64,000 nt of DNA from NCBI GenBank assembly GCA_946894095.1, contig OX335642.1:16937021-17001020 (forward strand), read 5' to 3'. The stretch is from Incurvaria masculella. Lineage: Eukaryota > Arthropoda > Insecta > Lepidoptera > Incurvariidae. The position numbers and the translations under genes were made by a program. Position 1 is the first letter of the stretch; each line of letters starts with the position of its first letter. Below, in pieces: positions 1-64,000 of this stretch. The notes under the pieces are model-generated. The model was not told the origin of the DNA and did not search any database. It saw nothing but the letters and a program-made list of their open reading frames with translations.

Positions 1-3000
1 TATTACATACATTACAATTAGGTAAATCCACTTTTCGCATCAAATAGGCACTTTTATTTAGTGGAGTGTGTCCTGATCGGAGTCTCAAAGCAATTACAAT
101 GTCAGTGCGGGAGAGACCTGAGCTTTCGAACCATGGTCTTCGTAGCGGCTCATTTTGGAGAGTCTTGTACCAAATGCCCTTCTCTACCGATCTCCTGTCG
201 AAGTGCTCTTTCCATTGAGTGCTACAGAATTCCTTAGCATCCGTCAAAAGATCACTAAAGAAAGGCTTACATGTCCAAGTATTGTCACAATTCACTGCAC
301 TTTTCGCTAACTTGTCGGCCCGCTCGTTGCCTTCTATACCAATGTGAGATGGAATCCATTGCAAACTCACTTCCTTGCCCATAGACTGTAAATGTAAAAA
401 AAGATTTAAGATTTTATATGCGATGGGTCTTCCCCGTGACCCTCCCGTGCAATTCACTAGGTGTTGAAGAGCGCTTTTAGAATCTGTTAAAATGATTATT
501 TCTTTTGATATTACACTAGAGCTGTACGAGAGTGCTTCGAGTATTGCTACGAGTTCGGCTGCCATGATTGGGATGCGTGCCTCAATTTTGAATTCCATCC
601 CACAACGGACTTGCGGATCCCAGAAGGCCGCACCGATACCATTACTATCAATAGATCCATCAGTGTATAATTGGTAATGTGATTTGTAATTGGCTTTCAA
701 CATTTTCTCTGACGCTGTCCGGAGTTCTTCAGTATTGTAGCACCTTTTTCCTTTATTTTTAAACGGGATGGTGAGGCTTACATTGGGTGCGATCGGTATA
801 TTTGCTATCCAGGTACACAATGAAAACATGGGTAGCACCTCACTATTTTCAATTTTACAGTGCTTATATCTTTTGTAAATAATAGCTAAAATCGGAATAC
901 TATGGTTATGCCAATAGTTGTTGTCACTAGTTTCTGCGAGTTTCTGTATCACCAAAATGATGGGGTTGTTTTCATGTGACATTGCTTTTAGTACATACTT
1001 GCTAGCTAAATAGTAAGTTCTTATTTGTAGGGGTTGTATACATAAATCACTTTCCATCACGTGTATAGGTGTGGTCCTGCTGTACCCTCCAATTATTCTC
1101 AAAGCTCTATTTTGTAGCACACTAAGTTTGTTGAGATTAGATTGACAACTATTTCCATAGAGAAAGCACCCATAATCCAATCGGCTGCGTATTAAACTTA
1201 TGTATAGACGTCTCAAGTGAACTGGGTGTATACCCCAAGAACTTCCTGCAAGTGCTTTAAGTATGTCTATATATTTTGATGTTTTTGAAAAATTTTGGAT
1301 TACTTGTTTTCTCCATTTTAGACCTTCATCCAACCATAATCCCAGCGATTTGACAAATGATGATCTCTTAATATTTCTATCATCGAGTTGAATGTTTACA
1401 TTATTTCTCCTGTGACCCCTGGCAAAAATACATATGTCTGTCTTTGATACCGAAATGTCTAAACCAATTTCATTTAACTTTTTTACAATAGCTTTAATGT
1501 TGCTTTCTAATATATTTTTTGCATCATGCAATTTTGAAGACGTAATAAATACAACAAAGTCATCAGCATACTGAGAAATTAATACGTTGGTAACAGATTT
1601 ACAAATATTGGCAGTAATTAGGTTAAACAAGAGTGGTGACATTGGATCTCCTTGAGCAAGCCCTTTGTCACATTTCCTGATTATTAATGAACCTTCCTCA
1701 GTAGGTGTCTCTAACAGTCTTTCCCTCAAAAAATTCCAAATGTAGTGTATAATTTGCTTGCCAAAGTTATAGTTTCTCAATGTTGTTATAAGTACTGTAG
1801 TATTAACATTATTGTAAGCATTGTCTATATCTAAGAAGCAGGCGAGAGTGGGCTGGTTCTGGACCTGTCCGAGTTGTATTGAGGTCACAAGTCGAGCTAA
1901 ATTGTCCAGACAGGACTGTCCACGCCTGAAGCCAATCGTGGACTGAGATAGCAATTTATTCCTTTCTGTCCACCACTCTAGCCTCCTTGTTAGTATGACA
2001 TGAAATATTTTACATAAACAGGAAATCAGAGATATTGGGCGCAGAGAAGAGACAAGTGTTGGGTCACGACCTAGCTTAGGTATTGCTATTATCCGAATTA
2101 TTTTCCATTGAGTTGGCACAAAACCTGTTTGTAATATCCTATTATATAAATGGAGCAATACAACCTTACCAGCTTGAGGAAGATGAAATACCATAGAGTA
2201 GGTGATACCATCAACTCCCGGAGCAGTATCCTTGTGTTTGAGTGCATTGCTAAACTCCACTGGTGAAATGTTGTCATCTAGCATCCCGCTACGATCCTCT
2301 TCAAATGACATCGGGGGCGCCTCGACCGAGTCAGGTGCAAGTGTGCAGAGAAGTTGTTCTATCTTGTCCTTGGCAACTGGTGTATGTGCTTTCTTAACTC
2401 CCTTCATCCATCTCATCTTCCTCCACATTTCTGATGATGTAGTTTGGGAATTAATGTTATCGCAGAAATCATTCCAGCTCTTTGTTTTTGCAGTTCGGGT
2501 TTGTCTGCGTGTTTCTGTGATTCTCTTTTGTAGGTGAATGAGGTCTCTAGGGCAACCGTTTCTTCTGAAGTTAGCTAGGGCCAGACGTCTTAGAGCTACA
2601 AGTCTCGAAAGGTTGGGTCGCCACCACGGTTTTGGTTGAAAATTAAACTGAGGGTTTTTTTTTCAATTTAATACATGGAATGCTTTGGTCGGCGGCTTCA
2701 TTAATTTTTTCCAGTAGTGAACTATATATTTTTTCCATGTTTTCTGATAGATTAATGTTATGTAATGAGTCTTCAAGGTGCTTTTGATATTTTTTCCAGT
2801 CAGCTGCCTTCATATTTTTTCTTTTGTTTTGCTGAGGACTATACTGGAATCCTATGGTGAAATGTATAATGATATGATCGCTACCGAGGGATTCGTTAGT
2901 TGTTTTCCAGTCCATCATGACTGCAAGATCTGAAGTGAAAAAAGTGATATCGGGGGATGTTTTCTGCAGGGTTCCGTTAACAAGTTTGATGCGTGTTTCT

Positions 3001-3548
3001 CTACCATCGTTCATTGTAACATAGTTGTTATCGAAGCAAGCATTGTTTATAAGAGTGCCTCGAGTATCAATCTTGCGATCCCAGTTAAGGTGATGGCCAT
3101 TAAAATCTCCTGCTAATACTGTTCCACTACCGAATTGCGAAAAGAGGGTATCCCAGTCACTTTGTGTCGTTCGTACACATGGGGGACAATATATCAAAAG
3201 TATCCTCTTGATTGGATTACAGTTCATTAGTTCAGCACCGAGAACTTCTATACCAGGGTTATTATTATTCACTATTATTTCCTTAAATTTTACAGACTTA
3301 TGTGACGCGATTAGCACTCCACCATATCCATCGGGTCGATCTTTACGTAAGATATTGTATCCATTGAGTTTAAATGTTGTTGAATTGTCTAACCATGTCT
3401 CTGACACTAAAGCTATGTGAATTTTTTCGTTATTTAAAAGGAGTTCAAGGTCGTGTCGCTTTGGGTTCACACTGTTAGCGTTCCATTGTAAAATTTTAAT
3501 ATTCGGTTCTGATCTAAGCTCTGTTAACAAAATTGAAAATTGACCCAT
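1..3548 (-). pseudogene. LINE ORF2 (endonuclease-RT-RNase H) with one frameshift
   Basis: Polyprotein that nicks target DNA and reverse-transcribes the element RNA. The endonuclease part (3548-2643) shows the APE-type signatures VSETWL, AGDFNGHHLNW and SDH. The frame ends at 2643 because of a one-base slip in a run of nine A (T9 on the + strand, 2655-2663). Moving one frame restores a long open stretch: RT with GFRRGQSCLDN, LAQGDPMSPLLFN and catalytic YADD (1559-1570), then RNase H with YTDGS (about 653-667), LTDSKSAL and IEGNERADKLAK (about 300-350). The protein continues past base 1. The single slip could be a real mutation or a sequencing error. Confidence 0.88.
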
Positions 3549-4905
3549 TAGAGATTAAGGTCATCAAATAGCTGAGTGCTTCCTTTACTATTGTGTCCAC
3601 CATTGCAGTAATTTTCTCACCCCAGCTCAGTGTATGACTTATTGCTAATTGTTGTATTTTTTCCAGCAAGCGCTTCCACACTGAAGGGCTCTCGTCTGGT
3701 CTAGTGCTCTCTCCAGGGGGTTGGGTGTCATTACAGTTTACCTCGAGATGGACTGGAGTCGGTGCACCTTCCTGTGCACTGGATGGTAGGTCCCTCTGCA
3801 TTGCTGGCCTCTTCGTGAAGCTCTCACTTCTCCGTGGTCGTGGTGGTGGACGTATGGAGGCGCTCGAGTGGCCCGGCGAGGCAAGCCCCTGGGATATGTC
3901 CGCTTCCGGCCTCTGCCCAGCACATACAGAACTGTATGTGCGTGTCGGAGAAGGGGAAGCAGCACCCCCAGGGGGGCTCTGCACAGCAATGGTCACGCCA
4001 AGGGTATTTGTAGCTGGAGCCCGTAATTGCTTTTCTCTTTTCTGTAGTGCCATTTTGTAGGTGATGTTATCATTAGACATCATTTGCCGAACATCTTTTT
4101 CTTTAATATAAATGGGGCATGATTTGTCCAGAGCCATATGCGCTCCTTTGCAATTAATACATTTGAATGTAGTTGTTTCGCAGTTATCGTGGTTTTCACC
4201 ACATTTTGGGCATTTTTTCTTCGATCCATTCGGGCATACCTTGTAAGTGTGACCAAAGTGCCAGCAGCCCGAGCATTGCGTCACCGGGAACACGTAGGGC
4301 TCTACACTTAACCTAACCCCATACGCATAAACGTACGGAGGCAAGCGCGGCCCTCGAAAGCACACTCGCACCGCCTCAGACTTTGTCCACTCACCAAAAG
4401 TAATTTTTCTCTGGAGACGCATAAGTGAAACTATTTCGACGTCACACGTTATTATTTTTGTTATGTCTTCCACTTCCAAATCCAGGTCAATCTCACGTAT
4501 GACTCCGAATGAGTATTGAACATCTGTAGTTTTAGTACATTTTATTTCATTTTTTATTAGCTCCTCATTCTCAAGCACTTTTTTCATACCATATTCCGTT
4601 TCGCATCTAACAAGAGCCTTGTATGGGGTGAGGTATTTGATTTTGGCAATATCGTTATTACCTTGAAGCAGTTTAGCTAGCGCAAGTTGTTTGGGCAGCT
4701 TCTGCTTTCTACTGATGTATATCTCAAAATATTCTAATCTAGTCACAGCTTGGTTTGGGCCTTCGTCTCTTTTCTTTTTAGTATGGCGAACCTCGCGGAA
4801 ACCCGTGGTGTCTTCTTCAGACGACTCCCTGCGTCTTTTACTAGAGGAAGTATTGGCATCTAACACAGTCGGATGGTCTATCAGCTCGGACTGATCCCAC
4901 TCCAA
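3514..4905 (-). CDS. LINE ORF1, gag-like zinc-knuckle protein (463 aa)
   Basis: RNA-binding ORF1 protein of the LINE. An N-terminal basic stretch (KKKR near residue 45) is followed by an RRM-like middle and then three cysteine/histidine knuckles at about residues 210-265: CSGCWHFGHTYKVC, CPKCGENHDNC and CINCKGAHMALDKSC. A proline/serine-rich tail follows. The last 35 nt overlap the start of ORF2 in another frame, as is common in these elements. The frame is intact over 463 codons, so this copy may be fairly young. Confidence 0.88.
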   Translation of the reverse strand: MEWDQSELIDHPTVLDANTSSSKRRRESSEEDTTGFREVRHTKKKRDEGPNQAVTRLEYFEIYISRKQKLPKQLALAKLLQGNNDIAKIKYLTPYKALVRCETEYGMKKVLENEELIKNEIKCTKTTDVQYSFGVIREIDLDLEVEDITKIITCDVEIVSLMRLQRKITFGEWTKSEAVRVCFRGPRLPPYVYAYGVRLSVEPYVFPVTQCSGCWHFGHTYKVCPNGSKKKCPKCGENHDNCETTTFKCINCKGAHMALDKSCPIYIKEKDVRQMMSNDNITYKMALQKREKQLRAPATNTLGVTIAVQSPPGGAASPSPTRTYSSVCAGQRPEADISQGLASPGHSSASIRPPPRPRRSESFTKRPAMQRDLPSSAQEGAPTPVHLEVNCNDTQPPGESTRPDESPSVWKRLLEKIQQLAISHTLSWGEKITAMVDTIVKEALSYLMTLISNGSIFNFVNRA

Positions 4906-5258
4906 TTCTTACGTAATAATCTGGTCTGTAGGTATATCCTCCACTGAAATAAGGTCCTGTTCATCATCGGAAGACCCGCCGGGGTCTCCAGGGTCAGGAT
5001 CAGACACACTCATAATTAAGTTTTTGTGGGTAGAAACTGAAGATCTATAGATTCATTATTTGCACTTTCCCTGATTAATGTTCTAGTATTTGATAAAACC
5101 ACAGTAAATTCACTTAATTAACATTATTAGCTTTATTTTAAGCTATAACACATAACAAAACACTCGGTATTTGTATTTGTTTAGGCTAGTTAAAGTTGGA
5201 GCAGGCAAAAACGGAACTTGCCAAACATTTGCACGAACTGTCAAATTGTCACAGCATA

Positions 5259-6092
5259 TTATATTCTAGATTTGAAATCTTGCCATAAATCTTCAACATT
5301 ATTATTATGGTTTGTACTCACATACTGGTTGAGTGCGTATTCGACAGCAGTGTAGTCTGCTCTAAAGTAGTCTCGTTTCATTGTCTGCGGCTTCTTTGTG
5401 TTCTGAGACTCTATGCTGAGCTGGGTTTTTGCCAACAACACATAGTGGTCGCTCTTACCGATATTGGGAAGTGTCTCTACCTCGGTCACAAAGCACTCAT
5501 CGTTACAGAGAACTAGATCAAGTAGTGATTCCTGGTCATTGCGCTTTCTAGTTATTCCAGTTACAAGTTGATTTAAATTACTGTTTGAGTACATTTCGAC
5601 GAATTTATCATGCAACATATTGCAGCCGTCCAATTGTCGCAGTGGCCAAGTAATGCCGGGCAGGTTAAAATCACCCATTATAAGCGTGGTATGGTTTTCT
5701 GAGGCTTGCTGTATTGTATCAAAAAGTATCTTATCCGTCTCCTCAAAGGTATAGGTGGTCGGACGGTACACGCAGGCAAGTAAGAATTTTAAATTGTATA
5801 TTTGGATATCCAACCATAAAGCTTCAATTGTATCAATAGTATAGGTAGTGTTTACTTGCGCTAGTAGTGATGATCCATTGTGAGAGTGTGCGATGTACAT
5901 GGCTATACCTCCTCCATTTCTGCCGGATCGGTCTTTTCTGAACAACGAATAATGTGGGATGTTTATAATACTATCGGATATTTCCGGTTTTAAATGACTT
6001 TCAGAAATTAATATGCATAATGGTTTCAATTTATTGACCTCAATCATAATCAAATCAAATTTAGCCGTTAGGGAAGCCAGGTTCGTGTGCAT
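5259..6092 (-). pseudogene. CR1-like LINE ORF2, endonuclease domain only
   Basis: 277 codons matching an APE-type endonuclease: HTNLASL near the start, ISESHL with the catalytic glutamate, MGDFNLPGI, LLDLVLCND and GKSDHYVL. The frame is also open just upstream of the ATG (reading ITELTF), so the true start may lie a few codons earlier, between it and the ORF1 stop. It ends just after the endonuclease with no RT domain, consistent with truncation by the inserted LINE. Confidence 0.82.
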
Positions 6093-6121
6093 GAAAGTTA
6101 ATTCTGTGATCGTATCGGCCG

Positions 6122-6851
6122 CTAGTTTTTTTGAGCTTTAACTATGCGGGGGACACTTTTTATATACTTTATGGTGAGGTCCTTTTCGCCGCTGTCCGTT
6201 CGTTCAGTTAGCTCATCTCGCAGCTTCCTCAACTGGTCGCGCTGGTAAGGAGTCTTGTCGGAGGAAGCTGAGATGTTCTGAGGTAAGCTTTTTTTATTTT
6301 TCAGCACATTTATCGCCTGGTACTTATTTTGCAAAATAACCTTGACAGGGCGCGGTTTAGGACTGTTGTCGACTGGCTTTCCAAGGCGCACAACAATAGA
6401 TTTCTCCATGTTGACATCTGGGATCTTCTCGAGCGCTTTTTGGACTAGTGATTTGTCATGTTTTTTGCGATCCTCAGTGCTGTTCGATGCGGACTCACTA
6501 ATACCAAATATAATTACATTCTTACTGCGATATTGCCTGTCATCCATTTCTTGCAGCACTGCATCCATATTAAGCCCTAAAGTGCACTGTGTCTTGAGGT
6601 CAGCCAACTCATTATCGAGTGCACTGATTTTGTTCCGGAGCACTGGCACTGACAGCAGACCCTCCTCACAATCGACACAGTAGTACTTGATTTTTTATGT
6701 TTGTAGGCCCAACACTCTCATTTCAGTGGCAGATAACTCACTGCACTTGACACAGATCTCTCGAGAACAGCTGTTGCACTTTATTTTAGGAATTTTGTCA
6801 TCTCTTTTTATTGCACTGGAGCATTTCATGCATTTCACTAAATCAGACATT
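6122..6851 (-). pseudogene. CR1-like LINE ORF1 with in-frame stop
   Basis: The frame starts at the ATG at 6851-6849 (MSDLVKCMKCSSAI) and shows cysteine pairs typical of a PHD-type finger (CMKC, CNSC, CVKC, YYCVDC). A TAA at 6695-6697 interrupts the finger. After it the frame is open to 6122: a coiled-coil-prone stretch, then a domain with NVIIFGI and RPVKVIL, the usual layout of CR1-like ORF1 proteins. The open part alone gives a 175-aa ORF starting inside the gene, which is probably not its true start. Confidence 0.75.
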
Positions 6852-7140
6852 TTAGCACAGGATTTTAGAAATTTTCACGTTATTTAGTTGTTAATTGTAA
6901 TTTAGCTTTCGTTTTTAGTATTTTTCACGTTTTTTATTTGTTAATTGTTATTAAATGAATAAAACAAGTGAGGAGCAAATAAGTGTTGATGTTTTTCGTT
7001 TTGAGGGTAGGAGCGAAAAAAAAAAAAAGTTTGGATGAAAATAAAACCTTTTTTGTCTTTGGATAATATTCATAAGGTTTCATTGTGACACAAAGCCACA
7101 AACGCAATTTTTTTCCTAATAATATCACTAAATGTCACAG

Positions 7141-9274
7141 TGCAATAGGGGTAGAAAGAAATTAATTCAAATCTATTTTATGCAAAAGATAAATTCCAAT
7201 CCTGCCTACCTACTCCCAAACTGTTACTTTTCGAACTGACCTCGGTGCAGCAACATCAAATTCAACATAAAAGTGGTTATTATTGCAATCAAGAAGAATT
7301 GTCCAAGCATGAGAGTAGCTGCAGTCCCATTCAGTGCTCAGTGCTCCAGTTTTCAAGCAAGGGTCGACCTTGGACCTGTGCACAAGGTTTGTCAAGGAAA
7401 ACCAGAATCAAGAAGCCGACAGGAGAACCAGCACCTGGATAATTTGGAGGTACCGATTAAAAGAAAATGTATACAGTCCACTCCCTATTCTAAACCTCCA
7501 AACGAAACAGTCTTCAAACAAATTTGCTCTTCCGATAATTGCATGAATTTTGAGCAAGCAGATTTTACTGATTAGGGAAGAAAATTGCTTTTTATCACAA
7601 CAGGTCGCGCCTAGGCAACCTACCCTAAAATATCTGTCAAAGCTGTCTGTGATCTTACAAAATAAAACAGGATGGATTTGAAAATTTTGGTTACTCAATT
7701 TCTTGGATATTATTCCGAAGTTAAATATTTAGACATAATTATGCTAACCAAATGAAATCGTGGAAAAGAAAATATCACAAAAACATAACCCATTATATTT
7801 CATTTCATACTTTGTGCTGGTATATTACATTAAAATTAGTTTGAAAACTAATAAAACTCTTCCTCCAAACCTTATTCTAACTGCTTAACCACTTACTTAT
7901 ATATAGTTCACACCCGGACACATGCCTCAATACGGCGCACTATCAGGATAGCAGATGAATAGCGCACTTGTTCTTCAAACTTTAACACTTAATATCTCAC
8001 TAAGTATGTAAGTAACAATCGTGGAATTTTAAATACCAATAAATACACTCACACAAACTAAATGATTGCAATAATATTTTCAAAAAAATATATTATAATC
8101 AAGAAAAAATAGTGGAACGTCACTTCTGAAACAATATAGCTTTACGCATGAACTAAGACTAAGGTCTCCAAACTCTAAATGACTACACATGTCCAATAAT
8201 ATTTAACGGCAATTTTTTACTTATTGCCACATTTTATGATAAGAACACAAAGAAAACGACTAAAAAAGAGAGAACAATTCCAAGAATGCGTCGAGCATCC
8301 CTTTAGCCGCATTCTCGGTCTATGAGTCACTATTCACTTGCGCACACGCCCCCGAACTCTAAATATGTTTCGCATACAATAAGACTAAGGAAATCTTTAT
8401 CTTAAAAAATGTTATAGACCGTTTTGGAACAAAGTGTACTAACTAAACTAATAAACAATTTTAATAAATGTATTCACACCAAAAATACATTTGCTGTTAT
8501 AGAATGTACAGACTAGGACTCAGTGCAATATAAAACAGGAATCACATTTTTATAGATACTTTCGGAAAATCAACATTTGCATAACAAAAACTGGTACCGG
8601 AAATAATTGCCATGGTAGACAAATCGTTTTTATAGTATATTCAATAACCTCTGAGTAAAAATACAAAAACGAACTTCCAAGAAAGATTAGTAATCGCTAA
8701 TGCTATCAACAAACCACTGAATTATAACTATTGTACGTCTCTATGTTGCGCCGGGGCTGCTGTGACGTCACACGCGCGGAATTTCGTCAAGCCGACTGTG
8801 CAGTACGGGTGGCAACAATGGGTGCCCTTGTACATTCTCGCCACTTTACCGACCTTTTCCTTGTGCTGCCATCCAGATGGCCACTTGGAATATTTTTATC
8901 GGATAGCAGACTCTCTTAGCTTTACAACCCAGTCGGTTAAACTGCAATCGGCCGCACAGAAAAAAACAAATAGCTGTTAGAAGGGAACGCCATAATGGAC
9001 GACTATTGATGCCATCCGTATTCAGGTAGTGCAATGGTCATGACATCTATAGTTCCCAGCCGTAGGTAATGGGTTAATGAGTCAGTCAGTCAGTCAGTCA
9101 GTCAGCGTGTTTGCGTCCACCATATGGTACATCTTAAATCTAAAAACTCCAAAATACATCTTGACAATAATGACAGAATTGATGTTTCGAACAGTACATG
9201 CGATACCTACAATAAACATTGTGTTTTATACCCCATTGCATGATGGTGTATTCACTCAATGTGTTCTTGGGCAG
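7141..9274. other. No gene recognised; AT-rich DNA
   Basis: Mostly AT-rich, single-copy-looking DNA. Short ORFs near 7210-7575 overlap one another in several frames and carry no recognisable domain. A GC-richer patch at 8740-8990 (ACGTCACACGCGCGG) looks repeat-derived. A (GTCA)n microsatellite sits at about 9078-9104. This is most likely intron sequence upstream of the first visible Itpr exon, since the N-terminal half of the gene is missing from the window. Confidence 0.5.
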
Positions 9275-9390
9275 ATGGTGAACGCAGGCGAAGATGTGCT
9301 CGTGTTCTACAACGACAAGGTTTCGTTCAACCACTTCATACAGATGATGCGGCAGTGCCGGGAGACTAAAGATATCCCCGAAGCCCTGAG
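9275..9390 (+). CDS. Itpr: Itpr exon w1, residues 1-39
   Basis: Encodes [14 protein letters not shown] and the following helix ([11 protein letters not shown]), part of the helical regulatory solenoid. The acceptor is taken as TTGGGCAG before 9275; a second AG at 9285-9286 is possible. The donor is AG|GTGGGT, leaving two bases that complete an Arg codon with exon w2. Confidence 0.85.
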
Positions 9391-12300
9391 GTGGGTGTGC
9401 GCCGTAGACGATAAGTGGCCAGTACGGCCACTTCCAAGTAGCTCCCTTTACAGTTCCCTCATTTCTTAAGTCACCTCTTTTCAGTGGCTCCTAGCTCAGG
9501 GGTCCCCAGCTCTAGAGCGAACTGAGTCGCCGGTGCTACCGTTAGTGTATGTAAAAGTGGCTCCGCTGACGCTATACGCAGCTTCCGTCCTTCCTTATTT
9601 GTTGGCTAATACCACACCTTTGACCACAATTTGGGGACTTGCTATCCATGCCAGACACCTGTTTATGCACCATTTTCTTTCTTTTTTCTGAGTTGGATAA
9701 GTACATTTCTTCACAAATGCGAGCTGCAGGTCCCCTTCCCGTACTAGGTGGTGGAAAGGAAAATTGTCTGCGTTTCCGTCCAGTTCAATGTACTCGTGCT
9801 TATAACGTCTGGTCATTGTACCTAATTCTTAAGAGAATGCGTTGTGTTGGGCTCATATGACAGTGGGTTTGGTATTAGCCATCCATGACTAGTAACATAA
9901 AAAAAATTATTCTGAACCATGGTTTAGTTGTGATGAAAATCAGCAGGAAGAAATAGCAAAATTATGTGCCTTTTTGGGCATCTCAGAAGAGTTGGCCTGG
10001 GCTGGCCTTTTGGGAGACTATGAGACTTGTCCTACATCTTCGTAGTAGTGTGGTGGCTTGATCAATCAACAAATACAAACAGTATTTGTATTTGTAATAT
10101 CCCTTGTAGGTACCACATCCAGTTAGTAAAGCTGCTCACCTGCTGCACGATGGGCAAGAACGTGTACACGGAGATCAAATGCCACAGTCTTCTGCCGCTG
10201 GACGACATCGTATCCATTATCTCGCATCCGGATTGCATCCCCGAGGTGAGTCGAAAACACAGTTGACCACTAATCCTGCAGAGGTGGTCCAGGCCTGACA
10301 CCCAGACTAAATCTCTGAGATGAGTCGAGAACACAGTTGACAACTACTCCTGGAGAGGTTGTCCAGGCCTGAATGTTATTTCCGATGGGCTGTCGTGGCC
10401 TGTAACCTGGTAGACTTTGGCTTGTGAAGTCTATCAGAGTTCATGGATTTCCAGAAGTGTGTAGTTTTAATAATAATCTCTTTTTAAATTTGTATTTTTT
10501 GGTTGCAAATTAATGCCAAACTTTGAAACGCCTTATCTTATCGGATCAGCCCGAGTTCCTCCCTTGCGACCTGGTCAAGCGTGTATGAAACATATTTGAA
10601 ATGGTAATATGAATTGGCAGTTTAGTGTTGCCGTGTATATTGACTTGGTTTATTGACAGCAGCCTATCGTATTAGGTATAAGTAATAATATAAATTGGAA
10701 AGTATGGATGGTGTTATGTTTCAATATATAGTAATGAAAGTATTTGTTTTATATCTTGTTAATCCACACACACATGCCGTAGCCAGGAATTATAGAGCAC
10801 CATATGTTATGATTACAGCATACTTCTTTTGAATTCTCTACAAACATAGATATTTTCATCTACCTGATCTTTACCAAGTATTACATCGACTTGATGGTGG
10901 TACGTTCTAAAGCACGACCATTTCACTCGCTCCTGTATTTCAACTTGATTGATTCCAGATTCGTACCTCTTCCGCAAGTCTTACTTCCATAAATAAGTGT
11001 AGGCGCCATCTCACACTTAGGTCACCCTTTCGGTTATTGCAATTGCAGGTGAAGGAGGCGTACGTGGGGTTTCTGAACCACTGCTACATTGACACGGAGG
11101 TTGAGATGAAGGAGATCTACTCCAGCAACTACATGTGGGGCCTGTTCGAGCACTCCTTCCTGCCGGACATGACGCGGATCGTGCAGCTGGATGTGCCCTC
11201 TTCTGCCCTCAGTCTGCTTACAGGTAGCGGAGAGTCCCAAAGATTCCATCCAGTAAAGTAACTCGATATTAGTGCCCGAACATCCTACCTGCCATCCTAT
11301 CCCTCAATAAATGCTTCACGCACAAATTGTTGCATCTGAAAAGGACTGATCTACGTACAATGTGTGGAACCATGACAGGGTACCGTCCAGTCAATAAGCA
11401 CTTCTATGATTTGCGGGGTAACAGAGAAAACAACCGCCCTCGTATGGTTGGAGTGCAGGAGTATGGCCGGCCAATGGGCGCGGACCCTAAGAGCACCGGG
11501 ATCTCTTCCAGAAGTCTGTGGGAATACAAAAAGCACTTGGATTTCTGGAAAGAACTGGTATGGCTCACGTAATTACCTATGTTGCACAATGGATTTTCAA
11601 GAATGAGACTTCGACACAGAGAAAATTGTCTCCCCATTGGCTAACAAACTAAAGCCTGTTTCGACCAATGCACGCATTGCCATTTAAAAGCTAAAATAGT
11701 TTCGAATGTCGCCATAACGCCTTGAGACGAGCTGACACAATTGCATGTAATTTCGGCATTGCATGTCAGATAGCAATAAGACATCCGTGAACTTGTTTGT
11801 CCACGGCTGCTTATACTCATTCAATCGAAAAGCGCTATTAATAAGAATTGTTGATTATGTTTTCCAACTTGCAAAACCAGGCAACCATTTTGAAATTGGT
11901 AGGTACCATTGCTTTCAAATTTGATATGAGTATCCATGTAGTATCCAATCTCGAACTGTTGACATAACTGAAAACAAAACTGATCTTCATCTTGAACTGG
12001 ACCAATAGCTCTGCCATCTGTTAGGAGAAAACCGAAGTATTATCAAGGTCTAGTGTTAGGTGGCTCCATATTGTAGCTTCAGAAAAATTATCCAAAAGGC
12101 TGTGCTTAGAACCTTGAAGGAATGCTCTTGAAGCAGGTGCTGAAAATGTATGTAGACAGCTTCCAGCACCCCCCAGACACCGAATTCAAGAAAAAACTAT
12201 TTAATGCCACTGGGTTTCGAGCCATTGAAAGCTGTATAGGAATAAATTACTTGTTAATAGTAAAAGTGATCTTGTGTGTTTAACCTTTTTTACTCTTTGT

Positions 12301-15300
12301 GTGAACTCCTAATCACAATTTGTATGGTTCCAGCGGGCTCTTCGGCGGAGGAGTGCAAGTCCCGCGTGCTCGGCGCCGAGGAGCGGGCGCTGGTGAATTA
12401 TGTCACCGGTGTTCTCATGCATACCATCTGCACCTTCTTCAACTCGCCCTTCAGCGACCAGAGCACCAGCGTGCAGGTCACTAGCCACTCTATCTAGAAT
12501 ACATCATATCGTCCTACTTACACATAATTAGTCACACTGCATCTCTTGCCGTGCAATTTGTAAGAGTCGACTATATGTCATTGCTCTGGAATCTTATCTT
12601 CTTGGTCTAGACCCTTTATTTCGCTACTCCAAGGAAATTTCAAAGGAAATGGAAATTTGTGATTCATCGTGGAAAAAAACTCCTGTAATATGCAAATCAA
12701 TTTTTGCCATCTTTCTGTCAGTGCAAATTTGATTGCGAACAGAAAAATGCGTAAAAGCTTCACTTCTGTTGTGTCTCATGACATCTCACGTACTTTTTTT
12801 TATTTTCACGATGGGGTTTTGTGATTGTTATTGCATATTGTCCTTCTAACGCTGTAAGCCAGAAATTTCCAAAGGTTGTTTTACGATGGTCAATCTTTAA
12901 AAAAAACTATAAAATAATATTTCTCGCGTATATTTTGTATTATGTTACAGTACTAAAACACTGTTGATATAAAACAAAAGAATTGAGGTGATCTGTCAGA
13001 GAGAGTCCACGACTGTCGTGGCTTTTTCTAGTAGTCTAAGGACAATTTTTATATAATAAAAGGAAAGGAAGTAAGGAAACAGACGTACAGTTTTACAGGG
13101 AATGCAAATCACGAAGACGAACCCCTTAGTCGCCTTTTACAATATGCATGGAAAGAAATGCAGTGGGAGCACTGTGCATGGGGTCGACTGAACCACAGTC
13201 GAACCCACACAGCACTAGGCTACTTATCATAAAGACTCAGATACACGTGCTAGTGAAAAAGCAGGCTAGTAACCAGTACCTTGCATACTAAATACTGGCA
13301 TGCTTGTAGGCAAAGCTTGCACACACCTGCAGGCACGCTGCGTGCTCGCATGTCTCATTTTAGTGCTAGCAGAAATAGAGATGCAGGCTTCGGAAGAAGT
13401 ACTACGATAATCAATGATAAAATGTAAAGTTTTTTCATCGTCCCATCGAGCCATTTTTTAAGAATTCACTGCTAACCAGCACGAATATAGATAGTTATTA
13501 GCAAGCCACGTACCCCCACTACTCTTCTTACCGCACACCGCGTGCCACTGGCACACGAAAATCAAACTAGGCGCGATTAACTCGCGGTTACTAGCTGGTT
13601 ACTAGCAAACTATCTACTAGCAGTGACACAATACACATGCCACTGGCACCATTGAGAATTCGTGCGAGCTGCTGGCATCTGTATCTGCGGCTTTACTATG
13701 CAATATCTTCAAAGCACGCTTGCTCTGCACAATTGTCCCCGCACTGCCGCACAGCGTGTCCACTGCAACGCGCACGGTTGTGTCCCGCTGACGAGGGGTT
13801 TGCGCGCGACTAGCGGCTCGCGGCGCGTTGCTGCCTCTGTGGCCGGCGCCGGGGAGACGCTGCGCGCACGCAGGTTCGATGCCGTCTTCTGTCGGCACGC
13901 CATCGACCGTGTTACTGTCCGCGCTGTTGTTTCGATACCTATTTGTGTGTATGTTACTTGTGAACTTTGAGGGCGCTTTTGGGATTTAAGGTTAAGGCGC
14001 TTTTGTCCGTGAAGTTTCGAGGTAAACGAATCTTATTTTTTGGCAGGTCATAGCTGAGCTAGTGCGAGGGAATGATAATCCCTAAACGCAGTAGCCTAAC
14101 AGAGGAAGGTGTGACAGCTTTTCCAGATCGCAGTTAAAAATTTTTTTTCTTTCACATATTTTTTCCTCTAGCATAAGAAACATAAGTAATTAAAAAACAT
14201 TGAGTCCAAAAGTTAGTGCTTTCTGAATATTTTATTGGCTTTGTTCTAAATATTAAAGTCAAGACTATTCATATTTTTTTCCTATATTGATTTGGTTAGG
14301 GCTTGTTTGGCTCTGCCAGCCCCATAGGAACTATTTGTGTTTACTGATTGCTGCGCAGGACAAGGGAATTGTTAAAAAATGTGGTCACAATTTGGAATTC
14401 TTCACTTTGTTGTAGGTTTAAAACTTGATGGATTTTGAAAAATAAATTCAGTCTGTCTGTGCATAGATCCTTCAACAGTTTGTTTCTCATGACTTGGTTC
14501 TGGACACATGGAGCTAATCCTCTGCTCGTTGACAAGCGGTATAGTTAGGCAGGTTAACTATTCGCATAAAGTGCAGTGTCTTATTTAGTGTGGTATGTCC
14601 GGATCGTAGTCTGAGGCCTGTCACTATGTTAGATCTTGGCAATTTAGAATTGAGGAGCCATGGTGTTTTAAGTGGTTCACATTGAATAGTTTCATACCAT
14701 ATTCCTTTCTTTACCGATCTTCTATCGTAATGCTCTTTCCATAGAGCTTGACACTAGCTTTTTAAATTTGACAAGATGTCGGTATAGCAAGGATCACGAT
14801 TAATTTTAATGCTTTCTGATGACATAACTGCTTGCTTTTTTAAACTGTCTGCAATTTATTTTTATAGTACTTAGTAAGTACGTACTTAGAAAGACGGCTG
14901 GAGGAACAATATGGTTCCAGGCGGCATAATTTCTTTATGTTATGTTCTTGACGTGTAATGTCCTGTGCGTTGCTTATTTCTTCTGGTCATTTTATGTGTG
15001 TGAAAGCTTCGATTCGTCTTGGAAGCTTGGGATATTGATTGTCTCTAGCCGTAAGTTCCTAAAACTCCCTAAACGGTATGTATTATCATTATTAGAACTG
15101 GATGTCGGCCCTTAATGCCCCTAGTTGGTGTCTGTAGCTTGACGTCACTCAACCGGAAAAGATCTTTATCCCTTTAAAGCTCGCTCTCCAACCCTATACT
15201 TTTTTTGTTGTGTAGTTTCTGGGGAGCGGTCGATCTAATCTCATCTGGGTTCATCATATGCCCGACTGGGTTGATAGTTGTTGGTGTATAAATATTTATT

Positions 15301-18300
15301 AATGATCCAATGAGAGTAAGCTAATTATTTATTTTTTAATTTATCTCACAAATTATTTGAATGTTTCTTCTGAATACCAATAGATATGTTTACAGTCGGA
15401 GGATTCTGTTCTGTGAAAACCTGTTTTCTCTTGCAATAAGATTATTTTTCTCATATATTTGTCCGTCAACTCAGAGTCGAGGTGAAGGTGTCTTAAGGTG
15501 ATTTCTTTCCATTAAATATTTGGCCTACCTTACAAGGACCTAACGGACTTTGCCGTAAAAGCCTCATTATCAATTGTCCACCTTTCAATCCAAAGGGATT
15601 GATTATCATTAAGACAGAAATGAAAACTGGTGGTATACAGGCAACAGTATTGTGTGGATGTTGTAGACGAGGCAGTCGATCTTCGTGAAGCTGCTGCAGG
15701 TGACGTTCCGCATCTACCAGTGCCAGTGGCTCACGTCCGCGCAGCGCTTCCACGTCGAGAGCTGCATCCGAACGCTCAGCGACGTCGGTATGGGACTACC
15801 CTCTTCTCCTTGCCGCAGATCGGCGTCAACTTGAAGATTTTAAAGGGATGTCAACATAATGCCGTGCTAACATCACTTAAATGCAATCAACCTGTTTATT
15901 TTTTTCTGTGTAATTGGACACTCACTGTCATATTAGACCAACGCACCACATTTCCGTAGGAATTGGTGCCATTTCGGAACCTTCCCTTTATGAGCACGGC
16001 TAAATTGAACTGAATGGAAAGCACAGAATATTTTTCATTGCTGCTTTGACCATATTTTCATCCAATGCGAGCTCAACCCTTCAGCCTATAAGAGAAAAAT
16101 TTTTACATGGATTCTGAACCATGGAACTGCTCGCATTCGTGACGAAGTGCTGAACTGCATCTAACTGAGAAAGGGGACTTGAATCCAGACCTCTGGGATG
16201 GAAGGCATGTGCACCCGCACCATAGCTGCTCTGAATTCTAAGTCTGTTGTTCATCCATTGTTTCGTCGTGAAAGTTCAAAAGTCACACTTATGTAAAAAT
16301 AAAAGAGTGTGTCTTCCCGCAGCCAAGAGCCGCAGCATCGCGATCCCTCTGGAGCTGGAGGCCCGGATGGCGAGCGTGCTGGAGAAGGCGGCGGCGCTGA
16401 CACGGCAGACTGGCAAGTGGCTGCTCGCCTCCAAGACCTCCAAGCTGGAAAAGCTGCAGACACAGGTGGGTCGCGTGACTTCTGCATCTCTGTTGTCTCC
16501 GCATGTTACCCTCAACTCATTATACTCTACTTCATTCTGTAGATGGTAGAATTTGAACGAAAATGTAATGGTTTCTTTTAATAGCTGTAAAAACAACGTT
16601 AGTGTGTGTGGACGGAACTTCATGGAGGAAAATTAAATAAAATAAACTGTTCAAGCAGGTGGCACTCCCCGGCCGATGAAGGTGCCTTAAGACGCCAATA
16701 TGTCGGAAATAGACCCTAACCTACTGAATGCAGATTATGAATAGGGGTTCCCACTACTCTCGGCACTAGCTGTTCGTTGTCTCCTGGCGGTGGTTGCTCT
16801 CCGTGCGTCCTATAGCCTACCCTCGACGCATGGCATACTGGGGTCGCGGTCAGATTTGAACCATCGTTACCAAAATCACGCTTAAAATTGGTCCGACCCG
16901 CGCTTACAGCCCTCAAAATAGCGTCCCGTGAACGGTATGACATCATCCCTGCGTCATGCAATGCCATACACAGTGCTCACACTTTGGAGGTAGGGCACTG
17001 TGTGTGCAACAGTCAATGTCACTTTTTGACTTTTCTAAAGAGAAGTCTATCGTCTTTCCACCGTGTTTCCCACATAGGGTTGAATGTACCTCAGTTGAAA
17101 ATTGAAGTTCAACTTAGAGCAATTGATTAGATTAAAATTTGAGGTGAACTACTACAATTAACATCATTTGTTGTTTTGTGTCCGTAAGCGCGTACACAAA
17201 CGGTCCGAATTTTTTGTAATGCTTACTGCTTTGAGCATGCAATCTGATTTGCGACGCTTGAATACGCTTTTAGCAGTGTAATCGTTTACAGTTCAATTTG
17301 GAACGCGCAGTGAGTAGCCACACTTATGTCGATGATTCCCAATAAGCTCATTAAACACAACCTTCTCATGAAGGCTTTCAAAATGGTCTCAATCTAAATT
17401 TGCTGTGTTACAGGCACACCACTTCTTTCCGAAAGTACGATTCGATTCAGGTTTGTAGAGGATAGATGAATAACAAACAATTAAACTACGTCCTAATTGT
17501 TGTCGGTAGTTAGAAGTTTTGTGTGTGTGTGCAGGCGACGCTCTGCAGCGACAAGTCCGTGATGGAGGGGCTGCAGGAGATAGTGGCGCTACTGGAAGAG
17601 CAACTGAGACCACTGCTGCAGGTGTGTAGTGTCTGCGAGTCCTCATCATATATCAATTGAAATGGTTTTGAAAGAAGGACGGGCAGAATGTACCCACTGT
17701 ATAACACTCCAAACCCAATAACGACCAGACATATGTTGTAAAGCTCTTTTGAGGAAAGGTATTTTCAGTTATACTTTATGAAGATGTGGCGGAATTGGTA
17801 GACGCACTCTTCTCTAAAGGCTTGCTTTTTCAATTAATGGGTCCTTCCTTTACATTGAATTATATTCATTGAAAAAAATTGACATACTTTCCTAGTACGA
17901 AAAAGTCTATTTTACATATTTGAAAATGTTGCAAAGAGATATTCATTCACAAACATGAAAATGTTTCATGAAAGCACTGGTCCCGAATGAGGTCACCATT
18001 ACTTATAGTCATACAGCTGTATTCAGAGCGGGCAAACTAACTTTGATCTGCTTTTGTATGGTTGGTCCGGTGCTAATCTAGTACTAAGTTTTGACAGGTG
18101 CTCTCTGAATACGGCTGTAACTGCCTAACTAATAATACTTGTACCATCACTATAACTTACAGTAAGAAATACCGAAATATACCGATGGTATAAATGTTTA
18201 TTAGTCAGGCCATAATAATATAACACTGCGTAGAATGAGACTGGGTTTCAACAGAAAGATTACCTCTCGTAAATATGGTATCTGATGCATACAACAAAGC

Positions 18301-21300
18301 AACAGAGTTTTGCTCGAGTCACGACCGTGGCGCTCGTGTCTGCAGGCGGAGTTATCGCTTCTCGTGGACATCCTGTACAAACCGCACCTGCTGTTCGTGG
18401 AGGGAGGGGACAACGCGGCGGGCCGACTCGCCAGCGGAAAATTCATATCCAGGTCAGTACGCCTAGCTGTCCCATTCCAATTGTATTCGTCTTTCATTGA
18501 CAGTACACTGCACTCGGATTTGTCAAATTTTATTGTCAAGTTCAACCATCAACCGCAAAGAAGAAATGGGACAAAGTTTTGCAGGAACAATTCTCAATGT
18601 CCAATTCGTCGTCAAGGTGTGAGTTTACAAAAGTGCTACGAACATGCATGTTATTGGTACCTATTTGTGTAAATATATAAATTTAATTGAATATGTTTGA
18701 ATAAGTATCACAGAAACCAGTAACATCAATTCTAGATTTAAGCATACATTTCGTACATATGAGGTCTCAGTTTTGCTAGGACCCTTATAAAAAAAAATAT
18801 TTGACGTTGTCTAAGTGTAACAAAGTGTACCTAAGGACGAATAAAGAATTGAATTGAATTAATTTCAAAATAAATTTAAAGAATACTTTGAAAATGAGCC
18901 TTATTATAATTCGAATATATTTATCGAAAATAATGCTTTTAGTTTTGACATTTAAGCATATACATTTTTTACTTCTCATAATTTTAAGATATTGATAATT
19001 AATTTTTTTGTATGTAATTATTTTATGTTAAATTATTTTTTACCACTGTTTTATTTAATATAATCATTAATTGTAATTTTATTAAATTTTGCATGCCGGA
19101 ATTTTAAATGTGTTTAAGATATGTCTCATATCATATCATGATATCATATTTTTTGATAAATTTCTTAATTTCAGATGTTATCTATGATGTGATTTTATGG
19201 CTGTCTTTGTTTTATCTTGGCTTAATATTGTGCAGTAATTTTTTGATATGTGTTTGAGTTTTTTTTATTTGATTTCTATATTAAATGTCTTAAATATTTT
19301 ATTTATATTTAATATTATTTAGGTACTATTTATGCTGTACGGCCAAAAAAGTAAATAAAGAATTATATTGGAGTTCTGAAAGCTCATCTTACGTCACGTG
19401 CTTCAGTTCAGCGGTGTGTTTCCAGGCTTATCCTGCACACGGAGAAGCTGCTGGAGGAAAAAGATCAGCGTCTCTGCGTGAAGGTGCTGCGGACGCTCAA
19501 GGAGATGATGTGCGTGGAGCCCGAGTACGGGGAAAAGGTAACCGCTCGCCGAACCCCGACGGGTTGTTTTTAGGTGGACCCGTGAGCATTGAAACGTAAC
19601 GCTCCTATAGCAAACGCGGTTAGAAAGCCACTGTTTCATTTTACGACCACCAACCAATTTAAAAATAGACTAGATAACCATGTCAAACAAAGTATATAGT
19701 GTAAAGAAAAATAACAAAAAAAAAACCACTTAGCAACTAAATTTATCAAGTTAAACACTGGATTTAGACACATCAGCATATGCTGCCTGTCTAAAACTCA
19801 TAAATAAAAAATAAATAAATAAGTTTTACTCGAATTTTTTTATATGTACGAAAAACTGAGCAGTGCTCCTAGCGGGCATGGAATTTGTCGTTTTGTCAAT
19901 GACGAATGGTATTATGATTCACAATTTTGAGAATCGAATGAACGACGAGCGAAGACGAGAAATACGGCTTTGCGTGCACTGAAATTAAGGCAATTGAATA
20001 AAGGTAACATTTTAAGCAAACCGAACCACTCAATCGCCTTAATGCATTAAAAATAAAAAAAAATATGTATCTGAAACACATTACTTAGAATTCATCATCG
20101 CTAGATTTGAAAGAAATATGGAATTCTGGGTCATTTGTTCTAAGAAAACATGTTGTTGTTGTTGTTGTTGTTGTTGTCGGCGAGTGGCTGCCGACGCTTG
20201 AAGGCACTTGACACGAGGCCGTTGTGCTCAGTAACCCGACTTTTGGCTCACTTCAGCCAGCCGAGCTCTTCCACAAAGCGTAGCAGCCCTTTAGGGTCTT
20301 TCCACACTTGCGGGTCGCTCCTTTCGAAGCTAAAGACCCCCGTCCAAAATGTCTGCAGTTGTCTACATTCCATGACTATATGTGCCGGTGTCTCCTCCGC
20401 CTCCAAGCAGGCCCTGCAGAGGGGACTGTCCGTGACTCCAATTGTGTGAAGGTGTTTGTTGAGCTGGCAGTGGCCCGTGAGTAGGCTTACCACCGTCCTC
20501 AACTGTGGTCTGTGCAGCTGTAGGAGTTTCCTTGTTAGGTGTGGATCCGGTGCTGGCACTGCTTCCCTTGATTGTCTGCAGTCTGCTGTAGATGACCACC
20601 TTGCAGTGTGAGCCCGTGTCATTCGTTTCCTCAGCCAGGTCTTGACTTCACTGAAGGGGGTTGGCATGAATGGCTCTGGTCCGACGGGCTTTAAACTCGA
20701 ACCCGCCTTGGCGAGATCGTCAGCCGCATCGTTGCCATGGCTCCCGCTATGTCCCTTTATCCACTGGAGTGTGATCCTGTTGTCGATTGAGATGTCCTGT
20801 AAAGCCTCATGACATTGTTTAATTAGTCCAGAAGTGAATGTTTGATTGGCAAGAGCCTTCAAAACAGATGCACTGTCGGTTAGTATTCTGATTGTATAGT
20901 CTACCATTTCACGCTGTTTTATTGCTGCGGCTGCCTCAATTAGACCTACACACTCTGCCTGAAAGATGGAGTTTCCGGCGCCCAGCATAACTGTTCTTTT
21001 GATATTGAGGTCTGCTGAGAAACAGCCAGCTCCCGTACCATACTCGGTTTTAGAGCCATCCGTGTATACCCTAACTTCTCTTAGTCCCGAGTAGTCCTTC
21101 GGACCCTCATAGAGTTCAATAGTGTACAGTCTGTCAAAGTTATATGTCTTAGGTATCCTATCGCATCTTACCCCTAGCAAAGGGTTCTCCTCCAGAGCTA
21201 AACTGAGAATTGTTGTGTGCTGTGCCCTAGTCTCTCCTGACCAGAAGCCTGTCGTTCTAAGCCTAAAAGCTGCGGCTGCCGCCTCTCGTTGTATTATTAA

Positions 21301-24300
21301 ATCAAGAGGGGGCAGTCCCAGCAGGACTTCTAGTGCTGTTGATGGGGTGGTCCGCATGCAACCATTTTTGCAAAACATGTTTCAACATAAATATTTAAAA
21401 TCAATAGACGGGCCATTTTAGCGTATGCCTCAAATACTTTATTCAATGGAGTATGTAAGCAAAATCGGTGATCGAAGAGATCGCAACTGGTAAAAGACTA
21501 CCGATTTAAAAAAAAAGTGCACCTTTTGCATGCATAACTTACAACAAAAAATCTCAATGCATAGGGACAGCAATAAATCAGCATGCACAAACTTAAAAAA
21601 CTATGTCCATAGACTGATATCTTGGTGTCCGCAGGGTAACCAGCTGCGGAGCCACCTCCTGGCGCAGTACTTCGTGACGCGCAAGCCGGAGGGCAAGCCG
21701 CCGCAGCCGCCGCCGGCCGCCGCGCCCGCACCGCACGGCCCCGGCGGTCAGTCTCGTTCAGTTCTTCACTAGCTGCAGCACCCGGCTCGCTCGGGACATT
21801 GCCCTTTTGATACGCTTGTCTGTCGGTATAAATTTCGCAATCCATTTTCAACAAATTTCCTGATGATCTAGAAACAAATCAGCCAAACAGCCAAAGTGGT
21901 ACTTTTTCAGTCAAAGGGATACAAAACCTTGGCCCTTAGCATGCAAACACGCAAAGCTCTCGCTATCGAAAAATTCGATATCGGATATGAATTCGTGATC
22001 GTGAAGGTTTTCGATTTCACCGCGATCATGCTAATTCGATCAGGGGCGGGGGGAGCCCAATCGAAAAGTAAAAACGAGGGACGATAGGTCGACATTCGAT
22101 CTAAAAGCATAGACAAAACAATGGCTCATCCCGCTAGCTAACCTTTTTAAGTCGATCGGTATTTTTGCAGAAAACTGCATTGTTTTGACGTGTTCTTGAT
22201 AGATTTAAAAATTTTCTGATAATTTAAACCTAAAAGATGTCATAATATAACGATAGGAAGGAAATAAAATTAAATTACAGAAACCTACTAACTAGAAACT
22301 AAATTACAGACTAAAAATCTGAATCCATAGAAGAAATAGGTCTATTGTACGATAGCACAGAATACATTGTTACAAGCATTATATTCTCTTTGGTCACCAG
22401 CTGTTCTGTGATGTGTTCATACTCTCGTGGTAGATTTAGCTGAAGAATAACCCAGGTTCCAAGGTGATTAGCTGATGTACCCCACACTAGCCTCTTCCCG
22501 AAGACGATGTGGATCATAAACAGCTTCGTGAACATCTCGAGCGCATCGCCGCGGAGGCGTCTCGGCCCGGCCTCCTCGCCTTGTCGGCGGTCACCCTGAG
22601 GAGGTGCAGACACTTGCCAGGGCCCCTGCGGCCTATCTTGCGAGCTGCGTGCAGTTCTTTGACCCTTCAAGAGCACGAGGGTTCCATACAATAGGTACCT
22701 ACAGTTTTAATTTTTATTCTTCCCGTAATTCAATCTAGCTGCTCTCACTACACATTAAACCTATTTCATTTGGAATTTAACTCTTTGTAGCACTTATTTT
22801 GATAACATTACACCATATTTGAATGTTCAATAATCAAATGAGGCATACATAAAACGAAATAAACGCAGTTCTTATCCAAACATTAAAACGTCAGTTGAAT
22901 AAACTTCTAACTTGAGGATAGGGTTTCCATTACATTAGCAATCTTGAAAGTTAGCTTTATGGATAGGGAGAGTATTACGACATACAAGCCATTATTGATT
23001 AAATGTTACTCAAAAATGCAAGTCGGCGTGGTTATGTCAGGTTAAATTAAGGTCTTTAAATATCAAGAGTATTTCTGGCGACAAAACTTCATATTGAGAC
23101 TATATTATTGTTGCTCTAAGATCCTAAACTGTAAGAAAATGTCCACCTGAAATTTGCCGTCGAGTCTGCGAATTTAGAATGCAATCGGTATGGAGTGGAT
23201 CACAGTTCTACATTTGGCATGGGTATTTGTAAGTTGTACCTTTTGTACCTTTACGTTGTGGAAATATCGTTTTTGATCCGATCACAAGACTAAACTTGAA
23301 TTTTTCAGGCATTTTTGAATGGTATTGTAGCATGGAAATATATGGTTTTATGGTGTACAGTTATTATTTAAAAACTTTTTGCGCTAATGTAATGGAAGCC
23401 TCTTTTAAGCGGTAATGTCGTTTATCCTTAATCTTGTTTGTTTATTTAGTTATTTATATAAAGCAGGGTTTCTTAACCCGAGGTCCATGGACCCCTTTGG
23501 GGTTCGTGCCATCAGTGCTGGGGGTCCATGTATATTTGATATGATGACATAAAATACTGTGCATAATTGATAAAAAAAGTATAGATGTCTTTGCTTTTTC
23601 TTTGGTAACAAACATAGTCATTTTTTCGAAATGCCTTGTATGATTTCCCTTTAAATGAGTTCGGATGGGTTCCGTAATCATTTTGAAATTCCGCAAGGGG
23701 TCCATGGCTATAAAAACCGGCCAAGTGCGAGTTGGACTCGTACACGAAGGGTTCCGGACCATCGTACAGGATTTACAAAAAAAAAAATTTTTTTTTGTAT
23801 GTTAATTTTACCACGTAATTTTTATTATTTTATATAATGTTACCTATTTGTTGTTATAGCGGCAAAATAAATACATAATCTGTAAACATTTCAGCTTCCT
23901 ACCTGTTACGTTTTATGTGATACAGCCCTGTGACAGACGGACGGACGGACAGCGGAGGCTTAGTAATAGGGTTCCGTTTTTACCCTTTGGGTACGGAACC
24001 CTAAAAAGGTTAAGAAACCCTGATACAAAGGAAACAATCATTTTAATGAGATGCAGACTCTAATCTTGTGATTTTTTTAAATTGCAGGTGAACAACAGTA
24101 CACCGAGCGACAGAATTTAAGAATATGGAGTTGTGCTAAAGGACCACTCGTTCGGGATCACCAAAGAAGACAACTGCCACGGTTGCAATTGCTACCGGTT
24201 TCAAGCTTCAAGCTACATCCAGCATGTGATGGATGTTCAAGTTGCCGTTAGATCGTTAATTCCCAGAACTGATGTATAGAGAAACAACCTATAATAAAGT

Positions 24301-27300
24301 GTACGATCAGCTCTCTCTGACTAAAGGCCGTCGCCCACGGAGACTCGACTCCACATTATTCCAACGCCTAACGCTAGATAATTTACCGTGTGGGTTAAAT
24401 CTCACTGTGTTGAGTCCCGGAATAGTTTGGATTTTAAATCATTCCGAAATCCATTGAAGCCGTGACACCACTGGCCATAATCCAACTCATCGTGTGGGAA
24501 GATTAGAATCAAACACTCTGCCCATTATTTCACGGTTGGTTCAGTATCTGAAAAATATGTTTCTCAAACAATAAAAAATATATAATATTTACTTTGACGG
24601 CTTACCGTACGTGTGAGGAGCAGCACGTCCTGCTCCTCACACGCACGGTAAGCCATCAAACTAAATAATCTAGTTATGTCCCGCGTAAGTTTTAAAATAT
24701 TATTTAAAAAATATTTCAAAACTCACTCACTCACAGTTATTCAATAACTGGACATAAACAGCTAATACCAATCCAACCGTTATGATATTAGCCTACCACA
24801 CATGGACAATTTTCATTGCAGCGTCGACCATCGTTCATTCAATGCGATGGTTAGGATTAACCCTACCACTTAGTAGACCTACAAGTTTACGTGGGGTTCG
24901 AACCACGGCCAGCCTCAACGGTCGAAAACTACGACTGCAAAATAGAATACCATTCTATCTCCAACACAACGAAAGCTCCGCCGATTCTTGCCACCGAATG
25001 ATATATCACACGGGTATTTTTCAAAGAACCTTTAAGAACGATCAATGAAACGAAGAAGTGCAATCAGCTTTTGATGATGTCGCACTTTCTTTGAAAACGA
25101 AAGGAAATAAGTATGGCGTCTGCTAAACAGCAAATTTTCATTATTATTGTCATTCGCCGACTCGCAAGCAATTTGTCCTAAATCCCGAATAGGGACAGTT
25201 CTGAGACCACAGAGCATGAAGGTCCGGGCGGCCGGATGGCCAGGGCTTTGGCCGCTGCAATTTCGATTCTGAGCTGTAAATTACAAGATGGCGTTGTAAT
25301 TTACATTTCAGAATACATAAAATGCAAACCCATGAATATCACTGATATTTTTTTACTTACAATAACATTACTTAATTTATAGTTAAAATGTAACATTTCC
25401 TCATGCCTATGTGCCGGTTAGCCACAACAGAAATCCGACGCTGCAGATGCAGCCATTGAAATTTCGCAGACAAAATTCAAAGTCAGCTTAGGTTAATGAC
25501 GGTGTAACTAGTTCTAGCAGATAATAAATAATCTAGCAGATAAGTGAATTGTAACTTTCATTGTATATCATCAGTCGATTCAATATTAAGAATATTTTAT
25601 TTACAAGATGGCTTGAAGCTTTTAAGTTGAGGCGAACTCTGAACTAACTATTTTTGATTACTCTTTTATTTTATTAGTAAAGTATTTCAGCACGGCAAAG
25701 TCTGTCAATATACTAGTATTTTGCCCCAAACTTTCTAGCATGCTGCGTTTGCGTCACGGAACCCTGAAAACTAAAAATTATGGTAGAAATAAAACTATGT
25801 AAGTAAGAAGCATGGACATTTTTATTTGAAGTTATATACTAATACAAAATATTTTATTCAAATTTATGTTGAAATTTTATTAAATGTACCCACAACATTG
25901 ATGTATGCTGTCGATTGCATGTTTTGTGGAAACTTGAAACATATTTTCTCAGAATTTGGATACAACGAAAAGATCGGTTAGACCAATATATCATAAACAT
26001 TTTCAAGAAATGTTGGTGACGGCTGCCGCTGCATAAATGTCAAGGGGAGACGAAACCTGTAAAGATGGAAAATTATGCACAGTTAAGAGGTTATATCAGT
26101 TTATTTATTAACAAAGGTTTGTCTCGAATTTAAAATTATAAATAAATAAATAACCAGTACTCCGGACTCCGCTATGAAGCGCCTGGCTACACCCATGACC
26201 ACCAATTCGATTTTTCACATTACATTTAAAGGACCCCACGTTGTAGTTTGGGGGAAAGACATCAGCAGGGAATGCATTACCGAACCTATAGTTATAGAGG
26301 GTCTATAGGATCGGTTAAAATTATTTTATCTATGTAGACGGCTATGTGCATTTTGTGCATATTGCACGTTAAGCGATGGAAAAAGATGAAAGTAAAGTGG
26401 ATGGGTTTGAAAAAAATTGTAGGTTACTGTCCGTGCAACAAAAAACCTTTTGTTTCAAAAAGGTACATATCGGCGTGTGCTGACTGAGATGGAATTTGTA
26501 GGTTATGAATATATTTCCAACAATTAATGTTACTTTGAGGATTTTTAATGTAAATGGACATTGATAGCTAACACTAACTGTCATAATATAAGCTTAGCAC
26601 ACCGCATGGGAACTAGGTGCCATACCAGGACCTTCCTTACATCGCTTGGATACATTGAACAGGGTGGAATCCACATACAATTTTCATGACCGCTTCGACC
26701 ATCGTTAGATCAATGTAGTGGTACAAACCCTGGCGGGATTAACTCTACCACCTAGTTAGTAAGGTTGAGGACCTACAGTTTTATGTGGAATCCGCACCAC
26801 AGCCAGCCTCAACAGTTGCTAACGGTCACCCATCTAAAAACCAAATGGCTCCAGCTTATCGGACTGCAAGGTGCCGCATCGCACCACTGGGCCGTCCCAA
26901 ATACGGAGAAAATCTCAATATGTAAGTAAATTAATTTAATACTATGTAAGTTTGGAATAATTAAATATTACTAGGCCTTTACTGGCTTAGGTTATTCAAT
27001 TTCACCTTAATGTCCGGTATTATGGTGTCTTTCTTCCTTGGTTGTCCCAGTGCTGGTTCGAGGGTGGAAAATTAGGTCATTCAGATGGTTTGTCCTCCAT
27101 AAAACTGCGCACAGATGCCAAAATGGTTGTTATCATCTTAGCTTCAACATTTTGGCCCACGGAGCGTTGGCGGCTGCTGCTTATACAATACCTAAAAACC
27201 TGTAAAGATAAAAAATATACTTGTATGATGTGGGCTATAATCTTAGTTACATAGTTAACTTTGCCAACATAGAATATGCCTGGACCTCAAATAAAACAAG

Positions 27301-30300
27301 TTAACTGCCAGGATGTGCATTTGTTTCTTCTGCGCTGGGCTCACTGTATCAGCCAGAGCGAGTGAAAGAAAAAAACTAGTTTTCACCATTGTACATTCAA
27401 CCAAAAACAGTCTGTTTCTCACAAACTCGGCTTGTACCTACTGTAACTGCACCTAAATATGTGCTGGAATTTGTAGGTTATGTACCAATGATTTTCGGAA
27501 TATTATTGAATTTCGATTTGCCGTTCGGCTAGCAAATGTCTATTTTTCTTTTATAACAAGTAGCTAGATACTCCGAATACTAAGAAAAACGAATATGTAG
27601 CCAACTAAACTGTGAATATTGTCCCAAATTAGTTAAGTAGGTACCTATATCTAGGATGTCGTTCTATTCTAAAATGTATACATAAAGTTCACCTTGGTTG
27701 CCGGAGTTATCGCGTCTCTCCTCCTTGGCCGTCACAACAGTGGCTCGAGGCTGGAAACGAGCTCCTCGTATAGGGCCGGAGTCAGGCGGTACACCTGCCG
27801 AAACTCCTCATCTGTCGTCATGAGCGGGTGCTCAAGACGTATGATACGTCTTCTGCGACGTCGAGCACGGTTGTCTTTGGCCCGAGCGGCTGCAAACACA
27901 TCCTCTAGTAGCCACAAACGTGCCATTTTGCGGTGATAATCTTTTAAACGCTTCAACAATGGCCGGCATGATAGATAACGCAAACGATCTCAACTGACAG
28001 CTCCAATCGAATTTGGAATTCGTTTTGAACTGTCAGTTTTGAGCGAATTCGAATTAGCATGCTGCCGATTGTAGGTTTCGTGCGAATATTCCATCGAGTT
28101 GACCTAACGACGATCGTTTCAAGCCGGCTCGATCGAATACGTTTGCGTGATGTCACGTGGTGTTAAACGCAAAGTGAATTCGAATTTGCATGCTACCGAT
28201 TGGACGTTTCTTGCGAATATTCTATCGAATTTTTCGATATCGAATTAGCATGCTCGCCCTTCTTATAGCAAAACTGAGATTATAACATGCATGTTATTTT
28301 TTTCAAATAACGTAAAGCCACTAATAATATATCACAATTTAAAATATATTTAAACTATATTATATTCATTACAACCGCGTATGTGACGGAGAGTGAGGGT
28401 GTTTGTGAAACGTGTTGAGCTACATATGTGGGATGTCATGAGTGTATGTTTACACTCTACGTGTAGTTTAGACAGTTCACGCAATTCTGGATGCAGAGCT
28501 GGTGTGTCATTGTGTTTTGACATCGCGGTGTGTTATGTGCATGCCGCATAGGAGCCCCTCCGCTGCAGGCACCGAGGTCAGGTAAGTTCGACCCATGCCT
28601 CAGATATAGTCCGGCAAAGCTATCCATGTGGGACACTGAACTCACATCCCTATGATAATATTTGACAGCTGACACACCATCCTTTTGTAAAGACAATGCC
28701 CAATCTTCTCTGAGCAAGAAGAGTGATGCTGGCTTCCATGTTTTCCAAAGAAATAAACACGATTCCATTTTATATCTTTGGATACATTTCATTCGAAGTT
28801 ATCAAACATATTTAATACCAGTGAATTCTAGTTTAAGTTAAGTTAAATGAACTGAGATGCCATGATAAAAAATTTAAAATGTTTAACAGCAATTGAGGAT
28901 AAAATCCAAATGTGAAACAATCTCTATCACCAACTTGCCTTAAATTCTGATGTCAAATTGATAAACAGAGACTATTTTGAAGTATTTGATATTTAATATC
29001 TTATTTACCCACACAATAATGTTTTGCATTAATTTTAAATTCCAACAACATATGCATTTATATGCTGCATTCAACGCAAAAAACAAACAAAAATATATTT
29101 GGAAAACTCTGAGAATTACGTTCCTCTATCAATGCAAGGTAATATAGGCAGACGTTATACTTACATATTTTACAAGCATGCTTATCATATCTTAGTCAAA
29201 CATCTTTTCAAAATATAGTAATGATCTCAAGGATTCCGTGCTCAGGAATCAGGAGTCTTTCCATAGAGAAAACCACTTTGACAGCGGTAATCAAAGACTA
29301 TGGTTTAACAAATGATTACTGGAGCCAAAGATTAGCTTATAAAAAAAAAAGATGTTTGGCTGACGATCTGTCTCCATGTGTGTGCAGCCAAGGTGCTGAT
29401 TAGGACGGGCCAGACGCTGGCGCAGGTACAAAGTCACCTGGACAACGAAGGCGCCTCCAACCTGGTGGTGGAGCTCATCATCAAATCTGTCCACCGGCCC
29501 GCAATCTTCATGGAGGCGATACAACTAGGTCCGTTCACAACTCTTCTTAACCATATTAACTGTGGACCACGATGGGGTGTCACCAATGTGTATTTTTTGG
29601 GGTTCCGTACACAAAGGGTGCAAACGGAAACCTATTACTAAGCCTAAACTGTCCGTCCGTCAGTTCGTCGGTCTGTTAGATGGCTGTATCTCATGAATCG
29701 TAATAGGTGGACAGTTGAAATATTCACAGAGTATGCATTTCTACTGCAGCTACAAAAGCAAAAAAAAATAATTCAATTTATTTTTTATTTTACGAATTAC
29801 ACACAAAAAGTGTCATGGTGCGGAACCATTCGTGTGTGAATCCATCGCGAACTTGGCCGGTTTTTCAATGATAGTAACTTACGAGTCACTCCATAGTCAG
29901 GAATCAATGTGAAACTATAGGTCCCTACCATAGATCGCGCCTACAATGGGACCCGCTGTCTCCAATTTTCGAAATTAAACTTAAACGTTCATGCCACATG
30001 CAAACATAGTGGCAGACGTATTGGAAGGTTGTGTGGGTCGGAACTGACTTGACAAACATTATTTTAGAGCACATTCGCTCATGGTGGCGATGTTTCCACT
30101 GTGTGGCATACGATGCGCCGCCAGATTCCCATACAATTATATGGTCATTTTGACCCTTTAGCGGTGAAGCGATATCGACCGAATGCCACTTGAAATGATA
30201 GCGCGTGCATCCGTTCCATTACTAAAAATAATAGTAGTAGGCTATAATGAAACTTAACTTAAATCAAAACCGAAATTAAGGGAAAATATTTACTATTTTT

Positions 30301-33300
30301 AGTATTTTGTCTCACAACTACTCTTAGGCTAAAGTCGACCCAGTATGTATAAAAAAACAAACTCGTTTAAGACATTAGGCAAATGGTATTCTGGTCGCAG
30401 GGACATCTGGGGTATTTGGTACTAAGACATGGCAAATACTATTATTTATTTGATGAAGTTTAATCCAAACTAGTTCTGCAGTTATGGCGTGATTGAAAAA
30501 TAATCCAAACACTCAAAACTTCACCATTGCATGTACTGGCACAGGTATTGCGCTGCTAGAAGGAGGCAACCCGATCATCCAGCGGAGAGTGTTTACCAAG
30601 CTGCAGTCGGGCGAACTATCGCAGGCTTTCTTCAAGGTAAACTCTCAATCGAAAAGTAACTAACACTATGCTATTGAGTTTTATCTAACTACATGAACAC
30701 ATAACACGCGGGCATACGATGGTCGGAAATTATTGTCTCTGTTCATTCACTGTCGTTTTGAGAGGTACAAAACGGCTCAATATGTAAGCCATAAGTATCC
30801 TGAGCGCAGTTGGGTTTTAGATGGGTGACCGCTTTCAACCGTTGAGCCTGCTCGTGGTTCGGACCAGTGTTGGTTACCACCCGACGGCGAACGCACGCGC
30901 GCCTCGTCTCCCGATCGATCGCGCGACGCGGACTCGACGCCAATAACTATAAGGACTAGCTCTAAGCTTTGATGTAATCACCGTGTTGTTCAATAAACCA
31001 GTGGACGTTACATTCGAGAGTTATTTGTGACAATACCAACATCACCCAAATCACTATCGCCCGTGAAACGGTCTCGGCAGGGGAGTATTTGTGGCCTCCT
31101 CCACACATTTCGCAAAAGTGCAGCGCCGACGCTCTGCACTTAAATCCACGGACACGCAGCTTGCCGCGAAGACGCGATGGCGGCGGCGGCGCACGAGTCT
31201 CCCCCGCGCCCCGCCGCGGCGCTTCAACACTGGCCGCACCGCGCCGCCACCACCAGTGTTGGTTACCACCCGACGGCGAACGCACGCGCGCCTCGTCTCC
31301 CGATCGATCGCGCGACGCGGACTCGACGCCAATAACTATAAGGACAAGCTCCAAGCTTTGATGTAATCACCGTGTTGTTCAATAAACCTGTGGACGTTAC
31401 ATTCGAGAGTTATTTGTGACATTTCATTTCATTTCATTTCTAATATTAGATCTTTTTGGTATACAATCATACACTTAGACACGTCAAAAAAGGTACATAA
31501 TAAAATCACGTTAAGAATAGTATAAAATCAATAGAATTCAAAATTGTCAAATAAATTATCAAAATAAACAATTCAGGATCTACATTAAATTCATAATAAA
31601 AACAATACAAGTTAACTGAATTCATTGGAGTAAAATATCAAAATATATCAAATTCCGGTCAATACACAAATACAAATAACATTTAAAATTTCAGTAAAAT
31701 TGTCAAAAAATATAACTCGAACAATACCAACATCACCCAAAAACTCGTGTTCATGGGTGGTACTCACGGACCGATAAAGGCACCCTAAGACGCCGATCCA
31801 TCGGGGCTAAACCCTAACCTACTCAATCCAGCTAGAGCTAGGGCTTCTCAATACTCTCGGCGCTCGCTGGTAGATGTTTGCTGCTCTTCCGTGCACCGTG
31901 GCCGACACTTCACTTTTGCACACACACTCAAGCCTACACGGCCGGCCGAGTTCAGAAGCAAACACGTGGAGTTTTATGTAGGTGATTTCCAAAAAGCACA
32001 ATCTCTTCTCGTGAAGGCTGTAAAACTCTCTTTCCTAAAGTTGCTGTCACAGGCACAGACAACTGCCTACAGGAAATACAATTAGATCTGTCACAGCACT
32101 GACAGCCCAAGGCCAAAGACAACTCTAATATTTTTGTCAGGGGGTAGGCAAAGGAGCTTTCCATACACCTGTCATGTAAGTTAAACAAACCGTATAATAG
32201 TCGTATTCAAGGAATGTGATATGTATATATGCATAATCTTCGTAAAGATGTTCTTTTTACAAAGATCTTTCTTCAATTAATGTGTCCTTGCTTCACGGTC
32301 GATTATACATACATACATATCACATTCCTTGAAATAAGCGATGTACTTGCTTAGTACGACTAAGTATATTTACCCGTATTCGACTCGCACTATTAATGCT
32401 AACTCAACCAATCAATTCAAAAATCGTTTGGACACTCATTTTTAAAGAAAATAAAACAAGAACCAGTTAATCCATATTACAATGGCAATTGACTAAAAAA
32501 ATGAAAAACAAATAAATAAATGTGTTACCAAATACTACTTAAATAACTTGCCATATGACGATCAACTTAAACTAATGAAAAATAAGATTTAGACAAATCA
32601 GCTTAGGCTGCCTGTCTAACATAAATAAATAAATAATAAAAGATTTATATTCCGAATGCTCCCCGCGTATTTAGTATGTCTCATTGTGCGCGGTGCTGCA
32701 GGTGTTCCACGACAAGATGCGCGAGGCGCAGCAGGAGATCCGCTCGCTGGTGGCGACGAGCTCAAGCGGCGCCGGCGCGGAGCGGCAGCCGCGCGCCGCG
32801 CCCGCTGCGCACGGGGCCCCCTCCCACGCGCACACCTTCCTCGACGGTACCGTAGATAAATTATAGTAGGCAGAGATTGTAAACGTCATACAAGTGTGGT
32901 AAAGATAATGAATAATGTAATAAAAGTCCACCGAAGTAACTTACAGAAGACTTACATGCTTAGTACGAAAAATTATGTCACCTCATATTATTAAAATAAT
33001 ATCTTTCATCATCAGCAAACATCTCGCACACTTCATGTAAAGGGTGAGACGGCAAAGGTGTGGCCTTTCAGAGTTCATGCTCTATTTCTTTGTATATTTT
33101 GGCCCATGGCCCAGGGCATATTGCCTATGTTCTCTCAAATACCAGGATAGGTTCACTACTCTATCTTCTTAGCCAAGACTTAAATCTGCTTTTTGTTTTC
33201 TCCATGGTGCGGAAACACTGTAAAACTGAAGGTTGCCCGTTTTTTCAATACAATTAAATTTAGCTGTGCTCATATAAAAATGTGGTATGATGGACTAGGC

Positions 33301-36300
33301 GTGATATTAGTTGATTGGTTTCATGCGAGAGGTCATGGGTTCAATGCCCGACACATTCATTCACCACTTTATTTCTATTTCTGAATTGAATAGGCGTATG
33401 CCTGAATGTATGTATGAATGCCAGCTGTTCAATAGTTCGGAATCCATGTAAAACTGTGGGTCCTTTCCACTCCTAGGTCGCGGTGCGTCCGGAGGCTCCG
33501 TGGCGGTCGGCGAGGAGCTGGCGGAGGAGGTGGGGGAAGCGTGCTCCGCCACCGTCGTCGCCTACTCCAACATCCGCACCATCTCACACGGTGAGTGGAG
33601 GTGGGCTTGTCCTTTCCATGGATTCCTGTAAAACCACCTGCTCCGAAGTTGTCAAGTCACGCCAATCATACGCTCTTTACTTATCTTGAAGAATACTAGT
33701 AGGGGTATTCTTCAAGTTGGTCTTTACTCCATGTTAAATTCTTCAAGATATCTTGTATACTGATCTTCAGGTATACTTTGTGGCTTGTAGCACAGGGTCA
33801 TGTGGATTTGTTTTCCGTGCCTTGAGGGTTACATCCTGCCCCTATCAATGCACGACTTTCTTTCTGTTTCTATATTCGGATATATGCATTTCCTTATGAA
33901 ATCGAGCTGTTCCATGGTTCAGAATCAATGTAAAACTGTAGGTATTTTTAAGTATTATATAGTAGTATTAAGCTGGAATTAGTTGGTTATAAAGAGGTAT
34001 TTTTGAAGATAAATAAATATACAACTTTAGCATACAGTAGAGATAAAAATTTTTGGCCGTTCTAAATACATGCCGAGTCCGAGCTTGCGCAGGGTACGGT
34101 AGGCCCCCCGTGCTCCTCTACGTCTCCCCCACGTTATGTGTAGTGAGACGTGCCTACTTCACATCGGCCATAAAGTTAAATGCGAGCTGTATGTACTTAG
34201 ACCAGACAAGCATGCCGTTCGGGTAGCAGTGAGCGCAAATGAGAGGTTGTTGTCATGCGCAGGGACGTCGGCGCTGGAGGAGTTGATGGCGGAGCGGCGG
34301 AAGGAGAGCGGCGGCGGCGCGGGGGGCGCGGGGGAGGCGCTGCCGGCGAAGGTGTCGCTCATGCGGCCCGTGCTCCGCTTCTTGCAGCTGCTCTGCGAGA
34401 ACCACAACCCTGAGCTGCAGGCAAGCGGTGGCCCTTATACGTTTATGGATGACTAGCTACCCACCCTCCAGGCTTCGCACGGTTGTCAAACTGGCTTGCT
34501 GTCGAAGTATGGGATGACAGTTTTGATTATTTTTTGACTGAGAGAAATTCGTCCATGATTGCCCTGAGGTTTGAATGTGATTTACTCGCAAATAACAAGA
34601 AACCCATAAAAATATTCGATCGCTACCAAACTGACAGGATCATCCGCTGGGCTAATCTGAAGATAAATCACCAATAAAAATTTCACCAAAATCGGTCCAG
34701 CTGTTTGGCAATAATAATATACAGACATACATAAATTTGTACATCTATATAAGATCTAATGAATAATGAATTTTATAATAATTAATTGTTTGTGACAGAA
34801 CCTGCTCCGCTACCAGAACAACAAGACCAACTACAATCTGGTGTCGGAGACCCTCATGTTCCTGGACTGCATCTGCGGCTCGACCACCGGCGGGCTGGGG
34901 CTGCTTGGGCTCTACATCAACGAGGGCAACGTGCACCTCATCAACCAGACCCTCGAGACGCTCACCGAGTACTGCCAGGGTCTGTTCCCCATTGCTCTTA
35001 GATATGTCTGTTTCACTTACTTGCGCTGCTTCTCATATCTTAGCGATTACTTTTTAGGGTTCCGTACCCAAAGGGTGCCAACGGAACCCTATTACTCAGC
35101 CTCCGCTGTCCGTCCGTCCGTCCGTCACAGGGATGTATTTCATGAACCGTAATAGGTAGGCAGCTGATTTTTTCACAGAGTGTGTATTTATTTTGCCGCT
35201 ATAACAAGAAATAGGTAAAATTTCAAAATAATAAATGTTAAAGGCGGCCCCCATACAAAAAACGGGATTTTTTAAATCTTGACGATGGTACGGAACCCTT
35301 CGTTTGCGAGTCCAACTCGCCCTTGGCCAGTTTTTACATACTTGGTGGTACGCTTAGTGCTCACTACTAAGAACACAGTGGGCTTATTGTGTTATTTGGG
35401 TAGTTATTAGTCCAACTCTGACCAGAAAGGCAGTTACTTCGATGGGTGATCATAGGCATCTGGATTGGAGTGACGTATAATTTGCTTTCCTGAGTCCTTT
35501 TACTCTCTTGGCACAGCCCTGGTTTTTGCTATACTGTTTATACTAGTTTTTTATTTTAAAAAAAGTGACTGGAAAATATTATTATTTTAGTTTCAGAAAC
35601 AGCTCGTGTTCTAGCTGCAGGACTAGTGTTCGCTCTGTTTAAAATCTGTTAAGAGACTACATTTTAAAACTTAAGTGCCCATTATTTACCTATTTGTTGC
35701 GCAGCTATCCCCAGAAGAACCTGTTTTCTGCATCAAACTGTCCAATTTAATGATATTTGTACTAAAAATATTTTTCTAATAATTACATAGCTTATGTTTT
35801 TAATAATTAGCTAGTCTCCTATGTTTTCATTAATTAGTTTTTTCGTAAATTACTCAAATAAAAGCGGTTTGATTGCTAATTATTTAATATTCCAGTAAAT
35901 AAAATACTTAGATGAATTTAAAAACTTAGATGGAATCGTTAGATGATGTTGTTGGCATAATTGAAACCAAATATCTTTAGAAATAGAGTAGGAAACAGTT
36001 TTGCATTTTTATATGAACCGACACGAGAAGTGTAACTCTTAAGGCTGTCGTGAAGTTACTGAAATTCTAAGATTAAAAATGTTTAAGAAATGCATTCTTT
36101 TTCAATTGGCTAAGGCACAATTTTGCATGGTGACTGCCATTAAAATAGCGACATAGTCTTCCAGGCCCTAACGCTTCCCTACCTCTTAATGTTGTCAGAT
36201 TTTATTAAAAAAATATATCACTTGAGAAAGCTTTATTATATATCCGCATTTTTTTATTTTTATATAAATATCTGCATTTTTCAGTTAACAAAATTTCATA

Positions 36301-39300
36301 AACCTAGTAAAACATTAAAAGCATAGAAACAGTTATCGCCCTTAGTATGGGGAATTGACAGGGTAACGACTCTCTTAAAGATCTGATTCACGGGAGTGTT
36401 TTCTTAAGTTTGATGTGATTGTCATGACGACGGCAGGACCGTGCCACGACAACCAGAACTGCATCGCGACGCACGAGAGCAACGGACTAACCATAATCAC
36501 GGCGCTGATCCTGAACGACATCAACCCGCTGGGGCGCACGCGCATGGACCTCGTGCTCGAGCTCAAGAACAACGCCTCCAAGCTGCTGCTCGCCATCATG
36601 GAGTCGCGCACCGACTCAGAGAACAACGCCGAGCGCATCCTCTACAATATGAACCCACAGCAGCTGGTGAGTTTGTGATGTGAAACATCTATAGCGGCAG
36701 GTCAGAGCAACGCTATATTATAGCATAGAATACATCGGTTATATGAAGCGACACTCCGCTTAACTGTACTTTAGATGTACACTGTAGTTAAGTTAGTAAA
36801 GCCAGCCAGTCCGACGCGCATGGGCTTAATTTTTGTATTTAATGTATATGATTTTTTTTTAAAGAAACTGTCATCTTTTTCTTGAAAATATTCTCAATAT
36901 TCATTTTTTTATTTTGCCATATTTATTTCCTGTCGTAAACTGTGCTTTTTTCAATATTCGTTTCGCTAGCTGTTTTACGAGGGATTTTCGCTCGCAAGAA
37001 ATTCTGCTTATTTATCCCATGACATAGACTATCTGTCCACCAAGTGTCTACCAATTCGGTTCAGCCGTTAATACCTTATTGAGTAACAACGTAAACCGTG
37101 ACGTGACATAGACTAACTATAAACCTAGTGCCATCCAAATTGATTCAGTTGTTAAGGTGGCCCAACCCGCTCAACTACCCATACAAACGGGGAAAGAAGA
37201 TCACGCCCATATTTCATATCAGAGATCTAAAATTTTGCCCAAAAGAGCTTAATTTGATCGAACTAGATGTCTGATGACCATTGGCATTGTAAAATTGTGT
37301 TTGGTTTCTAAGTTCTAAGGTCCGAATGTTCGAATTTTTCGCGCGTTTTATACAATAACTTGTGGTTTATTACGCAATGATAAAGTAAGAAAATCTTAAA
37401 AAGATTAGTCATCGGACATAGCTTATTTAATCAAGATTTATAATATATTTGGTTTCAAATTGTTGAAATCAAAATTTTCGTAAATCTTACCAAATCATAC
37501 ACTATGCACATTATCTTTTTTGCGGACATGTTGCATCTTCCTCATCATGGAGCCTGTCTTTTTCTTTGAAACAGAGAAGGTCCCAGAGCGCAACAGCACG
37601 GTTTTGTACAGTGCCCGCGAATGAGTTAGTGCCGCCGGGTTGGGCCACCTTAAGACATGATGGAGTTAAAAAATATCTCATGTTATGGACTTTTTATGCT
37701 GTGTGGGTTCTAGCACATAATAAGAATACAATTGGGCCCACTGTATTTCTTCCCGTATTTGTCGTAAGACCCCACTAAGAGATTTGTCGTTTGTGGTTCG
37801 GATTCCACGTTACAACTACTTTCTTACTAGGCGGTAGGCTTCATTCACAAGGCGCTTAACATCCAAATTGGTTCAAACGTTATATCATGATTGCATAACA
37901 AACTAACTCGTGACATAGACTATTCATCACATGCAGTCCAAATCAGTACACTCATTAAGACATGATGGAGTGTAACCCATGACATAGACTCCATGGCACT
38001 TGGTCATCCACATTGGTTCTGTCGTTAAGACATGATTATCAAATATTGAAATGATTAATCTTTTAAATTTATAATATTAGAGAGTTTGGGCATTGATAGA
38101 AAAAAAGACTTACAAGAAAAAAGTCTCCAAAAATGCTTTGGAATCTATAGATTGCTCGGAGTTTAGAGGGGGAGTGGACGGACGAAATGTGAAACGTCCT
38201 CCCTTCAAGCGGCTGGATAAGTTCGGTGAAATATTGATGATTGCCTCAATTTATTCTTCATCTTGTAAAGTTTATGTGCAGGTCGATGTAGCGTGCGCGG
38301 CGTTCATGCAGGAAGGAGCTGCAGATCAAGACTCGGACTCTGATGATTCTGAGACGACGGTACAGGGCGTCTCGCCTAAAGAGGTAAGTTGCCGCTTGCA
38401 CTGAGAGCCAGAATTGGCGTCAGTAGCTTAGCTAACGTAATCCTACCTTTTAGTGTCTATTAAATTTTCAGGTCTAGATGGTTCAGTTATTGGTGCCAGT
38501 ATTGGCGTCTTTTACAGGTACAGGTAATGTAAATATGCCTTTACTCGTCTGTAATGTTGGGGAGATGCGGGTCGGGTTAGGTCAGTTATAGCCTCAATTA
38601 AAGCCTGACTTTACCCGTCTGAAAGGCCTAGTTGGGTGAGCAATGACTCGACACACTTAACTACATTTTCTAAATTATACTACATAACATTTCCATTACT
38701 TTAAAATGTGATTAAACCTGCATGTTGCCTTGTAAAATTTATTCGATGTCAATAAATGTGTACCGAAACACTTAAGCCAATGTGTAGGTCAGATTAGGTC
38801 AGTTTAGGACTCATGTCAGTTATTTACCATAGATCCATAGTTACTCGCCTCAACGTTGAGTATGTGCAGGTGGGACACAACATCTACATCCTCTGCCACC
38901 AGCTGGCCGGCCACAACAAGGAGCTAGCGGCGCTGGTCCGCACGTCGCCCTCTGAATCCAATGCGAACGCGCTGCATTACTACCGCTCTCACACCGCACA
39001 GATAGAGGTGAGTCGCTTTCGGCTAAGGCTGCATTCACACCTTCAGACTTCGCCGTAATGTCACTCTACAAATTGTCCTACAGCTGCTATGCTGTCTTTA
39101 AGTCCATAACATTTGGTCACATCTCCAAACGCACTTCATTCCTTGCCATCATTCCGTGCCATCTCCATCGTAATTCAGTCTTTGTATCATAATATAATTT
39201 GCCCTCAGATCAGAAAAGGAAGAAGATGTGCGATCTAGTAAGACCTGTTGTTACAAATGTAAAAAAAATACAATCCAATTAAAGTGGGCCTTCCCGCTCA

Positions 39301-42300
39301 ACTCCACATACAAACGTGGAAAGAAGATCATGCGCGCATTTCTTTCCGGAGATCCAAAATTATACTCAAAGCAGCTTTATTTGATCAAACTAGGTGTTTG
39401 ATGACCATTGGCAATGTAAAATTGTATATGGTTTCTAAGTTATAATTGTGTCATAATGTATTTTTGACTACATCCGGGATTTACTTTTAGCTGTAAGTCG
39501 TTTTGTAAATTTAACCAAATCAAACACTATGCGCCAGAGTGCAACAGAAAGATTTTATGTTGTGCCCGCGAATGAGTTAGTCCCCGTCGGGAACGGCCAC
39601 CTTGAACGTACATGCCACACAATAACGTACTTTCAGAGGTTTTTTTTGGTGGGGACTAACTTAGAGCACGCATTTCGAAAGTATATTCGTGCGCGGCGAC
39701 GACGGTTGGAGTGTGTGGTACAAGGCTCGGCCGCCTTCCCAAACCATGCTATGGACATTATGACCATAAAAAAAATTTACAAAAAAAAACAACCGAAAAT
39801 AATTTCCATTTTTGTAGTTACGATTTCTGTTATTTTTTGAGTCGGCGTCAGCCGGGCACGCGCTGCGCCAATCAAGAGAACCTAACCTAACCTAACCTAA
39901 CCTAACCTAACCTAACCTTGGCTGACACCGACTCAAAAAATAACAGAAATCGTAACTACAAAAATGGAAATTATTTTTCTTTGAAGTCGGTTATTTTTTT
40001 TGTTAATTTTATTTTTATTTGTTTATTTTTAGTGAATCTGAAGTACACTTACTAATTTGTACACGTCCTTTCCAATAAAAAAAGAATCACCGAAATCGGT
40101 TGGCGTTATATTGAGTTATTCGTCCATTTGTCGCGCACATCTAAATACAAATTTAAGACTTTTAGGTTTTCTCATGGATGTCATTGTCAGAACTTAACCA
40201 AATTAAAATGGGACCACTTGGGAAGCACTAGCTATCATTTAAAAAAATAATCATCAAAATCGGTTCACCCAGGCAAAAGTTATGAGGTAACAAACATAAA
40301 AAAAAAACTAAAAAAAAACATACAGACGAATTGATAACCTCCTCCTTTTTTGAAGTCGGTTAAAAACAGACCAGACCCGGGTGACGCCCACATGACAGAT
40401 CTCCTTTCTTTAATAATAATATATATAATTTATAAAATAATGATACTTGTTCTGAAATTGCTAATTAAAAATAATTGTGACGTGTAGAAAAATGTATCAA
40501 ATAAATGAACTATGAAATATGAACTGAACTATGAACTTTTCTCTGCTGTAGTTTTGCCCTAAAAATCCAGGCATGATTCAAAAAAACAATCCATTATTCA
40601 AGTCAATTCTAATTTTCTCGATCTAAATTGATTGTAATGATGTTTCTTGCAAAAACATGTGTGCCCTTCGGCAAACGTAAACCTGTATGTGAACGCTTAC
40701 TGATTGCGCCATATACCACTATCAATTCGGCCGCCGCTGTACAAACACTGTGCCATCTCCCCCCAGATAGTGCGCACGGACCGCAGCATGGAGCAGATAG
40801 TGTTCCCGATCCCGGAGATATGCGAGTATCTGCCGAGCGAGAGCAAGCACCGCGTGCTGCAGACGGCGGAGCGCGACGACCAGGGCAGCAAGGTGGCCGA
40901 CTTCTTCGGGCGCGCCGACCAGCTCTTCCATGAGATGAAGTGGCAGAAGAAACTAAGAGGTGAGGTGAAGTGGCTACGCCGCCCCCATTCAAAGAAGATT
41001 CGGTTGCTACTCCCATCCTTCCATGCTCGTTAGCCGGAACCCACACAGCTTAATAAAAGGTATCATTAATATTCTTTAATATTTTTTTGTGTGTGTCTTA
41101 TATCTCTGCAATCAGCTTAAATTTGGAGCCTTTTTCAGAGGTTTGGGTATGCCGATATGACTTTTGTCAGATGACAAGCTTCATACTTTCTTTATACTAT
41201 CCCTGTTACTAATAAACGTAGATCATCATCTAAATAGTTATACAATGTTTTGTCCCTTACCCTCGCATTGGAAACTGCATGTAAATGCAAAGAACAAACC
41301 ATTATATAACTATGAGGACGATAATCTACATTTGTTAGTAACAGGGTACATGTATAAATATTATTGTATTTATTTATTTTTATAATTCGGCCTCATTTCT
41401 AGGTTGCTTCAGCTGTGAGTAGTTCTACAACTAGGGGATTTGTATGATTTTTTAGTTGTGATTTGTAGGATTTTGAGTGCTTCTCTATTTTTAAGTGGGT
41501 GTCATGTTTATAGTCCCACATTGGTATCCAAAGCTCTGAGATTGCTGCGACCTTGGAAGGTCTATTGTGACTTTACTCTATTACCGTTCACTATAATAAT
41601 TATTATGTCATTATTGTGAAATGGCCTCTATTTACATTAGGCGAGATTTCTGATGTATCTGTTTGTCATCCAGGCCAGTCCATGCTGTTCTGGGTGTCAT
41701 CGTACATGTCGCTGTGGAGCAACATCCTGTTCAACCTGGCGGTCATTATCAATGTCATCGTCGCATTCTTCTACCCCTTTGAAGATGTCACACCCAGTAA
41801 GTATCAGCACAGTATCTCACATTGGCAGGATTACTGTTGACTTGAGTTAGGTGACTCAGAGATTTTTTTTTTATGAAACTGGACACCAAATTCACAGTAA
41901 ATATATTAGCCCAACACACTGCATTCCTGAAGGGATTAGGTGCCATGCGAGGACCTTTCAGGGACTTGTTTGGATCTTGTGTCATGGGGTCAGAACCAGC
42001 CATCCACTTTAGGCAAATTTTCTATATTATGTTGTGTGAATTATGTTTTAAGGGATAGTATTTTTTTTTCTAAACGCCATAACTAGAAATGTATTTTTAA
42101 TATGACTTGCCGCTTCTTCGTGCTTGGTAATCAAACAGTCTTGTAATTTGATGAATCAAAACATGTATGTGCCTAATCAAATCAAATCAAATCAAAATAA
42201 TTTACATACAAGGTGTATACATGTAGGTGTATACATACACCTAATAGAGAAAAATATAATAATTGATTATTTCATTCCAAAACGTCCAGGTAGATATTAG

Positions 42301-45300
42301 GCTGTCAATTTTCCCCTTCTAACATTTAATTGGCTTCCACCTCGGAGGGAAAACGTTAAAAGATCCGTCACATAAGAGGTTTCCGCTGAGGCCCAAGAGG
42401 CTTTCGAACTTTCTCGACACCGTTTGAAGAACCTAGGTAGTATGTAGGGGGATATACCCTTGGAAATGTAAGATGAAATATGCCCTCCACTGCCACCGGT
42501 TGCGGTTGCAGAGTTGGGCCAGCACCTCTCCCTGCTGGTGTGGACCGTCAGCATCTGCGCGGCGGTACTGGTGATGATGGCGCCCCGGGCCTCCGGCGCG
42601 AGGACCCTCCTGGTCAGCGCCATCATACGACTCATATTCTCCGCCGGGCCGGAGCCCACGCTGTGGATACTCGGCATGACTACGGTCGGTAATCTTGTCT
42701 GCTAGTCCTTGTCTGTTTTATATGAAGACTGTTTTTGTATTTGGAATATATTTTACACTAGCTGCGGTACCCGGCTCCGACGAGTCAATGTCGTGTTGGA
42801 TTGATTTCGATCTGAATTATTCCCTGGATAAAAAGTAACCCAAAAGGCTGGTCCAGGACTGTGTATCCATCTACCAAATTTAATCAAAATCGTTTGAACC
42901 GATATGGCATTATTAAATGATAAACATCGACATATTCCCATTTAGAGCTTCGTAAACATTTGGGAGCGAACTTTAAAAGCATGTGCCGCCGGGCCCTTAC
43001 TGCACTGGCACTGTTACATAGAAATTGATACAAAACCAACAAAGTTTCCTCAACCACCTTCCTTTTATGAGGAATTCGAACCACAGCCACCTTCAACATT
43101 GAAAACGGTAACCCATCCGGAATCTGACTGCGCCCAGAGTTGCTATATGTTGATAAAATACGCAAATTAATCGGGCGAGTGGTTCGAAGTTATCGCTCTA
43201 CTTGATATCGTGGAACTTTCTGTAGGCCTTTTTAACACCTACAATTTTCAAGTACATAGTTTTCATTTTTGTCTTAAGGTTTGTATTAAATATTTAAAAA
43301 TTGCATATGCAATCCTTGCTCGTTGATCGCTCCTTATATTAATGATGAATACCGTATCAAAAAGTCCGTTTCGTGGCTTGTAAGAAGTAAACAAAGAAAT
43401 AAAGGCAGATAGTGATTAAAAAGTAAGCGCCGTTTGACTACAGCGGTCGTGGTTTACTTTTAGCTATAAGTCGTTTTGTAATTAAATTTTCGTAAATCTT
43501 ATCAAATCATACACTATGCACATTGTCTTTTTGTGGACATGTTGCATCTTCCTCATCACGGAGCCTGTCTTTTTTTTTAAACAGAGAAGGTCCCAGAGCG
43601 CAACAGCACGGTTTTGTACCGTGCCCTCGAATGAGTTCGTCCCGCCGGGTTGGGCCACCTTAAGATACCCTGGTGTAGACAGTCACAATTTACCCCGCAG
43701 ATCGTGGTGAAGGGGGTGCACTTGGTCTCGATACTGGGTAACCAGGGCACGCTCACAAAGTCCCTGGACCGCGTCGCCTGCGACCCGGAGCTCCTCTACC
43801 ACTCGATCTATCTGATCTTCTGCTTCCTCGGTATCTGTCTGCATCCATTCTTCTTCAGCGTTCTCGTGAGTATCTTTACCAATGTGTTTCACCCTGAATC
43901 GCCAGATTCAGTTGATTGACACCGTGGTCCGATTTGAACTGTCAACATTGTACACGGTGACACACGCGTCCATATTTAAATTATAAGCTCAAGCTGTCAG
44001 CATCAAAAACGATTCGGACCTATCGTGCACGCGCTAACGGAAATAAAAGCACAAACATGGAACAAATGACATTAGTTGAAGTAGTTCTCCTAAAAGGTGA
44101 ATCTAATCAAATCTCTAGGCTAAACTTGGCGGTTTGTGAAAAAACATGGTGGAGAGACGCTATAAAAACCTCAAAATATGACACTGACAGTTGTATACAC
44201 AAAGCTCCACCTCAAAAGCGTGGGCACTGTGTACGGCATTACGTTACATAATGATGACATCATGTCCTTCATGGTATGCCATTTTGAAGGTTGTCAGCGC
44301 AAATCAGACCAGTTAAAAATGATATGAAAATATAATTTATTTTACTCGTTTTACACAAAACAATAGCAAAAAGGAACACTTAATACAAAATGGCATTTTG
44401 TGAACGCGCCATCGATAGCATTAGCTGAAATCAGACCACTGTGTGATAATCATTATATCATTAGATTTTTTAGAAACTTTTTGCAATTCATCTTTTATTA
44501 CTAAGAAGACTTCAAAGAACCGAATATATTGATATGTTGTTTCTTTTCTCCTAATCTATTTTAGCGTCACTCAGCCTCTAGACGTCGGGGAGTGAACTGA
44601 GAAAAATATCACTGTTACACATTATTTCCTGGTTTACTCAGCTGGTATGCTGTAGGTTAGCGGCGTGGTTCTCTGACTCGCTGGCGGAGCCTTGGACATC
44701 TACTATTTCTAATATAATGTAGATAAAACTGTTTAATCTCAAGGTTTTCACTTTTTCTATTCTAAGTCTAATTTTATGACTGAGAATTATTTAGAATGAA
44801 CATGATTTTGTACCATGATGGAGGACAATAATGGCTGATATCAGGCCAGCTATCATGTTATCAGCCCAATTGCACCGCATGTCAATTTCAACATTCATTT
44901 CAAACCCCTAAATGGTGTTCAACACAAAATATCACAGGTTACTAGAAATCACTGGTCATCTTTTGTCATTGTGGTATCCACCTAAATTGGCCAAAATTCT
45001 GTACCTCGATGGATTTCTACCTCAGACTTGATACTTTCGGTCGCACGCAGCGGTCACACCATTCCGCCGATTGCTCGATTTCAGCTCCTAGACGTGGTGT
45101 ACCGCGAGGAGACACTGCTCAACGTGATGCGCTCCGTCACGCGCAACGGTCGCTCCATCCTGCTGACGGCGGTGCTGGCTCTCGTGCTCGTCTACATGTT
45201 CTCGATCGTTGGCTTCATGTTCTTCAGAGACGACTTCTTGGTCAGCGTCGAGAGGCTCGGTGAGTGTTACTATAGGCATAGTCTAAAGAGGAAGGGATAG

Positions 45301-48300
45301 ACTGCTAACGGCATACCAATGTTGAATGGGGATCATTAAAGTCCACAAGGGGACGTTGCAATTCACATTTAAGAATACATTAATTAGAAACCAATGAATA
45401 TCAGTGATATTTTTTATTTGAAATGACATTAAAAAATTTAACAATTTCATCACACCTACCTACGCAAAATTTGGAATCAAGCTTAGTTTAATGACGGTGT
45501 AACTAATTCTGGTAGTGACGGGAGATGGCGCTAGTTTGGTAGCCATTGTTCCTCTTGAATCTATGCTATAGGCTACCGCGTCTGGTCCTTAGCGTCACTG
45601 ACAACATACGATACAGATCTCAGCCTCACTACCCTAGAAGAAAGAAGACACCGGAGTGGCTTGATCGAAACTTTTAAAATTTTAAATGGACTTTACGATT
45701 TACTCAACCTTTGAACCATAATTACTAACCTTCTCTAGTTTAACGCGAGCAAGACACAGGCGTGCATATTCAGTGCGAAGTGTACTCGTTCAGTGTGGCT
45801 CCGACCTTCCAGGAAGCAACTCTAGGTATTGACGAGCATATCATAAGCATTATTGGTGTCGACCTGATGCATAACCTGAATTTCGAACGCCACATCGAGG
45901 ATAAATCCAAGCTCGCCTCGAAAAAGCTGGGAGTTCTCAACAGGGTGCGTCAGTATTTCACGCCTGACCAAAAACTACTCCTTTACAAGGCGCAGATAAG
46001 CTCCCGGCCATTCATGCCATTGTTCGCCTCCAAACCAAGTTGACCTCCTTGAGTATTACCGGGTTGCTTGCAAGACATTGCGCAGATCAACATGGTTGCC
46101 CGTGAGGTAGCCGGGAATATGCAACATGTAGTGTGTGATGTACACGAATCGTTACAGATGTGGATGAAGAGACCGTCGCCTGCGGAGACAACCCTGCCAA
46201 CAAATACTTACATGGTGAGTTTTTCGAAGTCGTGTGAGACGAACATGGCACTACGGAAAAAATGCTCACTCAAACTTTAAGGACACCCATTTTCGCTCGT
46301 AGACATATTTTTTTGTATGTTTAATCATGCGATCAGTCTTTTGACTATGAGCAGATGCGATGAGTGCTTTTCAGTTGGCATGAAGAGTAGGATAGGAGTA
46401 GGATGGAGACATAATTGTGGATTGATTTTCTTGCAAACTTATCAAAAATACCGTCCATGCGCCAGTGGCAAAAATTAATTACATTATTTTATTTTAAAAT
46501 AATCAGTGATAAATTCATGCGAAAGCTGATTCACTTCTATCTTTTTTTTCTGTAACTGAACATGGATAGCTAATACCAAACTAACCGTCAGGCATTAGCC
46601 TAATACACCACATGGGAACAAGGTGCCAGGCCAGGACATTCCTTATATTGCTCGGCTACATGAAATGGGTAATTTTCATTCGATGCGATGGTACCAACCC
46701 GGGCGTGATTAACCCTACCACGTAGTAAGTACGATCCGCACTACAGCCAGCTTCAACGTTTGAAAATGGTTTCCCATCTCCAACCCAACAGCGCTCAGAA
46801 TTGCTTCACCTAGCTTAGTGAACCGCAAGGGGTCGCGCCACTGGGCTACCAAGCCTGGTTGTAGTTTTCCGTGCATGCCACGTGGCGGTAACCTCGTGGG
46901 CTTTGTCTTATATTTCATTATCTTTTCATTTTCAGCCTTGTCGAGGTTTTAATCATGTGGTATTGTTATGTCTGTAATTTAATGGGTAATCTTAATCTCA
47001 ATCCAATTTTTATTTCTTCTCTAGTGAGATCAATGTTACCAAACAAAGAAATTTTAGATGGTTCAGTCTGTAAGGTCTTATACCAAATACCCTTTTCCAC
47101 CGATCTTTTATCAAAGTATTCTGATACATTTTGATACTGTAGCGTAAGCTACATTAGTTATGTGTAACCTGACTGCTGCGTCGTCAGCTATGTTTCTTTA
47201 CGTGCGCCGCGCGCGCACGCCATTAATTTAATTCAGTGAATATACGATCTTCAAGCAAAACACACGTATTTCACTCCGGCCTAGCGAGTCGTCATTTCAT
47301 CTTCGCTAATTCGGTGACCCTTACGTGTGATAAAATGTTAGTAATAGAGGTATGTATTTGAAAGGATGTGAATATGTAGCTAAAGCTCTTTTACCTAAAA
47401 GATCTGCTCTTTCGTTTCCTTCCACACCAACATGGGACGGTATCCACTGAATAATTATGTTTTTGCCCTTCATTATGTCTTTTAGGATCCCATATGCTAT
47501 CAGTCATGAATAGTCTTAGTCATTTAAAACAAAAAGGAGGATCAATTCCATGCATTGACAGAGTGTGCTGGAAATGAACTGTTGAGAGCTAATCTTATGA
47601 GAATTTTATGCACCGATAGAATTAACTGGTTTTTTAGGTTACACAAAGCCCTCGGACAACCCAACTCTGGAGAATTCCAGTCATTGACCCTGAGAAACGC
47701 TAGTATTGAAAGTAAAATGCACTATAGGGCTGACTTAACTGCTAAGCGGCTAAAGTCCCATCAAAATAAACAGAATTAAAAAAAAATGTTATTCGCATTT
47801 AGAGGCGGGCGGGCTGGAGCAGTGCCGGGCGGGGGTGGCGGGTGGCGCGGGGGCGGCGGGTGCGGGCGGGGGGGAAGGTGGCGGGGGCGCGCGGCTCGTG
47901 AGCGTGGGCGGGGAGGTGCGCGAGCGCTCGTGCGACTCGCTCATCATGTGCATCGTGACGACGCTCAACCAGGGCCTGCGCAACGGCGGCGGCATCGGCG
48001 ACATCATGCGGGCGCCCGCCAGCACTGTGAGTATTGTGCGAAGGCAGCTCCTGACGTGTGTAAATCTTTCAGGGAGGGCAACCGGGGCACCTGCCCGGGG
48101 GCTACACTAGATAGGTCCCTACATAAATAGTACTTATGATAATATGAATAGTTTGGTAAACCCAAACATGCCTTGCTTGAGCACTGTTGAACAAGTTGTT
48201 GTTTAAATGGACTAGCACTTTTTATTGGAATCTTTGGATCCTTTCTACATTTGAGTTGGCAGCTTGCCTTACATCTGAATGCCTTATGACTAAATCTGTC

Positions 48301-51300
48301 TGATGATTCGACAGCTCGCTCTCCAGGTAAAGCTACGAATTTCGGTTTAGAAGCCAGTGCATTTTAAGCAGCTGTATCCCTTCTGTGTACTAAATATGTC
48401 TCCTTCATGCCCTCTGCGACTGAATACAACAGGAGAGTGTCGTCTGACAGGAGCCGCTGTACGTCGCGCGTGTGGTGTACGACCTGCTGTTCTTCTTCGT
48501 GGTCATCATCATCGTGCTGAACCTCATCTTCGGTGTCATCATCGATACCTTCGCGGACCTCCGCAGTGAGAAGCAGCAGAAGGAGCTCATACTCAAGAAC
48601 ACCTGCTTCGTTTGCGGTACGTTTCTCACGGGATTTTATTGCTTTGCATTTTTTTATAGAAATGGACATGGGTGTCTGATATCGCGTCAACTGTCATGAA
48701 AGGAGCCCATCCCACCGCATTTCCGAAAGAACTGGGTGCCGAACCAAGAACTTCCGTTTATAATAGTGAGTGAGGGAGATAAAGATTTACGTGGAAGAAC
48801 CACAAATGACGAATGCCTTAGTCGGTTCTTAGGACATGCACTGAAAGCACCACTACATTGCTTACTTATCATTTTTCTTATTTTGACGTGATGTAAGCTA
48901 AACCGTAAAATATAAATCGGCCTAATCAGAGTCCACTAGTTAAGTAAGGAGACCCAATTTACGTGGAATCATTCAATCAATTCCTTCGTCGCCTCTTATC
49001 ACATGCATAGAAAGAAATGAAATGACTTGTCCACTTGTCTTCTTTTTACGCTCCGGAACCCACACAGCAAAGCATGCACGCTGTTTGAAAATGGTTTGTT
49101 TCTGCATAGATTTCTCAATGGATATCGGTCGAATCAGAGTCAGGTAGGGAACAGGTAGGGAAGTTTTACATGGAATCTGAACCAACAACGACGAATCCGT
49201 TAGTCACCTCTTATGATATGCACGGTGAAAAATTCAGGGGGCTCACTTGTCTTAATTTTACGTGTCCTTACTTGCATGCTTTCGGTGTATTGCATATTAA
49301 AAGTTGATATTGTGGAGTTTCTAATGTACTGAAGTGGCAGAAGTGTGCAGTGTATAGTGGTGTAGTGGACGGGGGTTGATGCAGGTCTCAACCGGTCGGC
49401 ATTCGATAACAAGACGGTCTCGTTCGAGGAGCACATCAAGAGCGAGCACAACATGTGGCACTACCTCTACTTCATGGTGCTGGTACGGGTGAAGGACCCC
49501 ACCGAGTTCACCGGGCCCGAGAGCTATGTGCACTCCATGATAAAGGTACGTACTTTCAGAGGCGTAACAAATCTAATGCTGAACTTGTTTCTTTATAATG
49601 ATCCTTAGATCTCTACAAAAGGAATCTTGAACTGGTTACTTAATCGTGATCCCTAGGTCCCTACGAAAGTAATGCAGAACTGGTTTCTTTAAAGTGAGCC
49701 AAAGGTAAAGGAGTGAAAGTAATGCTGAACTTTTTTTTTATGTAACAACATGGATGGCTAATACCCCCCAGTTCTGATACAAATCGAAAACCCCGTATTC
49801 CTGAAGGAATAAGGTGACCTGCCACAACCTTCTCTATATGAGCACAGGTATCTTGAACTGGGGGATAAACGGCGTAAAATTTGAGAAAATATGTGAGAGA
49901 ATTCTATCAATTCTGCTTATATTATAGATGGATTGATTGAAAATTCTTTATTACGCCACAAAAAAAAAAAACTATTTACAAAAGAAAGTATAGTGCAAAA
50001 ACAACATAAGTGGGGCGCAAAGGCGGGCTTATCCCTCGAAAAGATTTCTTCCAGCCGACCTTTGGGTGTTTGAGAAGTTTAATAGGTATATATTCGTAGG
50101 TAGTGGCGGTAGGTTTGGTTTGTTACTTTGAGTATTAACCTAAAACTAAGTAATCATTTGGTACATACATACATACATTAATTATGTAATAAACTTACTT
50201 AAAAATATTATAACAATAAACCTACATATATAATATTGCATATAATATTGCATACAGGGTGTCCCGGTTCCTGACGATAAACCGGGAGGTGGTGATAGCC
50301 CACATCACTACTAGCCTAAAGCGAGAAAAAAATTTAAATAAAAGTTTTTAGATTTCGAGATATGAGCAATTCTTTTATTTTTCAAAAATCGCCGTCTCGG
50401 TGTGGTCTTTTTAGTTTTTTGGATACTAAAATGTAAGTTATCCAGATAAAAAAAATACTTTATAATAGCTCAATAACGGCGCTTTAAGTTATTATAATCG
50501 CAAGACTTATAACTTTCAGGATAAATTATTAAAAAAAAGTAAAAACATTTTTTTTTTTATTTCATTTTTTTTTTCCAAACTTTAATGCATCACACTGAAA
50601 AAAAATTGTACCATGGATATCTGGCACGTCTATTCAAAAGTTGGCGCATTTAATGCCGTTTCTGAAATGGTATAATACTTTTGATTTTGTATGGCACATC
50701 TGTAAATATTACGATCCTAACTAAAATAAGAGCCAATTTTCACACATTCAATACTACCCAAACGAAATCATTGAAGGTGGCGAGTATCAAAATTGATGCA
50801 GCTAGAAACATTAATGAGTGTTATGAGTGCATACACTGGTTATTCAATAAAAAACTTTACTACAACTACAACTTTGTTTAATTTCAGTCTTGTGCTGATC
50901 TATCACCATCACCACCAGTTTAATTTCAGTCTTGTGCTGATCTATCACCATCACCACCAATATCTCCATCACTACAAAGCTTAAATAAAAAACAGATATT
51001 TTTAATGTTGATTTATTACACAAACCTTACAACAAGTGTTCAAATTGAGCACCACGTGCACGGATACAAGTGCGGCATCTTCTTACGAATGATCGTGTGA
51101 TGTTACGTGCCATATTGAGTCGGTTGCATTGTTCGGCGGCGGCATTGATGCGATGACGAAGATCTTCGACTGTTTCGATCTCTTTATGATACACTTTTTC
51201 TTTTAGGTATCCTCAATAAAAAAAAATCCATGGGATTTAAATCTGGTGAGCGTGCCGGCCACAAAATTGGTCCAAGTCGTCCAATCCATCTACCGGGAAA

Positions 51301-54300
51301 TTCTTCATCCAAATGATCTCTAACTGGCCGGGCGTAGTGGGCAGGACATCCGTCGTTTTGCAGCCACATAACTTGTCTTGTAGCTAAGGGGATGTCTTCT
51401 AAAAGGCCATCCAACTCGTTCCTAAGAAAATGTAAATAATATTGGGCGTTTAATACAGCAGGTATTTCAAATGGCCCGACCACCTGGCCATTAATAATAC
51501 CGCACCATAAGTTGATTTTAAATTGATACTGCGATCGGTCTGCTCTTGTGGCGTGCGGATTCGCTACGCTCCACTGATGTAAGTTGTGCATGTTCATGAA
51601 TCCGTCTTTTTTAAATGTACTCTCGTCCGTCCAAAGAATCTTGTTAAAAAATTCTGGATCAGCTGCGTGTCTCTCCAACATCTGTTGACAAAATGCCACT
51701 CTTGGTGCGTAATCGCGTGGCATTAGTTTTTGCACTCTTTGTACGTGGAATGGGTGGTATCTGTGTACTTTCAGTACTCGATGTGCAACCGATTTCGGTA
51801 TTCCGGTATTCCTCTCAATATCACGGAGAGAAGTGTCTGGATTTTCAGTCACACATGCCAGTACTTCGTCTTCGACGTCGGAGTCAACTACATTTCCTCC
51901 ATCCACGTTACGTTGCACTCCAGGAACGTGGCCTTCAGCGATAGAGCGATGTAAATTAATAAATACCCGGTAGTCAGGATACCTCTCCTCATTTTCATAT
52001 CGCTGGCGATAGAGTCTAGCTGCAGCATTTGCATTTCCATGACATTCGCCGTAAATAAAGTGCATGTTTGCGTACTGAAGGGGAGAATAATAATACGGCA
52101 TTGTCACTCACAATATCAAGTCCTAACAAAGTCCGGAGAGCACAGCAATGGTCGGCAATCCGAGTAATTCACAATCAACAAGTCCAAGTCACAAACACAG
52201 TTTCAACGTCCTTGGGGCACAGCAATGGTCAGTAGTCTTTATCGATAGCAGAGCATAAAAACACGAGCGAGGCGAGCGAAAGTAGAGAAACGAACTGACG
52301 AGATAAGGGAAGGGATGTGGGGGCGAGCAGCAGGACTACCTGTAAAAAATTTAAAAATTTAGTAAAAGTATGATATGATAATGATAAAAAGTAACATATC
52401 CACTAAATAAAGTTTCGACCATATTTAAATAGTTGTAATATCAATCACTTTTAGCATGACGTTATTGAATAGACTGGAATTCACACAATAATAGCTTGCC
52501 AGCCGCATCAATTTTGATACTCGCCACCTTCAATGATTTCGTTTGGGTAGTATTGAATGTGTGAAAATTGGCTCTTATTTTAGTTAGGATCGTAATATTT
52601 ACAGATGTGCCATACAAAATCAAAAGTATTATACCATTTCAGAAACGGCATTAAATGCGCCAACTTTTGAATAGACGTGCCAGATATCCATGGTACAATT
52701 TTTTTTCAGTGTGATGCATTAAAGTTTGGAAAAAAAAAATGAAATAAAAAAAAAATGTTTTTACTTTTTTTTAATAATTTATCCTGAAAGTTATAAGTCT
52801 TGCGATTATAATAACTTAAAGCGCCGTTATTGAGCTATTATAAAGTATTTTTTTTATCTGGATAACTTACATTTTAGTATCCAAAAAACTAAAAAGACCA
52901 CACCGAGACGGCGATTTTTGAAAAATAAAAGAATTGCTCATATCTCGAAATCTAAAAAACTTTTATCTAAATTTTTTTCTCGCTTTAGGCTAGTAGTGAT
53001 GTGGGCTATCACCACCTCCCGGTTTATCGTCAGGAACCGGGACACCCTGTATATATATATATATTATTTAATATACATCTAGCCCTAAATATTAGCGCTA
53101 AGTAAGTAAAGTAAAAAGTAAAAAAAAATATATTTTACGTATGTAGAATATTGGGCATCTACTTCTGATTGGTGTAGAGTTGATCGAATTACCTCACATA
53201 TTTTTTCACAATTTACGCGGGTTCAGCCCCTGGATGGAAAACATGGACAATTTTCATTGACATTTTGACTATATTTTTATCCAATGCGATGGTACCAACC
53301 CGGGCGGGCATAACCCTAGTAGGGGAAGGGACCTACAGTTATGCATTGATTCAGAACCATGGATAACTGTAGTATTCGTCACGACATGCACTTATCCAAC
53401 TCAGAAAGAAAAAGAAAGTGGTGCATGGATGGGCCGGCCTTTTGAACCCAGACCTCTGAAATGCAAGGCAAGTCCCTGCGTCACTGCGCTACCAGCTGCT
53501 CTTAAATGGAACTATTTTCTTTATAGTGAGCCTTGGGTCCTGTGAAAGTAATGCTGGTTTCGTTATAGTAAACCTTAGCTCCCAAAGTATTGAGAATGTT
53601 GTGCGTGTCTCCAGTCGAGCAACTTGGACTGGTTCCCGCGGCTGCGCGCGCTGTCGCTGGTGGGCGGCGGCGAGGGCGAGGCAGGCGAGGTGGAGCTGCG
53701 CTCGCTGCAGGCGCAGCTGGAGCGCGCGCACGCCGCCGTCGGCTCGCTCACCACGCTGCTCACGGAGCTGCGCGACCAGGTCGGTGCACTGTCTCCGCGC
53801 GTGCGTGTCTCCAGTCGAGAGACCTGGACTGGTTCCCGCGGCTGCGCGCGCTGTCGCTGGTGGGCGGCGGCGAGGGCGAGGCGGGCGAGGTGGAGCTACG
53901 CTCGCTGCAGGCGCAGCTGGAGCGCGCGCACGCCGCCGTCGGCTCGCTCACCACGCTGCTCACGGAGCTGCGCGACCAGGTCGGTGCACTGTCTCCGCGC
54001 GTGCGTGTCTCCAGTCGAGAGACCTGGACTGGTTCCCGCGGCTGCGCGCGCTGTCGCGGGTGGGCGGCGGCGAGGGCGAGGCGGGCGAGGTGGAGCTGCG
54101 CTCGCTGCAGGCGCAGCTGGAGCGCGCGCACGCCGCCGTCGGCTCGCTCACCACGCTACTCACGGAGCTGCGCGACCAGGTCGGTGCACTGTCTCCGCGC
54201 GTGCGTGTCTCCAGTCGAGAGACCTGGACTGGTTCCCGCGGCTGCGCGCGCTGTCGCGGGTGGGCGGCTGCGAGGGCGAGGCGGGCGAGGTGGAGCTGCG

Positions 54301-56028
54301 CTCGCTGCAGGCGCAGCTGGAGCGCGCGCACGCCGCCGTCGGCTCGCTCACCACGCTACTCACGGAGCTGCGCGACCAGGTCGGTGCACTGTCTCCGCGC
54401 GTGCGTGTCTCCAGTCGAGAGACCTGGACTGGTTCCCGCGGCTGCGCGCGCTGTCGCGGGTGGGCGGCTGCGAGGGCGAGGCGGGCGAGGTGGAGCTGCG
54501 CTCGCTGCAGGCGCAGCTGGAGCGCGCGCACGCCGCCGTCGGCTCGCTCACCACGCTACTCACGGAGCTGCGCGACCAGGTCGGTGCACTGTCTCCGCGC
54601 GTGCGTGTCTCCAGTCGAGAGACCTGGACTGGTTCCCGCGGCTGCGCGCGCTGTCGCGGGTGGGCGGCGGCGAGGGCGAGGCGGGCGAGGTGGAGCTGCG
54701 CTCGCTGCAGGCGCAGCTGGAGCGCGCGCACGCCGCCGTCGGCTCGCTCACCACGCTACTCACGGAGCTGCGCGACCAGGTCGGTGCACTGTCTCCGCGC
54801 GTGCGTGTCTCCAGTCGAGAGACCTGGACTGGTTCCCGCGGCTGCGCGCGCTGTCGCGGGTGGGCGGCGGCGAGGGCGAGGCGGGCGAGGTGGAGCTGCG
54901 CTCGCTGCAGGCGCAGCTGGAGCGCGCGCACGCCGCCGTCGGCTCGCTCACCACGCTACTCACGGAGCTGCGCGACCAGGTCGGTGCACTGTCTCCGCGC
55001 GTGCGTGTCTCCAGTCGAGAGACCTGGACTGGTTTCCGCGGCTGCGCGCGCTGTCGCTGGTGGGCGGCGGCGAGGGCGAGGCGGGCGAGGTGGAGCTGCG
55101 CTCGCTGCAGGCGCAGCTGGAGCGCGCGCACGCCGCCGTCGGCTCGCTCACCACGCTACTCACGGAGCTGCGCGACCAGGTCGGTGCACTGTCTCCGCGC
55201 GTGCGTGTCTCCAGTCGAGAGACCTGGACTGGTTTCCGCGGCTGCGCGCGCTGTCGCTGGTGGGCGGCGGCGAGGGCGAGGCGGGCGAGGTGGAGCTGCG
55301 CTCGCTGCAGGCGCAGCTGGAGCGCGCGCACGCCGCCGTCGGCTCGCTCACCACGCTACTCACGGAGCTGCGCGACCAGGTCGGTGCACTGTCTCCGCGC
55401 GTGCCTGTCCTGTCGTGTGCACTCACTAGCGGGACACTCCGGGGCGTCCCCACTTCTCGATCTTGCATACTACTGGCCTGGTGGTGAACCACGCAAACTC
55501 CTCGCCCGGGTGCTCCGCGGATCCTGTCGCTGTATTGTTACGCGGGTGGGGTGTAGTTAGAGGTGGAAACGCCAAAAATTTATAATAACTAAACTTACAA
55601 ATCAACAATTTTATTCCAAATCTATACGTCACTGCGAACACAACTCGAAACAATATCACTCGTTGAACTGTTTCACTAAAGGAACTAGTTCACTCGTATC
55701 ACTTCGGAGATTCACTATCGCCTGTTATCGCTTGTTTATCATCTAACATCGTCCTTAGTCAAATGTCAAATACTGCTAATGTCAAACACTGAATTGTTTT
55801 TAGTGGACAGCTGTGTCCGTGTTGACAATTCGGAAACAATCAATAAAATTGTGGCATCGCATGTTGCGAGGAGCAATAAAACTGAACAACTATTCTTATT
55901 AGGTGTTCATCTTAGTAAGCTGTCCTGCTTCACAGATGACGGAGCAACGCAAGCAGAAGCAGCGCATCGGTCTCCTGACCTCCACCAACGCTTACCTCCA
56001 CAACGCTCATCTCAACCTGCCCTCGTGA
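9275..56028 (+). CDS. Itpr: Inositol 1,4,5-trisphosphate receptor, C-terminal half, 30 exons
   Basis: IP3-gated calcium release channel of the ER membrane; it works as a tetramer. Joining 9275-9390, 10110-10245, 11049-11223, 12334-12476, 15667-15787, 16323-16465, 17535-17621, 18346-18452, 19426-19537, 21635-21746, 29388-29528, 30545-30636, 32702-32846, 33477-33590, 34263-34420, 34799-34979, 36437-36666, 38282-38383, 38870-39007, 40767-40959, 41674-41796, 42512-42684, 43701-43865, 45085-45259, 46158-46214, 47803-48026, 48451-48616, 49385-49545, 53615-53779 and 55936-56028 gives 4248 nt in one frame. Recognition rests on strongly conserved blocks: [42 protein letters not shown], the GGGIGD filter, [15 protein letters not shown] and NLDWFPR. 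The N-terminal suppressor and IP3-binding domains lie upstream of the window. The exons are GC-rich at third positions, unlike the introns. Residue numbers in the exon entries count from the first visible codon. Confidence 0.96.
9630..9889 (+). mobile_element. SINE copy (tRNA-headed family), + orientation
   Basis: About 260 bp matching in reverse complement the copies at 53262 and 60246; shared landmarks are TATCCATGCCAGACACC near one end and GGTATTAGCCATCCATGA at the other. It lies in the intron between exons w1 and w2. Confidence 0.7.
10110..10245 (+). CDS. Itpr: Itpr exon w2, residues 39-84
   Basis: Contains [19 protein letters not shown], one of the best conserved stretches of the receptor's central solenoid. 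Acceptor CCCTTGTAG, donor GAG|GTGAGT. The two bases carried over from exon w1 join its first base, giving the continuous reading EALRYHIQLV across the junction. Confidence 0.95.
10246..11048 (+). other. Itpr intron, no gene seen
   Basis: AT-rich, with a short local duplication at 10248-10370 (GAGTCGAAAACACAGTTGAC and GAGTCGAGAACACAGTTGAC about 75 bp apart). Nothing else was recognised. Confidence 0.5.
11049..11223 (+). CDS. Itpr: Itpr exon w3, residues 85-143
   Basis: Encodes [17 protein letters not shown] and [17 protein letters not shown], solenoid helices. Acceptor AATTGCAG. The donor ACAG|GTAGCG is weaker than most and is set by the phase needed for exon w4. The last third (after PDMTRIVQL) is less conserved than the rest. 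Confidence 0.9.
11224..12333 (+). other. Itpr intron, no gene seen
   Basis: Moderate GC around 11280-11640, with overlapping short ORFs on both strands but no domain. AT-rich afterwards. Confidence 0.45.
12334..12476 (+). CDS. Itpr: Itpr exon w4, residues 143-190
   Basis: Encodes solenoid sequence ending [15 protein letters not shown], a hallmark of the family. Acceptor TGGTTCCAG, donor CAG|GTCACT. The exon ends in phase 0 and leads directly into [10 protein letters not shown] of the next exon. Confidence 0.93.
12477..14340 (+). other. Itpr intron, repeat-like GC-rich block at 13260-13970
   Basis: 12990-13230 resembles 48920-49080 (TGCATGGAAAGAAATG, AACCCACACAGCA), a diverged dispersed repeat. 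13500-13970 is unusually GC-rich, with recurring TACTAGC motifs at about 13590-13620; no TIR or LTR could be established. Confidence 0.45.
14341..14850 (-). mobile_element. LINE fragment: RNase H end and C-terminus
   Basis: The minus strand resembles the region after RNase H in the LINE at 1-5250 (compare 14570-14730 with 30-210). It then reads [18 protein letters not shown] and ends near SEEFQ. The frame is broken near 14535. It is a degraded 3' piece of an I-like LINE inside the intron before exon w5. Confidence 0.7.
15667..15787 (+). CDS. Itpr: Itpr exon w5, residues 191-231
   Basis: Encodes [19 protein letters not shown] and [12 protein letters not shown] in phase 0. Acceptor GTTGTAG, donor G|GTATGG. 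Other open frames over this stretch are shadows; only this frame matches the receptor and joins both neighbours. Confidence 0.93.
15907..16232 (-). mobile_element. SINE copy, diverged
   Basis: Shares TTTTCATCCAATGCGA, ATGGATTCTGAACCATGGA and CAGACCTCTGGGATGGAAGG with the copies at 53262 and 60246. It is inserted in the intron between exons w5 and w6. Confidence 0.65.
16323..16465 (+). CDS. Itpr: Itpr exon w6, residues 231-278
   Basis: Begins [16 protein letters not shown], matching the conserved KSRAIAIP block of vertebrate receptors, and ends in a basic, helix-prone linker ([11 protein letters not shown]). Acceptor TTCCCGCAG, donor CAG|GTGGGT. Confidence 0.93.
16655..16780. repeat. Dispersed repeat, partner at 31755-31880
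   Basis: Both copies share CCTAACCTACT, AAGACGCC and ACTCTCGGC in the same order and spacing. The family is not identified. Confidence 0.55.
17535..17621 (+). CDS. Itpr: Itpr exon w7, residues 279-307
   Basis: Small 29-codon exon, phase 0 at both ends, encoding [19 protein letters not shown]; it matches the EDRLRPLV region of the family. Acceptor after a TG repeat (GTGTGCAG), donor CAG|GTGTGT. Symmetric phase would let it be skipped without a frameshift. Confidence 0.92.
17622..18345 (+). other. Itpr intron; A-box-like motif only
   Basis: At 17789 TGGCGGAATTGGTAGACGC resembles the 5' part of a leucine tRNA and fits the pol III A box, but no matching acceptor stem or B box follows. The rest is AT-rich with nothing recognised. 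Confidence 0.4.
18346..18452 (+). CDS. Itpr: Itpr exon w8, residues 308-343
   Basis: Encodes [17 protein letters not shown] followed by a variable Gly/Asn patch and GKFISR. Acceptor GTCTGCAG, donor AG|GTCAGT. The split Arg codon is completed by exon w9. Confidence 0.95.
18453..19425 (+). other. Itpr intron, AT-rich, LINE-tail-like sequence
   Basis: Around 18835-18862 the sequence GAATAAAGAATTGAATTGAA looks like the 3' tail of a non-LTR element. The remaining 550 bp is very AT-rich with short repeats (ATATCATATCATG at 19127-19139). Confidence 0.4.
19426..19537 (+). CDS. Itpr: Itpr exon w9, residues 343-380
   Basis: Encodes [20 protein letters not shown] and [13 protein letters not shown], conserved solenoid helices. 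Acceptor GTTTCCAG, donor AAG|GTAACC. Confidence 0.95.
19640..19830 (+). mobile_element. CR1-like LINE 3' end with terminal hairpin
   Basis: Begins with a trace of the ORF2 end (reading TNQFKNRLD) and ends with a hairpin at 19763-19796 (TTTAGACA ... TGTCTAAA) followed by a TAAATAAA-rich tail. A second copy with the same hairpin lies at 32390-32640. Confidence 0.65.
20149..21400 (-). mobile_element. 5'-truncated LINE with RNase H and (CAA)n tail
   Basis: The minus-strand ORF 21378-20248 encodes RT-thumb-like sequence ([18 protein letters not shown]), RNase H ([43 protein letters not shown]) and a C-terminal zinc knuckle ([18 protein letters not shown]). The element ends in a (GTT)n tract on the + strand at about 20152-20176, i.e. 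(CAA)n on its own strand. The 5' part is missing, typical of aborted reverse transcription. Confidence 0.88.
20248..21378 (-). CDS. LINE ORF2 C-terminal remnant (376 aa): RNase H and zinc knuckle
   Basis: Intact over 376 codons but lacks endonuclease and most of RT, so it cannot mobilise the element. The RNase H has the expected D-E-D-D series (TDGS, AECV, LTDS, NDAADD). The Met start is an accident of truncation. It lies antisense in the intron before exon w10. Confidence 0.85.
   Translation of the reverse strand: MFCKNGCMRTTPSTALEVLLGLPPLDLIIQREAAAAAFRLRTTGFWSGETRAQHTTILSLALEENPLLGVRCDRIPKTYNFDRLYTIELYEGPKDYSGLREVRVYTDGSKTEYGTGAGCFSADLNIKRTVMLGAGNSIFQAECVGLIEAAAAIKQREMVDYTIRILTDSASVLKALANQTFTSGLIKQCHEALQDISIDNRITLQWIKGHSGSHGNDAADDLAKAGSSLKPVGPEPFMPTPFSEVKTWLRKRMTRAHTARWSSTADCRQSREAVPAPDPHLTRKLLQLHRPQLRTVVSLLTGHCQLNKHLHTIGVTDSPLCRACLEAEETPAHIVMECRQLQTFWTGVFSFERSDPQVWKDPKGLLRFVEELGWLK
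21635..21746 (+). CDS. Itpr: Itpr exon w10, residues 381-418
   Basis: Encodes [13 protein letters not shown], equivalent to the RQVLVNRYYG segment of vertebrates, and then a proline/alanine-rich disordered linker ([14 protein letters not shown]). Acceptor GTCCGCAG, donor GGCG|GTCAGT. A 7.6-kb repeat-filled intron follows; further small phase-1 exons in it cannot be excluded. Confidence 0.9.
21747..23463 (+). other. Itpr intron; possible Harbinger-related MITE at about 21935-22060
   Basis: 21935-22060 has CCTTAGCATGC and CATGCTAATTCGAT with TATCGAAAAATTCGATATCG between them, wording shared with 28160-28260 next to the Harbinger fragment. At 22311-22691 overlapping ORFs on both strands have no recognised domain. 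The rest is AT-rich. Confidence 0.4.
23464..24022. mobile_element. hAT-like MITE with another repeat nested inside
   Basis: Terminal inverted repeats CAGGGTTTCTTAACC (23464) and GGTTAAGAAACCCTG (ends 24022). They are flanked by ATATAAAG and ATACAAAG, an 8-bp target duplication with one mismatch, as hAT elements make. The right part (about 23712-24005) is a separate lepidopteran-type repeat ending GGTACGGAACCCT. Confidence 0.8.
23712..24005 (-). repeat. GGTTCCGTAC-type dispersed repeat, reverse copy
   Basis: Reverse complement of the copies at 29594-29867 and 35053-35333: a GGTTCCGTACCCAAAGGGT head, a run of CCGTCCGTCCG, and an end with CGCACTTGGCCGG. It is nested inside the hAT-like MITE. 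Confidence 0.8.
24599..24654. repeat. Near-perfect palindrome, 25-bp arms
   Basis: GGCTTACCGTACGTGTGAGG-type left arm and its complement on the right, with one mismatch and a 6-nt loop (CACGTC). Half of the same sequence recurs at 63187-63223. Confidence 0.85.
24744..24990 (-). mobile_element. SINE copy with a clear B-box-like motif
   Basis: Contains GCTAATACCAATCCAACCG at one end and GGGGTTCGAACCACGGCC further in. Its reverse complement carries GGTTCGAACCCC, close to the RNA polymerase III B box, as expected of a tRNA-derived SINE read on the minus strand. Confidence 0.7.
25258..25525. repeat. Dispersed repeat, partner at 45338-45530
   Basis: Both copies contain CCAATGAATATCA or CCATGAATATCACTGATAT and end with TAATGACGGTGTAACTA. 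The family is unknown. Confidence 0.6.
25526..27690 (+). other. Itpr intron, mostly unrecognised
   Basis: Apart from the SINE at 26548-26900 nothing is identified. GGAATTTGTAGGTTATG occurs at about 26493 and again at about 27470, and CCTGTAAAGAT at 26057 and 27199, suggesting a diverged duplicated unit of about 1 kb. Confidence 0.35.
26548..26900 (-). mobile_element. SINE copy with tRNA-like head
   Basis: The reverse complement begins GGCCCAGTGGTGCGATGC (A-box-like) and runs through GGCTGTGGTGCGGATTCC to the AT-rich tail region. It is related to the copies at 24744 and 46547. Confidence 0.7.
27732..27983 (-). pseudogene. PIF/Harbinger nuclease fragment
   Basis: The minus-strand frame encodes an Arg-rich region and then [20 protein letters not shown], the N-terminal signature of Harbinger (HARBI1-like) transposases. 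The DDE catalytic part is absent to the left. The stretch 27985-28260 upstream may hold the element's terminal sequence (AATTAGCATGCTCGCCC at its outer end). Confidence 0.6.
28261..29387 (+). other. Itpr intron, no gene recognised
   Basis: AT-rich. A minus-strand ORF at 28457-28792 (111 aa, Cys-containing tail) has no recognisable domain and is not supported as a gene. Confidence 0.4.
29388..29528 (+). CDS. Itpr: Itpr exon w11, residues 418-465
   Basis: Encodes [20 protein letters not shown], nearly identical to the AEVQCHLDKEGASNLV block. Acceptor GTGTGCAG, donor CTAG|GTCCGT. Phase 1 at both ends. Confidence 0.95.
29594..29867 (+). repeat. GGTTCCGTAC-type dispersed repeat
   Basis: Head GGGGTTCCGTACACAAAGGG, then GTCCGTCCGTC, and an end reading CGCGAACTTGGCCGGTTTTT. 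The internal near-end GGTGCGGAACC is an imperfect inverted version of the head. It lies just after exon w11. Confidence 0.8.
29868..30544 (+). other. Itpr intron, nothing recognised
   Basis: Ordinary AT-rich intron sequence up to the acceptor of exon w12. Confidence 0.5.
30545..30636 (+). CDS. Itpr: Itpr exon w12, residues 465-495
   Basis: Encodes [20 protein letters not shown] and ends AFFK, matching the conserved IALLEGGN block. Acceptor TGGCACAG, donor AAG|GTAAAC. Confidence 0.95.
30780..30866 (+). mobile_element. SINE fragment next to the miniature LTR element
   Basis: Its reverse complement contains CGAACCACGAGCAGGCTCAA and GGTCACCCATCTAAAACCCA, matching the head-proximal part of the copies at 24744 and 26548. 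Confidence 0.5.
30868..31421 (+). mobile_element. Miniature LTR (TRIM-like) element with two 165-bp LTR-like repeats
   Basis: Two direct repeats, 30868-31032 and 31257-31421, begin TGTTGGTTACCAC and end TTTGTGACA, so they have TG...CA ends, and each contains CAATAAACC. I count three differences between them. The 224-bp internal part is GC-rich and has no gag-pol. No convincing target duplication was found, so a tandem LTR-like duplication is the alternative. Confidence 0.65.
31422..31722. repeat. AT-rich insert between repeat segments, starts with (TTTCA)n
   Basis: Separates the second LTR-like repeat from AATACCAACATCACCCA at about 31724. The same 17-mer follows the first LTR-like repeat directly at 31032, so this stretch looks like a later insertion. 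Confidence 0.5.
31755..31880. repeat. Dispersed repeat, partner at 16655-16780
   Basis: Shares CCTAAGACGCC, CCCTAACCTACTCAAT and ATACTCTCGGCGCT with the first copy. Confidence 0.55.
32203..32336. mobile_element. Short MITE-like inverted repeat element
   Basis: About 134 bp bounded by TATTCAAGGAATGTGATATG and its inverse complement at 32313-32336. No coding capacity. The target duplication is unclear. Confidence 0.5.
32390..32640 (+). mobile_element. CR1-like LINE 3' end with terminal hairpin
   Basis: Same family as 19640-19830: an ORF2-end trace (CAACCAATCAATTCAAAAAT), a hairpin at 32588-32619 (TTAGACA ... TGTCTAA) and an AAATAAATAAATAA tail. It lies just before exon w13. Confidence 0.65.
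32702..32846 (+). CDS. Itpr: Itpr exon w13, residues 496-544
   Basis: Encodes [17 protein letters not shown], conserved, followed by a very GC-rich, Ala/Pro/Ser-rich linker that replaces the variable linker of vertebrates. Acceptor GTGCTGCAG, donor GACG|GTACCG. Confidence 0.93.
32847..33476 (+). other. Itpr intron; B-box-like motif at about 33337
   Basis: GGTCATGGGTTCAATGCCCG preceded by ATTAGTTGATTGGTTTC may be the head of another tRNA-derived SINE. Body and tail could not be delimited. Confidence 0.35.
33477..33590 (+). CDS. Itpr: Itpr exon w14, residues 544-582
   Basis: A poorly conserved linker exon ([19 protein letters not shown]). It is assigned by its position, the acceptor CACTCCTAG, the donor CACG|GTGAGT and exact phase fit (1 to 1). 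It is the least certain of the solenoid exons on sequence alone. Confidence 0.8.
33591..34262 (+). other. Itpr intron, nothing recognised
   Basis: AT-rich except 34080-34240. A local inverted motif TATTCTTCAAG/CTTGAAGAATA occurs at 33686-33716. Confidence 0.4.
34263..34420 (+). CDS. Itpr: Itpr exon w15, start of RIH-associated domain, residues 582-634
   Basis: A Gly-rich linker leads into [20 protein letters not shown], the start of the RIH-associated domain shared by IP3 and ryanodine receptors. Acceptor CATGCGCAG. The donor is non-canonical, CAG|GCAAGC. The next exon must begin AAC CTG in phase 0, and the nearby GT at 34427 would break the frame. Confidence 0.93.
34452..34755 (+). repeat. 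Dispersed insect repeat with RTE/SINE-like wording
   Basis: Starts GACTAGCTACCCACCCTCC, contains ACCAAAATCGGTCCAGCTGT and ends with ATACAGACATACATAAATTT. This layout is typical of repeats derived from RTE-like elements in insects. Related wording occurs at 42759-42910 (CAAAATCGTTTGAACCG). Confidence 0.6.
34799..34979 (+). CDS. Itpr: Itpr exon w16, RIH-associated domain, residues 635-695
   Basis: Encodes [34 protein letters not shown] and [14 protein letters not shown], almost invariant across animals. Acceptor TTTGTGACAG, donor CAGG|GTCTGT. Confidence 0.97.
35053..35333 (+). repeat. GGTTCCGTAC-type dispersed repeat
   Basis: Head AGGGTTCCGTACCCAAAGGG, then CTGTCCGTCCGTCCGTC, and an end GGTACGGAACCCTTCG followed by CCTTGGCCAGTTTTT. 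It lies in the intron after exon w16. Confidence 0.82.
35334..36436 (+). other. Itpr intron, no gene seen
   Basis: About 1.1 kb of AT-rich sequence before exon w17 with no recognisable element. Confidence 0.45.
36437..36666 (+). CDS. Itpr: Itpr exon w17, RIH-associated domain, residues 695-771
   Basis: Encodes [46 protein letters not shown] and AERILYNM. Compared with the vertebrate SENAERI block there is one extra Asn (SENNAERI). Acceptor ACGGCAG, donor CTG|GTGAGT. Confidence 0.97.
36995..38060 (+). repeat. Imperfect short tandem repeats around the TTAA MITE
   Basis: Repeats of roughly 70-110 bp with CATGACATAGACT, a CCAAATTGGTTC-like word and GTTAAGACATGAT occur before (37017-37155) and after (37650-37680, 37850-38040) the MITE. 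They provide the uninterrupted version of its insertion site. Confidence 0.6.
37156..37649 (+). mobile_element. TTAA-flanked MITE, copy 1
   Basis: 494 bp between two TTAA tetramers (37152-37155 and 37650-37653), with inverted ends GGTGGCCCAACCCG and CGGGTTGGGCCACC. It splits a local repeat: GTTAAGACATGATGG occurs uninterrupted nearby at 37964. TTAA duplication suggests mobilisation by a piggyBac-like transposase. Confidence 0.88.
38282..38383 (+). CDS. Itpr: Itpr exon w18, acidic linker, residues 772-805
   Basis: Encodes [12 protein letters not shown] followed by an acidic serine-rich run ([12 protein letters not shown]) in the place of the acidic linker of vertebrate receptors, between the regulatory solenoid and the channel. 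Such runs often attract CK2-type phosphorylation; that is an inference. Acceptor TATGTGCAG, donor GAG|GTAAGT; phase 0 at both ends. Confidence 0.9.
38384..38869 (+). other. Itpr intron, nothing recognised beyond short repeats
   Basis: Contains TTAGGTCAGTT and related words several times (38577, 38793, 38799), perhaps a diverged short repeat. Confidence 0.4.
38870..39007 (+). CDS. Itpr: Itpr exon w19, residues 806-851
   Basis: Encodes [19 protein letters not shown] and [13 protein letters not shown], conserved sequence of the cytosolic juxtamembrane region. Acceptor TATGTGCAG, donor GAG|GTGAGT; phase 0 at both ends. Confidence 0.96.
39284..39604 (+). mobile_element. TTAA MITE family, diverged copy
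   Basis: Shares GATGACCATTGGCA, TTAGCTGTAAGTCGTTTTGT and GTGCCCGCGAATGAGTTAGT with copy 1; the ends are degraded. Confidence 0.7.
39799..39969. repeat. 55-bp inverted arms around a (CCTAA)6 tract
   Basis: Arms 39799-39853 and 39915-39969 are complementary with one mismatch. The 61-nt spacer holds six CCTAA units (39881-39910), the insect telomeric motif TTAGG on the other strand. Confidence 0.88.
39970..40370. repeat. Lepidopteran-type repeat with GAAGTCGGTTA at both ends
   Basis: TTGAAGTCGGTTA occurs at about 39983 and 40352. Between them lie AATCACCGAAATCGGTTGGC and CATCAAAATCGGTTCACCCA. The family is not named. Confidence 0.5.
40767..40959 (+). CDS. Itpr: Itpr exon w20, residues 852-916
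   Basis: Encodes [30 protein letters not shown] and MKWQKKLR, the cytosolic segment that leads into the first membrane helix. Acceptor CTCCCCCCAG, donor AGAG|GTGAGG. Confidence 0.96.
40960..41673 (+). other. Itpr intron, no element recognised
   Basis: AT-rich; short ORFs here have no coding signature. Confidence 0.45.
41674..41796 (+). CDS. Itpr: Itpr exon w21, TM1, residues 916-957
   Basis: Encodes [20 protein letters not shown] and FFYPF, membrane segment 1, matching the family block SFWSSISFNLAVL. Acceptor GTCATCCAG, donor CCCA|GTAAGT. Confidence 0.95.
41866..42003 (-). mobile_element. SINE fragment
   Basis: Matches the tail half of the family (CACTGCATTCCTGAAGGG, TTAGGTGCCATGCGAGGACC). 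It lacks the tRNA-like head and lies in the intron after the TM1 exon. Confidence 0.6.
42512..42684 (+). CDS. Itpr: Itpr exon w22, TM2 and start of TM3, residues 957-1014
   Basis: Two hydrophobic stretches: [20 protein letters not shown] (TM2) and the conserved [18 protein letters not shown] leading into TM3. Acceptor GCGGTTGCAG, donor ACG|GTCGGT. Confidence 0.95.
43438..43662 (+). mobile_element. TTAA MITE family, 5'-deleted copy
   Basis: The right 225 bp of the family: ACACTATGCACATTGTC, GAAGGTCCCAGAGCGCAACA and CGGGTTGGGCCACC followed by TTAA. It sits 38 bp upstream of exon w23. Confidence 0.8.
43701..43865 (+). CDS. Itpr: Itpr exon w23, TM3 end and TM4, residues 1015-1069
   Basis: Encodes [19 protein letters not shown] and then TM4 with [20 protein letters not shown]. 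The loop matches the FVGNCGTFT region of vertebrates. Acceptor TACCCCGCAG, donor CTC|GTGAGT. Confidence 0.95.
43866..45084 (+). other. Itpr intron, no gene seen
   Basis: About 1.2 kb, AT-rich. The 64-codon ORF at 44057-44251 has no recognisable features. Confidence 0.45.
45085..45259 (+). CDS. Itpr: Itpr exon w24, S4-S5 linker and TM5, residues 1070-1128
   Basis: Encodes [20 protein letters not shown], the nearly invariant linker before the pore, then TM5 ([20 protein letters not shown]) and FFRDDFL facing the ER lumen. Acceptor GATTTCAG, donor CTCG|GTGAGT. Confidence 0.97.
45338..45530. repeat. Dispersed repeat, partner at 25258-25525
   Basis: Shares AATGAATATCAGTGATATT and TTTAATGACGGTGTAACTA with the first copy. 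It lies after exon w24. Confidence 0.6.
45725..46045 (+). mobile_element. LINE reverse transcriptase fragment
   Basis: The + strand reads [15 protein letters not shown], then after a frameshift near 45780 [15 protein letters not shown] and [20 protein letters not shown], then [12 protein letters not shown]. This is the C-terminal RT/thumb region of a LINE ORF2. It ends about 110 bp before micro-exon w25. Confidence 0.75.
46158..46214 (+). CDS. Itpr: Itpr exon w25, luminal-loop micro-exon, residues 1128-1147
   Basis: A 57-nt phase-1-to-phase-1 exon, too short for an ORF scan. It reads [19 protein letters not shown] after completion by the G from exon w24. The acceptor is GAATCGTTACAG and the donor CATG|GTGAGT. 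It lies in the TM5-pore luminal loop, which varies widely between species. Skipping it would keep the frame, so it may be optional. Confidence 0.75.
46547..46860 (-). mobile_element. SINE copy with tRNA-like head
   Basis: Contains ATGGATAGCTAATACCAAAC at the tail end. The reverse complement begins GGTAGCCCAGTGGCGCGACC, a good A-box context. It lies in the intron between exons w25 and w26. Confidence 0.75.
47030..47500 (-). mobile_element. I-like LINE RNase H remnant, interrupted
   Basis: The minus strand reads [18 protein letters not shown] at about 47400-47475 and [13 protein letters not shown] at about 47045-47100, matching the LINE at 1-5250. The stretch 47142-47340 interrupts it and begins with palindromic TGTAGCGTAAGCTACA; it may be an LTR fragment. 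Confidence 0.65.
47555..47779 (+). mobile_element. LINE C-terminal remnant, + orientation
   Basis: Reads [20 protein letters not shown] and GEFQSL, homologous to the minus-strand remnant at 14341-14535 ([18 protein letters not shown]). It lies in inverted orientation next to the 47030-47500 remnant and ends 24 bp before exon w26. Confidence 0.6.
47803..48026 (+). CDS. Itpr: Itpr exon w26, Gly-rich luminal loop and pore, residues 1147-1221
   Basis: The first part is an unusual Gly/Ala-rich luminal segment with a single Cys. The second part is the pore: [18 protein letters not shown] followed by the selectivity filter GGGIGD (GGGVGD in vertebrates). Acceptor TTCGCATTTAG, donor CACT|GTGAGT. The phase requires the first AG of the acceptor's AGAG. 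Confidence 0.93.
48451..48616 (+). CDS. Itpr: Itpr exon w27, TM6 gate, residues 1222-1277
   Basis: Encodes TM6 and its cytosolic extension: [20 protein letters not shown] and [17 protein letters not shown], the gate helix of the channel. It ends with CFVC, the cysteine pair of the C2H2 zinc finger. Acceptor TCTGACAG, donor TGCG|GTACGT. Confidence 0.97.
48655..48880 (-). mobile_element. SINE fragment, diverged
   Basis: Shares the tail-half landmarks (CCACCGCATTTCCGAAAGAA, GGGTGCCGAACCAAGAACTT) with other copies. It lies between exons w27 and w28. Confidence 0.5.
49385..49545 (+). CDS. Itpr: Itpr exon w28, zinc finger and linker, residues 1277-1330
   Basis: Encodes [17 protein letters not shown], whose two histidines complete the C2H2 finger begun by CFVC in exon w27, and then [17 protein letters not shown]. 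This linker domain couples cytosolic and membrane parts. Acceptor GATGCAG, donor AAG|GTACGT. It ends in phase 0 ahead of the tandem exon array. Confidence 0.97.
49737..49880 (-). mobile_element. SINE fragment
   Basis: Contains CATGGATGGCTAATACC and CCGTATTCCTGAAGGAATAA, the tail half of the family, just downstream of exon w28. Confidence 0.6.
50876..50959 (+). repeat. 42-bp tandem duplication inside the mariner-type element
   Basis: Two units containing CAGTCTTGTGCTGATC and ATCACCATCACCACCA, just inside the left inverted repeat and absent from the right side. Confidence 0.9.
51027..52107 (-). pseudogene. Tc1/mariner-superfamily transposase with C-terminal frameshift
   Basis: Cut-and-paste DDE transposase. 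The first 307 codons are open: an N-terminal helix-turn-helix region, then [19 protein letters not shown], catalytic [19 protein letters not shown] and [14 protein letters not shown]. Counting from the Asp of QND to the Asp of PMD gives 41 residues between, i.e. a DD41D-type triad. A frameshift near 51205-51215 replaces the end; the other frame continues [20 protein letters not shown] to a stop at 51027-51029. Confidence 0.88.
53262..53503 (-). mobile_element. SINE copy just upstream of the tandem exon array
   Basis: The reverse complement starts with a tRNA-like head: A-box-like GGTAGCGCAGTGACGCAGG, then B-box-like GGGTTCAAAAGG. The body shares ACTTATCCAACTCAGAAAG and GGAAGGGACCTACAG with the copy at 60246. 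Confidence 0.75.
53615..53779 (+). CDS. Itpr: Itpr exon w29 (copy 1 of the tandem coiled-coil exon), residues 1331-1385
   Basis: 55 codons, phase 0 at both ends: [19 protein letters not shown], then an acidic hinge and a heptad-patterned helix ([20 protein letters not shown]) ending ELRDQ. This is the C-terminal coiled coil that bundles the four subunits. Acceptor GTGTCTCCAG, donor CAG|GTCGGT. Copy 1 reads SSNLDW and all later copies SRDLDW; the vertebrate form is RNLDW, so copy 1 keeps the ancestral Asn. Confidence 0.93.
53815..55379 (+). CDS. Itpr: Eight further tandem copies of Itpr coiled-coil exon w29
   Basis: 165-nt exon copies start at 53815, 54015, 54215, 54415, 54615, 54815, 55015 and 55215, each with the same CCAG acceptor and CAG|GTCGGT donor as copy 1 and each open in phase 0. 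Differences are few: copies 3-7 read LSRVGG instead of LSLVGG, copies 4 and 5 have GGCEGE, and copies 8 and 9 carry a silent TTC to TTT. All could encode a coiled coil. Whether any is spliced into mRNA cannot be told from DNA. Confidence 0.85.
55405..55935 (+). other. Last Itpr intron, downstream of the exon array
   Basis: AT-rich after 55560. No extra exon copy is seen beyond the ninth. The acceptor of exon w30 is at 55934-55935. Confidence 0.7.
55936..56028 (+). CDS. Itpr: Itpr exon w30, C-terminus and stop, residues 1386-1415
   Basis: Encodes [20 protein letters not shown] and a short tail ending NLPS, with stop TGA at 56026-56028. [14 protein letters not shown] is the invariant C-terminus of the family. 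Acceptor TGCTTCACAG. The initial Met is internal to the protein. Confidence 0.96.
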   Translation: MTEQRKQKQRIGLLTSTNAYLHNAHLNLPS

Positions 56029-56065
56029 GCCGGCTCAGCTCTCGATTCGTGAAGACGCATTTAAT

Positions 56066-56637
56066 TACATATTACGTTCATTCCCACAATCTCTCGCGGG
56101 AAAATTCCCATGGAGTTGAATAATGTGCGATTGGAACCCCTTGTATGTGTTCAGAAATGTTTCGGGTAACAAACATTATCGTTAAGGGGAATATTGAAAT
56201 AAAACTACTACATATTATGTTCATTTCCACAATTTCTCACGGGTAAATTCCCATGGAGTTGAATAATGTGCGATTGGAACCCCTTGTATGTGTTCAAAAA
56301 TGTTTCGGGTAACAAACATTATCGTTAATGGAAATATTGAAATAAAACTACTACATATTACGTTCATTTCCACAACCTCTTACTGGAAAATTTCCATGGA
56401 GCTTGAATAATGTGTGGTTGAACCCCTGACATGTATTAAGAAATGTTTTTGATAACAAATATTATCATTAATGGGAACATTAAAATAAAACCACTATATA
56501 TTACATTCGTTTTCACAATCTCACACGGGAAAATTCCCATGGGGATTGAATAATGTGTGATTCGAACCCCTTGTATGTGTTCAGTAATGTTTCAGGTAAC
56601 AATCATTATCGTTAATGGCAACATTGAAATAAAACTT
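56066..56637 (+). repeat. Four 143-bp tandem repeats in the Itpr 3'UTR, each with AATAAA
   Basis: Units begin at about 56066, 56209, 56352 and 56495, starting 38 nt after the stop codon. Each contains CCCATGGAGTTGAATAATGT or a variant, and near its end GAAATAAAAC. The AATAAA hexamers are at 56198, 56341, 56484 and 56628. Units 1 and 2 are the most alike, unit 3 the most diverged. Confidence 0.93.
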
Positions 56638-58493
56638 CTTATAAACCTCGCTACTATTAGTAAGGAGCTAATATTGCGTATTTACTGCCACAAGGCAATA
56701 CATTTAGGTCGACCTTATGATTTAGATTAATTAGAAATGTTTTTAAAGCATTATTCGGTTAGATGTTGGAGTTTGGAAAGAACAGTTATTGAATAGTTTT
56801 AAATACTTTATGTGATAATTAAAAATATGTATTTTTAAAGACTTCCGTGCAATAAAAGTCGTGTTGTTAGAGTGAAATATAAGCTCAAATAATTGGTAAC
56901 ATTTTTCCCCTTCAGAACTCAATCGACTTCGAATATTATATTTAGGTACATTATTCAATTTTATATCATTATTCAATAGATTTTTTATAGCAATTCATGC
57001 CATGAACATTTTTTAATTTACTTTATTAAATAGTGCCAAACTCAGGTTAAATAATATAACAATCACTGCATTCTCTATGTAATTTTTTTTCAGGGAAGGT
57101 ACCAATAAAATATATGTATTAGGGTTACCGAGTAACAATATTTTTCTTGATAAAAAAATAATTTTATAATGATTTAATAGATATCTATCGGTAGACAAAA
57201 TACAGGTACTTAGTTTCGAACAGTCGTAACCTAAACTAGGATTAAAGTAACATTTTATCATAGGAATTATGTGAAAATGAATGGAATGGAAACTGAGGGA
57301 TTATATTTGTGATCAATGTCATGACTTTGTTCTTTCTGACATATTTTTTTGTACGGGTTAATGCAAATCTTAGGCTAGGCTCTTACCGATACACTTGCTG
57401 CAATCGACAGTTCAATTTCCCTTCTCAACACTTTTAGGCAATAACATTTTTTTTCTTAAAAGTTGGCTGTTATTGTGTCGAAGTAAAAAAATTTACTGAT
57501 TTGTCTTAGGCATAAAAAGTTAAGTGCAAAAACTTCAAGAAAAACTATTGAATACATTCCTGAGCTACTGATCCATGGTATGAGATTTACCGTGAATTCA
57601 ACTGTATTAATTAATTTGGTCAATAAAAATCTACGAAATGCATAATTCATCATATGATCAATGACTCCAAGAGAACAATAACCATTTTTTTCTATGGAGG
57701 AGAAATGCATTTCTGTTGTATGTGTTTGGATATTTTTTTATCGATAATGTCTGAAAAGATACTGCAAATATATATCTTTAAAAATTGGTTCAAATAAATT
57801 AATTTGACAATTTGCATAATTGGAAACAGGTCGTAGTAAAAACGCTTTCACTTGGCACAATTTAAAGTCAAAAGCATATTAAGGTTTTTTTTTTGTATAA
57901 CTTAATCTTTAATCATTCACTTAATATGAAATACCTGAAAAAAATTTTTTTTATTTGAAATTCCAAGAACGTATCCACAGTACGACAAGCCTATTGCAGC
58001 CAACTTGCTGTCTCGCTAGGACTTTTATTTTGGGGCACTCTTCTTTCTAATAATATTTCCACGGTGTTACTTGTTGTTGAGCTGTGACTTATCCTATATA
58101 TTAAAGGTGTTCTTTTTTAATTATCTAATTGGAAAGTGAATTGTTGATGCTAAGGGTACTCCCTTAATGATACGTCAGTTTATATATGCACATATCAAAT
58201 GGAATTTAATAATAACCTTAAATATATACACTCAAGATCTGAAGTTTTATCTCGCTAGGTTTACATCCATAAATATCTCAATAAATAAATCATCATACGT
58301 AGATTGTAGATACTAAATACCTACTATGTATTGTACACATGGTATCGACTGAACCACTTTCAATATCAATTATACCTTACTTACCCTACCATTAAAATAT
58401 CTTTTTTTAAAATCTATAAGTAACAATTTCATTCAGGATTTGAATATATTCAATGCATATGTTAGGTAGAGAGGAGGTTCAAACAAAGTAAAA

Positions 58494-58697
58494 TTACGGG
58501 ATGGTTCCAATACAGTAAAAATAAGTCAAACTGACCTTCCTCTTTGTAAACACGCCTTTAGAATCTCTCAATGTGTAGGCACCGCCATCTTGCATTAGGG
58601 TGCGATCACATTGGAAAATCGAGAAAACGTAAATGCCAGCAACTGACAAGCCAGTGGAGATAAAACCATTTTTATTTTCAGATTTACTGCTTTCCAT
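58494..58697 (-). CDS. Possible first coding exon of an unknown minus-strand gene
   Basis: 67-codon frame with a good start context (GCAGGATGG). It begins MESSKSENKNGFISTGLSVA, with one hydrophobic segment (about residues 12-30) and then a polar tail. A possible donor (GAAG|GTCAGT) lies near residue 54, so it could be a small single-pass membrane protein's first exon. No family is recognised. It would lie antisense inside the presumed Itpr 3'UTR. Confidence 0.25.
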   Translation of the reverse strand: MESSKSENKNGFISTGLSVAGIYVFSIFQCDRTLMQDGGAYTLRDSKGVFTKRKVSLTYFYCIGTIP

Positions 58698-60201
58698 CCT
58701 GCCCTTCAGACGTAATGTAATAGATCGAATCTTTTCAGAGTATTTTCCTTAGACTGTTTTGTATTGGTAAAATCATTTTGTGTACTTAACGGTATGTGTG
58801 TACTTAGATCAAATATTTAGTGTTACGTACTCTATCACTTCCTATGAATCTGCTCTATTGCCAGATTAGTTACACATCACAATTGTTTATCCAAGTTGTA
58901 TCCTTCAGTAGTACATTAACCTTGATGGGTGATCTATACTTTCAGGTTACACTTTGGTGTGAAGGAAATCATGAAACAATATTTTTGCGGGAGTAACACT
59001 TCCACCGCCTGTTAGCACCATCTAAGGTTACATCTGAGAGTCTTGTTCCGAAAGTTATCTTTTAGTTCGATAAGCTGACGGTTATCGAAATTTGCATTGT
59101 ACCAAAATATTTACGGTGGCTGTCAAGGTTCCGTTACCTTGCGAAATGTTGCGACTAGTTTAAGACCGTCGGTTATGCCCCAGAACTAGACCCGTCTTTG
59201 TCTAAAATAGTGTAAGGGAAAGAGATGCATCAACGTCAAAGATTCTCTCTGTTCTGTTCTGAATGTGAAGGTAACATTTTATTGTTTATAAAAATTGGCG
59301 GATGCTCTCAAGAATAACCAAAATGTTACATGTTAAAACCCTTTTTGATCACATAATTCCATTCAAAACCTCAATTTTTTATCTGCCTTCTATCTGACAG
59401 ACAAATGGTGAAATGAAAATATGCAGTATGTTAACTTTCGGGTTGATGTTTACGAAAGTAACTCGCAGATGGTGCAAACGGGCGTAAGTGTAAAATAACT
59501 CACAAATAGTAGAAAAGTTGTTATGACGTTATAGCGGTTTTGATTCCAATCGAGTTTAATCTTTCGTTTTGTGACATTATTTCGAAATTTCAGAACTGTT
59601 TATTATTTCGTTTCGACTAATATGTAACCAAATAAATGTAAACGTCTAATGTCACGAGTTTTCGATTTGTTACACCAAAAATGTCTAGAAACTAATTCTT
59701 CCTTGGACAGATAATTCTCAAAACCCTTCTGTTTGAGAATTATCTCTTCCTTTGTAACTACATGAAAGTATGTGACTGTAGTTCTATTCGAAAATTTCTC
59801 GAAACTGCTCTATGTTTGCGAAACTTTCTTACTTAGACTTTTCTAGGCTATGTAAACAGGTGTTCAGTACAAGTTGCACGAAGTAATAATTGAATATAAT
59901 GTTTTTGTTTGTGAATTTAATATTTCTCTAACCGACCAAAAAAATGTCTTACATTCCTCTTTGAATTTTGAAAAGAACATTTTACCTGTAATATATTTTT
60001 CTTCTCTTGTTATGTACCTTGTTATGTATAAACTATACATGTATTTTTGATGAAATTTTCTATTCTTTATCTGAATTTATAAAATGTGTTTTGTACGTCT
60101 TGTTAATGACTTTTGTCTGTTTTGGAATAATTTTATCGTATTGTTAACAATATCTAGTTAGACAATTAATTTTATGCAATAATAGACTATTTAGATGTCA
60201 G

Positions 60202-60207
60202 AATAAA
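60202..60207 (+). promoter_or_regulatory. Candidate distal polyadenylation hexamer
   Basis: AATAAA followed by an AT-rich stretch, just before the SINE copy at 60245. It could end a long Itpr transcript. The hexamer alone is weak evidence in AT-rich DNA, and the four hexamers in the 143-bp repeats are competing sites. Confidence 0.3.
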
Positions 60208-60245
60208 CAAAATGCACTTCAATGAGTATTTAATTTTTTGAGACC

Positions 60246-60486
60246 TATAATGGCCTATATTTTCATCCAATGCGATGGTACCGATCCGGACGGGCTTAAT
60301 CCTACCACCTAAAAGGGGAAGGGACCTACAGTCTTACATGGATACCGAACCATGGAGCAGCTTGCATTCGTGAGAAAATGCGCTTATCCAACTAAGAGAA
60401 AGAAAGTGATGTATAAACAGGGCGAGATCAAAGTAATGACGTCTGGCATGGAAAGCTAGTCCCCGCGCCCCTGGTCTTCAAGCCGC
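60246..60486 (-). mobile_element. SINE copy
   Basis: Closely related to the copy at 53262 (TCATCCAATGCGATGGTACC, AGGGGAAGGGACCTACAG, CGCTTATCCAACTAAGAG). Confidence 0.75.
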
Positions 60487-61009
60487 TCGTAACTATTTTG
60501 ATGCAGGTATTACAGGAACTTCTGGTTCAAGACTTATTTATTCCCCAAGCCGTATCTAAAAGCGCCCTAAGGCTCTCGAAGCCATACGGATATCCACTTG
60601 ACCGTGTAGGCCAGGAAATTTCAACACAACAAAACAATGTGGAACATGCTGGTCAACATCTGGATTTTAAGGGTTCTGGTTAATTCAAGTACATACAAAT
60701 GTAACTCTTAGGCCTGGTTGCACGAAGAGACGGCCGAGTTAATCAATGTTCAAACACGTCACTTTTAGTGAACCGCATGGAGTTCCTTCCATACTGTCCA
60801 TACAAAGTGACGTGTTTAAACGTACGTTGACGTTCATTGTGATGTTTTATCCTTTCGTACACTCGGCCCTTACTCAAACCATTGATCGATAGGTACTTAA
60901 TATTTTTAATAAATATACCTTTTTGTACATAAGTCGCTTTTCTCAACGAATGTTATATGTACATAGAATCGACTGTGGAGCAAAGAACTAGGTACTTAGG
61001 TGTGAATAT
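60487..61009. other. Unresolved; a 61-codon + ORF at 60498
   Basis: An acceptor-like TTTTGATGCAG precedes an open frame (60506-60683) reading VLQELLVQDLFIPQAVSKSA. It could be a terminal exon or chance. No family is recognised. Confidence 0.25.
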
Positions 61010-61204
61010 TGTAGCAGGCCACCTGCTACATTCTTCTAGAGTTGTTACCTAGCAACGATTGTTTTCAAAAGAGAACGCGTTTTTGCATTAGCTACGCGAC
61101 TCACCTTTTTTCCAATCTTCTAATTTAGTTTTCATTATATTACTTTAATTATTAATAAAGTCCACTAGCAGAAGAGTTTGTGGTTTTCCTTCTACCTCTT
61201 CACA
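61010..61204 (+). mobile_element. Candidate solo LTR
   Basis: 195 bp with TG...CA ends, beginning with palindromic TGTAGCAGGCCACCTGCTAC and ending CCTCTTCACA. It contains ATTAATAAAG and is flanked by ATAT on both sides (61006-61009, 61205-61208). No internal retroelement region is present. Confidence 0.5.
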
Positions 61205-61301
61205 ATATACTGCAAGGCTGGAAGCCGACCAGCAGAAAATACCTATCTTTTACGACTTCTACCAATTTTCCTGCAGTCTCTTCTCCCGTAATTTTGTTTT
61301 T

Positions 61302-61580
61302 AATAGCAGCGTTTTACCTGAAATAAAACGCATATTAATACTTACCTTATTCGAAGCTTATTAATTGAGATAGGCACTTCCGCTTTCCGTTGAGTTAGGT
61401 CAATTGACGTTCTTTTCGTGTTTTTCTTTGTCACTTCCGGTGGCTTGTGCGCCATTTTGTTTCATTGTCTGAGAATCCACCAGGCAGAAATGAAATGTAA
61501 ATTTGAATATGCGTTTTATTACAGGTACAACGCTGCTATTAAAGTACTAGACCGTTATTCGAAGCTTATTAATTGAGACC
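61302..61580. repeat. Mixed inverted and direct repeats
   Basis: TAATAGCAGCGTTTTACCTG at 61302 recurs as its inverse complement near 61542. TTATTCGAAGCTTATTAATT at about 61348 recurs in direct orientation at about 61555. Confidence 0.7.
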
Positions 61581-61623
61581 TGTTTGTTATCGCCTGGTGA
61601 CGCCACTTGAAAGTATTAATATA

Positions 61624-61873
61624 CAAGGGCGTCGCCAGCCGATGGCGCAGGGGGGGGGGCAAGTTGACTTTACCTTCTACAATTCATACTTTTCTCATTC
61701 TCATTGGTGAATTCATTCGAGTTTCGATGTACGGGAATGATTGTTCAAGGCTTGAACTTCAAGCAAATCAACTCAAAGACTTAGGACTTTGGTTGCATTA
61801 TATTTGGCAACTTTTTTAGAATCTCTAGGGGGGGGCAGCTTCCCCTCCCTGCCCCCCCTTGGCGACGCCCTTG
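61624..61873. mobile_element. hAT-like MITE, 250 bp
   Basis: Inverted ends CAAGGGCGTCGCCA and TGGCGACGCCCTTG, flanked by an exact 8-bp duplication TTAATATA (61616-61623 and 61874-61881). G9 and G7/C7 runs lie just inside the ends. No coding capacity. Confidence 0.88.
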
Positions 61874-62249
61874 TTAATATACTTTAATTCCAACGCCAAT
61901 GTGATAATCATGAGGCATCATGAGAAATAAGAAAATATGGAAAACACTGTACTTAGTAATTGCACTCTATTACACACAAAATGTAAACGGTAACCCGTAT
62001 GCTTTCACATACATTATTTTGTAGATTCCTTAGCTAGGTAGTGTCAACGAAAAGTTGAACGAAGTGATAAAATAATTTTATTATGAGGTCTACAATAAAA
62101 AAAGTTTACTATCAACCGGATTGAACAACTGCAAAACACTTGCTGAATCATTATCGGATAGCATTAATCTCTTCTGTAGAACCTCAGAAAAGTATTAGCT
62201 GATCACCAATTTCCGCGGGCTAGTATTTCATCGAAAGGATGATTGTTAA

Positions 62250-62791
62250 GGCGGCCCAACCCGGCGGGCCTAACTCATTCGCGGGCACGGTACAAAACCG
62301 TGCTGTTGCGCTCTGGGACCTTCTTTGTTTCAAAGAATAAGACAGGCTCCGTGATGAGGAAGATGCAACATGTCCACAAAAAAGACAATGTGCATAGTGT
62401 ATGATTTGGTAAGATTTACGAAAATTTTTATTTTAAAACGACTTATAGCTAAAAGTAAACCACGACCGCTGTAGTAAAAAATCTAACAAAAACCAAATAG
62501 ATCATAAATCTTGATTAAATAAGCTATGTCTGATGACTAATCTTTTTACGATGTTCTTACTTTATCATTGCGTAATCCACCTCCAAAGTTATTGTATAAA
62601 ACGCGCAAAAAATTCGAACTTTCGGACCTTATAACTTGGAAACCAAACACAATTTTACAATGCCAATGGTCATCAGACATCTAGTTCGATCGAATAAAGC
62701 TATTTTGAGCAAAATTTTGGATCTCTGACAAGAAATATGGGCGTGATCTTCTTTCCCCTTTTGTATGGGGAGATGAGCGGGTTGGGCCACC
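62250..62791 (-). mobile_element. TTAA MITE family, full-length inverted copy
   Basis: 542 bp between TTAA tetramers (62246-62249 and 62792-62795), opposite in orientation to copy 1 and carrying a segment (GCTAAAAGTAAACCACGACC) absent from copy 1 but partly present at 43440-43480. Confidence 0.88.
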
Positions 62792-62891
62792 TTAAGTCAA
62801 CATTTAGAGCCTAACTACTGCTGACCGGACGCTGATTCCGGGTTCCATAAATAATCTCTTTACCCAACTTGCTACTCACATACTAACTGGT

Positions 62892-62960
62892 TCCGATACC
62901 GGGAATCGAACCCGAGCCTTCTGGGTGAGAGCCAGATATTCTTCCACTAGACTATATCGA
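62892..62960 (-). tRNA. tRNA-Glu(CTC)-like gene or pseudogene
   Basis: Folds as a tRNA on the minus strand: a 7-bp acceptor with G-T pairs at its ends, AGTCTAGTGG in the D arm, anticodon stem TCTGG/CCAGA around loop CTCTCAC (anticodon CTC) and T arm GGGTTCGATTCCCGG. It is 69 nt, about three short, with the loss around the D arm, so a degenerate copy or SINE head is possible. Confidence 0.55.
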
Positions 62961-63186
62961 ATGTGAACAAACCTTGTCGAACTCGCCCTTTAGGAAAACC
63001 TCACCTACCTTCACGCTCAAACAATTTCATTCGGTACTTTTAGCACAAGACAGGAGATACGAATGCTCTCTTGTAATGACTACGTTTGCTTCACACACAA
63101 ATTAAATTAAGTTAAAACACACTATGTTAAGGCCCGGCTCGAGCCGGGCCGCGTTGATCTAAGTAAGGATACATATGATTTAGTTT

Positions 63187-63260
63187 GATGGCTTACCGCG
63201 CGCATGAGGAGCAGGACGTGCGTTATTTCCCGCGTAAGTTTTAAAAAAGTGATACTTATG
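63187..63260. repeat. Second copy of the palindrome-associated repeat
   Basis: GATGGCTTACCG, GAGGAGCAGGACGTGCG and TTTCCCGCGTAAGTTTTAAA occur in the same order as on the right side of the 24599-24654 palindrome and its flank (24630-24695). Here only one arm is present. Confidence 0.7.
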
Positions 63261-63416
63261 ATTTGTCACTGTGTGTCAGGTGACGTAGAGTGCCATTTAT
63301 TTTTATCGTTTGTCTCCAAGTCTGGTCCAAACCTGGAGTGTTGTGTGACTTTTGAAAATCGACGTAACTTACTTCTGACCAAGAAGTATTACCCAAGCGC
63401 TGAACCTCAAAAATCA

Positions 63417-63905
63417 TTAAATATATATTTTGGAATCTTTGAAAAAGCTGGTTCCATTTACTTTGACTCGATGTCGAAGGTGAAATTTACAGGGTTGCCT
63501 GTTTCGGGAGCCAGGCTCAACATCATCAGAAAGATCTTCGTATACCTCTCCATCACGACCGGACCAAATTAACACACCATTGTCATGGTAAGCGGTATCT
63601 GCCTTTTGGCCAACGTCTATAGTATTAGAAGTAGGAATATGTCTGCGTATCTCACCCATTTCCTTGAAAAGTTTCGCAATCATATGGCGAGACTGTCTAC
63701 CGTGCTTTAGTTTCTTATGACGGTGGCGACGAGACTATTTAGGCTTACGGTCCAAAGATGAACTTGAAGAGCTACTGTTCATTGAGCTTCTACTGGAGCT
63801 ACTTCTGTTTCGTTTGGAGTCACTATACTCGGCTCGTAAGCCGAAGGGGCTTCCTGACTCATCTCTGACATTAAATAATGAGTTTGAATTATTTTGATTA
63901 CACCC
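63417..63905 (-). pseudogene. Unidentified minus-strand coding-like region with an in-frame stop
   Basis: Read on the minus strand from about 63905 the frame gives FNVRDESGSPFGLRAEYSDS, a serine-rich run, and then a TAG near 63738. In the same frame it continues SRRHRHKKLKHGRQSRHMIA and on to a stop at 63417. The last 88 codons are acidic to neutral. A Ser/Arg-rich plus basic layout is common in transposon-encoded proteins, but no domain is recognised. Confidence 0.35.
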
Positions 63906-64000
63906 TGCCCTTCTATAAGAACATATTCAAAAGCACATCTTTAAAAAATCATATGTAAATTACTAACCTCAAAGTAACACGTGATCCGAACAGAAACTCC

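What the first reader, a model, noticed from the sequence alone, without database searches (positions are those of the whole stretch)
53601..55400. Nine tandem copies of the Itpr coiled-coil exon
The penultimate exon of an essential calcium channel is amplified into nine 200-bp units, each with an open 165-nt phase-0 exon and intact splice sites. One copy suffices for an ordinary receptor. If several were joined, the C-terminal coiled coil would lengthen by 55 residues per copy; if one is chosen, this is a set of near-identical alternative exons. I know of no such arrangement in IP3 receptors, though I cannot search.
Basis: partly seen in the sequence, partly recalled or inferred. Interest (0 to 1): 0.9.

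Follow-up and report, generated by a model that had tools for sequence, protein, structure and literature searches.

The report
Nine-copy exon repeat in insect channel
In one moth- or butterfly-like insect, a single small exon of an essential calcium-channel gene has been copied nine times in a row so recently and so tightly that neighbouring copies probably cannot be spliced together, so the cell most likely uses one copy and skips the rest.

Summary
In detail: 53601-55409 has nine head-to-tail 200-bp units, 96.5-100% identical, each a 165-nt phase-0 exon plus a 35-nt spacer. The gene is a lepidopteran-type IP3 receptor, open from 9263 to 56028.

Joining neighbours is unlikely. The eight spacers are identical 35-mers whose only adenine outside the AG is at position 9, below the branch-point spacing reported for flies. 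The shortest of 28 introns mapped in this gene is 378 nt. Skip-one joining (235 nt) stays possible.

All 208 relatives fetched (198 named insects, 10 unnamed) carry the segment once. Copy 1 is closest to them; copies 3-7 have Arg at a position that is Leu in 207 of 208.

Variants lie in nested contiguous runs, as stepwise unequal crossing-over leaves them; GTGC microhomology marks the breakpoint.

Best reading: a recent exon-spanning tandem repeat, one copy used per mRNA, most likely the first; a new variant of tandem exon duplication. No RNA, read or population data could be examined, so the copy used and the exact copy number are unproven.

The parts
9263..49545 (+). Itpr (IP3 receptor) exons upstream of the array, from about residue 1321 of the Mythimna protein P0001 to ...ESYVHSMIK
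   Evidence: tblastn, placement of 28 introns between the tblastn blocks, joined CDS of 4203 nt with a single terminal stop; the 5' boundary of the first exon was not determined, and no match to residues 1-1320 of P0001 was found in the window
49385..49545 (+). Exon just before the array (LNRSAFDNK...ESYVHSMIK), ends in phase 0
   Evidence: 54 residues 100% identical to P0001 and P0020; borders
49546..53614 (+). Intron before copy 1 (4069 nt), holding a Tc/mariner-like element at about 50256-53050
53601..55409 (+). Array of nine 200-bp units
53615..53779 (+). Copy 1 exon (SSNLDWFP...TELRDQ), ancestral-like start, native upstream intron
53780..53814 (+). 35-nt spacer 1; the same sequence recurs between all copies (8 of 8 identical)
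53815..53979 (+). Copy 2 exon (SRDLDWFP...), same peptide as copies 8 and 9
54015..54179 (+). Copy 3 exon (ALSRVGGG), same peptide as copies 6 and 7
54215..54379 (+). Copy 4 exon (ALSRVGGC), same peptide as copy 5
54415..54579 (+). Copy 5 exon
54615..54779 (+). Copy 6 exon
54815..54979 (+). Copy 7 exon
55015..55179 (+). Copy 8 exon
55215..55379 (+). Copy 9 exon
55380..55935 (+). Sequence after copy 9 up to the last exon; its first 25 nt match the spacer, then it diverges (right breakpoint)
55936..56028 (+). Last coding exon ([30 protein letters not shown], stop)

Best explanation
A recent exon-spanning tandem repeat (a minisatellite or VNTR whose unit is one whole coding exon plus 35 nt). A first duplication happened between two GTGC motifs, 14 bp before and 21 bp after the exon; unequal crossing-over then expanded it to nine units. 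At the RNA level most mature transcripts should carry exactly one copy, most likely copy 1, giving an ordinary-length receptor; copies 2-9 are skipped as part of a 2156-nt downstream intron. Shown: the DNA structure in this one assembly, the nested variants, the spacer sequence, and the single segment in the fetched relatives. Inferred: that neighbours cannot be joined (from spacing minima reported for flies), and that copy 1 is the copy used (from its native upstream intron, its higher acceptor score and its ancestral-like sequence).
For: Nine variable sites: 0 of 36 site pairs fail the four-gamete test, and every set of copies differing from copy 1 is one contiguous run ({2-9}, {3-9}, {3-7}, {4,5}, {8,9}, {2}). 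The breakpoints share GTGC, then 4 of 5 further bases. The spacer is 35 nt and identical in 8 of 8, its adenines at 9 and 34 only. In flies the 5'ss-to-branch and branch-to-3'ss minima appear to be about 35 and 15 nt (PMC5762160, passages). The shortest of 28 mapped introns in this gene is 378 nt; that one has a GC donor, the next is 424 nt. 208 of 208 fetched proteins have one copy of the segment, counted by the motif [DE]WFPR[LM]R. Position -3 before WFP is Asn in 32 of 33 lepidopteran-type proteins, kept in copy 1 and Asp in copies 2-9; the Leu of ALSL (207 of 208) is Arg in copies 3-7. Acceptor score: copy 1 8.8, copies 2-9 5.6; donors identical in 9 of 9.
Against: No RNA evidence. Copies 2-9 keep credible splice sites (acceptor above 10 of 23 in this gene, donor above 17 of 23), so their complete exclusion is not assured. 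Copy 1 has no strong branch-site match between -120 and -14 (one TTTAT at -92), while copies 2 and 3, the later ones examined, have CTCAC at -53 and -65 in the preceding exon copy. The Arg at -4 of copies 2-9 is common outside Lepidoptera (108 of 208), and one lepidopteran has Asp at -3, so the SRD start alone is not proof of decay. Substitutions among copies are 4 non-synonymous to 5 synonymous sites, which leans towards constraint without reaching significance (P 0.10-0.16). The minimum-spacing argument is borrowed from flies, and the same paper set its aligner to 25 nt as the smallest intron in the FlyBase annotation.
Confidence: 0.55

Rival explanations
1. One copy per transcript, but any of the nine: mutual exclusion enforced by spacing between neighbours, with little or no preference among nearly identical exons.
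For: All nine copies have the same donor and acceptable acceptors; neighbours are probably too close to be joined; any single copy keeps the frame, being 165 nt in phase 0.
Against: Spacing only bars neighbours, not 1-to-3 and so on. No exact complementarity beyond shuffled sequence was found between the unit or spacer and the flanking introns. Copies 3-7 carry Arg at a near-invariant Leu.
Confidence: 0.2
2. Several non-neighbouring copies are joined (for example 1-3-5), lengthening the C-terminal region by 55 residues per extra copy and yielding length isoforms.
For: Every exon is 165 nt in phase 0, so any combination keeps the frame; k-to-k+2 introns are 235 nt, with CTCAC at -53/-65 as a candidate branch site.
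Against: No fetched receptor has more than one segment (0 of 208). The unit has a helix break. [quoted passage not shown]
Confidence: 0.1
3. The array or its copy number is an assembly error.
For: Nearly identical 200-bp units are hard to assemble; no reads could be inspected.
Against: Six distinct variant distributions, all contiguous and mutually compatible, are what stepwise duplication leaves and would be an odd product of an assembler; under random placement the four sets of size 2-7 would all be contiguous with chance about 1.6e-4.
Confidence: 0.1
4. The array is retained as one long exon or retained intron, giving a different or truncated C-terminus or a regulatory non-productive transcript.
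For: All three forward frames are open across the array; retention of 4 or 7 whole units keeps the frame.
Against: Nine units add 1765 nt (1 mod 3), shift the frame and replace the conserved tail. Open frames are unsurprising at 75% GC.
Confidence: 0.05

Closest known systems
Mutually exclusive exon clusters from tandem exon duplication (Dscam1; insect RyR second SPRY domain)
   Same: Tandem homologous internal exons of equal length and phase with conserved splice sites, the features used by PMC3228551 to predict such exons (passages); insect RyR, the related channel, has such a site in 21 of 26 species (PMC6026295, passages)
   Different: Copies here are 96.5-100% identical and encode four peptides; spacers are 35 nt; no exact docking/selector complementarity found; not seen in any of 208 fetched relative proteins
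LPA kringle IV type 2 coding VNTR (human)
   Same: Exon-containing tandem repeat with nearly identical units (KIV-2 exons 98-100% identical, PMC7613587, passages)
   Different: LPA units are 5.6 kb (PMC11462820, abstract in listing) with about 1.2 kb between units, so all copies can be joined; here the unit is 200 bp and the gaps are 35 nt
Coding minisatellites inside one exon (for example mucins; recalled)
   Same: Short GC-rich unit expanded in tandem
   Different: Here the unit spans both splice sites, so expansion multiplies exons and does not lengthen one exon; 200 is not a multiple of 3
Insect IP3 receptor gene (Itpr)
   Same: Intact exon series and one homologous segment expected per protein
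   Different: Nine genomic copies of the penultimate coding exon

Membership tests
IP3 receptor gene | Exons collinear with IP3R proteins and an open reading frame | tested here: met
   29 exons (penultimate counted once, the first incomplete) joined to 4203 nt with one terminal stop; 75.5-79.7% identical to 33 lepidopteran-type proteins over 1192-1297 aligned residues, the last 85 residues counted apart; no match for residues 1-1320 of P0001 in the window
Tandem exon duplication | Adjacent homologous exons with splice sites | tested here: met
Mutually exclusive exon cluster | Equal length, same phase, homologous sequence | tested here: met
   165 nt, phase 0, 9 of 9
Mutually exclusive exon cluster | Exactly one copy included per mRNA | not testable with these tools
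   no transcript data; spacing argues only against joining neighbours
Mutually exclusive exon cluster | Docking/selector base pairing (Dscam-type) | tested here: inconclusive
   longest exact complementary runs 6-9 nt, reached by 15-100 of 100 single-base shuffles; G-U pairs and gaps not modelled
Mutually exclusive exon cluster | Diverged alternatives | tested here: not met
   minimum pairwise identity 96.5%, four peptides
LPA-type coding VNTR | Nearly identical tandem coding units | tested here: met
LPA-type coding VNTR | Units separated by introns long enough for all copies to be joined | tested here: not met
   35-nt spacers against minima reported for flies
LPA-type coding VNTR | Copy number varies between individuals | not testable with these tools
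   one assembly only; the genome search did not complete

The most novel reading that the evidence does not exclude
A natural splicing ruler: because neighbours cannot be joined but every second copy can, the gene yields IP3 receptors whose C-terminal region comes in steps of 55 residues (one to five copies), with copy number set by a hypervariable DNA repeat, so that calcium-channel gating varies between individuals or tissues.
Probability: 0.08. Interest if true: 0.85.

Novelty: new variant of a known kind. Interest (0 to 1): 0.45.

Why it matters
If the array is real, an exon present once in every relative examined has become a nine-copy repeat whose copies all carry usable-looking splice sites but lie too close together for neighbours to be joined. 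That is a natural test of how a spliceosome picks among nearly identical competing exons (first, last or random) and of how mutual exclusion by spacing can arise in one step, before any regulatory RNA structure or divergence. It also shows how a gene could tolerate, or pay for, an exon-spanning minisatellite.

Tried and rejected
Functional set of diverged alternative exons: rejected, because the copies encode only four peptides and differ at 9 of 200 positions.

Continuous lengthening of a coiled coil by joining neighbours: thought unlikely, from the 35-nt spacers and the helix break.

Selection inferred from open exons: rejected. With nine changes, no stop is expected with probability 0.75. 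The 4:5 non-synonymous to synonymous split is not significant (P 0.10-0.16), and neither is the absence of changes in the spacer (P 0.18).

Docking/selector RNA pairing: nothing beyond shuffles. Pfam on the 55-residue exon: no family up to E 0.01.

Led nowhere: the genome search on the window's own assembly did not answer in six tries, so a second Itpr locus or other copies of the unit elsewhere in the genome could not be checked. A literature search for the shortest introns gave one paper of no use here, and (minimum intron length) gave nothing used. DNA of related insects was not examined; the comparison rests on annotated or predicted proteins, which could hide unannotated copies.

Full report
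WHAT IS THERE. Window 53601-55409 is a nine-unit tandem array, period exactly 200 bp. Each unit holds a 165-nt open segment flanked by TCTCCAG| and CAG|GTCGGT, in 9 of 9 copies. Nine of 200 positions vary, all within the exon; pairwise identity is 96.5% at least and 98.6% on average. The unit is 75% GC against 41% for the window.

THE GENE. The 55-residue segment matches residues 2670-2722 of solved IP3R1 and the equivalent part of ITPR2 and ITPR3; 10 of 12 hits lie at about E 2e-7 or better. A protein search with the preceding exon returned 1650 proteins at E 0.001 or better, of which the best 120 were listed, insects or unnamed. A search with the copy-1 exon returned 196, best 120 listed. 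tblastn with the Mythimna protein P0001 places a collinear series of exons on the + strand from 9263 to the C-terminus, and finds nothing for residues 1-1320. Placing splice sites between the tblastn blocks gives 28 introns; an intron inside a block would have been missed. Four of the 28 were set aside for later scoring: three weak placements and one with a GC donor. The joined coding sequence is 4203 nt with one stop, at the end. The gene is therefore not an obvious pseudogene over the part seen. Outside its last 85 residues it is 75.5-79.7% identical to each of 33 lepidopteran-type proteins (32 named Lepidoptera, some species more than once, and one unnamed) and 64.6-67.6% identical to four other insects. 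That places it in or near Lepidoptera. It is farther from Mythimna (78.2%) than Plutella is (84.8%). The species is not known to me.

IS IT REAL. I could not see reads. The variants speak for a real array. Every set of copies that differs from copy 1 is a contiguous run: {2-9} at four sites, and {3-9}, {3-7}, {4,5}, {8,9} and {2} at one site each. None of 36 site pairs fails the four-gamete test. If the four sets of size 2-7 were placed at random, the chance of all being contiguous is about 1.6e-4. This is the pattern of stepwise local duplication. The exact number of units still rests on one assembly.

HOW IT AROSE. The sequence before copy 1 matches the spacer without a break only in the last 14 nt, and the sequence after copy 9 matches it for the first 25 nt; both breakpoints lie at GTGC, followed one base later by TGTC. 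So the first duplication joined two short similar stretches 14 bp before and 21 bp after the exon. That alone explains why each unit carries both splice sites; selection need not be invoked. With nine changes, the chance that none makes a stop is 0.75.

WHAT THE SPLICEOSOME CAN DO WITH IT. The spacer is 35 nt and identical in 8 of 8. Its only adenine other than that of the AG is at position 9. [quoted passage not shown] Against this, the same paper set its aligner to a minimum of 25 nt because that is the smallest intron in the FlyBase annotation it used. Human introns of 43, 49 and 56 nt are reported as spliced (PMC4463651, passages seen). The shortest of the 28 introns mapped in this gene is 378 nt, with a GC donor; the next is 424 nt. 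So a copy should not be joined to its neighbour. Joining a copy to the next but one would use a 235-nt intron, which is possible, with CTCAC at -53 or -65 as candidate branch site inside the skipped copy. With a position matrix from 23 introns of this gene (24 of 28 kept, the array's own first-copy sites left out), the shared donor scores above 17 of 23, the copy-1 acceptor above 16 of 23, and the acceptors of copies 2-9 above 10 of 23. This small matrix ranks sites; it does not predict usage.

WHICH COPY. Each of the 208 fetched proteins contains the motif [DE]WFPR[LM]R once. This rests on annotation or prediction, and only proteins of 1650-5250 residues could be candidates. In the 33 lepidopteran-type proteins the residue at -3 from WFP is Asn in 32 and Asp in 1; copy 1 has Asn, copies 2-9 have Asp. 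The Arg at -4 of copies 2-9 is absent from those 33 but present in 108 of 208 overall. The Leu of ALSL is Leu in 207 of 208 and Arg in copies 3-7. Copies 4 and 5 have in addition Gly to Cys. Copy 1 also keeps the native upstream intron. These facts favour copy 1 as the copy that serves the protein. Against this, the changes among copies are 4 non-synonymous and 5 synonymous sites, a mild lean towards constraint that is not significant (P 0.10-0.16 depending on the transition weight), and the upstream intron has no strong branch-site match close to copy 1.

CONSEQUENCE FOR THE PROTEIN. In IP3R1 the C-terminal helices of four subunits form a central bundle that is coupled to ligand binding, and deleting the last 60 residues greatly impaired the channel (PMC6274648, passages seen). 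A single-sequence model of copy 1 (mean pLDDT 78.6) has helix 6-17, a break and helix 22-54. Two joined copies would thus repeat a kinked unit and would probably not extend one coil. This model had no alignment and is a rough guide.

PRIOR KNOWLEDGE. Three literature searches for tandem or mutually exclusive exons with IP3 receptors or Lepidoptera listed no title or abstract that describes such an array (20 of 183 papers listed; 12 of 70; 12 of 52). [quoted passage not shown] Tandem exon duplication as a kind is well known: about 10% of animal genes, as cited in PMC9013439 (passages seen). The nearest coding VNTR that I compared, LPA KIV-2, has 98-100% identical exons but about 1.2 kb between units (PMC7613587, passages seen).

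VERDICT. The DNA arrangement is real as far as one assembly can show, and unusual. The most likely mechanism is an exon-spanning minisatellite from which one copy, probably the first, is used. Single-copy use and the identity of the used copy are inferences.

Noticed in passing
56066-56636: A second tandem array just after the stop codon, four units of 143 bp (85% matches), with AATAAA or ATTAAA at 56198, 56341, 56479 and 56628: the apparent 3' UTR or poly(A) region is repeated too.
   Followed up: partly
about 50256-53050: The intron before the array holds a Tc/mariner-like element with long terminal inverted repeats (seen by eye) and a 307-codon minus-strand ORF at 51184-52107; Pfam gives DUF4817 and HTH_IclR just above their cut-offs and DDE_3 and HTH_Tnp_Tc3_2 below theirs.
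   Followed up: partly
55936-56028: The C-terminal tail [18 protein letters not shown] departs from the nearly fixed LLNSTSAYLQNLQMNLPP of Lepidoptera: 21-25 of 30 identical to 32 of the 33 lepidopteran-type proteins and 22 of 29 to Plutella, while P0001 is 30, 29, 30 and 30 of 30 and 28 of 29 identical to the five others tested.
   Followed up: partly
47803-47890: The exon after the intron that starts at 45260 begins with a G-rich, glycine-coding stretch (TRF units at 47827-47887) where P0001 has an acidic loop; its placement is one of the weak ones.
   Followed up: no
50876-50959: Two perfect 42-bp copies containing a His-codon-rich stretch, inside the transposon region.
   Followed up: no
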